Part shown: positions 1-64,000 of the stretch, one piece after another | Numbering within the stretch: position 1 is the first letter of the stretch | How the letters are laid out: each line of letters opens with the position of its first letter | Source: Roseovarius sp. | Lineage (GTDB): Bacteria; Pseudomonadota; Alphaproteobacteria; Rhodobacterales; Rhodobacteraceae | Assembly: GCA_027493545.1 (NCBI GenBank) | Contig: JAOSKR010000001.1 | Location: forward strand, 586,001-650,000 | DNA: 64,000 nucleotides | Reading direction: 5' to 3' | Position numbers and translations under genes: made by a program | Notes under the pieces: generated by a model | Databases searched by the model: none | Told to the model about the DNA's origin: nothing | The model's input: only the letters and a program-made list of their open reading frames with translations

Positions 1-468
1 GCAGACCAGATCAACATCGAAGACATCGCTTACGCCTTGTCGATGCAGTGCCGTTTCAACGGCCATTGCACGAAGTTCTACTCGGTAGCCGAGCACAGCG
101 TGCATGTGTCCCGCGAGATCGACCCGAAACTCTCCATGGTTGGCTTGCTCCACGACGCGGCGGAGGCCTATTTGGGCGACGTGCCATCGCCTCTGAAGAA
201 GAAGCGCAGCCAGTTTTCCGAGATCGAGGAAAAGTTAGAGGCAGCAATTGGCAACCGGTTCGGCATCGACCCAGCGCTGTTCAAAGACCGCGAGATGAAA
301 CGGACGGACACGCAACTTCTGGTCAACGAGAAATCCGTGCTGATGGTCGAGGAACCGGAACCGTGGCCACCCGGCGCGCCGGCGGTGAAGGAACCGGGGA
401 GGATTGAAGCCTGGGGACCGGACGAAGCAAAGGCGCGGTTCTTGGCGCAATATCGCCAGTTGATGTGA
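1..468 (+). CDS. HD-domain phosphohydrolase-like protein (5' end outside window)
   Basis: The frame is open from base 1, so the start lies outside the window and 155 codons are visible. The protein resembles phage- and island-borne HD-domain hydrolases of the YfbR type, which act on nucleotides. It shows an HS pair (AEHSVHVS) and an HD pair (GLLHDAAEAYLGD) typical of the metal-binding HD core, followed by the helical tail of the family. The catalytic residues visible in this part are intact. It is the last gene before an IS630 copy and lies inside the probable integrated element that ends at about 2,221, so it is likely cargo. The true substrate cannot be told from sequence. Confidence 0.7.
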   Translation, partial: ADQINIEDIAYALSMQCRFNGHCTKFYSVAEHSVHVSREIDPKLSMVGLLHDAAEAYLGDVPSPLKKKRSQFSEIEEKLEAAIGNRFGIDPALFKDREMKRTDTQLLVNEKSVLMVEEPEPWPPGAPAVKEPGRIEAWGPDEAKARFLAQYRQLM

Positions 469-471
469 GCT

Positions 472-1520
472 AGAGCGGTTCCGTTTTTGTCTGAATCGAA
501 AGGAGATTCCCATTTGGTCCTGAATGTGATTCAGACTCCATACTGGTGAGGGAGGCCAGTATGGATGACGAGACCTTACTCAGACGACCTTCGGGAACGT
601 GTTGTCGCCGCGATGCAGGCAGGGGAGAGCTGTCGTAGCGTTGCGGCGCGGTTCGATGTGGCGCCGTCCAGCGTGGTGAAGTGGATGCAACGCGCGGCGC
701 GGACCGGCTCGGTCAGCCCTGCGAAGATGGGTGGATATCGCCGCCCGATACTGGAGCCGCACCGGGTGTGGCTCTTGGAACAGGTGCAGGCTTGTCCGCA
801 TGTCACACTGGCGGTGTTGCAAGAGAAACTGGCCGAGCGCGGCATCGAGGTCAGCCATGACACCGTCTGGCGGTTCCTGCGCGGCTGCGGGTTCAGTTCC
901 AAAAAAAGACATTGGTTGCCGATGAGCGTGAGCCTCCGGACGTGAAACGCCGCCGGGAGAGATGGCGGCGCCATCAGGGCGCATCGACCCGCGCCGTCTC
1001 GTGTTCGTTGACGAGACATGGGTGAAGACCAACATGGCTCCGCTGCGAGGATGGGCGCCAAAAGGTGAGCGCCTGCCGGGGTCGCGCCCTTTGAACACTG
1101 GAACACGCCCACCTTCATCGCCGCCCTGCGCCACGATCGGATCGATGCGCCTTGGGTGTTCGATGGCCCTGTGAACGGCGACATCTTCCGCACCTGTGTC
1201 GAACGCGTTCTGGTGCCGATCCTGCGACCTGGCGATGTGGTCGTGATCGACAACCTCGGCAGCCACAAAAGCCAGGCGGTCCGACAGGCGATCCGCGCGG
1301 CCGGGGCTCACCTTCTGTTCCTGCCGCCATAAAGTCCGGATCTGAACCCCATCGAACAGGCCTTCGCCAAGCCCAGACACCGGATGTGCAACACGGCGGC
1401 CCGATCCCGCGAAACCCTCTGGCGCGCTGTCGGCGCAATCCTCGATCGCTTCACTCCCGAAGAATGTGCGAACTACCTCGAAAACGCAGGCTATGCTTCC
1501 GTCAAAACCTGAAGCGCTCT
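472..1520 (+). mobile_element. IS630-family insertion sequence, decayed
   Basis: The element is bounded by imperfect inverted repeats. The left end at 472-490 reads AGAGCGGTTCCGTTTTTGT, and the reverse complement of 1502-1520 reads AGAGCGCTTCAGGTTTTGA, so 14 of 19 bases match. The left end is preceded by TA (471-472), the usual IS630 target. The right end is followed by TG, so a clean TA duplication is not preserved. The transposase stop codon lies inside the right repeat, which is common in this family. The transposase is broken, so the copy cannot move by itself. Confidence 0.8.
565..1512 (+). pseudogene. IS630 transposase, several frame breaks and an internal stop
   Basis: The N-terminal part (126 codons from ATG 565) carries the paired helix-turn-helix domain of IS630 transposases (MTRPYSDDLRERVVAAMQAG). 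The reading then moves by -1 at a run of seven A at 901-907, again near 975, and again near 1080. The remaining frames give the DDE domain (VFVDETWVKTNMAP, then VVVIDNLGSHKS). The third catalytic region should read PPYSPDLNPIE, but the tyrosine codon is TAA at 1330-1332, an in-frame stop. The A-run shift may be a programmed frameshift as in other IS630 elements. The other breaks and the stop indicate decay. Confidence 0.85.
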
Positions 1521-2174
1521 GAACTCGCTCATAATCCGGCTCCTTTAGGAAAGCCGCAGGAAAAACACGCCAAAAACCGGTGCACAATTTTGCGACGCGG
1601 TGGGGAGATTGCGACGCGGTGACACAAGTTGAACAATGCTGGGGTGGAAGTGCCGCAAAGACCGCCCTGGTGCGCCCCCGGACCGTTTCCCGGGACCGCG
1701 AAAGACACTGGAAAACGGCCAAGACCTTCAATCCACTCATGCTTGACCAGCATGAGGTCGGCCTCGGAATTGCTGGCGACCCCCCAATGGGAACAGAACG
1801 GAACGATCCAGAATAGAGGTATATATAGGTCTCTGGCGGGGGGGCGGGATAACCCCCCTTTCCCCCAGTTCACCTACCTCTATGGGGGGTGTGTGATGCC
1901 GCCATACCGTACCCAGCATCAGAAGCGTTCCCCCTCATCGGGTTCTTCGCCGGTAGTCGGTGCTCACCTGAAGACGTATCGATGAGCCTCTTTCGGCCCT
2001 CGTCGCGCTTTGTCACCCTTTTGTCACCGGTCGGAAAATTCACTTAGCCGTATTCAGTTACACAAGATTGGACTAACCCGACTGCCATCAACCCAAGTGG
2101 GCAACCTTCAATTATTCGCAATCTCCCGCCGAGGGCTCAAATGGCGGTGAGCCAGCGAACAAACCAAGTTCGCC
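1521..2174. other. Stretch without recognisable gene
   Basis: Between the IS630 copy and the tRNA fragment, both strands contain only short open frames with no family I recognise and no convincing ribosome binding sites. Base composition is lower in G+C than in the core to the right. It is probably the end of the integrated element. I cannot identify an integrase remnant here. Confidence 0.4.
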
Positions 2175-2221
2175 CATGGCATGCAAGAGGTCAGGAGTTC
2201 GATCCCCCCTAGGCTCCACCA
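2175..2221 (+). other. 3' fragment of tRNA-Ala(GGC), probable attachment site
   Basis: The bases from about 2175 to 2221 match the 3' half of a bacterial tRNA-Ala(GGC). They give the anticodon loop with GGC (2178-2180), the variable region AGGTC, the T-loop TTCGATC (2198-2204) and the acceptor end AGGCTCC followed by A and CCA (2219-2221). The 5' half is missing, the anticodon stem no longer pairs, and the T-stem has one extra C, so it is not a functional tRNA. A 3' tRNA remnant of this kind is the usual scar of an element that integrated into a tRNA gene. From its orientation the element lies to its left, and the intact tRNA should be beyond the window start. Confidence 0.75.
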
Positions 2222-2242
2222 AACCCTCCAAGTTCAACATGA

Positions 2243-2289
2243 TAGCTTCATCGTGTGTGACACCACAGGTGTGACACACGATGAAGCTA
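2243..2289. repeat. Long inverted repeat (22-bp arms, 3-base loop)
   Basis: The arms at 2243-2264 and 2268-2289 (starting TAGCTTCATCGTGTGTGACA) are complementary except for one mismatch, and three bases separate them. No T-run follows on either strand. The repeat lies between the tRNA fragment and the 3' end of the YczE-like gene on the opposite strand. It could act as a transcription or RNA-processing barrier for that gene, or be part of the element's end. Confidence 0.75.
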
Positions 2290-2325
2290 TAGCCGCCATC
2301 AAGTTCCTCGATTGTCTGGCGGATA

Positions 2326-2982
2326 TCACGGTGGGGTGCTGCGAAATTGCAGGATTTGCATCCCGATTGCCATTGCCGGTCCGATACCCAATGCAAAGAA
2401 AATCGTGCCCAGGCCAAGCGTGCCGCCCAAAGCCCAGCCGATCGCGATGACCGTCACCTCAAGAAGCGTGCGCACCAGCGCGATGGGTTGATGTGTGATG
2501 GCCTGAAGCCCGGTCATGAGGCCGTCTCTGGGGCCCGGGCCCAGGTTCGCGATCAGGTATATCGCCCCGCCGAATCCGGTCACAAACACCCCCGCCAGAG
2601 CCAGCACGGCATTCGCAGCATAGGTCTCGAATCTGGGCAAATAGGGCAGCACGAATTCCAGCACCAGCGCGATGACGATCGCGTTGAGGATCGTTCCCAT
2701 ACCGGGTGTCTGCCTGAGTGGAATCCACAGCGCCAGGACGGATGCGCTGATGACAAAGGTCGCAAATCCCGGGCTCCAATCGGTGATCCTGGTCACGCCT
2801 TCCGCGAACACGGTCCACGGGCTGACGCCGACACCCGCGGTGACCAGCAACGCTTCTCCCGGGCCAAAGATCACCGGGCCAATGACGAGAAACACGACCG
2901 ACGCCAGCGGCGGCTTCATGGTAAAGGCCTTTGGCGAACTCCATCTGAGCTTTGGGACTGACGTGACCGAAAGAAAACTCAT
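2326..2982 (-). CDS. YczE/YitT-type integral membrane protein
   Basis: About 218 residues with five to six hydrophobic segments, for example the stretches around LASVVFLVIGPVIFG, ATFVISASVLALWIP and LALAGVFVTGFGGAIYLIA. The pattern GVGVSPWTV near the N-terminus and GPRDGLMTG in the middle fits the YczE/YyaS family of membrane proteins of unknown function, close to BCR/YitT proteins. I chose the ATG at 2982 because homologous proteins carry a short basic N-terminal leader. A GTG at 2994 and an ATG at 2919 are alternatives. The gene is the first chromosomal gene next to the probable attachment site. Confidence 0.7.
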   Translation of the reverse strand: MSFLSVTSVPKLRWSSPKAFTMKPPLASVVFLVIGPVIFGPGEALLVTAGVGVSPWTVFAEGVTRITDWSPGFATFVISASVLALWIPLRQTPGMGTILNAIVIALVLEFVLPYLPRFETYAANAVLALAGVFVTGFGGAIYLIANLGPGPRDGLMTGLQAITHQPIALVRTLLEVTVIAIGWALGGTLGLGTIFFALGIGPAMAIGMQILQFRSTPP

Positions 2983-3431
2983 GGCGAAATCCACGTGAAA
3001 GCGTCAAGCGATTGGCGTTTGTGCCAGCTTGGAGAGGGCACGGCAAGCCCAACGTTTGCAAAGCTTGCGTGCGGACCAGAATGGCCGGAATTCAGCTCTG
3101 GTGTCGTGGTTTTCATCCTTCAAATCGCAGCATCGAAACACTGTCGCGCCGATCTTCATGACCACGGCGGCATTCGTCGAATTGGGGTCAGATCGGATTT
3201 TTACCGGTAAGGTATGGACCTTTGCCGGCACCAGGTTTCGCGGGGACTGGTCCGGGGTCGTCACCCCCCGTTGCGATGTCCGCGGTCGCAGTGATGTGAA
3301 ACTCGTGGATCAGGCAGAAACAGAAGAATATCCCTGTCCGGCCGGTTCCGTCACGGTCACGATCAACCGATACGCCTTTTCCCCGGACATGCCTGCGCTT
3401 GCGCAAGCGATTTTCTCGCCTGCACGCTGTT
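2983..3431. other. Intergenic stretch, no supported gene
   Basis: Short open frames exist on both strands, but none resembles a known family. The longest one on the plus strand runs on antisense to gapR, which argues against it. A decayed gene cannot be excluded in 3100-3400. Confidence 0.35.
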
Positions 3432-3451
3432 CTGAAAATGACCTTTTTCAG
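3432..3451 (-). terminator. Possible weak terminator after gapR
   Basis: Complementary segments CTGAAAA (3432-3438) and TTTTCAG (3445-3451) lie 16 bases beyond the gapR stop codon. The stem is A/T-rich and short and no long T-run follows on the minus strand, so the call is tentative. Confidence 0.35.
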
Positions 3452-3466
3452 AGCCTTAAAGGAAAT

Positions 3467-3727
3467 TTACGCCATGCCCAGCGCTTCGCGGTACATCGCC
3501 AGAACCGCCTCTTCCTCGGCGATGTCGTCGCTGTCGCGCTTGCGCAGCGCGATCACCTTGCGCATCACCCTGGTGTCGTAGCCGCGCGCCTTGGCCTCGG
3601 CCATCACCTCTTTCTGCTGGTCGGCGATGTCCTTCTTGTCGGCCTCGAGACGCTCGAACCGTTCGATGAACTGGCGCAACTCCTCGGCGGCCACGCGGTA
3701 GCTGGTGTCGGTCGTGGTATCGGTCAT
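3467..3727 (-). CDS. gapR: GapR-family DNA-binding protein (DUF2312/UPF0335)
   Basis: The 86-residue protein is typical of DUF2312, the family of GapR. GapR is a nucleoid-associated protein of alphaproteobacteria that binds overtwisted, AT-rich DNA ahead of replication and transcription and supports topoisomerase activity. It shows the long charged coiled-coil segment (EELRQFIERFERLEADKKDI) and the conserved GYDTRVMRKVIALRK motif. The length matches the family. It stands alone, with about 140 bases of upstream space for its promoter before the divergent gene at 3867. Confidence 0.88.
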   Translation of the reverse strand: MTDTTTDTSYRVAAEELRQFIERFERLEADKKDIADQQKEVMAEAKARGYDTRVMRKVIALRKRDSDDIAEEEAVLAMYREALGMA

Positions 3728-3866
3728 GGCATCCTCTCCGCTGGGGTCCGAACTGGGGCCGGGATCCGTTCCCTACAGCCCGCGCCGGAGCCCCGCAAGC
3801 CCGTGCTTGCGCCCGCGCTCGGGCTGCGCTAGGCGGCACGGGCCAAGAGGCGAAAGGGGGTAGGCG

Positions 3867-4082
3867 ATGGAGTTGCTGATCTGGCTCGGCGCGGGCATTT
3901 CGCTGACCGGCCTCGCGGGGCTGATCTGGTGCATCGTCCGGGTCTGGCAGGCCCGACGCGCGGGCCTGAGCGACGCAGACCTGCGCGCCGCGGTGCAGAA
4001 GGTGGTGCCGCTGAACACCGGGGCACTGTTCTTGTCGGTGATCGGCCTGATGCTGGTGGTGCTCGGCGTCGTGCTGGGCTGA
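3867..4082 (+). CDS. Small two-helix membrane protein, unknown function
   Basis: The 71-residue protein has two hydrophobic helices (residues about 2-25 and 50-70) linked by a short charged loop with arginines (WQARRAGLSDADLRAA). A ribosome binding site (AAAGGGGG) lies just before the ATG. I do not recognise a named family, but small proteins of this build are common in Rhodobacteraceae. It is divergent from gapR. Confidence 0.6.
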   Translation: MELLIWLGAGISLTGLAGLIWCIVRVWQARRAGLSDADLRAAVQKVVPLNTGALFLSVIGLMLVVLGVVLG

Positions 4083-4104
4083 GGCGGCCGGGAGCGTCCC
4101 GTTC

Positions 4105-4314
4105 TCAGACCGGCATGTTGTCGAACTGCGCCTCGATGACGGCGCAGGTCAGCTCCTCGCAGAGATCGCGGATGGCCGGCGGTACCGGCTTGTTGGCCTC
4201 TTCCATGCGGGCGATCACGTCGGCGAGTTCGGGTTGCAGACGCAGCTGCGCGTCGGGTGTCGTCCGAAGAATGCGGTCGTAAAGGCGCTCAAGGTTGCGT
4301 TCGAGCATGGTCAT
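4105..4314 (-). CDS. Small conserved protein of unknown function
   Basis: The 69-residue soluble protein is rich in Leu, Glu and Arg (start MTMLERNLERLYDRI), probably all alpha-helical. The start is supported by an AGGGAGAA sequence directly upstream. It follows the DksA-type gene by 54 bases on the same strand, so the two are probably co-transcribed. I cannot assign a function. Confidence 0.55.
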   Translation of the reverse strand: MTMLERNLERLYDRILRTTPDAQLRLQPELADVIARMEEANKPVPPAIRDLCEELTCAVIEAQFDNMPV

Positions 4315-4368
4315 GGTTTTTCTCCCTGATCGTGTTCGTGCAGATGCCGGGGGCCCGGCCGCTTGCCC

Positions 4369-4692
4369 TCAGGCGGCGGCCGCGCAGTCGCGGCAGAGCG
4401 GCGTGTCGGGCAGGATCGAGAGGCGGGCCTCGGAAATCTCCTCGCCGCAGCGCACGCAGTCGCCATAGGTGCCCTCGCGCAGTCGCTGCAGGGCGGCGCG
4501 GATACGGGTGATCTCGGCGCCGCTGTTCTCGCCCAGGCGCTCGAGAACTTCGTCGTCCTCGCGCTCGACGGCCAGTTCTCCCCAGTCCTTGGAGTGCGGC
4601 TCGTCAAGCTCGGCCTCGATCCGGTGCAGGCGACCGTCAAGCTCGGCCAGCCGCGCCAGCAGGGCCTTGCGATAGCGGGCGAAGTCGCGCAT
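4369..4692 (-). CDS. TraR/DksA-type zinc-finger protein
   Basis: The 107-residue protein has a long N-terminal coiled coil and a C-terminal four-cysteine zinc finger (C79-x2-C82 and C100-x2-C103). It contains the DksA-family sequence REGTYGDCVRCGEEI. Proteins of this family insert into the secondary channel of RNA polymerase and adjust transcription, usually together with ppGpp. The protein is shorter than true DksA (about 150 residues) and lacks part of its N-terminal region, so it is a DksA-like paralogue rather than the housekeeping copy. Its promoter region is shared with the divergent hydrolase at 4817 and contains an FnrL-like box. Confidence 0.8.
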   Translation of the reverse strand: MRDFARYRKALLARLAELDGRLHRIEAELDEPHSKDWGELAVEREDDEVLERLGENSGAEITRIRAALQRLREGTYGDCVRCGEEISEARLSILPDTPLCRDCAAAA

Positions 4693-4743
4693 CGGTCACC
4701 TCCTTTGACGCTGTCATGGTGGCATATTGGTGCGGGCCATTCC

Positions 4744-4757
4744 TTGATCAACGTCAA
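4744..4757 (+). promoter_or_regulatory. FnrL/FNR-type binding box
   Basis: TTGATCAACGTCAA fits the FNR/FnrL consensus TTGAT-N4-ATCAA with one mismatch. It lies 60 bases before the hydrolase start at 4817 and 52 bases before the divergent DksA-like start. That is a good place to control either or both genes in response to oxygen. Confidence 0.6.
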
Positions 4758-4816
4758 TCCTGCGATTGAATGACATGCAGGAAACCCTATACTTGGGGCG
4801 AATGAAGGGGGATCGC

Positions 4817-5680
4817 ATGAAACCGGACGTCACCGCGTTTTTCGACGAGGGCACCAATACCGTCTCCTACGTGGTGCGCGATCCCGCCGGCAGCGCCTGC
4901 GCGATCATCGATTCGGTGCTGGATTTCGACTATGCCTCGGGACGCACCGATACTGCCTCGGCCGACCGCATCGTCGATCATGTCACTGATGCCGGGCTCG
5001 AGGTGGCCTGGCTTCTCGAGACCCATGTCCACGCCGATCACCTCTCGGCGGCGCCCTATCTGCAGGACCGGCTGGGCGGGCGGATCGGCATCGGCGAGAT
5101 GATCCGCGTGGTCCAGGACACCTTCGGCAAGGTCTTCAACGAAGGCACCGAATTCCAGCGCGACGGCTCGCAGTTCGACCGGCTCTTCGCCGAGGGCGAC
5201 AGTTTCCATATCGGCCAGCTGCGCGGGGACGTGCTGCACACGCCGGGGCACACGCCGGCCTGCCTGACCTATGTGATCGGGGATGCGGCCTTTGTCGGCG
5301 ACACCCTCTTCATGCCCGATTTCGGCACCGCGCGCTGCGATTTCCCGGGCGGGTCGTCGTCGGCACTTTTCGCGTCGATCCAGAAGATCCTGGCCCTGCC
5401 CGATGAGACCCGCATCTTCGTGGGCCACGACTACAAGGCGCCGGGGCGCGACATCTTTGCATGGGAAACCACCGTCGCCGAGGAAAAGGCCCGCAACGTC
5501 CATGTCGGCGCCGGGCGTGACAAGGCCAGCTTTGTCCGGATGCGTGACGAACGCGATGCCACGCTGCCGATGCCGCGGCTCATAATCCCGTCGCTGCAGG
5601 TCAACATGCGCGCCGGGAAGATGCCGCCGGCGGACGGCGAGGGCGGGGTGTTCCTGAAGGTGCCGGTGAACCGGCTCTGA
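4817..5680 (+). CDS. Metallo-beta-lactamase-fold hydrolase, persulfide dioxygenase (ETHE1/Blh) type
   Basis: The 287-residue protein is predicted to oxidise glutathione persulfide to sulfite in sulfide detoxification. It shows H70-x-H72-x-D74-H75 (THVHADHL), H145 in HTPGHT, D162 and H204 (VGHDY), the metal-binding set of the fold. Length and the MRAGKMPP tail fit the ETHE1/Blh sub-family rather than glyoxalase II. I chose the ATG at 4817 because GAAGGGGG stands seven bases upstream. Starts at 4802 or 4766 are possible but lack a good site. The box at 4744 suggests FnrL control. A persulfide-sensing type regulator is encoded at 28151. Confidence 0.82.
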   Translation: MKPDVTAFFDEGTNTVSYVVRDPAGSACAIIDSVLDFDYASGRTDTASADRIVDHVTDAGLEVAWLLETHVHADHLSAAPYLQDRLGGRIGIGEMIRVVQDTFGKVFNEGTEFQRDGSQFDRLFAEGDSFHIGQLRGDVLHTPGHTPACLTYVIGDAAFVGDTLFMPDFGTARCDFPGGSSSALFASIQKILALPDETRIFVGHDYKAPGRDIFAWETTVAEEKARNVHVGAGRDKASFVRMRDERDATLPMPRLIIPSLQVNMRAGKMPPADGEGGVFLKVPVNRL

Positions 5681-6748
5681 TCACGACTTTTCGGTTGCGG
5701 GAACGCCGGCCGGGTCGGGCGATGCGGACCGATTCGGTGGCGCGGCTGCGAGACCGGCATCCGTCCCGTCGGTCGTTGCAGGTTCGGCATCCTCCGATAC
5801 GTCCGTTCCGCGCCGATCATCGTCGCCCCGCCCCTCTGCCGTGGCCGGGTCGGTCAGGCGCAGCGCCCGGAACCCGTGCATCTGGCCCAGCCGCCCCCGC
5901 GCCGCGACATGCCCGCCGGCGGCGATCAGTTCGGTGTGGCCGATGGCGGCGGCACTGACCGGCAGGACCATGCCGGGTTCGAGCGCGCAGACTTCCGACA
6001 GCGGCAGCCGGATCCGCGCCAGCACCGCGTCGAGCGTGACCGGCGCCCCCAGCGCCGCGGCCGTCAGATCGAAGGCGTTCCGGGCATCGGCGTCCGCGGT
6101 ATCGGGCGGCGCGCTCGCCTCCGGCGGCAGGATGACAGTCAGTGTCCCGACAATCGCACCCTCTCCGATAGCCGCCGTGAGGCGGAAGCAATCGAGATCG
6201 TGGCTCCCGATCGCCAGCGCCAGCGCCCGCGCATCCGCCACCCGGTCGCCGAAACGGAAGCCGCCGGACTGGCTGTCGGGTCGGGGCCGCGTGTCGGCGC
6301 GTGTCTCCGCGCTGGCCCCCGTTCCCGGGTCGGCCAGAGGCTCTGCAAAAAGACCCATGACCGCGCTGATCAGCGGCGCGGTCATGGCCGCGTCGGTGCT
6401 GGTGAAGGGCCGCTCGGGTGGCGGGGCGTGGCGTACCCGCCCGGTGGTCTGCGCCTCGATCAGTGCCTGCACGAAGGGCCGGTCGAAAACCGCCGCGCCG
6501 CGCGATCCGCCGGGCCCGTCGAGCAGCACGATCAAGTCGTCGGCATCGACCGCGTCCGCGAGTTCGGCGTGGGGGAGGCGTCGCTGCTCGACCGCGCGCA
6601 CGGTGACCGCCAGCCCGATGATGCGGTCGCCCGATCTCTCGACCGCCAGCCGCAGGGCACGCGCGGGCGACATCGCGCGGGCGTCGAAATCGGCGCGTCC
6701 CTGCCGGGTCTTGCAGTGGATGACGGTGCTGATGTGCTGATCGGGCAT
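5681..6748 (-). CDS. FliM/FliN (SpoA) domain protein
   Basis: The 355-residue protein has a SpoA-type domain at about residues 240-310 (VTLDAVLARIRLPLSEVCAL and the following beta strands). This is the fold of the C-ring proteins FliM and FliN and of type III secretion proteins. The N-terminal two thirds look like a degenerate FliM middle domain. The C-terminal tail is low-complexity and rich in Ala, Asp, Pro and Thr. No flagellar genes are nearby. It follows a histidine kinase on the same strand by 84 bases. A role in motility is possible but not shown by context. Confidence 0.65.
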   Translation of the reverse strand: MPDQHISTVIHCKTRQGRADFDARAMSPARALRLAVERSGDRIIGLAVTVRAVEQRRLPHAELADAVDADDLIVLLDGPGGSRGAAVFDRPFVQALIEAQTTGRVRHAPPPERPFTSTDAAMTAPLISAVMGLFAEPLADPGTGASAETRADTRPRPDSQSGGFRFGDRVADARALALAIGSHDLDCFRLTAAIGEGAIVGTLTVILPPEASAPPDTADADARNAFDLTAAALGAPVTLDAVLARIRLPLSEVCALEPGMVLPVSAAAIGHTELIAAGGHVAARGRLGQMHGFRALRLTDPATAEGRGDDDRRGTDVSEDAEPATTDGTDAGLAAAPPNRSASPDPAGVPATEKS

Positions 6749-6832
6749 ACCTTCCGCCGCGACAATATGAACCCGGGGCCTGCCGGACCGCAGACTAGCG
6801 GGGCGTGGTTACCAACCCCTTTACCGGCACCC

Positions 6833-9522
6833 TCATTGCGCGGCCCGGGTCGCGGCGTCCTCGCCCACCGGCAGCACCACGCGAAAGGCGGCGCCGTCCT
6901 GTCCTGGCAGATAGGTGATCTCACCGCCCAGCCGGGCCATGATCTCGCGGCTGATCGCCGGCCCAACCCGGCGCCGTCAACCCTCGTCTGGCCGATGCGC
7001 GAGAACTTTTCGAAGATCACCGCATGCTGGTCGGTCGGAATACCCGACCCGTTGTCGATGAAATCGATGACCACCCGGCCATCCTCGGCCTGCGACCGGA
7101 TGCTCAGCCGTGGCGTTTCGGCGTCGCAGTACTTGGCGGCATTGGCGATGAGGTTGATGAAGACCTGCGCCAGCCGGTCGAAATCGGTGTGCAGCACCAC
7201 CTGTTCGGCCTCGCGATCGCGGCGGATGTCCAGCCGCCCCGACCCGTCGGCGGCCACGATCGAACGGTCGAGGACATCCGCCAGCGTCCCGCTCTGGGCG
7301 CTCAGCACGACCTGCCCGTTCTCCAGCACGCTGACGTCGAGCAGGTCGTCGAGCAGCCGGGTAAGGCGGATCGCCTCGTCGAGGATGATCGAGGCGTATT
7401 TGCTGCGCGCGGCCTCGTCGAGCCCGTCGTTTTCGCGCAGGATATCCGAGAATGCCCGGATCGAGGTCATCGGCGTGCGCAGTTCGTGGCTGATCTGGCT
7501 GAGAAACGCGTCTTTCTGCAACGAGATCTGGGTCAGCTTCTCGTTGGCCTCGCGCAGTTGCCGGGCGGTGCGGGCCTGTTCCTCGGTCTTGGCCTCGAGG
7601 CGGCTCGAATATTCCATGATCTGCGCCGCCTCATCGGCCACCGCCATCAGGTCCTCGACCGACACCGTGGCGCGGCCGACGATCTGGCTGATCATCGCGT
7701 GCGCCGTCGCCGCCCCCACCGACCCGGCCAGACCGCGTTCGAGCGTCTGCAGGAAATCGGGGGTGGGTTCGGGCAGATACCCCGCCAGACCCTGATGGCG
7801 GGCCTCCTCGGCAAAGAGCGCCTGCGCCTCGGTCCCGCCCATGATCCGCTGCGCCATGATCAGCAGATCCTCGGACTGCGCCAGCCCCCCGGACCAGCTG
7901 CCCGGCGTCGCCGAGTGCTGAAAGACATCGACGAACTGCGCCCCCTGCAACCGCTCGAGCGGTTCGGGCAGCGTGAAGAGCGACACCACGACAAAGGCGC
8001 CGGCATTGAGCAGCAGGCTCCAGAGTACGGCGTGGATCACCGGGTCCATCGCCTCGGTCCCGAAGAGAGCCTGCGGACGCAGCCAGCCGATGCCGAGCGG
8101 CCCCTGTTCCAGCAACTCCTGCGGCAGCACCGCGCCAGGCCCGAAGCTGGGCAGGAAGAGGCAGTAGAGCCACAGCACGAACCCGATGCTGAGCCCCGCG
8201 AGTGCGCCCGCCCGCGTCGCCCCGCGCCAGACCAGCCCGCCCATCAGCGCCGGCAGGAACTGGGCCGCGCCGACGAACGAGATGAGGCCGATCGCCGCCA
8301 GCGCCTCGCCGCCGCCCGACAGCCGGAAATAAGCATAGCCCGGGAACAGGATGAACGCGATCGCCAGCCGCCGCGCCAGCAGCGCCACATGGCGCACATC
8401 GCCCGAGATCATCGCGCTGCCACCGGTGAACCGCAGCCAGATCGGCATCACGATATGGTTCGACACCATCGTCGAGAGGGCGATCGCGGCCACGATCACC
8501 ATCGAGGTGGCCGAGCTGAACCCGCCCAGGAACGACAGGATCGCCAGCCCCTGCTGCCCGTCCGCCAGCGGCAGTGTGAGGACGAACTGATCGGGGTTGG
8601 AGCCTGCCGGCAGCATCTCGAGTCCGACCACGGCGATCGGCACCACGAAGAGGCTCATCAGCATCACGTAGGTGGGAAACGCCCAGGCGGCGAGGCGCAG
8701 ATGGTCCTCGTTCTCGTTTTCGACCACCATCACCTGGAACATCCGCGGCAGGCAGATGAAGGCTGCCGCCGAGAGCAGCGTCAGCCCCACCCAGCGGCTG
8801 CCGGACACTTCCCAGCGGGAAATCGGCGAGGCGTCGATCCGCGCCAGCGTCTGCTCGATCCCGCCGGAAAGCCCCCAGACGACGAACACCCCAACCGCCA
8901 GCAGCGCGAAAAGCTTGACCACGGCCTCGAGCGCGATCGCCATGACCACACCGTGATGGCGCTCGTTGGCATCGAGGTTGCGGGTTCCGAAAAGAATGGT
9001 GAACACCGCCAGTCCCGCCGCCACCGCGAAGGCGGTGTATTGCTGGCCGGGATAGCCATCGGTCGACGGATCGGCGTCGGCGAAGGTCGCGAAGGACAAT
9101 GTCACCGACTGCAGCTGCAGCGCGATATAGGGCGTAAGACCGATCACCGCCACCAGCGTGACGAAGACCGCCAGCACGTTCGACTTGCCATAGCGCGAGG
9201 AGATCAGGTCGGCGATCGAGGTGATGCGCTGGCTGCGCCCGACCCGCACCATCTTGCGCAGCGTCCACCACCAGCCGATCATCACCAGCGTCGGACCGAT
9301 ATAGATGGTCAGATATTCGAGCCCCGAGCGCGCCGCGAAGCCGACCGCGCCATAGAACGTCCAGGCGGTGCAGTAGATCGACAGCGACAGCGTGTAGACG
9401 ATGGGCGAGCGCAGCCAGGCGCCGCGCCCGCGCCGCGCCGCGCGGTCGGCGCCGAACGCGATGGCAAAGAGGAACGCCACGTAAAGCAGGCACACGAAGA
9501 CGAGAAGGTTGAGCGCAACCAT
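6833..9522 (-). CDS. Sensor histidine kinase with N-terminal sodium/solute-symporter domain (one frame break)
   Basis: About 896 residues. Residues 1-480 form 12-13 membrane helices of the sodium:solute symporter (SLC5) fold. A coiled-coil linker follows, then a HisKA domain with the phosphorylated His near residue 677 (SQISHELRTPM) and a HATPase domain with N-box (NLIANAAKY) and G1 box (DNGSGI). One base is missing near 6957-6962, where the G2 box should read GLGLAISREI. With that base restored the protein ends in a normal stop at 6833. The build matches the acetate-sensing kinases CrbS and MxtR. It overlaps the upstream small gene by four bases (ATGA) and probably works with the receiver protein at 9815. 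Confidence 0.85.
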
Positions 9523-9818
9523 CAGTGCCTCCCGGCGGTGCCGCCCTCATCGGCATCGGACCTCAGATAGCGCGACAGTACCCCCGACAGCACCGCCAGC
9601 CCCAGCCAGACCAGAAAGAGATAGGTCATGACCCGGGCCGTGCGCTCGCCGTCGCGCAGCGCAGGGGTCTCGCCGCCCGACGGCTCTGCCCCCTGCCAAA
9701 GGAGCGGGATCATGAACAGCACCGCGCCAACGAGCGGCAGCAGGCGCGCGCCATCGGCCAGCCGGCGGCGCCGGTAGGTGCGCCTCTGGACGAACAGCGC
9801 CTTGCGCTTGGGGCTCAC
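9522..9818 (-). CDS. Small membrane protein of a kinase operon
   Basis: The 98-residue protein has a basic N-terminus and two hydrophobic helices (LLPLVGAVLFMIPLLW and VMTYLFLVWLGLAVLSGVLS). It overlaps the receiver gene upstream and the kinase gene downstream by four bases each, so translation of the three is probably coupled. I do not recognise the family. Accessory membrane proteins of this size are found next to symporter-type kinases. Confidence 0.65.
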   Translation of the reverse strand: MSPKRKALFVQRRTYRRRRLADGARLLPLVGAVLFMIPLLWQGAEPSGGETPALRDGERTARVMTYLFLVWLGLAVLSGVLSRYLRSDADEGGTAGRH

Positions 9819-10183
9819 GATCCCACCAGATCGTGCACCGCCGCCAGCATCTCGGCGTTGGAAAACGGTTTGGTCATGTAGCGGCTGGCTCCGGCGCGCC
9901 TGGCCATCTCGCGGTCCTTTTCCTGCCCGCGCGCGGTGAGCATCAGGACCGGGGTCGCGGCCAGCTCGGCATCGGCGCGGATGTCCTTGAGGATGTCAAA
10001 GCCGCTGCGGTCGGGCAGCATGACGTCGAGGATGACCAGGTCGGGCCGGCGTGTGCGCACCGCCTCGACGGCGTCCCGGCCGTTGGAGTGGGTTGTCACT
10101 TCCCAGCCGTCTCGGCTGAGGATAAAGCCGATCGCCTCGATGATGTTGCGCTCATCCTCGATCAGCAACACGGATTTTCCCAT
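9815..10183 (-). CDS. Single-domain response regulator
   Basis: The 122-residue protein is one receiver domain. It has the acidic pocket around D10, the phosphorylation site D53 (LVILDVMLPD), T83 and K105 (TKPF), and no output domain. It should accept phosphate from the symporter-type kinase encoded two genes downstream. Without a DNA-binding domain its effect must come through a protein partner or phosphotransfer. Confidence 0.88.
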   Translation of the reverse strand: MGKSVLLIEDERNIIEAIGFILSRDGWEVTTHSNGRDAVEAVRTRRPDLVILDVMLPDRSGFDILKDIRADAELAATPVLMLTARGQEKDREMARRAGASRYMTKPFSNAEMLAAVHDLVGS

Positions 10184-10252
10184 TCAATCGGCCTCCCCTC
10201 CGATCGCGCCGCGGATGGGCGCAGTTCACTATTGTCAAAGTCGGGTAAGGTG

Positions 10253-11559
10253 TCAAAAGCCGCTTTCGAGGATCGACGGCTCGCGTCGGGCCTCGCAGTC
10301 GCTCAGCGGGCAGAGCTGGCAGGTCATGCCGACCTCGCGGGCGGGGCCGGCGACCTCGCGCCCGGGGTCGGGCAGCAGCAGCATGTACGGGTGCGCCACC
10401 CCCGGCCGGTCGAAACGCGCCGGCACGAGCGTATCGGAAACCGCCAGCGCCAGCACGCGTGCGTCTCCCTGCCGCAGGCGCAGGCGCAGCGGTGTGCCGG
10501 GCCGGGCCAGCACCTCGTAAAGCGGCCAGAGCGCGCAGGCACCCGCCGACCGGGGAATGTCGAAGCCCAGCACCGGCTTGCGCAGCGTGAGTGTGCCCGA
10601 GCCATCGCACACCACCAGCCCCACCGGCCCGGCCACCGCCTCGGGCAGCATGGCGAGCCGGCGAAAGACCGTCGCCATGTCGGTGCCTGTCACGTCGGCG
10701 ATCGCCCCGGGGGCAGTGCCGTGAACCGCGATCGCCCCCGAGATCACCGACAGGGGCAGGCGCGCGGCATCGCGCACATATCGCGTCAGAAGGTCGCGGG
10801 CGAGGCTGCGGGCGGCGTCGGTTTCCAGCCGGCCCGTTCGCGAGATCAGCGCCTCGATCCGTGCCGCGCCGCCGGTGCTTTCGAGCGCGGGAAAGTGGAA
10901 GCCGTGCTCTTCGAGAAACGCGTGCAGCTCGTCGTGCGGCGACTTGATGTCGGCCCGGGCGTCGGGGGCCGCCTCGAGATAGCGCACCAGCGCCTCGGCG
11001 CCGGTGGCCAGGCGGAGGCTGTCCTCGTCGAGGTTGCGGTGAAACCGATTCTGCCATTCCGGCTCGAGCGCCCTGGTTTCGGCCAGGATCGAGGCGGTCG
11101 AACGGATCGCGGTCACCGTCGAGATGACTTCGTGCAGCGAGGCGGCGAGGTGGGGGTCGTGCGACACCCGGTCGGTCAGCGCCTTGATGGTGTCCTCCAG
11201 CCGCACGCGTTGGTGGCCAAGGTCCGCCAGAAGCCCCGCCCAGCCGGGAAAGCGGCCGGCGAATTCCTCGGTGCGCGCGGTCTCGGCGCCGCCGCGCCCT
11301 CGGCCTCGGCGCGCGCGGCGGCCTCGCGCAGGGCGGCGAGCAGCGTGGCTTCGGCGCCCTCGCTCAAGAGCCCCGCCGGCACACCGAGAACCTCGGCCAG
11401 CCGGATCAGCGTGCGCCCGCCGATTCTGCGGCGGTTGTGCTCGATCAGGTTGAGATAGGACGCCGAGATACCGGCGCGGCGCGCCAGTTCGGATTGCTTG
11501 AGGCCGTTCATCACCCGGCGTTCACGGATGCGGCTGCCGATCATCGGGGTATGCGCCAT
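10253..11559 (-). CDS. XRE-family regulator of short-chain acyl metabolism, RamB type (one frame break)
   Basis: About 435 residues. The N-terminal helix-turn-helix (residues about 8-62, KQSELARRAGISASYLNLIE) is followed by a large ligand-binding region. It ends in a cysteine-rich segment (CQLCPLSDC), typical of the RamB/PrpR-like short-chain fatty acyl regulators, where the segment may bind a cluster or metal. One base is missing near 11285, joining the two frames. I chose the ATG at 11559 (MAHTPMIG), the usual start for the family. The gene is divergent from an ABC transporter operon and acs, the kind of target RamB controls. Confidence 0.82.
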
Positions 11560-11674
11560 CGCGGATTTCCGATTGAAACACTGTGTTTTACCGGGTTCAT
11601 ACAAAAAACTTTACAACAGCACCGATCCTGTTGTCCATTTTTTTACAAAAAAAATGTTTCGCCAAAGCCTGTTG

Positions 11675-11704
11675 TTGCGAAATTTTCCACCACCCTGCGA
11701 TAAT
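11675..11704 (+). promoter_or_regulatory. Sigma-70-type promoter for the ABC transporter operon
   Basis: TTGCGA (11675-11680) and GATAAT (11699-11704) are separated by 18 bases, about 75 bases before the solute-binding-protein start. The surrounding 100 bases are AT-rich, unlike the rest of the region, and contain TTTGCA-like half-sites that a RamB-type regulator could use. Confidence 0.5.
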
Positions 11705-11777
11705 TGCTTTGCACATCCGTGTGTTGCCTGGGCGCAGAGGAGGCGTTTCGGGTCATCTCATAAACGGGAGGATATCC

Positions 11778-13130
11778 ATGTCCAAATCACTACTCACGCG
11801 CCGTGGTCTGCTCAAGACCGGCGCGGTGGCCGGCACCGGGCTCGCCCTGCCGACGATCTTTACCACGGGCTCGGCGTCGGCCTTCACCAACGAGCCGACC
11901 GGTGGCACCGTGACGCTCGGCTTCAACGTGCCGCAGACCGGACCTTATGCCGACGAAGGCAATGACGAGTTGCTGGCGCAGAAACTGGCTGTCGAGCACC
12001 TCAACGGCGAAGGCGACGGCGGCTGCCTGAATACCTTCAGCTCCAAGGCGCTCGAGGGCAACGGCATCCTGGGCCACAAGGTCACCTTCGTGACCGGCGA
12101 CACCCAGACCAAGTCGGACGCGGCGCGCGCCTCGGCCAAGTCGATGATCGAGAAGGATGGCGCCATCATGATCAACGGCGGGTCGTCCTCGGGCGTCGCC
12201 GTGGCCGTTCAGGGTCTCTGCCAGGACGCCGGGATCATGTTCATGGCCGGCCTGACGCACTCGAATGACACCACCGGCAAGGACCGCTCGGCCAACGGTT
12301 TCCGTCACTTCTTCAACGCCTACATGTCGGGCGCCGCACTGGCGCCGGTGCTGGCCAAGGAGATGGGCAAGGACCGCCGCGCCTATCACCTGACCGCCGA
12401 CTACACCTGGGGCTGGACCCAGGAAGAGTCGATCGTGGCCTCGACCGAGGCTATCGGCTGGGAGACCGTCAACACCGTCAAGACCCCGCTCGCCTCGACC
12501 GACTTCTCGTCCTACATCGCGCCGGTTCTGAACTCGGGCGCCGACGTGCTGGTCCTGAACCACTACGGCGGCAACATGGTCAACTCGCTGACCAACGCGG
12601 TCCAGTTCGGCCTGCTCGACAAGCAGGTGAACGGCAAGGACTTCAAGATCGTGGTGCCGCTCTATTCGGAACTGATGGCGGCCGGTGCCGGCGCCGCGAT
12701 CAAGGGCGTGCTCGGCTCGATGAACTACAACTGGCAGCTCGACAACGAAGGCTCCAAGGCGTTCGTCAAGTCGTTCGGCGAGAAGTACGGCAAGCCGCCC
12801 TCGAACTCGGCCCAGACCTGCTATGCGCAGGTGCTGCTCTATGCCGACGCCGTCGCGCGGGCCGGCAGCTTCAACCCCTGTGCCGTTGGCGAGGCGCTGG
12901 AAGGATTCGAGTTCGACGGGCTGGGCAATGGTCCGACGCTCTATCGCGCCGAGGACCACCAGTGCTTCAAGGACGTTCTGGTGGTGCGCGGGGCCCAGAA
13001 CCCGACCAGCGCCTACGACACGCTTGAGATCGTCGAGATCACCCCGGCCGCGCAGGTCACCTACCCGCCGAATCACCCGATGTTCGGCGGCGACGAGGCC
13101 TCGCTGGGCGAGTGCAACGACGGCGCCTGA
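11778..13130 (+). CDS. ABC transporter solute-binding protein, branched-chain amino acid type
   Basis: The 450-residue protein is the periplasmic binding component. It starts with a twin-arginine signal (residues 8-10 TRR in LLTRRGLLKTG) and a hydrophobic region ending near SASA, followed by a LivK-type Leu/Ile/Val-binding fold (TVTLGFNVPQTGPYADEG). A GGGAGG ribosome binding site precedes the ATG. It heads an operon with two permeases, two ATPases and acs. The Tat signal is unusual for this class. The neighbourhood suggests a carboxylate or amide substrate rather than valine, but this is inference. Confidence 0.85.
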   Translation: MSKSLLTRRGLLKTGAVAGTGLALPTIFTTGSASAFTNEPTGGTVTLGFNVPQTGPYADEGNDELLAQKLAVEHLNGEGDGGCLNTFSSKALEGNGILGHKVTFVTGDTQTKSDAARASAKSMIEKDGAIMINGGSSSGVAVAVQGLCQDAGIMFMAGLTHSNDTTGKDRSANGFRHFFNAYMSGAALAPVLAKEMGKDRRAYHLTADYTWGWTQEESIVASTEAIGWETVNTVKTPLASTDFSSYIAPVLNSGADVLVLNHYGGNMVNSLTNAVQFGLLDKQVNGKDFKIVVPLYSELMAAGAGAAIKGVLGSMNYNWQLDNEGSKAFVKSFGEKYGKPPSNSAQTCYAQVLLYADAVARAGSFNPCAVGEALEGFEFDGLGNGPTLYRAEDHQCFKDVLVVRGAQNPTSAYDTLEIVEITPAAQVTYPPNHPMFGGDEASLGECNDGA

Positions 13131-13140
13131 GCGCGCCACG

Positions 13141-13170
13141 GGCCCCGGCCGCGCCGCGCGCGGCCGGGCC
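13141..13170 (+). promoter_or_regulatory. Strong intercistronic hairpin
   Basis: A G/C-only stem (GGCC-CGGCCGCG against CGCGGCCGGGCC with one bulged C) stands 10 bases after the binding-protein stop. There is no T-run, so it probably protects the upstream mRNA and lifts binding-protein levels over the permeases. This arrangement is common in ABC operons. Confidence 0.55.
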
Positions 13171-13227
13171 ACCGGTTTCCGACTCCGCCGGACTGATCCG
13201 GATCACTCAACCCACGGGTGGGGGCAA

Positions 13228-14259
13228 ATGGACGCAATTCTTCTGCAAATTCTCAACGGGCTCGACAAGGGCTCGGCCTATGCGCTGATCGCGCTGGGGC
13301 TGACGCTGATCTTCGGCACGCTGGGCGTGGTGAACTTCGCCCATGGCGCGCTGTTCATGATCGGGGCGTTCTGCGCCGTCACGCTACAGAAGCTGCTGAG
13401 CCTCAGCTACGTGGTCATCGACGAGACCAAGACCGATTTCATGGGCAATCCACTGAAGGTCGAGATGCCCTATGTCGCGAAATGGTTCGGCCCCGAGATC
13501 GGCGCGACCATCATCGACTGGTCGGTGCCCCTGGCGATCCTGTTCTCGATCCCGGTAATGATCGCCATCGGCTTCGCGATCGAGCGCGGGCTGATCAAGT
13601 ATTTCTACCGCCGTCCGCATGCCGACCAGATTCTGGTGACCTTCGGCCTCGCCATCGTGCTGCAGGAGATCGTCAAGTACTATTTCGGCGCCAACCCGAT
13701 CCCCACCCCGGCGCCCGACATGTTCGCCGGCAGCATCGACATCGGGATGCTGGTGGGCTTCGATCCCAACGCCATCGTCTATCCCTCGTGGCGGCTGATC
13801 TACTTTGCCTTCGCGGCGCTCATCATCGGCGGGGTCTTCGCATTCCTGCAGTTCACCACCTTCGGCATGGTGGTGCGCGCCGGCATGGCCGACCGTGAGA
13901 CGGTCGGCCTCCTGGGCATCAACATCGACCGCCGCTTTACCATCATGTTCGGTATCGCCGCCGCCGTGGCCGGCCTCGCGGGCGTGATGTATGCCCCGAT
14001 CAATTCGCCCAACTATCACATGGGCATGGACTTTCTGGTCCTCAGCTTCGTTGTCGTCGTTGTCGGCGGCATGGGCAGCCTGCCGGGCGCGGTTCTGGCC
14101 GGCTTCCTGCTGGGCATCCTGGAAAGCTTCGCATCGACCACCTGGGCCACGACGACCATTCCGGGCATCAACCAGGTCGTCATCTACCTTGTCGCCATCA
14201 TCGTCCTTCTGGCGCGTCCGCGCGGTCTGATGGGACGCAAAGGCGTGATGGAGGACTGA
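13228..14259 (+). CDS. ABC transporter permease, LivH type
   Basis: The 343-residue protein has eight or more membrane helices. It begins with the LivH hallmark (LNGLDKGSAYALIALGLTLI) and GVVNFAHGALFMIGAF, and later has VVVVGGMGSLPGA. It forms the membrane channel with the LivM-type subunit, whose gene starts four bases downstream. It is somewhat longer than standard LivH because of an insertion after the first helices (residues about 55-85). Confidence 0.88.
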   Translation: MDAILLQILNGLDKGSAYALIALGLTLIFGTLGVVNFAHGALFMIGAFCAVTLQKLLSLSYVVIDETKTDFMGNPLKVEMPYVAKWFGPEIGATIIDWSVPLAILFSIPVMIAIGFAIERGLIKYFYRRPHADQILVTFGLAIVLQEIVKYYFGANPIPTPAPDMFAGSIDIGMLVGFDPNAIVYPSWRLIYFAFAALIIGGVFAFLQFTTFGMVVRAGMADRETVGLLGINIDRRFTIMFGIAAAVAGLAGVMYAPINSPNYHMGMDFLVLSFVVVVVGGMGSLPGAVLAGFLLGILESFASTTWATTTIPGINQVVIYLVAIIVLLARPRGLMGRKGVMED

Positions 14260-14262
14260 ACC

Positions 14263-15474
14263 ATGCTGGGACTCAATGGCAGAGACACCACCGTTTTCGT
14301 GATCGTGACCGTGCTGGCAATCATGGCGCCGTTCCTGCTGAACCCGTTTCCGACCGAGAGCGGGCTGGCGCAATTCAACGCGGGCTATCCCGACCTGATG
14401 CAGCGCTTCGCGATCTTCGCGATCTTCGCGATCGGTTTCAACATTCTCTTCGGGCTGACCGGGTATCTCAGCTTCGGACACGCCGCCTTTCTCGGTGTCG
14501 GCTCCTACGCGGCGGTGTGGATATTCAAGCTCTTCACCTACAACGTGGTGCCGGCGATCCTGTTCAGCGTCGTCATCGGGGCGATCTTTGCGCTGGCGAT
14601 AGGTTTCATCAGCCTGCGCCGATCCGGCATCTACTTTGCCATCCTGACGCTGGCCTTCGCGCAGATGTCCTATGCGCTGGCCTATTCGGTGCTGTCGAAC
14701 CCGAAGTTCAACCTGACCAACGGCGAAACCGGGCTGCAGGTCTATCCCGGCGATCTTCAGATGTTCCACAACCCCGAGCGTGTGCCCGATCTGCCGCACC
14801 TCTTCGGGCTGTCGATGCGGGCCAATTACGAGCTGAGCGTCGGCGGCTGGGACTTCAACTTCAATGCCGGCTACTATCTCTGCGCGGCCATCCTGCTGCT
14901 GATGTTCTACCTGTCGATGCGCATCTTCCGCTCGCCCTTCGGGATGATGCTTCGCGCGATCAAGTCGAACCAGACCCGGATGACCTACACCGGGCTCAAC
15001 GCGCGGCCCTACGCGCTGGCGGCCTTCGTCATCTCGGGCATGTACGCCGGCCTCGCCGGCGGGCTGATGGCGGCGGTCGATCCGCTGACCGGCGCCGAGC
15101 GGATGCAGTGGACGGCGAGCGGCGAGGTGGTGCTGATGACCATCCTCGGCGGTGCCGGCACGCTGATCGGCCCGATCCTGGGTGCGGGGTTCATCAAGTA
15201 TTTCGAGAACATCTTCTCGAAGATCAACGACAGCGTCCTGCACGCCTGGTTCGCCGCCTTGCCCGACGGGCTGGAGGATTTCCTGGTTGCCATCATCTAT
15301 CCGTTCATCGGCAAGGGATGGCACCTGACGCTGGGGATCCTGTTCATGCTGGTGGTGATCTTCCTGCCTGGCGGCCTTGTCGAGGGCGGTCAGCGCATCG
15401 GCCGGCTGTTCCGCAGCCGCAAGACCCGCAAGGGCGAGACCGACGAAGCCACCCAATCGACGCCCGCCGAATAA
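14263..15474 (+). CDS. ABC transporter permease, LivM type
   Basis: The 403-residue protein carries the LivM signatures [35 protein letters not shown] and [18 protein letters not shown]. The charged C-terminal tail ([15 protein letters not shown]) is longer than usual. It pairs with the LivH-type subunit directly upstream. Confidence 0.88.
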
Positions 15475-15486
15475 GGAGACCGGAAC

Positions 15487-16242
15487 ATGGCCATTCTCGA
15501 GGTCAAGAATGTCAACAAGCGTTTCGGCGGTCTGCAGGCGCTGGGCGACGTCAACCTGAGCGTGGAGGAAAACTCCGTCCACGCCATCATCGGACCCAAC
15601 GGGGCGGGCAAGTCGACGCTGCTCAACGTTCTCATCGGCAAGCTGGTGCCGGACACCGGATCGGTCCTTTTCGACGGGCAGTCGGTGCTGGGGCGCAAGC
15701 CCTATGAGATCAATCAGATGGGCATCAGCCGCGTGTTTCAGACGCCGGAGATATTCGGCAACCTGACGGTGCTGGAAAACATGATGATCCCGATCTTCGC
15801 CAAGCGCGACGGCGCCTTCAGCATGCAGGCCCTGGGAAATACGATGAACGAGAAGGATGTGATCGGTCAGGCCGAGCAGATGCTTGAAGACCTGAACATG
15901 GCCGACAAGCGGAATTTCAATTCCGCCTCGATGTCGCGCGGCGACAAGCGGCGGCTGGAAATCGGCATGTGCCTGGCGCAGAACCCCCGCCTGCTGCTGC
16001 TGGACGAGCCCACCGCCGGCATGGCGCGCGCCGACACCAACAACACCATCGACCTGCTCAAGCAGATCAGCGAGGAACGCGAGATCACCATCGCCATCAT
16101 CGAACACGACATGCATGTTGTGTTCAGCCTCGCCCAGCGCATCACCGTTCTGGCGCAGGGTTCGCCGCTGGTCGAGGACACGCCCGACAAGATCAAGGGC
16201 CACCCCAAGGTTCGCGAAGCCTATCTGGGCGAAAGCGCCTGA
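15487..16242 (+). CDS. ABC transporter ATPase, LivG type
   Basis: The 251-residue ATPase has Walker A (GPNGAGKST), a signature region (NSASMSRGDKRRLEIG, where the usual LSGG is replaced by MSRG), Walker B (LLLLDEPTAGMA) and the switch His (IIEHDMHVV). It energises the transporter together with the LivF-type subunit. A ribosome binding site AAGGAG precedes the ATG. The altered signature is the only unusual point. Confidence 0.88.
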   Translation: MAILEVKNVNKRFGGLQALGDVNLSVEENSVHAIIGPNGAGKSTLLNVLIGKLVPDTGSVLFDGQSVLGRKPYEINQMGISRVFQTPEIFGNLTVLENMMIPIFAKRDGAFSMQALGNTMNEKDVIGQAEQMLEDLNMADKRNFNSASMSRGDKRRLEIGMCLAQNPRLLLLDEPTAGMARADTNNTIDLLKQISEEREITIAIIEHDMHVVFSLAQRITVLAQGSPLVEDTPDKIKGHPKVREAYLGESA

Positions 16243-16258
16243 GCGAAGGAGAGCCGAA

Positions 16259-17014
16259 ATGAACGTCAAACCCGACTTCTCGAAGGGTCACAATTTTGCC
16301 GAGACGGCGCCGGCCTTCCTGTCGGTGTGGGAGATGCAGTCCTATTACGGCGAAAGCTACATCGTCCAGAACATCAGTTTCAACGTGCACGAGGGCGAGA
16401 TTCTCGCGCTTCTGGGCCGCAACGGCGCCGGCAAGACCACCACGCTTCGCTCGATCGCGCGGATGGACAACCCCCAGGTCCTGCACGGTGAAATCTGGCT
16501 CGATCAACAACCGCTGCACAAGATGAGAAGCCACCAGGCCGCGCACGCCGGCATCGGGCTGGTGCCCGAGGACCGGCGCATCATTCCCGGCCTGACGGTC
16601 GAGGAAAACCTGCAGCTGGCCCAGATCGCCCCGCCCGTGGGCTGGTCGATCGAGCGCCTTTACGAACTCTTTCCGCGCCTCGGCGAACGCCGCAAGCAGG
16701 AAGGCGTGACGCTGTCGGGCGGCGAACAGCAGATGCTGGCGGTAGCCCGGGCGCTGGCGCGCAGCATCAAGGTGCTGCTCCTCGACGAACCCTATGAGGG
16801 CCTCGCCCCGGTGATCGTGGACGAGATCGAAAAGACCCTGCGCGTGATCAAGGAACAGGGCATGACCACCGTCATCGTGGAACAGAACGCGGTACGCGCC
16901 TTGGAACTCGCCGACCGCGCTGTTATCCTCGACACCGGCGGCATCGTCTTTGACGGCTCCGCGGAGGAGGTTCTCGAAAACGACGAGCTGCGCGCCGAAT
17001 ACCTGGCCATCTGA
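16259..17014 (+). CDS. ABC transporter ATPase, LivF type
   Basis: The 251-residue protein has Walker A (GRNGAGKTT), signature LSGGEQQMLAVAR, Walker B (VLLLDEPYEGLAP) and GLVPEDRRIIPGLTVEENL, which is characteristic of LivF. It carries about 20 extra residues at the N-terminus. The ATG at 16259 is preceded by AAGGAGAG. It closes the transporter set before acs. Confidence 0.88.
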   Translation: MNVKPDFSKGHNFAETAPAFLSVWEMQSYYGESYIVQNISFNVHEGEILALLGRNGAGKTTTLRSIARMDNPQVLHGEIWLDQQPLHKMRSHQAAHAGIGLVPEDRRIIPGLTVEENLQLAQIAPPVGWSIERLYELFPRLGERRKQEGVTLSGGEQQMLAVARALARSIKVLLLDEPYEGLAPVIVDEIEKTLRVIKEQGMTTVIVEQNAVRALELADRAVILDTGGIVFDGSAEEVLENDELRAEYLAI

Positions 17015-17097
17015 GGCCGTCCGGCCCCGCCCGTTTTTCTGCCGGCGGGAGCGGGCGGATCACACACGACGGAATTGAGAAAAAGCAAGGGTCCGAC

Positions 17098-19043
<1,946 letters not shown>

Positions 19044-19259
19044 GCGGTTTTTGCAGGCGGGTCCTCGCGGCCCGCCGCGCTCTTTCGGCCGGTGTGCCCC
19101 CGCGCGCCGGCCGTCCGTTCTGGGCCCGGCGCCATCGCCGGCAAGGACTTGCCGGCCCGGCGCGGGCTTGATGTCGATTAAGGCGGGCATAGCTGAGCCG
19201 TGATATAGGCAGGCGAACAGTCCGGCCGACAATCGGCCCGCGATAGTCTGGAGGACATT

Positions 19260-19532
19260 ATGAAAAAACCCGCAATCGCCCTGGCTTGTGTTGCTGCGTT
19301 GACGCTCGCAGGGTGCCTATCGCCCTATGAGGAACGCCAGGTCGGCGGCGCGCTGGTTGGCGGGGGCCTGGGCTTTCTGACCGCCAAGGCATTTGGCGCC
19401 GACAGCGACTGGGTGGTGATCTCGACGCTGGCGGGCGCCGGCGCCGGCACCTTGGTGGCGCGCAACACCGCCGACAACTCCTGCGCCTACGCCACCGGCG
19501 ACGGCCGCTATCGTCGCGGCCCCTGCCCGTAA
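19260..19532 (+). CDS. Small glycine-zipper lipoprotein
   Basis: The 90-residue protein has a lipoprotein signal with lipobox LAGC (cysteine at residue 19). A glycine-rich hydrophobic stretch follows ([13 protein letters not shown], then [11 protein letters not shown]) as in glycine-zipper envelope proteins. It is predicted to be anchored to a membrane facing the periplasm. It stands alone between acs and the convergent queF. Function unknown. Confidence 0.7.
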
Positions 19533-19566
19533 GGCCGGACCCGGACCCGATAAACGCGGTCGCGCC

Positions 19567-20033
19567 TCAGCCGCGACCGCGATAGGGCGGTACGCCCTGG
19601 TCGGGATCCAGACGTCTCCGGGCATCGGCCCGGTCTGCCAGAACACGTCGATGGGAATGCCGCCGCGCGGGTACCAGTAGCCGCCGATGCGCAGCCATTG
19701 CGGCGCGAGGAACCCGGCCAGCCGGCGACCGATGGAAACGGTGCAATCCTCGTGAAAGGCGCCGTGATTGCGAAAGCTGCCCAGATAAAGCTTGAGCGAC
19801 TTCGATTCCACCAGCCACGCCCCCGGCACGTAGTCGATCACCAGATGGGCGAAATCGGGCTGCCCGGTCATCGGGCAGAGCGAGGTGAATTCGGGCGCGG
19901 TAAAGCGCACGTTGTAGGCCACGTCCGCCTGCGGGTTGGCCACCCGCTCCAGTTCGGCCTCGTCGGGGCTTTGCGGCAGGCGCGTGGCGCCGCCAAGCTG
20001 GGTGAGCCCCTGGTAGATGTCCTTGTCGCTCAT
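19567..20033 (-). CDS. queF: NADPH-dependent 7-cyano-7-deazaguanine reductase (one frame break near the end)
   Basis: It reduces preQ0 to preQ1 in queuosine synthesis. About 155 residues, the short (type I) form. It shows the catalytic Cys in [14 protein letters not shown] and the family motif [22 protein letters not shown]-run at 19603-19605 is one base short; restoring it gives the usual C-terminus [13 protein letters not shown] and the stop at 19567. It is the last gene of the que operon, 11 bases after queE. Confidence 0.9.
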
Positions 20034-20044
20034 GATCGTTTTCC

Positions 20045-20767
20045 TCAGACGCCGCGCCGGTTGCCCCAGAGCATGACATGCAGCTGCGGCAGCACCCGCG
20101 CGTCAAACCACCGGTCCTGCATCACCCGGCCGATCAGCCAGCGCATCCGCGCGTCGATGCCTGCCTGATCGACCGTTGCAGTGTCGTCCCCGGGTGGCGG
20201 CGGGGTGTGGTTGCCGGGTTGCAGGCAGATCGGCAGGCGGGGAAACCGCGCCGCCGCGTCCCGCGCCCAGGCGTAATCGGCCTCGTCGAAGACGACGATC
20301 TTGAGGATGGTCTCGGCCTGCCCCGCCGCCTCGACGCACGCCGCCACGCTGGCCCAGTCGGTCGCCATCCCGCTCGACGGCGGCTTGGGCGAGAGCACCA
20401 GCATGTCGAGACCGCAAAACCAGTCGCGCGCAATGCTGCCCTGGGTTTCCATCGCGAAACGGTGGCCCTTTTCCCGCCCCGCCGCAATCAGCGCTCCCAG
20501 CGGCTGGATCGCCGGGTTGCCGCCCGAGAGCGTCACCAGCACCGGCGCGCCCCCCGACAGACGCTCGACCTCGGCCAGCACCGCCTCGGCGCTCATCGGC
20601 GCCCATGTGTCGCGCCAGGCGGCATCGACCGCGTGCAGGCTGTCGCACCACGAGCAGCGGAAATCGCACCCCCCGGTGCGCACGAACACCGTCGGCCGGC
20701 CGATCAGCGCGCCCTCGCCCTGAATCGTCGGACCGAATATCTCGCAGACGCGGATCGGATCGCTCAC
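20045..20767 (-). CDS. queE: 7-carboxy-7-deazaguanine synthase (radical SAM)
   Basis: The 240-residue enzyme makes the 7-deazaguanine ring from carboxy-tetrahydropterin. The motif C34-x3-C38-x2-C41 ([12 protein letters not shown]) binds the 4Fe-4S cluster, and GPTIQGEG near the start is typical of QueE. The start is GTG at 20767, which overlaps the queD stop (GTGA), so translation is probably coupled. Confidence 0.9.
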
Positions 20768-21121
20768 GGCCGGTATTCCGCCCAGGTCTTGGGGGTCTCG
20801 CTGACCCGCACGGCGCACGTTTCAGGCCAGCGCGCGGCGCACCAGTCGTAAAGGTGGCGCGCCAGCCGCTCGGCGGTGACAAGATCGTCGCCCAGAACGT
20901 CGTTGAGGTGGCGATGATCGAGATGGTCGTCGATATAGGCCTTGAGCGGCGCCAGTTCGTGATAGTCGCGCACGAACCCGGTAGCGTCGAGCGCCTCCGC
21001 CGCCAGTTCCACCACGACGACGTAGTTGTGCCCGTGGAGCCGCGCGCAGGGGGTGGCCGTCCGCCAGCCCCTTCAGCTGGTGCGAGGCCGAGAACGCGAA
21101 TTCCTTGCTGATCCGGTACAT
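20764..21121 (-). CDS. queD: 6-carboxytetrahydropterin synthase (one frame break)
   Basis: About 118 residues. It makes 6-carboxy-tetrahydropterin from dihydroneopterin triphosphate. The N-terminus [16 protein letters not shown] contains the first zinc-binding His, the HGHNY motif follows, and the C-terminal half ([19 protein letters not shown]) is complete. A G-run at 21049-21053 has five G where four keep the frame ([12 protein letters not shown]), so one extra base splits the gene. Start and stop overlap queC and queE by three to four bases. Confidence 0.88.
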
Positions 21122-21813
21122 CACGCGCACCCCGCCGCCTGACGCCAGAAATCGGGGTCGGCATAGTCGGTGGGATCGGCAATGCCGGCAAGGTGGAACG
21201 CCTCGCGCCGCTCGACGCAGGTGCCGCAGCGCCCGCAATGCATCTCGCCGCCCTTGTAGCACGACCATGTTTCGGCAAAGGGGGTGCCGTTGCGGGCGCC
21301 TTCGGTGACGATATCGGCCTTGGAAAGGTGCACGAACGGCGCCTCGAGCGTAATCCCGGCCACGTCGCGCAGCGCCTCGTCCTGCATCCGCTGGAAGGCG
21401 TCGATGAAGCCGGGACGGCAGTCGGGATAGATGAAATGATCGCCCCCGTGTACCGCCACCGCCACCGCGCGGGCCTTGCGCGCCGCCGCGAGGCCGAAAC
21501 CCACCGCCAGCATGATTGCATTGCGGTTGGGCACGATGGTGAGCTTCATCGTCTCTTCGGCATAGTGGCCGTCGGGCACCTCGACCGCGTCGGTCAGCGC
21601 CGAGCCGGTGAGCATCCGTCCCACCGCCGAGATGTCGACCACCTCGTGGCCCACGCCCAGCCGCGCGGCGCAGGCGGCGGCGCTGTCGAGTTCCCGAAGG
21701 TGCCGCTGGCCGTAGTTGAACGACAAGAGCCCGCTAAGCCGTCCCTCGGCCGCGACCTTGTGGGCGAGGGTGACGGAATCGAGCCCGCCCGAACAGATGA
21801 CGATGGTATCCAT
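21121..21813 (-). CDS. queC: 7-cyano-7-deazaguanine synthase
   Basis: The 230-residue enzyme converts carboxy-deazaguanine to preQ0 with ATP and ammonia. It shows the ATP-binding loop SGGLDS (residues 8-13) and the C-terminal zinc site (SCYKGGEMHCGRCGTC). The ATG at 21813 is preferred over longer upstream starts because the family begins exactly at MDTIVICSGG. It is the first gene of queC-queD-queE-queF. I saw no preQ1 riboswitch fold in the 130 bases upstream. Confidence 0.92.
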   Translation of the reverse strand: MDTIVICSGGLDSVTLAHKVAAEGRLSGLLSFNYGQRHLRELDSAAACAARLGVGHEVVDISAVGRMLTGSALTDAVEVPDGHYAEETMKLTIVPNRNAIMLAVGFGLAAARKARAVAVAVHGGDHFIYPDCRPGFIDAFQRMQDEALRDVAGITLEAPFVHLSKADIVTEGARNGTPFAETWSCYKGGEMHCGRCGTCVERREAFHLAGIADPTDYADPDFWRQAAGCA

Positions 21814-22018
21814 GACCTCTAGACCCTTGTTTTGATGATGCGGGTAGGCTGCGACCGCAGGGCGCTGATGTAACGCCCGCGCTCCGCGATGACAAGGGCC
21901 GGCCCGAAGACCCGGTCGGGGCAGGGCGGGAAATGCGCCGCTTTTCTTGCGTCTCCGCATGGCCTATAAGCGGCGCGGGAGGCGAGAAAATGATGCTCGC
22001 TGCTGGCCGAGGACTGCG

Positions 22019-22513
22019 ATGCCGAAGAAAATTCATGACGACGATGTGGCCTTCATCCGCGCGCTGGCGGAACTGCTCAACGACAACGACCTGACCGAAT
22101 TGCAGGTCATGCGTGAATATGGCGAGCACGATAGCCTCGACGTCCGCGTCAGCCGCCGGCAGGAGGTGGTGACCCAGATCGCCGCCCCCGCCGCCCCGGT
22201 TTCGGCAGTTGCCGCCACCACGACCGCCGCCGGGGCTCCGGCCGGATCCGCCGACGCGGTCGAGGATCTGGCCCGCCAGCCCGGCGCCGTCACCTCGCCG
22301 ATGGTCGGCACCGTCTACATGCAGGCGGAGCCGGGCTCGCCACCCTTTGTCGCGGTGGGCGACCAAGTGGCCGAGGGCGACACGCTGCTGATCGTCGAGG
22401 CGATGAAGACGATGAACCACATCCCCGCCCCCCGTGCCGGCACCGTGCGGCGCATCCTGGTCGAGGATGGCGCGGCGGTCGAATACGGCGCGCCGCTGAT
22501 GATCGTCGAGTAG
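22019..22513 (+). CDS. accB: Acetyl-CoA carboxylase biotin carboxyl carrier protein
   Basis: The 164-residue carrier has the biotinyl domain at the C-terminus with the biotinylated lysine in VEAMKTMN, preceded by the usual Ala/Pro/Thr-rich linker. It carries carboxyl groups for fatty acid synthesis. The biotin carboxylase gene follows after 8 bases, the usual pair. Confidence 0.92.
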   Translation: MPKKIHDDDVAFIRALAELLNDNDLTELQVMREYGEHDSLDVRVSRRQEVVTQIAAPAAPVSAVAATTTAAGAPAGSADAVEDLARQPGAVTSPMVGTVYMQAEPGSPPFVAVGDQVAEGDTLLIVEAMKTMNHIPAPRAGTVRRILVEDGAAVEYGAPLMIVE

Positions 22514-22521
22514 GCGGGGCC

Positions 22522-23873
22522 ATGTTCGACAAGATCCCTCGTGGCCAACCGCGGCGAGATCGCGCTGCGCGTGATCCGCGCTGCGCGCGAGATGGGCATC
22601 CGGTCAGTGGCGGTGCATTCCACCGCCGATGCCGACGCGATGCATGTGCGCATGGCCGACGAGTCGGTCTGCATCGGTCCTGCGCCGTCCTCCGACAGCT
22701 ATCTCTCGATCCCCTCGATCATCGCCGCCTGCGAGGTCACCGGCGCGCAGGCGATCCACCCGGGCTATGGCTTTCTGTCGGAAAACGCCAATTTCGTGCA
22801 GATCGTCGAGGACCATGATATCGTCTTCATCGGCCCGCGGGCCGAGCATATCCGCATCATGGGCGACAAGATCACCGCCAAGGAGACGATGCGTGCGCTG
22901 GGCGTGCCCTGCGTGCCGGGCTCCGAAGGCGGCGTGCCCGATCTGGCCATGGCCGGGGCGATTTCCGGAGACATCGGCTATCCGGTCATCGTCAAGGCCA
23001 CCGCCGGTGGTGGCGGCCGGGGCATGAAGGTCGCCCGGTCCGAGGCCGAGATCGAGCGCGCCTTCCTGACCGCCCGTTCCGAGGCCAAGGCCGCCTTTGG
23101 CAACCCAGACGTCTATATCGAGAAGTATCTCGCTCGCCCGCGCCATATCGAGATCCAGGTCTTCGGCGACGGCAAGGGCAACGCGGTGCATCTGGGGGAG
23201 CGCGACTGCTCGCTTCAGCGCCGCCACCAGAAGGTGATGGAGGAGGCGCCCGGCCCCTGCATCTCGGACGAGGAGCGCGCGCGCATCGGCGGCATCTGCG
23301 CCGAGGCGGTGGCGCGGATCAGCTATGCCGGCGCCGGCACCATCGAGTTCCTCTACGAGGACGGCGAGTTCTACTTCATCGAGATGAATACCCGCCTGCA
23401 GGTCGAACACCCGGTGACCGAGGCGATCTTCGGCGTCGATCTGGTGCGGGAACAGATCCGCGTGGCCGAAGGGCTGCCGATGTCGTTCACCCAGGATGAC
23501 CTCACGATCAACGGCCACGCCATCGAGGTGCGCATCAACGCCGAGAAACTGCCGGATTTCTCGCCCCGGCCGGGGCGCATCACCCAGTTCCACGCCCCCG
23601 GCGGGCTGGGTGTGCGAATGGATTCCGCGCTCTACGACGGCTATGTGATCCCGCCCTATTACGATTCGCTCATCGCCAAGCTGATCGTGCATGGCCGTGA
23701 CCGGAAGACGGCGCTGTCGCGGCTGGGCCGCGCGCTGGGCGAACTCATCGTCGATGGCGTCGATACCACCGTTCCGCTCTTTCATGCGCTCCTGCAGGAG
23801 GACGACATCCGCCGGGGGAGACTACAACATCCACTGGCTGGAGACATGGCTGGAAACCAACCTGCGCGAATGA
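22522..23873 (+). CDS. accC: Biotin carboxylase subunit of acetyl-CoA carboxylase (two frame breaks)
   Basis: About 449 residues. It carboxylates the biotin of AccB using ATP and bicarbonate. ATP-grasp motifs are clear (KATAGGGGRGMKVAR, HLGERDCSLQRRHQK, EMNTRLQVEHPVTE). There are two one-base insertions. CCC at 22536-22538 separates MFDKI from LVANRGEIALRVI, and a G-run at 23814-23818 disrupts the end, where the other frame gives DYNIHWLETWLE and a stop at 23873. Since the enzyme is essential, both are most likely sequence errors. Confidence 0.92.
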
Positions 23874-23904
23874 CGTCCGGGCCGGCCCTTCGGGTGCGAC
23901 GGCC

Positions 23905-24555
23905 GTGAAGGACGACGCTCCCGCCCTGACGCCGGGGCTGCTCTTGTCGGCCTATCGGGCGGGGATCTTTCCGATGGCCGAATCGCGCGGCGCGTCCGAG
24001 GTGTTCTGGGTCGATCCGCGCCGCCGGGGCATCCTGCCGCTTGAGGACTTTCACATCTCGCGGTCGCTGGCCCGCCGCATCCGGCGGGGCGGCTACCGGG
24101 CGACGCTGAACGCCGCCTTCGGTGCCGTCGTCGCCGGTTGCGCCGAACGGCCCGAAACCTGGATCAACGACGAGATCGCCCGGCTTTACACCGGCCTGCA
24201 CGCTACCGGGCATGCCCATTCGGTGGAAATCTGGGAGGATGGCAACCTTGCCGGTGGGGTCTATGGCGTGGCGCTCGGCGCCGCGTTCTTTGGCGAAAGC
24301 ATGTTCTCGCGGCGCACCGACGCCTCCAAGCTGGCGCTGGCGCATCTCACCGATCACCTGTGGCGCTGCGGATTCACCCTTTTCGACACCCAGTTCCTGA
24401 CCCCGCATCTGGCCTCGCTCGGCGCGGTCGAGATTTCACGCGAGGACTATCACCGGCGTTTGCGCGCGGCGCTGGCGCAATCGGCCAGCGTCGATGCGCT
24501 CCCCTTTGATCCCTCGCCTCAATCGGTCTTGCAGCGCAGAACCCAGATGTCGTAG
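23905..24555 (+). CDS. aat: Leucyl/phenylalanyl-tRNA-protein transferase
   Basis: The 216-residue enzyme adds Leu or Phe to N-terminal Lys or Arg of proteins, marking them for ClpS-ClpAP. Family motifs are YRAGIFPMAE, FWVDPRRRGILPL, ETWINDEI, AHSVEIWE, GVYGVALGAAFFGESMFS and LFDTQF. The start is GTG at 23905. Its 3' end overlaps the convergent DUF2155 gene by 37 bases. ClpS is also encoded in the window (40854), so both ends of the N-end-rule path are present. Confidence 0.92.
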   Translation: MKDDAPALTPGLLLSAYRAGIFPMAESRGASEVFWVDPRRRGILPLEDFHISRSLARRIRRGGYRATLNAAFGAVVAGCAERPETWINDEIARLYTGLHATGHAHSVEIWEDGNLAGGVYGVALGAAFFGESMFSRRTDASKLALAHLTDHLWRCGFTLFDTQFLTPHLASLGAVEISREDYHRRLRAALAQSASVDALPFDPSPQSVLQRRTQMS

Positions 24556-24890
24556 CGGGGATGCTCGAGCGCGTTGAGCGCCGGGGACGAGGCCAGCATC
24601 CAGCCCGAAAAGAGCTCCTTGCCGCTGGCGGTGTCGGAAATGACGAGAAAGGCATACGCCTCGCCGGCGGGGTTGGCGGCGGGATAGCGGCATTCCTCGA
24701 GCCGCACCGTCAACCGGCCGAAGGTGGTGCTTGCCCCGGCCGCCAGATCGAGATCGGTGACGCTGGCGTTGACCTTGTCGAGCCCGCGCAGCACCGCCCC
24801 GGTGCCGCCCGCGATCTCTGTCTCCTGCGCGACAGCCACCAGCGGCAGCGTCCCGGCCAACAGCAGCGCGGCGGCCAGGATTCGGCTCAT
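24519..24890 (-). CDS. DUF2155 periplasmic protein
   Basis: The 123-residue protein has a signal peptide (MSRILAAALLLAGTLPLVAVAQ) and the DUF2155 domain with LEECRYP, SGKELFSGWMLASSPALNALEHPRYDIWVLRC. It has two conserved cysteines (EECRYP, VLRC). The function is not known. It overlaps mlaD by four bases upstream (ATGA), as in other Rhodobacteraceae. Confidence 0.85.
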   Translation of the reverse strand: MSRILAAALLLAGTLPLVAVAQETEIAGGTGAVLRGLDKVNASVTDLDLAAGASTTFGRLTVRLEECRYPAANPAGEAYAFLVISDTASGKELFSGWMLASSPALNALEHPRYDIWVLRCKTD

Positions 24891-25348
24891 TTGTCGGGCG
24901 CCTCGTCGTCGCCAGTGACAAACTTCATCAGCAGGCCGACCAGGCTGACCGACCCCTGGGTGAACTCGATTTCTTCGCCGGGCGACAGGAAAAACGGCGA
25001 TGCTCCGGGCAGCACCTCGACATAGTTGCTGCCCAACAGCCCCTCGGACGAGATCGCCACCGCGCTGTCGTCGGGTACGTCGATGCCCTGACGCACCGAA
25101 AACACGGTGACGGCGCGATAGGTTTCGGGATCGAGCGAGATGCCCGTCACCCTGCCCACCTTGACTCCGGCCATGCGCACATCGGTGCCCACGGTGACGC
25201 CATCGGCGCTGCGGAAACTGGCGTTGAGGGTGTATTCCGTCTGCGCGCCGGTAAAGCCGGTAACCTGTCCGGCATAGACCAGAAACCCGACCGCGATCGC
25301 CAGAACGGCCGCGCCGACAAGAACCTCGGTGGTCTGTTCGCTGGACAT
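24887..25348 (-). CDS. mlaD: Outer-membrane lipid asymmetry protein MlaD
   Basis: The 153-residue protein has one N-terminal membrane helix (VLVGAAVLAIAVGFLVYA) and one MCE domain (ADGVTVGTDVRMAGVKVGRVTGI). MlaD is the substrate-binding ring of the Mla phospholipid transporter in the inner membrane. The partner genes mlaE and mlaF are not in the window, but the position next to NDUFA12 and DUF2155 is common in this order. Confidence 0.87.
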   Translation of the reverse strand: MSSEQTTEVLVGAAVLAIAVGFLVYAGQVTGFTGAQTEYTLNASFRSADGVTVGTDVRMAGVKVGRVTGISLDPETYRAVTVFSVRQGIDVPDDSAVAISSEGLLGSNYVEVLPGASPFFLSPGEEIEFTQGSVSLVGLLMKFVTGDDEAPDK

Positions 25349-25389
25349 CGCCTATGCCGTTCCCTTGGCGCGTGGGCTGGTGGCCGGGC

Positions 25390-25773
25390 TCATTCCGGCT
25401 GCCACGCCTCGTAATCGCGCCGTTCCACCGGGTGCGTGCGCCGGATCGAGCCGGCCGGGGCGTAGGCCAGCGCGGTGCCGGTGAGGTTTTCCTCGTGCGG
25501 CTTTTCCCAGGGCTTGCGCGGCAGCGGCTGCTTGCTCGGCGCCTCGTCGAAGGTGTGGTGCAGCCAGCCGTGCCAGTCGGGGCTGATGCGGCTCGCCTCG
25601 GCCTCGCCATTGAAGATGACCCAGCGCCGCTTGTTGTCGCGGTCGCGGTAAAAGACATTGCCCTCGTCGTCCTCGCCCACCCGGACGCCCTTGCGCCAGG
25701 TGTAGAACTGGGTGTTGAGCGTGGCTCCGTTCCACCACGTCACGGCGCGCAAGAGCGTGTTGAGAAGCCCCAT
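25390..25773 (-). CDS. NDUFA12-family complex I accessory subunit
   Basis: The 127-residue protein is a homologue of the mitochondrial complex I accessory subunit NDUFA12 (B17.2), which occurs in alphaproteobacteria. It shows [49 protein letters not shown] and the [13 protein letters not shown] motif. I chose the ATG at 25773 ([14 protein letters not shown]), the family start. Confidence 0.88.
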
Positions 25774-25881
25774 GAAACCCTCCGGTGATCGCTGGTTCCG
25801 ATATGGCGCATAAGGCGGCAAAGGTCCAGTGGAACGGCGCCGCATGCGGGTGAAAGCGCCGGATGCCACGCCGCTGGCGGC

Positions 25882-27144
<1,263 letters not shown>

Positions 27145-27288
27145 TGCTTACCTTTCGGGCCATGGTGCCCCGCACTGGGGCCGCCGGCGCCTGTCGTCCT
27201 CATGCTTTTCCGGTCAGCTTAGGGCAGCATCCCGGCCACCTCAACGTGAAAATTGGTCGTGCTTCCCGCCCGTCATGCCGCCGCGCGA

Positions 27289-27921
27289 TCAGTCCTTTTC
27301 GTCGGGGTCCTTCACCCGGTTCTCGACGATCTCGTCGATCAGCCCCCAGGCCTTGGCCTCGGAGGGATCGAGGAAATAGTCACGTTCCAGCGCGTCTTCA
27401 ACCTTCTTCAGGGTCTGGCCGCTGTGCTTGACGTAGATCTCGTTCAGCCGCCGCTTGAGCTTCAGCGTCTCCTCGGCGTGGATCATGATGTCGGTGGCCT
27501 GCCCCTGATACCCGCCCGAGGGCTGATGCACCATGATTCGGCTGTTAGGCAGGGAAAACCGCATGCCCTTGGCGCCTGCGGCCAGCAGCAGCGAGCCCAT
27601 GCTCGCCGCCCGGCCGATCACCAGCGTGCTTACCTTGGGCTTGATGTACTGCATGGTGTCGTAGATCGACAGCCCAGAGGTGACCACGCCACCCGGGCTG
27701 TTGATGTACATGCTGATTTCCTTCTTGGGGTTTTCGGCCTCAAGATGCAGCAGCTGCGCCACCACCAGGCTCGACATGCCGTCATGCACCGGGCCGCTGA
27801 GAAAGACGATGCGCTCCTTGAGCAGGCGCGAGAAGATGTCGTAGGCGCGTTCGCCGCGGCTGGTCTGTTCGACCACCATCGGCACCAGCGTGTTCATGTA
27901 AACGTCGTAGGGGTGCTGCAT
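27289..27921 (-). CDS. clpP: ATP-dependent Clp protease proteolytic subunit ClpP
   Basis: The 210-residue serine peptidase has the triad S107 (GRAASMGS), H132 (MVHQPSGG) and D181 (ERDYFLDP). The length fits the family. It forms the barrel used by ClpX, whose gene is next downstream, and by ClpA with the ClpS adaptor. Confidence 0.95.
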
Positions 27922-28150
27922 TGTCCGCCTGCCTGCTTGATGTGTCCGAGCGTTACCGTCCAGTTGCTAACGGAGTCTTAGTGATGTGGTCAGGGGGCTG
28001 CAAGGGCCGCCCGCCAAACCGGCGCCTTGCTGCACGTTCCTCGCGGTCATGTGTTCCCCTGCGAGCCGGGGGGTTGCCCTGTGCCGCGCCCTCGCGCGCC
28101 ACCCTTTTTGCATCCGGCAGGGTTTGGTATTAGATAGAGTCCAGAACCGC

Positions 28151-28510
28151 ATGGACACAACGCAGATGGCACTTTCCGCTCCGGCAACCGAAACTGGCCC
28201 CGAAGATCACCTTCGGATGGTGGAGAACGCGCAGGAGGCCGCCGAATTCCTCAAGGCGATCAGCCATGAGGGACGGCTGATGATCCTGTGCCACCTTGTC
28301 ACCGGAGAGAAATCGGTGGGCGAGCTGGAGCGCCTGCTCTCGGCGCGTCAGGCCGCGGTATCGCAACAACTGTCGCGGCTGCGCGCCGAGGGGCTGGTGG
28401 TGCCCCGGCGCGAGGGCAAGACCATCTTCTACAGTCTCGCCGACAACCGGCCGCGCAAGGTGCTCGGATTGCTCTACGATCTCTTCTGCGAGGACGGCGG
28501 TGCCATCTGA
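28151..28510 (+). CDS. ArsR-family repressor of the SqrR/BigR persulfide-sensing type
   Basis: The 119-residue winged-helix protein has SARQAAVSQQLSRLRAEGLV as recognition region. It has just two cysteines, C47 (LMILCHL) and C113 (LYDLFC). Their spacing of 66 residues equals that of the redox pair C41 and C107 of SqrR, the sulfide-responsive repressor of Rhodobacter capsulatus, and the sequence around both fits. It should sense persulfides by a tetrasulfide bridge and control sulfide oxidation genes. It stands alone before infA; a plausible target in this window is the persulfide-dioxygenase-type gene at 4817. Confidence 0.8.
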   Translation: MDTTQMALSAPATETGPEDHLRMVENAQEAAEFLKAISHEGRLMILCHLVTGEKSVGELERLLSARQAAVSQQLSRLRAEGLVVPRREGKTIFYSLADNRPRKVLGLLYDLFCEDGGAI

Positions 28511-28661
28511 CGCACCCCCGCTGCGATGCAAGCGCCATGACGATCGGGACGGGTATGTCGCCGCCGAACTCCCTTGGCGATATATCCCTTGAAAAACACG
28601 CCCGATGGGCGCATGTAAGTTGCGTTCCGCACCCTGGCGGGACATCAATGAAGGAGAGATC

Positions 28662-28880
28662 ATGGCCAAGGAAGATACGCTCGAATTTCCCGGTGTCGTG
28701 AAGGAACTCCTGCCCAACGCGACATTTCGGGTCGAGCTTGAAAACGGCCATGAGATCATCGCGCACACGGCAGGCAAGATGCGCAAGAACCGCATCCGCG
28801 TTCTGGCAGGCGACAAGGTGCAGGTCGAGATGACCCCGTACGATCTGACCAAGGGTCGGATCAACTACCGTTTCAAGTAA
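28662..28880 (+). CDS. infA: Translation initiation factor IF-1
   Basis: The 72-residue single OB-fold protein ([20 protein letters not shown]) has the standard family length. IF-1 binds the A site of the 30S subunit. A strong ribosome binding site (AAGGAGAG) precedes the ATG. Confidence 0.95.
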
Positions 28881-28895
28881 GCGTTTTTCGCGCGC

Positions 28896-29481
28896 ATGAA
28901 GCTGATCCTCGGATCGGGCAGCCCGCGCCGGCGCGAGCTTCTGGCCCAGCTCGGCGTGATCCCTGATGCCGTCAGCCCGCCCGAAATCGACGAGTCCCCG
29001 CTCCGGAACGAACTGCCGCGGCTCTATTGCGCGCGCATGGCCCGGACCAAGGCCGAGGCGGTTTCGGCCGGCGCCGACGACATCGTGCTGTGCGCCGACA
29101 CCACCGTCGCGGTGGGCCGGCGCATCCTCGGCAAGCCCGCGGACGCCGCCGAGGCCGAAGGTTTCCTGCGCCTGATGTCGGGGCGCCGGCACCGCGTGAT
29201 CACCGCCGTGGCGGTGCGCCGGGGCGCGCGCATGTGGCAGCGCAGCGTGGTGACGACGGTGCGGATGAAACGCCTCTCGGATCAGGAGATCGCCGCCTAT
29301 CTCGCCACCGGCGACTGGCGCGGCAAGGCCGGCGGCTATGGCATCCGAGGGCCCCGCCGGGGCGCTGATCCCGTGGATCGAGGGGTCGTTCACCGCCGTG
29401 GTGGGGCTGCCCCTCGCCGAGACCGCGGCCCTCCTGCAGGCCGCGGGCTATCCGCTCTGGCAGGTGGAGGTGGCGCCGTGA
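28896..29481 (+). CDS. maf: Maf-family nucleoside triphosphate pyrophosphatase (one frame break)
   Basis: About 194 residues. It hydrolyses non-canonical or modified nucleoside triphosphates. The Maf start motif [11 protein letters not shown], the catalytic region CADTTVAVG and GGYGI are present. One extra base near 29345-29348 breaks the frame just after GGYGI; the other frame continues [22 protein letters not shown] and stops at 29481. The last codons overlap the following GTG start (GTGA), so the next gene is coupled. Confidence 0.9.
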
Positions 29482-30497
29482 AGGGCACGGTCATCGCCCT
29501 CGACACCCTGCAGGGCCGCGAGGCGGCGGCGCTGATCGAGGACGGCCGCCTCGACGACCTGCTGGTCGACGCCGACGCACCCCGCCCCGGCACCATCTAC
29601 CGCGCCCGCATCGGCCGCCCGATGAAGGGCCGGGGGGGATATTCCTCGACACCCCCGATGGCCCGGCCTTCCTGCGCCAGACCCGGGGGCTCTCGCCCGG
29701 CGGAACGCTCTTGGTGCAGGTCACCGGCCACGCCGAGCCCGGCAAGGCGCTGCCGGTGACCGCAAGGCTCCTCTTCAAGAGCCGCTACGCGATCGTCACC
29801 CCGGCGCGCCCGGCATCAACGTCTCGCGCCAGGTCCGCGATGACGAGATGCGGGTGAGGCTCCTGGAGATCGCTCACGACGCGCTCGCGGAGGCGCAAAC
29901 CGGCCTGATCCTGCGCTCGGCCGCAGCCGGGGCGGACGAGGACGAGATCGCCGCGGACATCCGCAGGACGGCGGCACTGGCGGCGCAAGTGCTCGCCGAT
30001 GCCGAGGGTCCGCCCGAAAAGCTGGTTGAGGGCGACGGCCCGCACGCGCTCGCCTGGCGCGACTGGACCGCTCCGGCCACGCTGGCCGAGGTGCCGGGGG
30101 CGTTCGCCGAACACGGGGTGCTCGACGCCGTCGAGGTCCTGCGCCGCCCCGACACCCCGCTGACGGGCGGCGGCAGCCTGACCGTCGAGCCGACCCGCGC
30201 GCTTGTCGCCGTCGATGTCAACACCGGGGCCGACACCTCGCCCGCGGCGGGGCTAAAGGCCAACATCGCAGCCGCGCGCGAACTGCCCCGCCAGCTGCGG
30301 TTGCGCGGCCTCGGCGGGCAGATCACGCTCGACCCCGCGCCGATGGCAAAAAGGACCGCCACGCGTTCGAGACCGCCCTCAGGGCCGCCCTGCGCCGCGA
30401 CACCGTCGAGACGGCGGCCGTGGGCTGGACACCGATCGGGCACTTCGAGTTGCAGCGCAAGCGCGACCGCGTGCCGCTCTGGGAGGTGCTGGAATGA
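29478..30497 (+). CDS. Ribonuclease E/G-type protein, short form (three frame breaks)
   Basis: About 340 residues restored. The N-terminal part resembles the S1-like half of RNase G ([47 protein letters not shown]). The catalytic part has [10 protein letters not shown] and the metal-binding region. Three single bases are missing: in the G-run at 29632-29638, at 29803-29804, and in the A-run at 30348-30352. The final frame ends [23 protein letters not shown]. It is shorter than RNase G (about 480) and lacks the Zn-link region. The position between maf and yacG is common in Rhodobacteraceae. Confidence 0.8.
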
Positions 30498-30676
30498 CCT
30501 GCCCCGTCTGCGGCAAGGCGACGGTGCAGCGGGTCCGCCCGTTCTGCTCGAAACGCTGCGCCGATGTCGATCTCGGCAGGTGGCTGAGGGGCGATTATGC
30601 CCTGCCCTCGCGCGACCCCGAGGACATCGAGCGCGCCGCCATCGAGCTTGACCGCCCGGACCCCGAAACGCACTGA
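30494..30676 (+). CDS. yacG: Zinc-binding DNA gyrase inhibitor YacG
   Basis: The 60-residue protein binds zinc through C3-x2-C6 and C18-x3-C22 and matches YacG (CPVCGKATVQRVRPFCSKRC, then ADVDLGRWL). YacG inhibits DNA gyrase. It overlaps the upstream RNase gene by four bases and ends the operon, followed by a terminator. Confidence 0.9.
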   Translation: MTCPVCGKATVQRVRPFCSKRCADVDLGRWLRGDYALPSRDPEDIERAAIELDRPDPETH

Positions 30677-30734
30677 AAACCGGCCCGATTCCCTCTGGAC
30701 AGCCCCGTGAAGCTCGCCTAGAACGCCTGCACCC

Positions 30735-30757
30735 GAAACGGCCCCTTCGGCCGTTTT
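30735..30757 (+). terminator. Rho-independent terminator of the maf-rng-yacG operon
   Basis: AAACGGCC (30736-30743) pairs with GGCCGTTT (30749-30756) around a five-base loop and ends in a T-stretch. It lies between yacG and tRNA-Phe. Confidence 0.7.
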
Positions 30758-30762
30758 CCCGT

Positions 30763-30837
30763 GCCCGGGTAGCTCAGGGGTAGAGCAGTGGACTGAAAAT
30801 CCTCGTGTCGGTGGTTCGATTCCGCCCCCGGGCACCA
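30763..30837 (+). tRNA. tRNA-Phe (GAA)
   Basis: The 75-base gene has a perfect seven-base acceptor stem (GCCCGGG with CCCGGGC), the D-loop AGCTCAGGGGTAGAGC, the anticodon loop ACTGAAAATC with GAA, the T-loop GTTCGATTC, and an encoded CCA. All arms pair. Confidence 0.95.
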
Positions 30838-31103
30838 TTATTCTCCTTTCAGAGTGCAGAACGGACCAATAAAATTAAGAGACTCCCCGTGCTTGCCGGT
30901 CCCGCCGCGACGAGAGTTGCTACAGAATTTGCTACAGGACGCGCTACGGTTTGCGAGGTTTCCTCGAATTACTGACAGGGGCGGACATCGCGCGTTCGAA
31001 GCCGTGAACCAAGTGACCGAGCAGGAGGTATCCGACCCCTGCTTGCGGCGCCATCGTAATGCTCCTCTGCGACCCCTGTCATCGCGAAGTCGACGGTGAG
31101 AAC
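30838..31103. other. Gene-free stretch after tRNA-Phe
   Basis: There is no recognisable gene on either strand. It joins the tRNA to a truncated PrpD gene. Given that position it may be the scar of a past integration at tRNA-Phe, but I see no duplicated tRNA end. Confidence 0.4.
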
Positions 31104-31532
31104 CTAGACGCCCACGCGCGCGGCCACTTCATAGCCTGCGACCAGGGCGGTGATCAGGTCGCGCCCGCTGCCGCCGGTCTGTTCGGTGACGGCAAGGGCC
31201 GCCGGCACCACGACCGACCCCACGTGGATCAGCGCGCGTTTGTGGGTGTCGTCGTAATCGGTGGCGTTGATCAGAATTCCGTTGGCCAGCGGCGCGAGCG
31301 CCGGATCCGACAGCCCGCCGCCGATCACGCTGGCCGGGCCGGTGGCGTTAAAGCCCGCCACAAGCTGCCGGGCGCGGGTGGCCTTGGCCGGGTCCTCGGC
31401 ATGGGCCGCGATGGCGCATCCCAGGGCATCGAGCACGAACCGGCCGGCCTGATGCACCACGTCGGGCGGCAGATCGTCGAACCGGAGGCTGGCGACAAAG
31501 CCCGCCAGCTGTGCGGTGGGTGTGATGCTCAC
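31104..31532 (-). pseudogene. MmgE/PrpD-family protein, C-terminally truncated
   Basis: Only 142 residues remain of a family that is usually about 450 long. The start is GTG at 31532 (the family N-terminus TAQLAGFVASLRFDDLPPDV), followed by DALGCAIAAHAEDP and NATDYDDTHKRALIHVG. The frame ends at a TAG at 31104 shortly after VAGYEVAARVGV, where the domain would continue. PrpD/MmgE proteins are methylcitrate or related dehydratases. The missing part points to a deletion next to tRNA-Phe. Confidence 0.8.
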
Positions 31533-31693
31533 GATGTGATCCTTTCCGGTTTCTCGTCTTGCGGCCCGGATGTCGCGTCGCAAATGTCGTGCCGTTCGCG
31601 CCGTTCTGGGCGGGCGGGCAATGGCTTGTTGTGAAATTGCATGATTGACGGATTGTCGGACAATAGGCTCCTTCGGGTTGAGCAAGGGAAACG

Positions 31694-31825
31694 ATGCCAC
31701 AGAACCTGTCTCTGAACCGCGATGATGTCACGCTGAGTATGCGCCTGGTGCAGGCCATGCGCGACGCCATTCTTGACGACGTTCTGGCCTTGCCCGGAGA
31801 AAAGGGCAGAGGCGGCTTTACCTGA
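31694..31825 (+). pseudogene. N-terminal fragment of a GntR-type regulator
   Basis: The first 35 codons (MPQNLSLNRDDVTLSMRLVQ, then AMRDAILDDVLALPGEK) fit the first helix of a GntR-family winged helix. The sequence then runs into the reverse complement of the quinone-reductase fragment and stops at 31825. The DNA-binding domain is therefore incomplete. Confidence 0.55.
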
Positions 31826-31976
31826 TACTTGCCCTCCATCACCGGGATATCGGGGCGGTTCACCTCGGTGGCGCGCAGATCGACCACAACCTCGCCCTGC
31901 GCGGGCCGGCGTTGAGCAGATCGTGAACCGATGCCTGTTCGATCGGGCCGAAAGCGCGGACCAGAACCGCCTTCAT
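31797..31976 (-). pseudogene. N-terminal fragment of a zinc-type quinone oxidoreductase (MDR family)
   Basis: The ATG at 31976 overlaps the CoA-transferase stop (ATGA). The sequence MKAVLVRAFGPIEQASVHDLL, then EVVVDLRATEVNRPDIPVMEGKYQ and PPLPFSPGK is the start of an NADPH:quinone oxidoreductase. One C is missing near 31915. The gene is cut at about 31797, where the GntR fragment begins on the other strand. About 60 of the usual 325 residues remain. Confidence 0.75.
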
Positions 31977-33124
31977 TCCGCGCCCCGTTTGGTGGTGGCG
32001 GGTCCCTCTTCTGCCGCCAGGTCGTTGTCGGCCCCAAGCGACGGGGCGCGGGCCGCGTGCGGGGCGGGCCGGAAATTTCGGGCCACCGGCACCGGCAGGG
32101 CGATCTGGCGCGCGCCATCGATGTTCTCGACCTCGTGATCCAGTATTCCCCGACTCTGGAAATGGGGGTCCTGCAACGCCTCTTGCAGCGTCTGCACAAC
32201 CGAGCAGCAGCAATCGGCGCGCGCGAACACGGCCCGCCAGTGATCGGCGGACTCGCTGGCTATGAGAGTCGCGACAGCCTGCGTCGTGGCGGCCGGGTCG
32301 CGGGTATCGTCGCGCAGATCGGGGGCCAGGCCGATCGCCTGGGTGAATGCCTCCCAGAATTTCTGTTCGATGGCGGCCACCGCGACGAAGCGGCCATCGC
32401 GCGTGGGATAGAGCCGATACCGGCACGACCCGCCGGTGACGAGCGCGTCGCCATTCCCCGGCCACCGGCCGGTAGCCTGCCCCTCGGCCATCGCCCAGTA
32501 CATGAAGGGAAACAGGTTGTCCGACATCGAGATATCGAGATACGCACCCTTGCCCGTCCGGTCGCGGTCGCGCAGCGCCAGCAGGATGTTGAACACCGCC
32601 GGGTAGGTCCCGCCCGCGATGTCGGCGATCAGGGCCGGGGGCAATACCGGCGCCTGCGGCGTTCCGCAGCTCAGCGCCAGGAGGCCGCTGTCACCGAGAT
32701 AATTGAGATCGTGACCGGCGCGGGCGGCCTTGGGCCCGGTTTGACCGTAGCCCGTGATCGAACAATAGATGATCTCGGGGTTGATGGCGGTGATGTCCTC
32801 GTAGCCCAGGCCCAGCCGGGCCATGACGCCGGGGCGGAACTGTTCGACGACGATATCGGCGTCTTTCAGCAGCGGGATCAGGCGGGCGCGCTGGTCGGGG
32901 TCCTTCAGATCGAGCGCCAGCGATTTCTTGCCGCGGTTCAGCATCGCGAAATTGGCGCTGTCCTCGCCCCATCGGGGCTCATAGGAACGCATCTCCTCGC
33001 CCTGTCCGGGGCGCTCGACCTTGATCACCTCGGCCCCCGCCTCGGCCAGAAACAGCGTCGCCATCGGACCCGGCAGGAGGGTGGAGAAATCCAGAATGCG
33101 AATATCCTTGAGAGGTGCCGTCAT
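31973..33124 (-). CDS. CaiB/BaiF (class III) CoA-transferase
   Basis: The 383-residue protein shows family III signatures (ILDFSTLLPGPMATLFLAEAG, GAEVIKVERPG, LDLKDPDQ, VEQFRPGVMARLGLGYED). These enzymes move CoA between carboxylic acids and acyl-CoA esters; Asp in the region GHDLNYLG is a catalytic candidate. Length and frame are intact, unlike the neighbouring genes. I chose the ATG at 33124. Its stop overlaps the truncated quinone-reductase start, so the two once formed an operon, perhaps with the lone permease upstream at 33199. Confidence 0.87.
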   Translation of the reverse strand: MTAPLKDIRILDFSTLLPGPMATLFLAEAGAEVIKVERPGQGEEMRSYEPRWGEDSANFAMLNRGKKSLALDLKDPDQRARLIPLLKDADIVVEQFRPGVMARLGLGYEDITAINPEIIYCSITGYGQTGPKAARAGHDLNYLGDSGLLALSCGTPQAPVLPPALIADIAGGTYPAVFNILLALRDRDRTGKGAYLDISMSDNLFPFMYWAMAEGQATGRWPGNGDALVTGGSCRYRLYPTRDGRFVAVAAIEQKFWEAFTQAIGLAPDLRDDTRDPAATTQAVATLIASESADHWRAVFARADCCCSVVQTLQEALQDPHFQSRGILDHEVENIDGARQIALPVPVARNFRPAPHAARAPSLGADNDLAAEEGPATTKRGAE

Positions 33125-33198
33125 CTTTTGGTGCCCTTTCCCTGTTCGATCGGAATGATCGGGCCCGCCCGCCCGTGGTACGGGGCGGGCCCGGATGA

Positions 33199-34107
33199 TT
33201 ACAACCGGGTTTTCAGCCATTTCGACAGCACGCCGACAATCCCTTCGCGGAAGGCCAGCACGCGGACGATGAAAACCAGTCCCTGAACAATCAGGACCAG
33301 CGAGCCCAGATTGGCCAGATAATTCTGCATCGCCGCAATGACCGAGGCCCCGACGATCGGGCCGAAAATGGTGCCCATGCCACCGATCAGCGTCATCAGA
33401 ACCACCTCACCCGACATGGTCCAATGCACATCGACCAGCGAGGCCAGGTGAAAGACCAGCGCCTTGGTCCCGCCCGCCAGCCCCGACACCGCCGCCGAGA
33501 TGACGAATGTCACCAGCTTGTAGTGCTGCACCTGATAGCCAAGCGAGATCATGCGCTGTTCGTTCTCGCGGATGCCTCTGAGCACCTCGCCAAAGGGCGA
33601 ATGGATGACCCGGTAGACGAACAGGATACCGGCAAGAAAGACTGCCGCGACCAGCCAGTGAAACGCCCCGTCGCTCGAGATGTCGACGACCCCGAACAGC
33701 GCGTTGCGCGGAATGCTCTGCAGACCGTCCTCGCCGCCGGTGCCGGGCGATTGCAGGGCGTAGAAATAGACCATCTGCGCAAAGGCCAGCGTGATCATGG
33801 CGAAATAGATGCCGCGGCTCTTGATCGCCAGAAAGCCGAACACCGCGCACATCGCGGCGGCGACCAGAACCGCAAAGGCAATCGCCAGTTCAGGCGGCAA
33901 GCTCCAGACCTTGGCCGCGTGCGCCGACGCATAGGCCGCTCCGCCAAAGAACGCCGCATGTCCGAAGGACAAGAGCCCGCCAAAGCCCAGCATCAGGTTG
34001 AGCCCCATGGAAAACAGCGCGAAACACAGGAGTTTCATCACGAAAACCGGATAGAGGAACTGCGGCGCGATCACGACGATCACGACGATCAGGCCAAAGA
34101 CGGTCAT
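33199..34107 (-). CDS. LivM-type ABC permease, probably N-terminally shortened
   Basis: About 302 residues from an internal ATG at 34107. It has LivM signatures ([56 protein letters not shown]) and about eight helices. Coding similarity continues a few residues upstream ([10 protein letters not shown]) until about 34140, where the sequence changes into an enoyl-CoA hydratase fragment on the other strand, so the native start has probably been lost. No binding protein, LivH or ATPase is adjacent, so it is likely a remnant. Confidence 0.75.
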
Positions 34108-34152
34108 GTGATGGCGCGCCAGCCGCGCCAGCCAACCGGGGCAGGCGGTGTT

Positions 34153-34577
34153 CTCCCGGCTGGACTGGCGCACATCGCATCGGTGGCGCTTGTCAACGGC
34201 TATGCCTTTGGCGGTGGTGCCGAACTGGCGATGGCCTGCACCTTTCGGCTGGCCAGCCCGAACGCTGTTTTCGGCCTGCCCGAGGTCAAGCTGGGCCTGA
34301 TCCCCGGCTATGGCGGCACACAACGCCTGCCCCGGCTGGTGGGCAGCGCGCGTGCTCGAGATCATCATGACAGGGCGAAACGTCACCGCCAATGAGGCCG
34401 AGCGCATCGGCTTCGTCAACGCGATCGCCGAGGGCGATCTTCTGCAGGCCGGGCGGGAATTTGCCGGCCGCTTCACGCGCTACAGCCTGCCGGTGCTGGA
34501 ATGCGCCCGCCGCGCGGTGCAGCGCGCCGCCGACACGCCCCTGCACGAGGGCCCGCAAATCGAAGCGGATCTGTCCA
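34153..34577 (+). pseudogene. Enoyl-CoA hydratase (crotonase) fragment, both ends missing
   Basis: The middle of a crotonase is clear: [41 protein letters not shown], then after a one-base gap near 34355 [21 protein letters not shown] and CARRAVQRAADTPLHEG. The first 95 or so residues and the last 25 are absent. The left end joins the LivM fragment and the right end runs into the 3' end of the convergent phosphatase gene. It cannot make a working hydratase. Confidence 0.8.
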
Positions 34578-34585
34578 CCCCGGCG

Positions 34586-35068
34586 CTATCGCCGCCGGCC
34601 CCAGTCGTATTGCGCCGCCGTTTCGACCGCGCAGGGGCGGAGCTCGCGCAGCCGCGCCAGCGCGGCACGGGGTTTCTCGCCGCAGGCAACCATCAGCCTG
34701 AGCGCGGCCATGCCCGAACGTCCGCAGCCGCCGACGCAGTGGATCAACACCCGCCCGCCGCCCCTGAGCGCGGCCGTGGCGCGCTCGCTCGCTCCACGCC
34801 ACGCCTCGGCCTGGTCGGGCCCCGGCACGCCCATATCCGGGCAGGGGATATGGTGCCAGCGCGCGCCCGAATAGAGCAGGTCGGTGCTCAGCCTCGCCGC
34901 ACCCCAGGCCACCAGTTCGACCTCGGTTGCCATGGTGATCACCAGTGCCGGTTTCCAGTCCTTCATGTGGGTGACGTCCTCGGCATAGTGCCCGCCGCGC
35001 CCCGGCATCGGCGCGATGCCCAGGATGCCGCTCGCCACCGGCAGGGCGAAGATGACAAAGTCCGTCAC
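34586..35068 (-). CDS. Tyrosine phosphatase-like protein
   Basis: The 160-residue protein has the cysteine-phosphatase loop H110-C111-x5-R117-S118 (HCVGGCGRSG) and an upstream DWKPALVITMATEVEL region, as in dual-specificity-like phosphatases of Rhodobacteraceae. I chose a GTG at 35068 because homologous proteins begin at this point (TDFVIFALPVASGILG). In-frame sequence continues upstream into dnaX antisense and is not coding. The substrate is unknown. It is divergent from dnaX. Confidence 0.75.
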   Translation of the reverse strand: MTDFVIFALPVASGILGIAPMPGRGGHYAEDVTHMKDWKPALVITMATEVELVAWGAARLSTDLLYSGARWHHIPCPDMGVPGPDQAEAWRGASERATAALRGGGRVLIHCVGGCGRSGMAALRLMVACGEKPRAALARLRELRPCAVETAAQYDWGRRR

Positions 35069-35290
35069 CCGCCCCTCCGTGACGAAGGTGACGGCGCGTG
35101 TCCCGCCCCCGGCGGGACCGCTTGCCATCAACTGCCCGCGCCGGTCCCCCAACGGACGCATGGCCCTTCCTCTCTTCACGACACCAAACAACATTGCCAG
35201 CCTTGCCGGATCGCGCGCCAAAAAGCAAGCTGGACGGCCCATCGGCGCGGCTTTAGGCTGGCTGAAATCCCCGAATCCGACAGGTTCCCC

Positions 35291-37067
35291 ATGTCCGACA
35301 CCCCCAAGAAAGGCTATCAGGTGCTGGCCCGCAAGTACCGGCCCGAGACCTTTGCCGACCTGGTGGGGCAGGGCGCGATGGTGAAAACGCTGAAGAACGC
35401 CTTTGCGGCCGACCGCGTTGCGCAGGCGTTCATCATGACCGGCATCCGCGGCACCGGCAAGACCACCACCGCGCGGATCATCGCCAAGGGGATGAACTGC
35501 ATCGGCCCCGACGGCACCGGCGGCCCCACCATCGAGCCTTGCGGGCAGTGCGAGCATTGCCGCGCGATCATGGAGGGCCGCCACGTCGACGTGATCGAGA
35601 TGGATGCCGCCTCGCACACCGGCGTCGACAATATCCGCGACGCGATCATCGAGTCGATTTCCTATGCGCCTGGCAGCGCGCGCTACAAGATCTTCATCAT
35701 CGACGAGGTTCACATGCTTTCGACGAGCGCCTTCAACGCGCTGCTGAAGACGCTGGAAGAGCCGCCCGCGCATGTGAAGTTCATCTTCGCCACCACCGAG
35801 ATCCGCAAGGTGCCGGTCACCGTGCTCAGCCGCTGCCAGCGGTTCGATCTGCGCCGCATCGACCCCGAGGACACGATCGCGATGCTGCGCCGCATCGCCG
35901 AGGCCGAGGGCGCGGCGATCGCCGACGAGGCGCTGGCGCTGATCACCCGCGCCGCCGAGGGCTCGGCGCGCGACGCGACCTCGCTGCTCGATCAGGCCAT
36001 CAGCCACGGCGGGGCCGAGACCACCGCCGAGGAGGTGCGCGCCATGCTCGGGCTGGCGGACCGGGGCCGGGTGCTCGACCTCTTCGACATGATCGTGAAG
36101 GGTGACGCCGCCGGCGCGCTGGCCGAGCTCTCCGGCCAGTATGCCGGGGGTGCCGATCCGATGGCGGTGCTGCGCGACCTCGCCGAGATCGCGCATTGGG
36201 TCAGCGTGGTGCAGATCACGCCCGAGGCCGCCGAAGACCCCACCATCGGCCCCGACGAGCGCGACCGCGGCCGCGCGATGGCTGGCGCGCTGCCGATGCG
36301 GGTGCTGACGCGGATGTGGCAGATGCTGCTCAAGGCGCTCGAAGAGGTGGCGCTGGCGCCCAACGCGATGATGGCCGCCGAGATGGCGGTGATCCGCATG
36401 ACCCATGTCGCCGATCTGCCCACGCCCGGGGATCTGGTGCGCCGGCTGCAGGACGAACCGCCGCCCGAAACCCCTGCGCCGGGGGGCGGTGGCGGCGAAA
36501 CCGCGCCCGACCGGGCACCGCGGGGCTCGGCGCCGGCGGATCGGTCAGTGCCGTCGCGCCCGGGGCGCGGGTCAGGCCGGCGCGGGGGCGGGGCCCTCGG
36601 CGGCGCTGGCGGCGCTGCCCGACACCGCGCTGGCGCGTCTTGCCCGTTTCGAGGATGTGGTCGATCTCATCCGCGCCAACCGCGAGGTGCAGCTGCTGAT
36701 CGAGGTCGAGACCTGCCTGCGGCTGGTCTCCTATCGTCCCGGGCGGATCGAGTTCCAGCCAACCGACAACGCGCCCGCCGATCTTTCGCAGCGTCTCGGC
36801 GCGGCGCTGCAACGCTGGACCGGCAGCCGCTGGGGGGTGTCGGTGGTGGCGGCGGGTGGCGCGCCCACCATCGCCGAGACCCGCGATGCGGCGCGCCGAA
36901 CGCTCGAGGAAGAGGCCCGCGCGCATCCGCTCGTGCAGGCGGTCTTTGCCGCCTTTCCCGACGCCCGCATCACCGGTATCCGCACCCCCGAGGAGATGCA
37001 CGCCGAGGCCGAGGCCGAAGCCCTGCCCGAGGTCGAGGAGGAATGGGACCCCTTCGAGGAGGGCTGA
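35291..37067 (+). CDS. dnaX: DNA polymerase III subunits gamma and tau (two frame breaks)
   Basis: About 592 residues restored. It is the clamp-loader ATPase. Motifs: Walker A (GIRGTGKTTTARI), the zinc module (CGQCEHCRAI), Walker B (FIIDEVHML) and the SRC motif (LSRCQRFD). The C-terminal tau domain begins after a low-complexity Pro/Gly/Arg linker at about residue 390. Two single bases are missing near 36525 and 36575 in this GC-rich linker; the last frame ends EVEEEWDPFEEG at 37067. As the gene is essential, these are probably sequence errors. Confidence 0.92.
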
Positions 37068-37144
37068 CCCGCGCCGCCGCCGGGCTTGCCGCCCTTCGCC
37101 GCGCGGCGTATGGGAACGCGGACCGGACCGGCTGAAGAGCGCCC

Positions 37145-38094
37145 ATGACCGACCCCGCCCGACATGACCGCATCCCGCTGCGCGAGCGGCTGACCGGTTT
37201 CGCGCTGCTGTTGCCGGTGACGCTGTCGCGGATACTGCCCTATCGCTGGCGAGTGCCGGTCGCCGGCTGGATCACCGCGCGCATCCTCGCGCCGCTCGCG
37301 GGCTATTCGCGGCGGGTGCGCGAGAACCTGGCGCTGGTTTGCCCCGACATGCCCGCGCCCGAGGTCGAACGCATCGTTCGCGGCGTCACCGACAATGCCG
37401 GGCGCAACATGATCGAACTCTACTCGCCCGAGTTCCTCGACCGCGCCCTAGAGGGCCCGGTCTCGGGGGCCGGGCTGGCGCTGCTGAAGGCGGCGCAGGC
37501 CGAGGGCCGCCCGGTGATCATCGTTTCGGGGCACCTGGGCAGCTTCAACGCCGCGCGCGTGCGGGCGGTTGGCCTGGGGCTCGATATCGCCTGTTTTTAC
37601 CGCGCGATGCGCAACCGTCCCTTCAACGCCCGCTATGTGCGCGCGATGACGGCGATCAGCGCGCCCGTGTTCGAGCAGAACCGCACCGGCGTGATGCAGA
37701 TGGTGCGCCATCTGCGCGGTGGCGGGACGCTGGCGATCATGAACGACCTCAACGCTCATGACGGGCTGCCGCTCGAATTCTTCGGCCACAAGGCGCTGAC
37801 CTCGATCTCGGCCGCCGAACTGGCGCTGAAATACGATGCACCCATGGTGCCGGTCTGGTCGCGGCGGCTGGAGAACGGGCTCGACTTCGAGGTCCATTTC
37901 GACGCCGAAATCCCCGGTAGCGACCCGCTGACCATGACCCGCGAGTTCAACCGCCGGCTCGAGGAGCGGGTGCGTGCCGACATGGATCAGTGGTTCTGGA
38001 TCCACCGCCGCTGGAAGGACGCGGAAAACCCGCTGGGCCGGCAGCGCGCGCGCGATCTCGAAAGCTCGAACGCCGGCTTGCCGGCGGCGATTGA
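37145..38094 (+). CDS. LpxL/HtrB-type lipid A acyltransferase-like protein
   Basis: About 316 residues. It has the N-terminal hydrophobic segment and the Lys-LPS acyltransferase pattern up to MDQWFWIHRRWK. The usual H-x4-D/E motif reads H130-LGSF-N135, so the acidic residue is replaced by Asn, either a real change or a base error. The frame runs on into sequence antisense to hemF; a one-base slip between 38010 and 38090 would give a stop at 38094, just before the convergent hemF stop. The end coordinate is therefore inferred. Confidence 0.65.
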
Positions 38095-38101
38095 GGCGCG
38101 A

Positions 38102-38999
38102 TCAGACCCATTTCGCCAGCGGCGGCAGGCTCATCAGCACCGCATCGGCATCGTGCCCGGTGGCCAGCCCGAACCGGGTGCCGCGGTCATAGACGAGGTT
38201 GTACTCGGCATAGAGCCCGCGATGGATCAGCTGCGCGTCCTTGTCCCGGTCGGTCCAGGGCTGCGCGCGCCGCAGCTCGACCAGCGGCAGCCAGGCGGGC
38301 AGGAAGGCGCGCCCGATATCGCGGGTGAGCGCGAAATCGGCCGCCCAGTCGCCGCTGCACTGGTCGTCCATGAAGACGCCGCCGACGCCACGGGGGGCGG
38401 TTGCGGTGGGGGATGAAAAAGTAGTCGTCCGCCCATGCCTTGAGGCGCGGATAGAGCTCCGTCCCGTGCGGATCGAGATGGGCCTTCTGGATGGCGTGGA
38501 AGTGCGCGGTGTCGTCGTCGTACTCGATGCAGGGGTTGAGGTCCGAGCCGCCCCCGAACCACCATGCCGCCGGCGTCCAGAACATGCGCGTGTTCATGTG
38601 CACCGCCGGCACGTGCGGGTTTTGCATATGCGCCACCAGGCTGATGCCCGAGGCCCAGAACCGAGGATCGTCCGCGATGCCGGGCACACCGCGCGCCGCC
38701 ATCGCCTGTTGCGCCGTCTCGCCCAGCCTGCCCCAGACCTCGGAGACGTTGACGCCGACCTTTTCAAAGACCCGTCCGCCGCGCATCACGCTCATCAGCC
38801 CGCCGCCGGCATCCGCGCCGTCCTCGCCTGCCCGTTTCGTCTCGCGCATCTCGAACCGTCCGGGGTCCGCATCCGCCAGCGGACCGGTGGCGTGGCTGTC
38901 CTCCAGCGCCTCGAAGGCTGTCACGATCTCGTCGCGCAAGGTCCGGAACCACGCCGCGGCGCGGCGCTTTTCCTCTTTCATCTGCACCGTGTCGGTCAT
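38102..38999 (-). CDS. hemF: Oxygen-dependent coproporphyrinogen III oxidase (one frame break)
   Basis: About 298 residues. It decarboxylates coproporphyrinogen III to protoporphyrinogen IX in haem synthesis. HemF motifs: NVSEVWG, GISLVAHMQNPHVPAVHMNTR, WWFGGGSDLNPCIEYDDD, CSGDWAADFALTRDIGRAFLP and LYAEYNLVYDRGTRFGL. A G-run of six at 38392-38397 has one base too many. The ATG at 38999 starts MTDTVQMKEEKRR, typical for the family. Confidence 0.92.
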
Positions 39000-39015
39000 C
39001 CTTCCCCTCCCGCCG

Positions 39016-39817
39016 TCAATGCGCCGGCGCGGCGACCGGGTCGAGCAGCGTGCGCCCGCCATCCACGGTCATGATCTGTCCGGTCATGAAGCTCGAGCTG
39101 TCGCAGGCCAGGAATTGCACCGCCTCCACCAGCTCGGCCGCCGAGGCGATGCGCCCCAAAGGCGTGTGTTCCTCGATATCGGCGCGGAAATCGCGGTTCT
39201 CGCGCAGCGTGTCCTGAAGCGACGCGCTCATCACCGAGCCAAAGGCCACGGCGTTGACGCGAATGCGGTAGGGCGCCAGCGCCACCGCCAGGCTGCGCGT
39301 CATCTGGTCGAGCGCAGCCGCGGAGACCGAATAGGCCAGCAGGTCGGGATGGGTCCGCCGCGCCGCGATCGAGGAGAGGTTCACGATCGTTCCCGCTGGC
39401 CCCCTCCTCGCGGTCCTCGGCCTGTCTGATCATCCGCTTGGCCACCAGCTGGCTCATCCTCAGCGCGGTCATCAGGTTCTGCCGGAGCAGCATCTCCACC
39501 GCGTCGTCATCGGGGTTGAGCGGGTCCGACGCAACCATCTGCCGGCTGGCATTGACCAGGATGTCGACCTGATCGAAGGCGTCGATGGTGGCCGACAACA
39601 GGTTCGCCTGCGTCAGCTTTTCGCGCAGGTCGCCGGAGAAATGGCGGATATTTCCCCCATCCTCGTTCCGGCCCAGTTCGCGGGCGAGCTGTTTTTCGTC
39701 GATATCCGCGAACATGACGTTGGCGCCCTGGTCGGCGAAGTGCCGCCCGATCGCCAGGCCGATGCCGTTGGCGCCGCCGGTGACGATCGCGGTTTTTCCG
39801 GATACGGAGAATGACAT
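39016..39817 (-). CDS. Short-chain dehydrogenase/reductase (one frame break)
   Basis: About 266 residues. The Rossmann motif TGGANGIG at residues 14-21, DILVNA, the catalytic Ser and Tyr region (IVNLSSIAARR, then LLAYSVSAAALDQM, where the YxxxK lysine is Ala/Gln-like) and the C-terminal DGGRTL are present. One extra base near 39395 splits the frame. The active site is unusual: after Y the expected YxxxK reads YSVSA, so the enzyme may be inactive or the region misread. Upstream of hemF on the same strand, 16 bases away. Confidence 0.75.
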
Positions 39818-39864
39818 CGGTGTTCCCTCCCGGTCGGGGCCTGTTCTTGGTGGCGCGCCCGCCG

Positions 39865-40852
39865 CTAGCGGCGGGCCGGACGCGCGGCGTGCAGCAGCTT
39901 GAACCGGTTGTCGCCGCCGATTTCCGCGACATCCCGAAAGAGCTGCTGGATGTGCGACTCATAGGGAAGATGACGGTTGGCCACCAGAAAAAGCTCGCCG
40001 CGCGGACCCGAGGATGCGGGCGGCGGCGGCGATGAAGGCCAGCCCCAGCGCCGCATCGGGCCTGCGCCCGGCATGAAAGGGCGGATTGGTGATGACAGTG
40101 TTCACCGGGTCTTCGGGCCGCCAGTGCGTGGCGTCCTGCCAGTGGAAATGCGCGCGCGGGTCGGTCACGTTTTCCCGCGCGCAATCGAGCGCGGCGCGGT
40201 CGGCCTCCACGAGGTGCATCTCCTCGATGTCGCCCCGTTCCAGCGCGCGCGCCGCGAGATACCCCCAGCCGGCGCCTAGATCGGCGACGCGCGCACCCAG
40301 CCGCGCGGGCAGATGATCGGCCAGGAGCGCCGAGCCGGGGTCGATCCCGTCCGCCGAAAACACTCCCGGCAGGGTCAGAAAGCCGCCCTCGATGCGCCTT
40401 GGCGCGCCGCGTGCCCAGCCGGTGAATTGCGGCCCGGCGGCGAAATGGAAAAGCTTGCCGTGCGCCTTCGAGAGCGGCGGCGAAACATCGGTGCGGGCGC
40501 GGCACGCCTTGAGGATGGCCTCGATCCCGTCGGTCTTGACGCCGTCGACGATCACCGGCCCGTCGGTGACGGCGGCGGCCTCGGCGATCAGCGCTTCGCT
40601 GAGCGCCCGCGAACGCGCCACGAACACCACCGCGGCCGCATGGCGCCCCTCGGGCGCGGTGTCGCAGGCGAAACCTTGTGCGGCGAAATGGTCGAAATCG
40701 GGGCGAAAGCCGGTGATGACGTGGCAGCGTTCCGCCGGCAGCGCCGACAGGTCGTGCCCGGCGCGCGGCGCGAAGACGGCGATGCGCCCGGCCCCGGGCA
40801 GCGCAACCTCGCCCGAGCCCAGCGCCAGCGACAGGCGCGATGGCGTGCTCAC
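39865..40852 (-). CDS. RsmC/RlmG-type rRNA guanine-N2 methyltransferase (one frame break)
   Basis: About 328 residues. The C-terminal SAM-binding domain has VADLGAGWGYLAARAL and the N6/N2-methylase motif NPPF (VITNPPFHAG). The N-terminal half is a degenerate copy of the same fold, as in RsmC and RlmG, which methylate guanine N2 of rRNA. One extra base near 40008 separates GSARRAFSG from GELFLVANRHLPYE. The start is GTG at 40852, directly after clpS. Confidence 0.82.
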
Positions 40853-40853
40853 G

Positions 40854-41195
40854 CTATTCCTTTTCCATCGTGCATTGCAGCGGGTGCTCGTGACGGCGGG
40901 CGAAATCCATCACCTGCGCCACCTTGGTCTCGGCGATCTCGTGGCTGAAGACGCCGACCACCGCCAGGCCGCGCTTGTGCACCGTCAGCATTACCTCGAA
41001 GGCCTGGGCGTGGTTCATGCCGAAGAACCGCTCGAGCACCGCCACGACGAATTCCATCGGTGTGAAATCGTCATTCAGGAGCAATACCTTGTAAAGCGGG
41101 GGCCGCCGGGTCCTGGTGCGGGTCTCGACGATGGCAGAGGTGCCGCCGTCGTCGCCGCCGCCCTGTCCCGTCATCTGAATGAAGGTTCGTGTCAT
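40854..41195 (-). CDS. clpS: ATP-dependent Clp protease adaptor ClpS
   Basis: The 113-residue adaptor has the ClpS core ([47 protein letters not shown]). It delivers N-end-rule substrates to ClpAP. I chose the ATG at 41195 ([13 protein letters not shown]). The next gene starts one base after its stop on the same strand. Confidence 0.93.
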
Positions 41196-41371
41196 CTGCC
41201 CCGTACCGCCTTTGGGGATGGTCGCTCTCGCCTTGTCTATATAACGCCCGCAGGGCGGGTGCAAAGGGCCTCATCGGCCGTGCCCGCTCGGCGCCGGCGA
41301 GCCCCGCGTCTTTCCGGCTTCCCTGGCGGTGAAAAATCACCGGGGCTGGCCCGCGCGGCGGGCGGCGCGCG

Positions 41372-42070
41372 TCACTCCACCCGCGCCACTGCCTCGACCG
41401 GCCCGTGCTGGCCGTGCTGGATCACCACCGCCGCCGGCAGATCGCCCGGCAGCGGCACCTCGATGCTGATGGGGGCTGTCATGTCCCAGTGGGCCAGCAC
41501 GGTCATGTCGGTGACGATGTTGGTATAACTCAGCGTGCGTCCGGCGTTTTCGCCCCGGGTGATCTCGACCGTCGCACGCGGGCGGTAACGGATGAGTTGC
41601 ACCTCGCAGGAGCCTGTCATCCCGTCTTGCGCACGCGCGGCGATGCGCAGGTCGTTGCCGACCCGCTCGACGTCGAGCGCCACCCGGTCGCCGGCGGCGC
41701 GGTGTCGCTCGATCAGTGCCGCCACATCCCCGGGATGGGTGCCCATGACCTCGTCACTGCCGTCGATGATCATCTGCGGGGTGTAGACCATGCGCCGCCC
41801 GTCCGCGGCGGCATAGCCGCGCTGACGCGCGGTGTTCTGGGGGCGGGCGAAGATGTCCTTCCAGCCGATATAGTCCCAGTAGTCGACGTGCAGCGCCAGC
41901 GCCACCACGTCCTTGCGCTTGGCGAGTTCGTGCAGAAAGGCGTCGGCCGGCGGACAGGACGAGCAGCCCTGCGAGGTGAAAAGCTCCACCAGAACCGGGG
42001 GTTCCTGCGCCCGCAGCGGCGCGGCGAGAAGGATCAGCAGGGCGAGGAGCGGCGTGCCAAATTTGGCCAT
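41372..42070 (-). CDS. DUF1223 secreted thioredoxin-fold protein
   Basis: The 232-residue protein has a signal peptide (MAKFGTPLLALLILLAAPLRAQ) and the DUF1223 core LVELFTSQGCSSCPPAD with a CSSC pair. The following HVDYWDYIGWKD and YTPQMIIDG are diagnostic of the family. The function is unknown; the CxxC suggests a redox role in the periplasm. I chose the ATG at 42070, since the longer upstream frame runs through a DNA repeat. Confidence 0.85.
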   Translation of the reverse strand: MAKFGTPLLALLILLAAPLRAQEPPVLVELFTSQGCSSCPPADAFLHELAKRKDVVALALHVDYWDYIGWKDIFARPQNTARQRGYAAADGRRMVYTPQMIIDGSDEVMGTHPGDVAALIERHRAAGDRVALDVERVGNDLRIAARAQDGMTGSCEVQLIRYRPRATVEITRGENAGRTLSYTNIVTDMTVLAHWDMTAPISIEVPLPGDLPAAVVIQHGQHGPVEAVARVE

Positions 42071-42132
42071 GTCGGAAATCCGGGGCTTTTGTTCGGTGTC
42101 GGCCTCCGGGTTTAGAGCGCCCGGCATGACAT

Positions 42133-42198
42133 GACCAATCAAGCTTTCGCGATAGGTGCATGCTTGACCAATCAAGCTTTCGCGATAGGTGCTTGCTT
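42133..42198. repeat. 33-bp tandem duplication
   Basis: Two adjacent copies (42133-42165 and 42166-42198) begin GACCAATCAAGCTTTCGCGA and differ by one base. They lie in the space between DUF1223 and acnA, within the acnA upstream region. Confidence 0.9.
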
Positions 42199-42317
42199 GC
42201 AACCAGGTTAGTTGTGTGCGATTGTATACCAAACCGGCCCGCCCCCTTGAACGCCATGTCCAAATGCGTCAGAAGCAGGCCGGAATTGCCAGCCCCGATC
42301 GCGAAAGGACCGCCCGC

Positions 42318-45099
<2,782 letters not shown>

Positions 45100-45144
45100 G
45101 GAAAGAGGGCGCGGGGCCGAGGCTCCGGCGTTGCGAGTGGAAGA

Positions 45145-45170
45145 CGGGCGGGGGTTTCCCGCCCGTTTTG
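45145..45170 (+). terminator. Rho-independent terminator after acnA
   Basis: ACGGGCGGG (45145-45153) pairs with CCCGCCCGT (45159-45167), followed by TTT. It lies 46 bases after the acnA stop and closes the core block before the low-G+C island. Confidence 0.85.
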
Positions 45171-45252
45171 TGTTGGGGGGGTGTTTGGGTTGGAGGTTGA
45201 GGGGTCCGGAGGCAGCCTGAAGCGGATATGCCAGCACAAGTGTAGGTTGACC

Positions 45253-45378
45253 TTTGCCTCGCGCCATTGGTACTCTAAACGTAGAGGCGAAGTAGCCGAT
45301 GGTGGGGCGGGCGAAATACCGGACACTCAAGGTGTCGATGGCGGACCGCAAGGTGTGACGATGGACTTTCTTCATCGG
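45253..45378 (+). ncRNA. Possible structured RNA upstream of the reverse transcriptase (tentative)
   Basis: The stretch has no open frame and contains several potential stems in order: TTTGCCTC (45253-45260) with GAGGCGAA (45284-45291); CCGATG (45296-45301) with CATCGG (45373-45378), enclosing GACAC (45322-45326) with GTGTC (45332-45336); and GCGGACCGC. Defence and retron reverse transcriptases often have an adjacent RNA as template or partner. Whether this is transcribed is not shown. Confidence 0.3.
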
Positions 45379-45431
45379 AGTCCCTGACTCTTAGCTCCCC
45401 CACCGACCTACACTGAATTGGTGGCAAATTT

Positions 45432-46978
45432 ATGCAGAACGCTTTGAAGGTCGAAATTAAGAGGTTATCAAAAAGACCTTTGCAAAAGCAGAGCGACAAG
45501 AAAAGACAGAGCAACAATATCGGTCAAGATTTGAGAAGCGCACGGGGAAAGCGGCAGGCGTTCCAAAACCAAGGGCGACGGCCATTCCGCACCGACACTT
45601 TGACCCAAAGTTCTGCGCTCGAAATGCAAATTTCTTAGCCAAAACAATTTGGCACAAGGTACTGACTGGCCAGTATGAGCCAATACCCGCAGTCAACTAC
45701 CAGATACCGAAACCGGATGGATCAAAGCGCAATATCATGGCGTTCTCGATACCGGACGCAGCCTTGGCCAACGTTGTACTCAAACGAACGCGAGAACGAA
45801 ACACAAAGCGTCTTTCTCCGTCTTCATACGCCTACCACCCAGATAAGAATGTTTTTGACGCCATACTGGCACTGACCGATTTTGATGCTGGCGGCAAGTT
45901 GTACGCGGTCCAAATCGACTTCGAAAAGTACTTCGACATGATCCCAACGGGGTACCTGACCGAGAGGCTAGAAGATGCTCGCAAAATCAGTCTGACGCCT
46001 CACGAGCGGCATATCTTCGATAGGTTCCTTCGCCACCGTTATTGCGACTATAAGGAATATTCCAAAGGCAAGTTCAAGCGGCGGCACAAGGGAACGCCGC
46101 AAGGGTCGTCAGTGTCCCTCTTATTGGCGAATATTGCCAATCACGAATTAGACACGGCGTTAGCCGCTCAGTCTGGAAAGTTCGTCCGCTTTGCTGACGA
46201 TGTGGTTGCTCTCTGCCGAACCTATGAACAAGCCCAACTTTTGGAACGCTGTTTCTATGATCATTGTTCAAACAGCGGCCTCAAAATCAACGAAGAGAAA
46301 TCGCCGGGCGTCGCAATCATTGCTGGCAGTGAGCAAGAGCTTCGCAGTTATCCGCACTTTGACTACTTAGGCTATCGTTTTGGACAAGAAGGCCTTGGCG
46401 TGCCTGATAAAGTGGTCGCGCGGATCAAGGCCCGCATATCGCGCTTGGTCAATATTTACTTGCTGCAATATTTGGACGAAGGCTTCAACTCTAACCGTGC
46501 CGCTACGGCGCCTCATGCGTACGATTGGGACTTATTGGGGCTCCTCTATGAGCTACGGCGTTCACTCTATGGTGGGTTGTCTGAGGAAGAATTGTGGGCC
46601 TTCATTCACGAAGGAAAGATGCTACGCAAAATGAAGGGCCTCATGGGCTTTTACTGTTTGATTGACGATCCAAGCGAAATGCGCAAGCTGGATGGCTGGA
46701 TGCTCAGCATTGTTCGCAGGGCAATGGTGAGCCGCGACAGGGTACTAAAGGTTAAGTACGGACAAAACTGCCCTACGCCGACAAACGCTCAGTTGGCTAC
46801 GGGTAATTGGCTGGACATGAAGGCTTGGCGGGGTGACGATTTACCAGAGGCCAGAATGCCCAGTTTGATTCGCGGCTGGAGAGCGGCTCGAAAGCACTAC
46901 TACACGTTTGGATTGGAAAATGTAGAGGCCCCTACCTACGTCGCGTATGCTGATATTGCTGACCTGTTCGACTATTGA
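45432..46978 (+). CDS. Stand-alone reverse transcriptase, unknown group (one frame break near the start)
   Basis: About 515 residues restored. The catalytic core from ATG 45737 shows motif A (YAVQIDFEKYFDMI, Asp at residue 61 of that frame), GTPQGSSVSLLLANI and motif C FADD (46190-46201) before GLKINEEKS. Open sequence upstream (YQIPKPDGSKRNIMAFS, IPHRHFDPKFCARNANFLAK) is clearly part of the same protein and has no start codon in frame. One missing base in the A-run at 45470-45474 would link it to ATG 45432 (MQNALKVEIKRLSK). There is no maturase or endonuclease domain as in group II introns. Base composition is much lower in G+C than the neighbours, so it was probably acquired. A defence-type reverse transcriptase is likely. 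Confidence 0.75.
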
Positions 46979-47287
46979 TGTAACTCGGAAGTATTCGCCG
47001 GACCTAGCGTTCGGTGGGTGACACCGCGCCATTGCGGAATTGATCACGCTCTAAGAATGGTATGAGCCGTCTACTAAACTTTGCAGAGGTCGCTTCCTGC
47101 GCATCCCGGACATTTGTACTTGGTGCAGCGAACTACCACCCCCTCCCTCCCGTATCCAGAACCCGACAGCGAACGCCACCCGAACCCCGGAGCGGGCGGT
47201 GTCCAGCGGACCCGGGCCGGTCCCGGCGGCGGCGTTCCGGCCATCGGGGCACATCAAGGCCATTGACTTGGGCGGCGATCTCTATTT
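46979..47287. other. Intergenic stretch after the reverse transcriptase
   Basis: I see no gene. Composition rises to core level by about 47130. It may hold the right boundary of the island, but no repeat matching the left side was found by eye. Confidence 0.4.
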
Positions 47288-47303
47288 CATTAGCGTACAA
47301 ATG
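47288..47303 (+). promoter_or_regulatory. Regulon operator, site 1
   Basis: CATTAGCGTACAAATG lies 26 bases before the TTG start of the dehydrogenase operon. It sits inside a near-palindrome (TTCATT 47286-47291 and AATGAA 47300-47305). It matches the motifs at 55821 and 58110. Confidence 0.7.
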
Positions 47304-47329
47304 AAGTCACCCGTTGAGGGAGGACGGTA

Positions 47330-48186
47330 TTGACCTATCTGGTGCCCAATTCGCTCGATGAGGCGCTGGCGCTGCTGCGCGAGCGAAAGCCGTTGATTGT
47401 CGCGGGCTGCACCGACGTCTATCCCGGGCTGCGGCCGGGGCAGCGTCTCGGCGAGGTTCTCGACGTGGCGCATCTGTCTGAGCTGCGGGGGATAACCGGG
47501 GGCGCCGCCGGCTGGCGGCTGGGCGCCGCCACGACCTGGGCCGAGATCGCCGCCGCCGCCCTGCCGCCGGCCTTCGATGCCCTGCGGCAGGCGGCGCGCG
47601 AGGTCGGCGGCATCAGATCCAGAACGCCGGCACGGTGGCGGGAAACATCTGCAACGCCTCGCCGGCCGCCGACGGGGTGCCGCCGCTGCTGGCGCTGGGG
47701 GCCGAGGTCGAGCTGGCCTCGACCGGCGGGCGGCGGCGGGTGGCGCTGGCCGATTACATCACCGGCGTGCGCCGCACGGTGCGGCTGCCGGACGAGCTGG
47801 TGGTGGCGGTGCACGTGCCGCATCCGCCCGAGGGTGCGCGCGGCGCCTTTGTCAAGCTCGGCTCGCGCAGCTCGCTGGTGATCTCGATCGCGATGGTGGC
47901 GGCGGTGGTGCGCAGCGATGCGGGCCGCATCATCGAGGCACGGGTGGCGGTCGGGGCGTGTTCGCCGGTCGCCCGCCGCCTGACTGACTGGGAGACGGCG
48001 CTCGCCGGGTGCGAATTGTCGGAACTGGAAAGCCTGCGCCCCGATCCGGCGGCGCATCTGTCAGCCCTGGCCCCGATCGACGACGCGCGCGCGACCGCAG
48101 CCTATCGGTTGAGCGCCGTGCGGGAGCTGTGCCTGAGGGCGGTGCGGCAGGCGGCAGCTGCGAGGGAGATCATGGATGTTTGCTGA
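47330..48186 (+). CDS. FAD-binding subunit of a molybdenum hydroxylase (one frame break)
   Basis: About 285 residues of the CoxM/XdhB type, which moves electrons from the Fe-S centres through FAD. It has the FAD loops (IVAGCTDVYPGLRPG and, after the break, QNAGTVAGNICNASPAAD). One C is missing near 47613. The start is TTG at 47330, chosen because a strong GAGGGAGG site is six bases upstream and no better start exists. It overlaps the next gene by 11 bases. The cluster suggests a nicotinate-type substrate. Confidence 0.85.
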
Positions 48187-50917
48187 GTTCGGTGCGCAAA
48201 CCACCCGCTTTACCCTGAACGGCAGCGCGGTCGCGGTCGAGGCGCCCCCGGGCGAGCGGCTGTCGGACAGCCTGCGCGAACGGCTGGGCGCGCGCGACGT
48301 CAAGGTCGGCTGCAATGCCGGCGATTGCGGCTCCTGCTCGGTGCTGGTCGATGGCGAGCTGGTCTGTTCGTGCCTGATGCCGACCCGCAAGGCGGCCGGA
48401 CGGCGGATCGAGACGGTGGCGGGGCTGATCGCCTCCGAGCCGCTGGCGCGGGACCTCGCGCAGCGGTTCCGAGGACCACGGCGCCGCGCAATGCGGCTTT
48501 TGCACCCCGGGGATGATGGCCGCCTCGGTCGCCCTGCTGCGGCAGGATCCGATACCGGACGAGAGCGCCATCAACCGCGCCCTCGGGGCGTGCTGTGCCG
48601 GTGCACCGGGTATCGCAAGATCGTCGATGCGGTCGGCGGCGTGCCGGCGCACCTCGCCGGTGCCGATGACGCCGGGCATGCCGGTGCCGCCATCCGCCGG
48701 CTGGACGGCGCGCCCAAGCTCGATGGTTCCGAGATTTTCGGTGACGATGTGGCGCCGCCCGGAACGCTGGAGATTTTCGTCATCCGCTCGCCCTTTGCGC
48801 GCGCCGCCTTCGGTTTTGATGACCTGGACGGCTGGTGCGCCCGCACCTCCGGCATCGAGGCGGTGCTGACTGCCGCCGATATCGGCGGGCGCAACGCGTT
48901 CGGAGTGATCCCGTCCTTTGCCGATCAGCCCGCCTTTGCCGAAAAGGTCGCGCGGTTCCCCGGCGAGGCGGTGGCTGCGGTGGTGGGAACGCCGGAGGTC
49001 ATCCGCGACTTCGATCCGGCCACCTTTCCGGTTCGCTGGCAGGAACTCGACGCCGCGCGGACTCGGCCGAGGCCCGCGCCGGGGGCGCCGCGCTGCTGCA
49101 CGAGGGGGCGCGCGGGGAACGTGATGTGCTCGGGCTTCGTCGCCTGCGGCGATCCCGAGGCCGCGCTCGAGGCGGCCGAGGTGCAGGTCGAGCGTCGCTA
49201 TTCCAGCGGCTTCGTCGAGCATGCCTATCTCGAGCCCGAGGCGGGTTTCGCGCAGATGGTCGGCGACCGGGTCGAAATCCACACCTGCACCCGGGCGCCG
49301 GTGATGGACCTCGACTCGATGGAGATCCTGCTCGGCATCGACCGCTCGCGCATCCGCATCGTGCCGACGGCCGTCGGCGGCGGTTTCGGCTCCAAGCTCG
49401 ACATCTCGCTGCAGCCCTACCGGCGCTTGGCGCGCTCAAGACCGGCCGGCCGGTGCGAATGACCTACAGCCGGGCCGAATCGATGCGCTCGACCACCAAG
49501 CGTCACCCTTCGGACATCCGTCTGCGGATCGGTGCCGATCGCGAGGGCCGCATCTCGGGCTGCGATTTCCGCGGGGATTTCGATACCGGAGCCTATGCCT
49601 CGTGGGGGCCGACAGTGGCAAACCGGGTGCCGGTGCATGCCTCCGGCCCCTACCGGATCGCCGACTACCGCGCCGAGGCCCGGGCCATCCATACCAACAA
49701 CCCACCCTCGGGGGCCTTTCGCGGGTTTGGCGTGCCGCAGGCGGCGATCGCACTCGAATCGGCGCTCGACGAGCTGGCCGAAAAGCTGGGGATCGACCCG
49801 CTGGAATTGCGGCTGCGCAACGCGCTGACGAACGGTGTCCCCCACCGTCTGCGGCCGGGTCTTCGCGCAGGGCGTCGGCATCCGTGCCTGCCTCGAGGCT
49901 CTGCGCCCCGCCTGGGCGGCCGAGCGCGCGGCGGCGGCGGAGTTCAACCGCGCGGGCGGCGGCACGCTGCGGCGCGGCGTGGGCGTGGCCGCGGGGTGGT
50001 ACGGATGCGGCAACACCTCGCTGCCCAACCCCTCGACGATCAAGGCGGGCATCACCCGCGACGGCAGGCTCGTGCTCCACCAGGGAGCGATGGATATCGG
50101 CCAGGGCGCCAACACGGTGATCGCGCAGATCTTTGCCACCGCCCTCGGTGTGTCGCTTGGCTCTGTCGGTCTGATCGGTGCCGACACCGACATCACGCCG
50201 GATGCCGGCAAGACCTCGGCCTCGCGCCAGACCTTCGTTTCGGGCAACGCGGCGCGGCTCTGCGGCGAGGCGCTCAGGGCGCAAATCCTCGGGCTGGTCA
50301 ACGCCTCCGATGCGGCCTGCCTCGAGATCGCTTCCGGCACCATCGCGGTCGTCGAGGGCGAAAGGCGCCACGAGATCGGCCTTGGCCGCCTCGATGAGGG
50401 CGAGGACGGCTATGTGCTGTCCGCCAGCGGCCATTACGATCCGCCGACCAGGCCGCTTAACGAGAACGGCCAGGGCATTCCCTATGCCCAGTTCGGCTAT
50501 GCCGCGCAGCTTGTCGCGCTCGAGGTCGATACCGGCCTCGGCACGGTGGCGCTCAGACGCATCGTCGCCGCGCATGATGTGGGCCGCGCGATCAACCCGA
50601 TGCTGATCGAGGGCCAGATCCAGGGCGGTATCGCGCAGGGCATCGGCATGGCGCTGATGGAGGAATACATTCCCGGCCGAACCGACAACCTGCACGACTA
50701 CCTGATCCCGACCGTGGGCGACATCCCCCCGATCGAGTCGATCGTCATCGAGGAGGCGGACGCCCACGGCCCCTATGGCGCCAAGGGGCTGGGGGAGCAT
50801 GTCCTGATCCCGACCGCACCCGCGATCCTGAACGCGATCCGCCACGCCTGCGGCGTGCGGATGACCAGCGTACCCGTAACCCCCGCGAAACTTTTCGCGG
50901 CATTGGCTGGAGACTGA
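48176..50917 (+). CDS. Molybdenum hydroxylase, fused 2Fe-2S and molybdopterin subunits (six frame breaks)
   Basis: About 913 residues. Residues 1-150 form the two-cluster domain: C46, C51, C54 (GCNAGDCGSC), then QCGFCTPGMM and CRCTGYRK. The rest is the molybdopterin domain (GGGFGSKLDIS, PPSGAFRGFGVPQ, GQGANTVIAQIFA, GPYGAKGLGEHVLIPTAPAI with the catalytic Glu in the GLGE segment). Six single-base breaks (near 48470, 48586, 49057, 49115, 49420, 49840) cancel in sum. The protein resembles nicotinate dehydrogenase-type enzymes, which hydroxylate a ring carbon next to nitrogen. The fused layout differs from the separate subunits of Eubacterium barkeri. Confidence 0.85.
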
Positions 50918-50918
50918 C

Positions 50919-52406
50919 ATGGCGAACCCCGCGGACCGGATGGCCGACAAGATCCGTTGCGATGCGTGCCCCGTCCTGTGTTACATCGCCGACGGGCGTT
51001 CGGGCGCCTGCGACCGCTATGCCAATCACGGCGGCAAGCTGGTGCGGCTCGACCCGCTGACGATCATCGAGGGCGCCACCGAGAGCGGGGTCGCGGCGGT
51101 TCCCTTCCTCAAGGGGGCGGACTGGGACGGCGACATCGTGCAGGGCGGGCGGCCGTTCATCACCGCCGTGGGCGCCGGCACCACCTATCCCGACTACAAG
51201 CCCGCGCCCTTCATCGTCAGCCAAGCCGTTGACGGCGTGGACATGGTCACCGTCGTGACCGAGGGCATCTTCAGCTATTGCGGCGCCAAGGTGAAGATCG
51301 ACACCGATCGCTTCATCGGCGAGGAACGCGCCGTGGTGCGCGTCGATGGCGAGCCGATCGGCCATGTCATGACCTCGGAATACGGCTCCAAGATGCTGTC
51401 GCTGGGCGGGGTCGAGCACCTCACCGGTGGCGGCAAGAAGGAGGGCCGGGTGACCTGCGACGCGCTGCTCAGGCTGTGCAACCGCGAGGCGGTCGAGATG
51501 ACCGTCGACGACGGCGCGACGGTCGTGGTCCAGGCCGGGCAGGCGCCGGTCATCAACGGGGTGCGCGAACGCCTGATGCGCGTGGGCTGCGGATCGGCCA
51601 CCATCGGCATGTTCGCGACCCACTGGGCCGGGCATGTCGACGAGGTGGTGGTGGTCGACGACCACATCACCGGCGTCCTGTCCGAACACCAGTCGGGCAA
51701 GCTTCTGGACATTCCGCCCAGCGGCCTCCGGGTCAAGGGGCGGCGCTCGACGCCGGGGCGGTATTTCCAGGTCGCCGAACCCGGCACCGGCTGGGGCGGC
51801 ACCAACATCGAGGATCCGCTGACCATCCTCAAGGAACCCGATCCCGATATCGCCTGGGAGGGGTTGCGGCTGCTGATGGTCTCGACCACCGGCGAGCAGC
51901 ACGCCTATTTCGAACTCGATGCCGATCTGCGCCCGGTCCCGGCGCCGCTTCCCGCCGATCTCAGGGCCTCGGTGGACCTCATTGCCGAGAACTGCGAACC
52001 GTCGCTCTGTTCGGTGCTGTTCATGGCCGGGGCGGGGGGCTCGCTCAGGGCGGGCGTCACGCAGAACCCGGTCAGGCTGACATGCTCGGTCAAGGACTCG
52101 CTCACCCATGTTTCCTGCGGTGGCGCTGAAGCCTATGTCTGGCCCGGCGGCGGCATCACCGTGATGGTGGACGTCACCGAGATGCCGAGCAACTCGTTCG
52201 GCTACGTTCCGACGCCCGCGCTGGTGGCGCCGATTGAGTTCACCCTGCGCCTTTCGGATTACGTCGCGCTGGGCGGCCATGCCGATCGGGTGCGCCCGAT
52301 CGAGGAGGTGCTGAGCGACGAGGTGCGCCGTGTCGGCCGGATCGACCGGAAGAGCGACCCGATGGCGCGGCACAACTTCCGCTGGCCGAAGGACGAACAG
52401 ACATGA
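50919..52406 (+). CDS. 6-hydroxynicotinate reductase-type iron-sulfur protein
   Basis: The 495-residue protein begins with a cysteine cluster C14-x2-C17-x3-C21 and C31 (IRCDACPVLCYI, GACDRY) and matches proteins annotated as 6-hydroxynicotinate reductase. That enzyme of Eubacterium barkeri reduces the ring to 1,4,5,6-tetrahydro-6-oxonicotinate. Several further regions fit (ISQAVDGVDMVTVVTEGIFS, TSEYGSKMLSLGG). The start follows the hydroxylase stop after one base, and its stop overlaps the next ATG. The reading frame is intact. The electron donor is unknown. Confidence 0.75.
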   Translation: MANPADRMADKIRCDACPVLCYIADGRSGACDRYANHGGKLVRLDPLTIIEGATESGVAAVPFLKGADWDGDIVQGGRPFITAVGAGTTYPDYKPAPFIVSQAVDGVDMVTVVTEGIFSYCGAKVKIDTDRFIGEERAVVRVDGEPIGHVMTSEYGSKMLSLGGVEHLTGGGKKEGRVTCDALLRLCNREAVEMTVDDGATVVVQAGQAPVINGVRERLMRVGCGSATIGMFATHWAGHVDEVVVVDDHITGVLSEHQSGKLLDIPPSGLRVKGRRSTPGRYFQVAEPGTGWGGTNIEDPLTILKEPDPDIAWEGLRLLMVSTTGEQHAYFELDADLRPVPAPLPADLRASVDLIAENCEPSLCSVLFMAGAGGSLRAGVTQNPVRLTCSVKDSLTHVSCGGAEAYVWPGGGITVMVDVTEMPSNSFGYVPTPALVAPIEFTLRLSDYVALGGHADRVRPIEEVLSDEVRRVGRIDRKSDPMARHNFRWPKDEQT

Positions 52407-53287
52407 CGTTCGCGGGGCCGGTCGCGGCGCTGCTGGACGGCAGCGAGAGGCTGCATCTGCAGCACGGGCCGATCGACCTGATCATCGGCGCCGAGGGCAC
52501 GAGCGGCGCCGGGCGGCAGCAGGCCTTTGCCGCCGCCGCGCGGCGCTTCGATGACCTGTTGGAGACGCTGGTCGCGGAGCTGCCGGCCCTCAGGGCACGG
52601 ATGACGGTTGATACGCCCGCCCCCATTGGCGGCGTAGCGCGGAGGATGGCGGCCGCCACCCGCCCACACTGCGCGACCGCGTTCGTCACCTGCATGGCCG
52701 CCGTCGCCGGTGCCGTGGCCGATGAGGTTCTCGCGGCGATGACGGCCGTGGTGCCGCTGCGCCGCGCCTACGTGAACAATGGCGGCGACATCGCGCTGCA
52801 TCTGACCGGGGCGGCGCGGTTCACCGCGGCGGTTGCGGGGCTCGATGGCTCTGGCCTTGGCCGCATCGTGCTTGGCGCCGGGGACGGCATCGGCGGCATG
52901 GCCACCAGCGGCGCCGGCGGACGCAGCCTGTCGCTGGGGATTGCCGACAGCGTGACTGTACTCGGCGCGAACGCCGCCGCGGCCGATGCCGCGGCAACGC
53001 TGATCGCCAATGCCGTCGATCTGCCCGGGCATCCCGGCATCCGCCGCCGGCCGGCCTGCGATCTGCATCCCGACAGCGATCTCGGCCGGCGTCCGGTGGT
53101 GACCGAGGTGCCGGATCTCAGCACGGGAGACGTCGACGAGGCGCTCTCTGCCGGGGCGGCGCGGGCCGATGCGATGCTGGGCCGCGGCCTGATCGTCGGT
53201 GCGGCGCTGTTCCTGCAGGGGCGCGCCCGGGTGGTCGGCGCGGTGCCGGCGCCACGAATTCAGCCAAGAGAGGTAACCAATGCCTGA
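52403..53287 (+). CDS. UPF0280 family (ApbE-like) protein
   Basis: The 294-residue protein belongs to UPF0280 (DUF375), a family related to ApbE flavin transferases. Visible motifs: ALLDGSERLHLQHGPIDLII, MAAVAGAVADEVL, AYVNNGGDIALHL, GMATSGAGGRSLSLGIADSV. ApbE attaches FMN to threonine, but whether UPF0280 proteins do so is unproven. It overlaps both neighbours (four and eight bases), so it is tightly coupled to the reductase-type gene and may mature it. Confidence 0.8.
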   Translation: MTFAGPVAALLDGSERLHLQHGPIDLIIGAEGTSGAGRQQAFAAAARRFDDLLETLVAELPALRARMTVDTPAPIGGVARRMAAATRPHCATAFVTCMAAVAGAVADEVLAAMTAVVPLRRAYVNNGGDIALHLTGAARFTAAVAGLDGSGLGRIVLGAGDGIGGMATSGAGGRSLSLGIADSVTVLGANAAAADAAATLIANAVDLPGHPGIRRRPACDLHPDSDLGRRPVVTEVPDLSTGDVDEALSAGAARADAMLGRGLIVGAALFLQGRARVVGAVPAPRIQPREVTNA

Positions 53288-53861
53288 GGTCAGGATACGC
53301 AAGCGCTTGCTTGTGCTCGAGGATATCTATCACGAAGGCGGCCCGCCGCGGGCCGAGCCGCACCGGCGCGGGGCCGCGCTCGCGGTGGTCGCCAACCCGT
53401 TTGCCGGCCGTTACGAGCCCGACATCCAGGGCTTCATGGACGACCTGCGCCCGCTGGGGCTGGAAATGGCGCAATCGCTGGCCGGGGCGCTGGGCGGGGC
53501 CGAAAGGATCGAAGGTTACGGCAAGGCCGCCATCGTCGGCGCGGCCGGAGAGCTCGAGCACGGCGCGCTCTGGCACGCGCCGGGGGGCTACGCGATGCGC
53601 GAGGTGCTGGGGGGCGCGCGCGCGATCGTGCCCTCGGCCAAGAAGGTGGGCGGCGTGGGCGCGCGCATCGACGTGCCGATCACCCATGTCAACGCCTCGT
53701 ATGTGCGCAGCCACTTCGACGCCTTCGAGGCCGGGCTGAACGATGCGCCGCGCGCCGACGAAATCCTGCTGGCGCTGGCAATGACCACCGGGCCGCGCAT
53801 CCATTCCCGTTGCGGCGGACTGGAAGCCCGGCAGATCAAGGGAGAGGACGGTCTGAAATGA
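53280..53861 (+). CDS. Amino acid synthesis family protein (DUF1185), copy 1
   Basis: The 193-residue protein shows ANPFAGRYEPDIQGFMDDLR, GYGKAAIVGAAGELEHGALW and PITHVNASYVRSHFDAFEAG, the DUF1185 (PF06684) pattern. Function is not known despite the family name. It overlaps the UPF0280 stop by eight bases and is followed by its paralogue. Confidence 0.82.
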   Translation: MPEVRIRKRLLVLEDIYHEGGPPRAEPHRRGAALAVVANPFAGRYEPDIQGFMDDLRPLGLEMAQSLAGALGGAERIEGYGKAAIVGAAGELEHGALWHAPGGYAMREVLGGARAIVPSAKKVGGVGARIDVPITHVNASYVRSHFDAFEAGLNDAPRADEILLALAMTTGPRIHSRCGGLEARQIKGEDGLK

Positions 53862-54442
53862 AGGCGAAGATACGCAAGCTGGGGGTCTGGATCGAGGAGA
53901 CCCATGAGGAAGCCGGCCGGGCGATCCGCCCGCCCACGCGCAAGGCGGTGGCGGCAGCGGTGATCGAGAATCCCTTTGCCGGGCGCTATGTCGATGATCT
54001 GGCCGATCTGATGGATGTCGGCGAGGAGCTGGGCAAGCTTCTGGGCGAGCGCTGCGTGGCGGCGCTGGGGATACGGCCGGAACAGGTGCAAAGCTATGGC
54101 AAGGCGGCGATGGTCGGCGAGAACGGCGAGCTCGAACATGCCGCGGCGATCCTCCATCCCAAGCTCGGCGCGCCCCTGCGTAAGGCGGTCGAGCACGGCG
54201 CGGCCCTGGTGCCATCGTCCAAGAAGCGCGGCGGCATGGGGCAGGATCTGGATATCCCGCTCGGTCACAAGGACGCGGCCTTCGTGCGGTCGCATTTCGA
54301 CGGCGTTGAAATCCGCTTCAACGACGCCCCGCGCGCGAACGAGATCGTCGTCGCGGTGGCGGTGGCCGACAGCGGCCGCCCGCTGCCCCGCGTCGGCGGG
54401 CTGAAGGCCGAAGACATCGAGGGCAAGGACGGCCTGCGGTAG
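53858..54442 (+). CDS. Amino acid synthesis family protein (DUF1185), copy 2
   Basis: The 194-residue paralogue of the previous gene has the same landmarks: ENPFAGRYVDDLADLMDVG, SYGKAAMVGENGELEHAAA, RSHFDGVEIRFNDAPRANE. It starts at ATG 53858, overlapping the previous stop (ATGA). The two are diverged but co-linear over their full length, which suggests an old tandem duplication and a heteromeric complex. Confidence 0.82.
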   Translation: MKAKIRKLGVWIEETHEEAGRAIRPPTRKAVAAAVIENPFAGRYVDDLADLMDVGEELGKLLGERCVAALGIRPEQVQSYGKAAMVGENGELEHAAAILHPKLGAPLRKAVEHGAALVPSSKKRGGMGQDLDIPLGHKDAAFVRSHFDGVEIRFNDAPRANEIVVAVAVADSGRPLPRVGGLKAEDIEGKDGLR

Positions 54443-54475
54443 CTGCATGTCGCGCGCAAAGCGGAAACATCCGCG

Positions 54476-54494
54476 CCCCGGGCCTGACCCGGGG
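54476..54494 (+). terminator. Possible operon-end hairpin
   Basis: CCCCGGG (54476-54482) pairs with CCCGGGG (54488-54494) 34 bases after the last gene of the operon. No T-run follows, so Rho-independent termination is uncertain. Confidence 0.35.
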
Positions 54495-54604
54495 CCGCGC
54501 CCCGGCATGAAAGGCCCCGGTGCGGCGGTCGGGCCGGGCATTCATCCGAAATGATGCGACGCGCGGTAGCTTTGGTGGAAAGACGCCGTCGCCTTGCCGC
54601 GCGG

Positions 54605-55792
54605 TCAGCGCGTCTGCACCCGTTCGGGCAGCCGCTGCGCCGGGGGTGTGTTGCGGCTGCGTTCGCTGCGCACGACCCCGTCGATGATGGTCATCCCGAC
54701 CCCCGGCAGATTGCCCTGCCGCACCGATTCGAGCAGGTCCTTGCCGGGCGCATGCTGGGCCTGGTCCATCAGCACGAAATCGGCGGCGAAGCCGGGTTCG
54801 AGCAGGCCGACATCGAGCTCGCGCTGCCGCGCGGTGTTGCCGGTGGCGAAGCAGAAGGCGATTTCGGCCGGAACGTTGCCGAGGCTGGACAGCATCGCCA
54901 CCATCCGCAGGATGCCCAGCGGCTGAACCCCCGAACCTGCGGGGCCGTCGGTGCCGAGAATCACCTGATCGAGCTTGTCCAGTTCGCGCGCGGTGTTAAT
55001 CGTCAGCAGGGCCGCGCGCTCGTTGCCGTTGTGCACGACCTCGAGCCCCTTGCTGCAGTTTTCGCACAGGCAGACGATCTGATCGTCGGGCAGGGCCGAA
55101 TGGCCGCCGTTGATATGGCCGACCACGTCGGCGCCGGTTTCCAGCACCATGTCGGCGTCGATCAGGCCCGAGCCGGGAATCGACGGCCCGCCGGTGTGGA
55201 TGGTGCTCTGGATGCCGTATTTGCGCGCCCACTCCACCATCTGCCGCGCGGTCTTGCCGTCCTTGACCGAGCCGAGCCCGACCTCGCCCATCAGACGCAC
55301 CCCGGCGGCGGCGAGCTCGCGAAAGTCGTCCTCGACCATGCCGTGCTCGATCACCGGCGCGCCGGCATGGACCTTGACGCCGGAGGGGCGGAAATTCTCG
55401 TACCAGCGCTGCGCCGCGATGGCCATCGCCTTGAGCCCGACGATGTCCTTGGGCCGGCCCGGCATGTGAACCTCTCCCGCCGAGATCATCGTGGTGACGC
55501 CGCCATGCAGCGTGCTGTCGATCCAGTGCAGCTGCTGCTGGCGCGGTGTGTAATCGCCGACGACCGGGTGCACATGGCTGTCGATCAATCCGGGGATCAG
55601 CGTCGTCCCCTTCGCGTCGATGGTTGTGGACGCACCCTCGGTATCGAGATCCCTTTCGAATCCGACCGCGGAGATGCGGCCGTCGATCGCCACCACGCAA
55701 TCGCCATCGGCGATGGGCGCCTCGATCTTTCCGGTCAGCAACAGACCGATATTGCGAATGACAAGCTTGTCAGGCAAGGAGGGCTCAGACAT
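54605..55792 (-). CDS. Enamidase-type amidohydrolase
   Basis: The 395-residue metal-dependent amidohydrolase has H73-x-H75 (DSHVHPVVGDYTPRQ), GEVGLGSVKD with the bridging acidic residue, IHTGG and SHINGG-like VGHINGGHSA. I recall the enamidase of Eubacterium barkeri as highly similar, with the same DYxPRQ, LHGGVTTMISAG, GRPKD and SRNTPPA stretches. That enzyme opens 1,4,5,6-tetrahydro-6-oxonicotinate to 2-formylglutarate. It is the best pathway indicator in the cluster. It is divergent from marR, with operator site 2 just upstream. Confidence 0.82.
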   Translation of the reverse strand: MSEPSLPDKLVIRNIGLLLTGKIEAPIADGDCVVAIDGRISAVGFERDLDTEGASTTIDAKGTTLIPGLIDSHVHPVVGDYTPRQQQLHWIDSTLHGGVTTMISAGEVHMPGRPKDIVGLKAMAIAAQRWYENFRPSGVKVHAGAPVIEHGMVEDDFRELAAAGVRLMGEVGLGSVKDGKTARQMVEWARKYGIQSTIHTGGPSIPGSGLIDADMVLETGADVVGHINGGHSALPDDQIVCLCENCSKGLEVVHNGNERAALLTINTARELDKLDQVILGTDGPAGSGVQPLGILRMVAMLSSLGNVPAEIAFCFATGNTARQRELDVGLLEPGFAADFVLMDQAQHAPGKDLLESVRQGNLPGVGMTIIDGVVRSERSRNTPPAQRLPERVQTR

Positions 55793-55820
55793 CCGGGTAA
55801 CCTCTGCTTTCGATCAGTAT

Positions 55821-55836
55821 CGTTTGTATGCTAATG
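55821..55836 (-). promoter_or_regulatory. Regulon operator, site 2
   Basis: On the minus strand the sequence reads CATTAGCATACAAACG and matches 14 of 16 bases of site 1. It lies 29-44 bases before the amidohydrolase start and about 110 before the divergent marR. Confidence 0.7.
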
Positions 55837-55947
55837 TGAATCGTGACCAACGCAAGCATTGCCTTTTGCTGGACACGTCGGATCGCAGGGATCGGGGGCG
55901 CGTGAGGCGGCGATATAATAAAGTCCTCGGAGCGGTGAGGTAGACAC

Positions 55948-56406
55948 ATGAGCAGAGTCGACGATCGAACCGGGGCGGCGGAAAAAGGAGAGCAGGAGGC
56001 CTATGTCCTCGATGCGCAGATCGGCTTTCTGCTGCGGCTCGCCAACCAGCGACATGCGCTGATCTTTCTGGAACACGCGGTGATGGACCTGACGCCCACC
56101 CAGTTCGCCGTCCTGGTGCGCCTGCTCGACGATGGCCCGTGCTCGCAGAACGAGCTGGGGCGCCGGACGGCGATGGACGTGGCGACGATCAAGGGAGTGG
56201 TGGAACGGCTGCGCGACAAGGGGCTGGTATCGCTGAACCCCGATCCCAACGACAAGCGCCGCAAGACCATCTCGATCGCGGGTCCGGGCGAGCAGTTGCG
56301 CCCCACCCTGCACGAGATGGGCCACCGGATCACCGAAGAGACGCTGTCGCCCCTGACCCGGGCGGAACGCGCCACGCTGCTGCGGCTGCTGTCCAAACTG
56401 ACCTGA
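55948..56406 (+). CDS. MarR-family regulator, likely controller of the cluster
   Basis: The 152-residue protein has the MarR winged helix (LTPTQFAVLVRLLDDGPCSQ, ELGRRTAMDVATIKGVVERL, RDKGLVSLNPDPNDKRRK), with helical dimerisation ends. A perfect TATAAT (55914-55919) stands 29 bases upstream. It sits between two catabolic transcription units, divergent from the enamidase-type gene. The three operator-like motifs in the cluster make it the natural candidate to bind them, presumably released by the substrate or an intermediate. Confidence 0.85.
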   Translation: MSRVDDRTGAAEKGEQEAYVLDAQIGFLLRLANQRHALIFLEHAVMDLTPTQFAVLVRLLDDGPCSQNELGRRTAMDVATIKGVVERLRDKGLVSLNPDPNDKRRKTISIAGPGEQLRPTLHEMGHRITEETLSPLTRAERATLLRLLSKLT

Positions 56407-56475
56407 CCCGGCCAACCTGGCCGGCATGATCCTGCCGGGCGGCGGTCGGCGCCCGCCCGGCAAGGGCTGTCAGCC

Positions 56476-58031
56476 TCAGATCACCGAGACGTTGCCTGCA
56501 TAGGCCGCGACGATGTGTTCGTCGGCGTGGGCGGTCAGCGCCGCGATCTCGCGTTCCTGTTCGGCGCTCAGCATCCCCTCTTCGGGGGCGGCGGCGATGG
56601 CGGCCAGTGCCGCGTCGCGCGCCTCGTCGAAGGCCGTGCGGCGGCCGGTTTTCTCGTAGTCGTCGCGCCCCATCCGCTTGAACACCTTCGTCGACAGCTG
56701 GTCGCGGCAGGTCGCGATGGTGTGGGCGCTGTCGAGGAAATGGCCGCCGGTGCGGATCTGCATCAGCTCTTCCCAGTTCAGCGCCTCCTTGTCGAGGCTG
56801 GGCTTGCGGATGAACCGCCGCATCATCGCACCCACCTCGTTGTCGAGCACCGCCTGCACCGGGCTGAAGACGGTGGCGCATTCCAGCTGGCCGACACCGC
56901 CCAGGATATCGGCCCCCGCCAGCGCGACGGCCCGGGTCAGCATCGCACGTTCGGCCATCGACTGGTGGTCGACATCGGGAGTGTCCGAACCCGTGCCGTA
57001 GGTGTGCGCCACCACGCCCCAGCCGCGCTTCATCAGCTGGATCGACATGTTGGCCGCCTGCAGGCTTTCGACACAGCTTTGCAGGGCGCTGCCGGTGCTC
57101 ATGTCGAGCGTGAACATCAGCGGCGTCGCGATCACCGGCGTGCCCGGCGACAGGATATGCGTCATCACCGTCATGCCGACGATCTCGGCCGCCGCCATGA
57201 TCGCCATGGCGGGCACCGACAGGGCGCGGTTCCGCCCGAGGACGGCAGCGAACAGGCATGCAGCGGAATGCCGTATTCGCCGGCCTTTATGATGACATGG
57301 GTGTCCATGTACTTGAACTCGAGCGGCGTGAACGAGCAGGTGATGCAGCTTGTGATCGGATTGGCGCGCAACTGCTCTTCGCCCCCCGCCGCGATGGCGG
57401 CAATCCGCATCAGGTAATCGACGTTCTCCCACTGGTAGGGCTGCATCCAGACGTGCTTGGGGGTTCGCGCGATCAGGCGGCCGTAGCTGTGGATGTCCGA
57501 CGTCACCTCGGGGACGCCATGGACGAAGGGGTGGGCGATGAAACCCACCTCGTCGAGGGTGCTGGCCACGGCGGCGATCTCGGACACCGCGTCGAGGTCC
57601 ATCTTGCGATAGCTGGCGTCGCGCGGGTTCACATAGCCGTGCCCGCCGGTGCCGGTGCGCATGACGAAGCCGCGATCCGCACGCGGCAGGTCGATGTTGT
57701 AATGCTCCTGCTTGCCGCCCAGCCGGACCGACTTCGGCACCGCGGCCATCGCCTCGCGGATCAGTTCGCGCGGCATGCGGACGCGATTCGCGTCCGTGCC
57801 GGGCGTGGCGCCGGCGGCAAGAAAGCGTTCGTAGGCGTCCGGGTGCAGGATTGCCACGCCATAATCGGCCAGCACGTCCTCGACCCGCTCCTTCAGCCAC
57901 TCGACCTCGGAATCGCTGAGAAAACCGAATGTGGCACGCGTGAACTCGGGCGGCTCCTGCCGAAAGGCATTCGCCGGATTGCTGGCCCGTACGATGCGGG
58001 TACGTTTGCGGGTTCTTGTGCGGGCTTCCAT
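56476..58031 (-). CDS. Trimethylamine methyltransferase (MttB) family protein (one frame break)
   Basis: About 518 residues of the MttB superfamily, without an amber/pyrrolysine codon in the frame. Landmarks: EWLKERVEDVLADYGVAILH, MQPYQWENVDYLMRIAAIAA, CITCSFTPLEFKYMDTHVII and, after a missing base near 57230, ALSVPAMAIMAAAEIVGM and QLECATVFSPVQAVLDNEVG. Non-pyrrolysine members demethylate quaternary amines such as glycine betaine, proline betaine and carnitine, giving the methyl to a corrinoid protein. I chose ATG 58031 because GGAG is six bases upstream; ATG 58061 is an alternative. No corrinoid protein is visible in the window. Confidence 0.85.
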
Positions 58032-58109
58032 GACTGACTCCATGAGAACAGGTTTGCTCATGGCACACACCGATTCAACTGACTGCCTGCCGACTTCAGC
58101 GAGAAATAA

Positions 58110-58125
58110 CGCTAGCATACTAATG
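58110..58125 (+). promoter_or_regulatory. Regulon operator, site 3
   Basis: CGCTAGCATACTAATG matches 12 of 16 bases of site 1. It lies 79-94 bases before the methyltransferase start at 58031, in its promoter region. The stretch 58126-58433 beyond it shows no gene. Confidence 0.6.
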
Positions 58126-58433
58126 AGTTTGGTCAACCGGATCTTTTGGCCGGACCTGTCGGAGGAACCCCGGTCGGGGGCGGCCGGTGCGGACGGACCT
58201 GTCAGGACGATCCAGCTGGCGCTCCGGGTGGGGTCGTCCTGCCCTGCTGGTCATCCAGCGCTTCGGGCGCGGCAAGATCCCGGCCTGAACATGGCCTGTC
58301 CTTGCCTCTCTTTTTTCCGCACGCCCGCGCCCCAGGAAACAGAAGGCAAAGCTGCTGCCACACGAAACCGCATTCCGTGCGCGCCCGGCAATGGGGCGCC
58401 GGGGTCAAAGCCTCGCCAAAACCTTGATCTCAG

Positions 58434-58509
58434 TGGTGAGCCGTGCAGGAATCGAACCTGCGACCCACTGATTAAAAGTCAGTTGCTCTACCAACTGAGC
58501 TAACGGCCC
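58434..58509 (-). tRNA. tRNA-Lys (TTT)
   Basis: The 76-base gene on the minus strand has the acceptor stem GGGCCGT with ACGGCTC (one G-U pair), the D-loop AGCTCAGTTGGTAGAGC, the anticodon loop CTTTTAA with TTT, the T-loop GTTCGATTC and an encoded CCA. Confidence 0.95.
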
Positions 58510-58615
58510 ACGTAGCGCGCTGTCTAGAAAGTGGCGCCGGGGCGGTCAACCCATATTTTCCGGGATGCGCCCGCCATCGCTGGATTCGTCCGCGCCCCGG
58601 GGCTATATGCGCCCC

Positions 58616-59456
58616 ATGAACGCGCCTGCGGATACCGGACTGCCCTTCATGAAGATGCACGGGCTGGGCAACGACTTTGTCGTGCTCGACGGGCGCGCGC
58701 GCGCGGTCCGGGTGACGCCGGCGCTGGCGCGGGCGCTGGGTGACCGGCGGCGCGGCATCGGGTTCGACCAGCTGGCGCTGATCGGGCCGGGTGAGGGGGG
58801 CGCCGACGCGCATCTGAGCTTCTGGAACGCGGATGGCTCGACCTCGGCGGCCTGCGGCAACGCCACCCGCTGCATCGCGCGCCTGCTGATGGAGGAGACC
58901 GGCCGCGACCGGCTGAGCCTGACCACCGCGCGCGGCAAGCTCGCGGCCGTCGATGCCGGCGGCGGGCTCACGGCCGTCAACATGGGGCCGCCGCAGCTTG
59001 ACTGGCGGGACATTCCGCTCACCGACGCGATGGACACGCTCGAGTTGCCGATCGAGGGCGGGCCCACGGCGACCAGCATGGGCAATCCGCACTGCACCTT
59101 TTTCGTGCCCGACGCCGAGGCCGTGCCGATGGAGCAGTTCGGCCCGCGCTACGAGCATCACCCGCTCTTTCCCGAGCGCACCAACGTGCAGGTGGCAAGC
59201 GTCACCGCGCCCGACCGGCTGCGCCTCAGGGTATGGGAGCGCGGCGCCGGGCTGACGCTCGCCTCGGGCTCGTCTTCCTGCGCCGCGGCCCGTCGCCGCG
59301 GCGCGGCGGGGGCTGACCGGGCGCGCGGTGACGGTCGATCTCGACGGCGGCACGCTCGGGATCGACTGGCGCGAGGATGGCGTCTGGATGACCGGCCCCA
59401 CCGCGCATGTCTGCGACGGTGTGATCACGCCGGCGTTTCTGGCGGGCGCGACATGA
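58616..59456 (+). CDS. dapF: Diaminopimelate epimerase (one frame break)
   Basis: About 279 residues. It converts LL- to meso-diaminopimelate for lysine and peptidoglycan. Catalytic cysteines are seen in AACGNATRC and [34 protein letters not shown] and [12 protein letters not shown] are typical. One extra C at 59289-59291 breaks the frame; the other frame ends [20 protein letters not shown] at 59456. ATG 58616 is chosen; the next gene overlaps by four bases. Confidence 0.93.
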
Positions 59457-60708
59457 GCGCGCCGGTCTTCGCCACACTGGGCTGCCGCCTCAACGCCTAT
59501 GAGAGCGAGGCGATGAAGGCGATGGCCGACGAGGCCGGGCTGAATGATGCCGTCATCGTCAATACCTGCGCGGTGACCTCCGAGGCGGTGCGCAAGGCGC
59601 GCCAGGAGATCCGGAGGCTGCGGCGCGAGAACCCCGGCGCGCGCCTCATCGTCACCGGCTGCGCGGCGCAGACCGAGCCCGGAACCTTTGCCGCCATGGC
59701 CGAGGTCGATGCGGTGATCGGCAACGCCGAAAGATGCGGCCCGACACCTGGGCGGGGCTGGCCTCGGGTCTCATCGGCGAGACCGAGAGGGTGCTGGTCG
59801 ACGACATCATGAGCGTGACCGAGACGGCGGGACATCTGATCGACGGGTTCGGCACCCGCAGCCGCGCCTATGTTCAGGTGCAAAACGGCTGCGATCACCG
59901 CTGTACCTTCTGCATCATCCCCTATGGCCGGGGCAATTCGCGCTCGGTTCCCGCCGGCGTGGTGGTCGAGCAGATCAGGCGGCTGGTGGACAGGGGCTTC
60001 AACGAGGTGGTGCTGACCGGGGTCGATCTGACCGGCTGGGGTGGTGATCTGCCGGCGCGGCCGCGGCTGGGCGATCTGGTGATGCGCATCCTGCGGCTGG
60101 TGCCCGACCTGCCGCGGCTCAGGATTTCCTCGATCGATTCGATCGAGGCCGATCCCCGGCTGATGGAGGCGATCGCCACCGAGCCGCGGCTGATGCCGCA
60201 TCTGCACCTGTCGCTGCAGCACGGCGACGACCTGATCCTCAAGCGGATGAAGCGGCGGCACCTGCGCGACGATGCCATCCGGTTCGCCGAGGAGGCCCGC
60301 CGCCTGCGGCCCGACATGACCTTTGGTGCCGACATCATCGCGGGCTTTCCGACCGAGACCGGAGCGGCGTTCGAGAACTCGCTCAGGCTGGTGGAGGAAT
60401 GCCACCTGACGTGGCTGCATGTCTTTCCCTTCAGCCCGCGTCCGGGCACGCCCGCGGCGCGGATGCCGCAGCTCGACGGGCGCACGATCCGCAAGCGCGC
60501 CGCGCGTCTGCGCGAGGCCGGCGCGGCGCGCGTTGCCATGCATCTGGACGCGCAACAGGGCCGCGCGCACCGGGTGCTGATGGAGAGTGCGCGGATGGGC
60601 CGCACCGAGCAGTTCGCCGAGGTCGTTTTTGATGGCGATCGCGAGGAAGGCGCGATCGTTCCGGCCACCATCACCGGACGGCGCGAGCAGCGGCTGGTTG
60701 CCGTGTGA
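59453..60708 (+). CDS. mtaB: tRNA t6A37 methylthiotransferase MtaB (one frame break)
   Basis: About 418 residues. It is a radical SAM methylthiotransferase that converts t6A37 to ms2t6A37 in tRNA. The N-terminal UPF0004 domain has [15 protein letters not shown] and GCAAQ. The radical SAM motif is C-x3-C-x2-C in [19 protein letters not shown]-terminal TRAM-like part follows. One A is missing at 59730-59732. It overlaps dapF (ATGA), a common pair in this order. Confidence 0.9.
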
Positions 60709-60772
60709 ATTGCGATGGACAGCGCGTTCGCGCGCGCCTAGCCTGCCCGGCGCCACAGCCAGGAGCCGCAAG

Positions 60773-61375
60773 ATGAAACTGCTTTCCGCCGGGGCCTCGC
60801 CCTTTGCCCGCAAGGTTCGGGTGCTCTTGCATGAAAGCGGCCGGGCCGATGCCGTCGAGGTGGTCGATGTCGTCACCGGGCCGCTGCAAACCGATCCGCA
60901 GGTGGCCGCCGCCAACCCGGTGGGCAAGATCCCCGCCCTGATCCGCGACGATGGGCCGGCGATCTATGACAGCCGCGTGATCTGCCGCTATCTCGACGAC
61001 CGCTTGGACACCGGGCTCTACCCGGCCGCGCGGCTGTGGGAGATACTGACGCTCGAAGCCACGGCGGATGCGATCATGGATGCGGCGATACTGATCGTCT
61101 ACGAACATCGGATACGTCCGCTGGAAAAGGTGTTCGAGCCTTGGGAAGAGGCACAGTTCGCCAAGGTGGAGCGCTGCGTGCGCGCGGCAAACGAGAGCTG
61201 GATGAGCCACCTCAACGGGCCGCTCGACATGGGCCACATCGCCATGGCTTGCGCGCTGGGCTATCTCGATCTGCGCCATCCCGGCTGCAACTGGCGCGAG
61301 GGCAACGGTGCGCTCGACGACTGGTATGCCGCGTTCTCCGAACGCGACAGCATGCGCGCGACGGTGCCGGCATAG
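60773..61375 (+). CDS. Glutathione S-transferase family protein
   Basis: The 200-residue protein has an N-terminal thioredoxin-fold domain ([40 protein letters not shown]) and an all-helical C-terminal domain. Ser9 in the first loop is the candidate glutathione-contacting residue. AGGAG stands eight bases before the ATG. The substrate is unknown. Confidence 0.87.
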
Positions 61376-61412
61376 GCCCCTGGCGGCATCGCGGCCGCGT
61401 TCGCGTTGTGCC

Positions 61413-62099
61413 TCAGAAGCTGTAGCTGACCCCGAAATTCACCGCGTGGGTCACGATCTCGGTCCTGAGCTTGCCCGGCAACTGCCCCGGCACGGTCGGG
61501 TCGGGGTCGAGCGTTGCATCGTTGTCCGACCAAGTGATCTGGTATTCGCCGAAAAGCGCCCAGCGCTCGTTGATGGCGTATTTCAGCCCGGCGATACCGC
61601 GCAGCGCGAGGCCCGTCGTCTCGAAGCCATAGGTGCGGTTGGCGGCGCCGATCACCTGCGCATCGACATGCGGCACCGCGAGACCGATGCCGCCGCCCAG
61701 ATAGGGAGCAAGGTCGATGCCCTCGAAGGCATCGGGCCAGCGCCGCATGGCATTGACGGTAAAGATGTTGTGCCCGTTGGAAAACTCCAGCCGGCTGAGG
61801 CCCAGCGCCGCCAGATCGGCGGCCGAGGCAAAGACCTTGGCATGGGTGCCCTCGACGCCGAAGCCGAAATCGCCTGCCGTCCACCAGGTCGCGCGGCCGC
61901 CGTAATAGATCGGTGCGTCGAACGGCTTGCCGTCCCAGTTGAACTTGCGGGCAAAGGGCGCGCCGCCGGGCAGGGTGCCGCTGCCGGTACTGTCCGAGAC
62001 GCCCTGCCAGCCGAGATAGAGGCTCAGCTCTATTTCGGCCGTGGCCGGGGCGGCGGTGAGCACGAGCGCGGCAATCGCGGATTTCAGATAACGGATCAT
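61413..62099 (-). CDS. Outer-membrane beta-barrel protein
   Basis: The 228-residue protein has a signal peptide ([22 protein letters not shown]) followed by alternating amphipathic strands and a C-terminal Phe (VNFGVSYSF), the outer-membrane insertion signal. The start [12 protein letters not shown] resembles proteins annotated as lipid A oxidase in Rhodobacterales, but I cannot confirm that activity. It is convergent to the glutathione transferase and divergent from petA. Confidence 0.75.
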
Positions 62100-62333
62100 G
62101 GCTTTCGGTGTTCCGGCTCAAAGGTTAATTCGATTCTCACTATATCTTGCCGCCATTCGTCACAAGGGCGACAGAGCCACACCATTGCAGAATCGCGGCG
62201 AATGTGTACTGGACGCACCGGGCCAGCGCCGCTAAACACCGGATCGGTAACGTATCGGACGCCGCCTCCGACCAGGCGGCTTGCCCAAAGTCACAAGCCG
62301 GGCCGGCCGCGGCCTCAGAACGGAGAATACCTC

Positions 62334-62909
62334 GTGTCCCACGCAGCAGATCACGAAGGCACCCGGAGGGATTTCCTCTACTACGCCACCGCGGGTGTCG
62401 GTGTTGTCACCACCGGAGCGGCGGTCTGGCCGCTCGTCAACCAGATGAACCCCTCGGCCGACGTTCAGGCGCTCAGCTCGATCCGCGTCGATATATCGGG
62501 CGTCGAGCAGGGCACGCAACTGACGGTCAAGTGGCTGGGCAAGCCGGTGTTCATCCGCCGCCGCACCGAGGAAGAGATCGAGGCCGCACGCGCCGTCGAT
62601 CTTTCCGAACTGGTCGACAAGAGCGCGGAAAACCGCAACGACATGTCGCTCGATGCCTCCGACGAGAACCGCACGCTCGACGAGGCCGGCGAATGGCTGG
62701 TCATGATCGGTGTCTGCACCCATCTGGGCTGCGTGCCGATCGGCAATGCCGGCGACTATGCGCTCGAGGACGGCATCGGCGGCTGGTTCTGCCCCTGCCA
62801 CGGCTCGCACTACGATACCTCGGGCCGCATCCGCAAAGGCCCCGCGCCGGAAAACCTCTGGGTGCCGGTGTCCGCATTCGTCGACGACTCGACGATCAAA
62901 CTGGGATAG
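62334..62909 (+). CDS. petA: Ubiquinol-cytochrome c reductase iron-sulfur (Rieske) subunit
   Basis: The 191-residue protein has a Tat-type N-terminal anchor ([17 protein letters not shown]) and Rieske ligands C128-T-H130-LG-C133 and C153-P-C155-H156 (CPCHGS), the 2Fe-2S cluster of the bc1 complex. The start is GTG at 62334 with GGAG eight bases upstream. petB starts 13 bases after its stop. Confidence 0.95.
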
Positions 62910-62921
62910 GGGGGCGCAAGA

Positions 62922-64000
62922 ATGTCCGGAATTCCGCACGATCACTACGAACCCAAGACGGGCGCCGAAAAGTGGCTGCACCGCCGCCTGCCCATCGTCA
63001 GCCTGCTTTATGACACGCTGATGATCCCCACGCCCAGGAACCTGAACTGGTGGTGGATCTGGGGCATTGTCCTCGCGTTCTGCCTGGTGCTGCAGATCGT
63101 CACCGGCATCGTGCTGGCGATGCATTACACCCCGCATGTCGACATGGCCTTTGCCTCGGTCGAGCACATCATGCGCAACGTCAATGGCGGGCACATGCTG
63201 CGCTATCTGCACGCCAACGGCGGGTCGCTCTTCTTCCTCGCCGTCTATATCCACATCTTTCGCGGGCTCTATTACGGCTCCTACAAGGCCCCGCGCGAGA
63301 TCACCTGGATTATCGGCATGCTGATATACCTGTGCATGATGGGCACCGCCTTCATGGGCTATGTGCTGCCCTGGGGGCAGATGTCGTTCTGGGGCGCCAC
63401 GGTGATCACCGGGCTCTTCGGCGCCATTCCGTTCATCGGCGACGCGCTGCAGACCTGGCTGCTGGGCGGACCGGCGGTGGACAACGCCACCCTCAACCGC
63501 TTCTTCTCGCTGCACTACCTGCTGCCCTTCGTCATCGCGGCGCTGGTCGTGGTGCATATCTGGGCCTTCCACACCACCGGCAACAACAACCCCACCGGGG
63601 TCGAGGTGCGCCGCGCCTCCAAGGCCGAGGCGGAAAAGGACACGCTGCCGTTCTGGCCCTATTTCGTGATCAAGGACCTCTTCGCGATGGTCGTCATCCT
63701 GGTGGTGTTCTTCGCCATCGTCGGCTTCATGCCCAACTATCTGGGCCACCCCGACAACTACATCGAGGCCAACCCGCTGGTGACGCCGCCGCATATCGTG
63801 CCGGAATGGTACTTCCTGCCGTTCTACGCGATCCTGCGCGCCTTCACCTCGGATGTCTGGGTGGTGATGGCGGCGAGCTGGATCACCGGCGGCATCATCA
63901 ACGCCAAGTTCTTTGGCGTGCTGGCGATGTTCGGCTCGATCGTCGTGATGGCGCTGGTGCCGTGGCTCGACACCTCGTCGGTGCGCTCGGGCCGCTACCG
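62922..64000 (+). CDS. petB: Cytochrome b of the bc1 complex (3' end outside window)
   Basis: At least 359 residues are visible without a stop, from ATG 62922 ([20 protein letters not shown]). Haem-binding histidines lie in the second and fourth helices ([20 protein letters not shown] with [27 protein letters not shown]), and the Qo-site PEWY is in [13 protein letters not shown]. The gene would be expected to be followed by petC. Confidence 0.95.

Follow-up and report, generated by a model that had tools for sequence, protein, structure and literature searches.

Why should a methyltransferase gene share a 16-base motif with the genes of a ring-degrading pathway, and which regulator could unite them? 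The question arises from a 64,000-nucleotide stretch of Roseovarius DNA, the whole of which we call the window, where a preliminary description reported three copies of the motif around a MarR-type gene. Pattern matching reproduced the coordinates exactly, at 47288–47303 (forward; operator 1, CATTAGCGTACAAATG), 55821–55836 (reverse; operator 2, CATTAGCATACAAACG), and 58110–58125 (forward; operator 3, CGCTAGCATACTAATG). No other place in the window came within three mismatches, except two of the three sites re-read on the opposite strand, in agreement with the claim that the motif occurs nowhere else in it. The resulting count of five matches at three mismatches is not in itself unusual, being reached by 11 of 100 shuffles, and the significance of the motif thus has to come from its exactness, uniqueness, and conservation. 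The organism's own assembly (3,333,301 bases in five contigs, 91.5% complete) contained three matches only at up to two mismatches, each with none, while the reversed control pattern gave 11; many equal matches elsewhere had been named as grounds for doubt, and the three operators stand alone at that distance.

A scoring matrix built from 10 sites, the three window sites among them, gave operators 1, 2, and 3 scores of 23.5, 25.1, and 21.5 bits, respectively, the next-best position in the window scoring 10.2. The own genome as a whole was scanned by mismatch pattern, and the matrix was applied to the window positions and to places found with a looser palindromic pattern, which added four GC-rich places of 5.5–12.6 bits. 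The three sites are versions of one imperfect palindrome, so that site orientation has no meaning. The 119 sites chosen with the matrix in relatives give a consensus of about YRTTWGYATRCWAAYR, in comparison with which the form described earlier, CRYTAGCRTACWAAYG, was drawn too narrowly.

Operator 1 precedes an operon on the forward strand, opening with two genes for a hydroxylase of the xanthine-dehydrogenase family, a coxM-type FAD-binding subunit (47330–48186) and a coxSL fusion of the [2Fe–2S] and molybdopterin subunits (CoxS–CoxL; 48176–50917). The frames of both are broken in this assembly, and each is one open reading frame in the relative L091 (coxM, 299 aa, 9814–10713; coxSL, 913 aa, 10717–13458). 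The nearby acnA and dapF genes, identified by eye and expected to be essential, also appear frame-broken, so the breaks point to sequencing error. Farther along the operon follow hnrA (50919–52406), a candidate 6-hydroxynicotinate reductase gene named from literature context, whose product matched no Pfam or NCBIfam model; a conserved gene of what we take to be the UPF0280 family (52403–53287; NF003322 above cut-off); and two genes with Pfam matches to AA_synth (PF06684; 53280–53861 and 53810–54442). The enamidase gene ena lies on the reverse strand (54605–55792), and operator 2 separates it from the forward-strand marR (55948–56406).

Nicotinate is vitamin B3, and trigonelline (N-methylnicotinate) is its plant and algal relative. 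The predicted functions fit reductive nicotinate breakdown, an assignment resting on the enamidase, which matches the solved enamidase 2VUN over nearly its whole length (E = 1.3e-107, residues 9–388); the hydroxylase would then probably be a nicotinate dehydrogenase. In Eubacterium barkeri and Azorhizobium caulinodans, a molybdenum hydroxylase, a 6-hydroxynicotinate reductase candidate, and an enamidase are likewise clustered, the context that also supports the hnrA assignment (PMC3511419, excerpt), and some relatives of our genome have an ABC transporter near the cluster. The present locus differs in its MarR palindrome regulon with an MttB-type methyltransferase and in its UPF0280 and AA_synth pair. 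We consider it improbable that the pathway acts on a related pyridine carboxylate and not on nicotinate. The hydroxylase subunits do match xanthine-dehydrogenase-family NCBIfam models below cut-off only, and a 6-chloronicotinate degrader joins the same pathway at 6-hydroxynicotinate (PMC3511419, excerpt), but the near full-length enamidase match, the Azorhizobium-type set of genes, and a nicotinamidase gene beside an operator-controlled transporter in one relative (below) argue for nicotinate itself.

Conservation in orthologous promoters, which the preliminary description had proposed as a check, was strong for both main transcription units. A site preceded coxM in 32 of 34 homologous loci and ena in 46 of 56, compared with 4/680 and 3/1120, respectively, for shuffled upstream sequences. 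Genes internal to the operon had next to none (hnrA, 1/58; UPF0280, 0/63; AA_synth, 0/63 and 0/64). Exceptions were L134 and L154, with no site before coxM, and 8 of 80 MarR loci with no site of at least 15 bits, two of these being contigs shorter than 6 kb. The claim that the motif marks every promoter region of the cluster holds for the dehydrogenase operon, ena, and mttB but not clearly for marR, where the centre of operator 2 is ~119 bp before the start codon. In 21 of 78 loci, the 200 bp preceding marR contain a site, and autoregulation of marR through operator 2 is possible.

Some relatives carry sites outside the pathway that score as high as the operators, such as one of 22.8 bits before thrS (G022) and another, of 21.2 bits, within a tad gene (G009). 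Others extend the set of candidate targets: G036 has good sites before an ABC transporter (called by eye) that is followed by a nicotinamidase gene (NF008623 above cut-off; 2WT9 at 1.6e-78), before an aldehyde ferredoxin oxidoreductase gene, and before a gene of the 2-oxoacid ferredoxin oxidoreductase type. In Ruegeria and relatives, good sites precede a ferredoxin gene and a CoA-transferase gene, the best model for the latter being succinate–glutarate CoA-transferase, below cut-off.

The product of marR has a winged-helix MarR domain (PF12802 and PF01047 above cut-off), and we propose that the three sites are operators of this predicted repressor, as the motif is found with marR and rarely without it. 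Counting sites at 18 bits, 27 of 31 hnrA loci with marR had an operator in comparison with 2 of 27 without (p = 7e-10), which supports the idea of a regulon around MarR, although the association is partly confounded by cluster type. The hnrA homologues form two groups, close and distant, and 21 of the 27 marR-less loci belong to the distant type of one genus. All 21 loci of the distant group fetched from our organism's own genus lacked ena and marR nearby, making hnrA an imperfect marker. Within the distant type, the operator was present in 3/5 loci with marR and 0/24 without (p = 0.003); within the close type, the corresponding numbers were 24/26 and 2/3, a nonsignificant difference. That another regulator binds the palindrome is very improbable in our view: four hnrA loci with marR lack an 18-bit site, two without marR have one, and the cluster types confound the comparison, but the motif tracks marR even within the distant type and in some loci lies close to marR itself. 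A chance match of the motif was rejected on its uniqueness in the genome, its scores, its conservation in orthologous promoters, and its association with marR.

The solved regulator 2NNN (4.5e-33), which we take to be a Pseudomonas aeruginosa protein, is a better match to the window MarR than is BpsR of Bordetella (PDB 6PCP, 6.6e-22). BpsR is a 6-hydroxynicotinate-responsive repressor of nic genes and, like the window protein, a MarR-family member tied to nicotinate catabolism; BpsR controls nicC and nicE in aerobic nicotinic acid degradation, whereas the genes here belong to the reductive hnrA/ena pathway (PMC6837509, excerpt). Three of the four 6-hydroxynicotinate contacts of BpsR described in that excerpt are kept, Y15, R26, and H32 corresponding to Y19, R30, and H36, and these positions are Y, R, and H in all 80 MarRs. 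The fourth contact, H23, is F27 in the window protein and mostly tyrosine in its relatives (Y in 63, F in 15, and H in 2 of 80 orthologues), and we accordingly did not file the protein as a BpsR-type 6-hydroxynicotinate sensor. NicR of Pseudomonas putida is another MarR-like repressor of nic genes, but the BpsR contact residues are not conserved in it (PMC6837509, excerpt). From the residues, we infer a BpsR-like pocket binding 6-hydroxynicotinate or a close intermediate. Operator sequences of BpsR or NicR for comparison were not found in the literature searched, including the available part of PMC6837509.

The third operator brings in the methyltransferase. The gene mttB (56476–58061, reverse; start codon at 58061 set by eye from the alignment) encodes a non-pyrrolysine member of the MttB superfamily, and the centre of operator 3 is ~56 bp before its start. 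Five base pairs upstream of the operator, we noted by eye TTGACC (58131–58136, reverse), a possible −35 box of the mttB promoter, of which TTGAC is kept in four aligned mttB upstream regions. The least probable of the alternatives that we weighed is that this site is a relic or chance occurrence without effect beside a decaying gene. The mttB frame is indeed broken in the window, but the gene is intact in L100, L101, and L102 (531 aa; for L101 and L102, PF06253 match in an uninterrupted, non-Pyl frame), the operator block is the conserved part of the mttB intergenic DNA in the four aligned regions, and the broken acnA and dapF make sequencing error the likelier cause. In all three genomes, mttB is beside marR in the same arrangement as in the window, with an operator starting 40 bp before the ORF.

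This linkage is real but rare. Since mttB occurs at only 3 of the 80 MarR loci and in 2 of the 84 genomes of the genus, we rejected the idea that MttB is an invariable component of the pathway; the four operator-linked copies form one clade, and 19 unlinked mttB loci had no operator before mttB and no hnrA, ena, or marR nearby. At the level of whole genomes, hnrA was present in 18 of 21 genomes with the mttB subfamily, as against 117 of the 373 family genomes (p = 9e-7); with the own genome excluded, the first proportion became 17 of 20 (p = 2e-6), both comparisons being without correction for phylogeny. The proportions were 16/17 and 103/330 among genomes at least 90% complete, and 10/21 and 51/373 when only close-group hnrA was counted (p = 3e-4). 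A control asking whether any MttB co-occurs with hnrA was uninformative because nearly all genomes (374 of 394) carry PF06253. Outside the family, two genomes with mttB (loci L243 and L244) have a corrinoid-protein gene directly after mttB and an hnrA homologue of the distant type only (67–69%). The three further genomes and the co-occurrence of unlinked mttB with hnrA support the proposed link between the methyltransferase and the ring-degrading genes.

The protein resembles known MttB-superfamily members (MtgB, MtpB, MtcB, MtyB, and MthB) in its PF06253 domain, in its solved matches (7XCL/7XCM, 2QNE, and 9YCE), and in the adjoining corrinoid-protein gene of the two outside genomes; it differs in scoring 246 bits, far below the trimethylamine equivalog cut-off of 525, and in its co-occurrence with hnrA. 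With the exception of phosphocholine, the known quaternary-amine substrates of the superfamily bear a carboxylate (PMC12155760, excerpt), as does trigonelline, which makes the latter a candidate. Trigonelline has been proposed as a possible, unproven aromatic methylamine substrate (PMC10805028, excerpt). In the literature searched, no MttB was described as acting on trigonelline, nor was any aromatic (pyridinium) substrate given for the superfamily, PMC12482172 naming trigonelline in its references only. As for the methyl acceptor, the single B12-binding_2 protein found in the own genome is encoded far from mttB, beside homocysteine methyltransferase and DUF1638 genes, an arrangement shared with the split methionine synthase of Phaeobacter, and is probably MtbC of such an enzyme. 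We tentatively suggest, at somewhat less than even confidence, that the mttB subfamily is a corrinoid-dependent trigonelline methyltransferase of aerobic Rhodobacteraceae. It would supply the MarR-controlled pathway with nicotinate, and the methyl group would be taken up by the corrinoid protein of the split methionine synthase.

An unlikely, though weightier, alternative keeps the MarR regulon and has MttB demethylate another quaternary amine (glycine or proline betaine, carnitine, homarine, etc.), the operator having been gained for a reason other than nicotinate supply. It draws on the unlinked, operator-less mttB copies, whose neighbours include a Crp-family regulator (L050 and L051), a Usp gene (L052 and L053), and GAPDH with DUF808 (L029); on L101, which has a GbdR-like AraC regulator ~6 kb from mttB (best model below cut-off) and encodes a binding protein resembling 4EQ7, titled polyamine-binding; and on the lack of a trigonelline-specific MttB in the literature searched. 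Against it, this particular subfamily co-occurs with hnrA although the MttB family is nearly ubiquitous among the genomes compared, and both genomes outside the family also carry an hnrA homologue.

On balance, we favour a joint model of MarR operators, a nicotinate-pathway regulon, and MttB as a corrinoid-dependent N-demethylase with trigonelline as its most likely substrate, holding it with somewhat better than even confidence. Genome comparison provides its operator, conservation, MarR association, gene families, and mttB linkage and co-occurrence; MarR binding, the ligand, the MttB substrate, and the methyl acceptor are its predicted parts. Without inducer, a MarR dimer would sit on the palindrome over or beside the promoters of the dehydrogenase–hnrA–UPF0280–AA_synth operon, ena, and mttB and block transcription. 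Once nicotinate had been taken up and hydroxylated, MarR would bind 6-hydroxynicotinate or a closely related intermediate and leave the DNA. The operon products would then oxidise nicotinate to 6-hydroxynicotinate, HnrA would reduce its ring in a presumably ferredoxin-dependent reaction, and the enamidase would open the ring, following the known Azorhizobium route to glutarate. MttB would have been recruited to the regulon in this lineage as an N-demethylase, most likely acting on trigonelline, so that nicotinate becomes available to the pathway while a corrinoid protein, probably MtbC in this genome, accepts the methyl group.

A 16-base switch conserved across many relatives thus appears to control the nicotinate breakdown genes together with a methyltransferase that may strip the methyl group from trigonelline ahead of nicotinate breakdown. 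The operator matrix offers a tool for annotating nicotinate-catabolic regulons, including transporters, ferredoxin, and nicotinamidase, across Rhodobacteraceae. About six members of the MttB superfamily have an identified substrate (PMC12155760, excerpt), and the shared operator and genome co-occurrence turn into a concrete substrate guess for one subfamily, testable with one purified enzyme. If the guess is true, the superfamily would gain an aromatic (pyridinium) substrate, a kind not found described in the literature searched.

The three 16-mers that the preliminary description had read as one operator motif lie where it placed them, at 47288–47303, 55821–55836 and 58110–58125, and are variants of one imperfect palindrome. 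From the coordinates, the site centers stand ~34 bp upstream of the start of coxM (molybdenum dehydrogenase subunit), ~36 bp upstream of ena (enamidase) and ~56 bp upstream of mttB (MttB-superfamily methyltransferase). A scan of the 3.33-Mb assembly with the original pattern, allowing up to two mismatches, returned these three places only, all exact, in comparison with 11 matches for the reversed control pattern. Because the pattern derives from the three sites, their exact match to it is circular on its own, a problem that the tests in relatives avoid.

For the relatives, we used a matrix combining the three window sites with seven sites from same-genus relatives. In a first set, sites of at least 17 bits were found in 10 of 11 loci, including two genomes from other families, with six of the ten site-bearing loci having supplied training sites; L026, a locus of this set whose MarR is 37% identical, had no such site. 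The matrix was then run over the 80 best of the 406 loci that encode a relative of the window MarR (55948–56406, forward strand) in named genomes. These loci contained 164 sites of at least 15 bits, compared with a total of 29 in three Markov copies, and 72 of the loci had at least one. The per-gene footprint extended from 200 bp upstream to 20 bp inside the matched gene start, leaving out the training-genome loci (L156 and L166) and genes truncated at contig ends or only partly matched. The motif proved conserved, with counts of 32/34 loci for coxM and 46/56 for ena. The internal operon genes almost lacked upstream sites (hnrA, the candidate 6-hydroxynicotinate reductase, 1/58; UPF0280, 0/63; the two AA_synth genes, 0/63 and 0/64), and marR was preceded by one in 21 of 78 loci at a median of 116 bp. 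The consensus of the 119 sites of at least 20 bits, chosen with the same matrix, is YRTTWGYATRCWAAYR, in which positions 6 (G) and 11 (C) are invariant.

As the catabolic genes occur both with and without marR, they indicate that the motif tracks the regulator rather than hnrA as such. Among 58 hnrA-chosen loci (L181–L238), a nonrandom sample picked from genus and family listings, those with a marR homologue had a site of at least 18 bits in 27/31 cases and those lacking marR in 2/27 (P = 7e-10, Fisher). Cluster type is a confounder here, 21 of the 27 marR-less loci being of a distant hnrA type from the own genus. Within the distant type, the site was found in 3/5 loci with marR vs. 0/24 without (P = 0.003) and, within the close type, in 24/26 vs. 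2/3 (P = 0.29). By this comparison of loci, the motif appears to go with marR. In all 21 own-genus loci retrieved for the distant type (65–70% identity; L198–L218), ena, this MarR and the operator were absent, and these clusters may serve another substrate or be differently regulated.

The window MarR matched 6PCP (6.6e-22) and 6PCO (1.2e-21), which we take to be BpsR structures, and matched 2NNN better (4.5e-33). In BpsR, 6-hydroxynicotinate is contacted by Y15, H23, R26 and H32, according to the accessible part of PMC6837509. The aligned residues are Y19, F27, R30 and H36: three contacts are shared, whereas the defining contact H23 is replaced by F27. All 80 orthologues share the Y, R and H, and position 27 is Y in 63, F in 15 and H in 2. 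Given the kept Y, R and H contacts, the protein probably works like BpsR, one defining contact aside.

Reductive nicotinate breakdown, as known from Azorhizobium, leads to glutarate, and its ring reduction is probably ferredoxin-fed. In G036, a genome of another alphaproteobacterial family, good sites precede an aldehyde:ferredoxin oxidoreductase gene (L094) and a 2-oxoacid:ferredoxin oxidoreductase-type gene (L095), and in Ruegeria and relatives sites lie upstream of genes for a 4Fe-4S ferredoxin, an AMP-binding acyl-CoA synthetase, a short-chain dehydrogenase and a CoA-transferase closest to succinate-glutarate CoA-transferase, below its cut-off. These site-linked genes fit the ferredoxin-fed route to glutarate. 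A further G036 locus (L096, 8374–11403) has a good site between ABC-transporter genes, as judged by eye, with a nicotinamidase downstream (NF008623 above cut-off; structure match 2WT9), and is likely a nicotinamide/nicotinate uptake unit of the regulon. Outside the pathway, sites were found upstream of thrS in one genome (G022) and within a tad gene in another (G009). In the window, ena matches the solved enamidase 2VUN along its length and the dehydrogenase subunits belong to the xanthine dehydrogenase family; hnrA matched no curated model and is so named because the cluster resembles that described for Azorhizobium and Bradyrhizobiaceae in the accessible part of PMC3511419, where a route toward glutarate also appears.

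Split frames occur at 42189–45200, 47330–50917, 56476–58136 and 58565–60708, affecting coxM, coxSL and mttB as well as, by eye, acnA, dapF and a neighbor. The splitting of several conserved genes suggests assembly indel errors. The first three are single ORFs in relatives, and sequencing error is likelier than decay, because acnA and dapF look broken too. A tRNA-Ser (gct) predicted by ARAGORN within coxSL (48304–48386) is probably a false positive. Just before the nicotinate cluster, a reverse transcriptase gene (45737–46978, forward strand) matches the anti-phage DRT9 model (PADLOC Drt9, 5.6e-129) over profile positions 104–487 of 488, ~100 N-terminal positions being absent from the ORF.

Close relatives of mttB are rare, found in 2 of 84 genus genomes (E 1e-30) and 21 of 394 family genomes (E 1e-60), own genome counted; the MttB family at large is present in 374 of the 394. 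Among the 80 MarR loci (best 80 of 406), mttB adjoins marR as in the window in three: Defluviimonas SB22 (L100), isolate AG16 (L101) and Tabrizicola soli (L102). All three have an intact mttB of 531 aa preceded by the operator, which upholds the proposed tie of the methyltransferase to the MarR regulon. In the four aligned upstream regions, a conserved block starts ~10 bp before a TTGAC box, spans the operator and enters the gene; DNA further upstream aligns poorly. The four marR-linked mttB genes form one clade (support 100/97). Nineteen other mttB loci (L029 and L050–L067, some cut by contig ends; hits in G327 and G440 fall outside this comparison) had no operator before mttB and no match to hnrA, ena, UPF0280, AA_synth or marR, and one (L064) had a single weak dehydrogenase match (26% identity). 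In L050 (10495–11241) and L051 (10505–11251), a Crp-family regulator gene adjoins mttB, hinting at another control.

At the genome level, hnrA was found in 18 of 21 mttB genomes vs. 117 of 373 others of the family (P = 9e-7) and, with the own genome left out, in 17 of 20 (P = 2e-6); the close hnrA group alone gave 10/21 vs. 51/373 (P = 3e-4), all three tests ignoring kinship. The mttB genomes without hnrA are G176, G343 (85% complete) and G440 (74%), and among genomes at least 90% complete the proportions were 16/17 with mttB and 103/330 without. In 17 mttB genomes (16 from the family draw plus G063, with G327 outside), the hnrA locus always contained dehydrogenase and UPF0280 genes, and 13 of these loci had marR. 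In the class draw, 2 of 384 other genomes, G553 and G561, both of other families, had a strong mttB match (E 1e-90); each has a distant hnrA homologue (67–69%) with adjoining dehydrogenase and UPF0280 genes, and a corrinoid-protein gene (PF02607 and PF02310) directly after mttB.

A single B12-binding_2 protein was found in the own genome, its gene adjoining those of a homocysteine methyltransferase and a DUF1638 protein, an arrangement similar to the split methionine synthase of Phaeobacter in the accessible part of PMC5764234; this protein would be the methyl acceptor for MttB. In L100 and L101 an operator also lies upstream of an ABC transporter; the L101 binding protein resembles 4EQ7, and L101 carries an AraC-type gene resembling GbdR, with a score under that model's cut-off. 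Quaternary amines are the substrates that nonpyrrolysine MttB proteins demethylate; phosphocholine aside, those known carry a carboxylate (PMC12155760, in part). Our literature search, covering partial texts, found no paper linking MttB to trigonelline breakdown; one paper counts trigonelline among the possible unknown substrates (PMC10805028, in part). Trigonelline is N-methylnicotinate, and its demethylation therefore yields the pathway's substrate. Both MarR binding to the sites and MttB activity on trigonelline are predictions from sequence, by which MttB would take the methyl group off trigonelline and so provide substrate for the nicotinate pathway.
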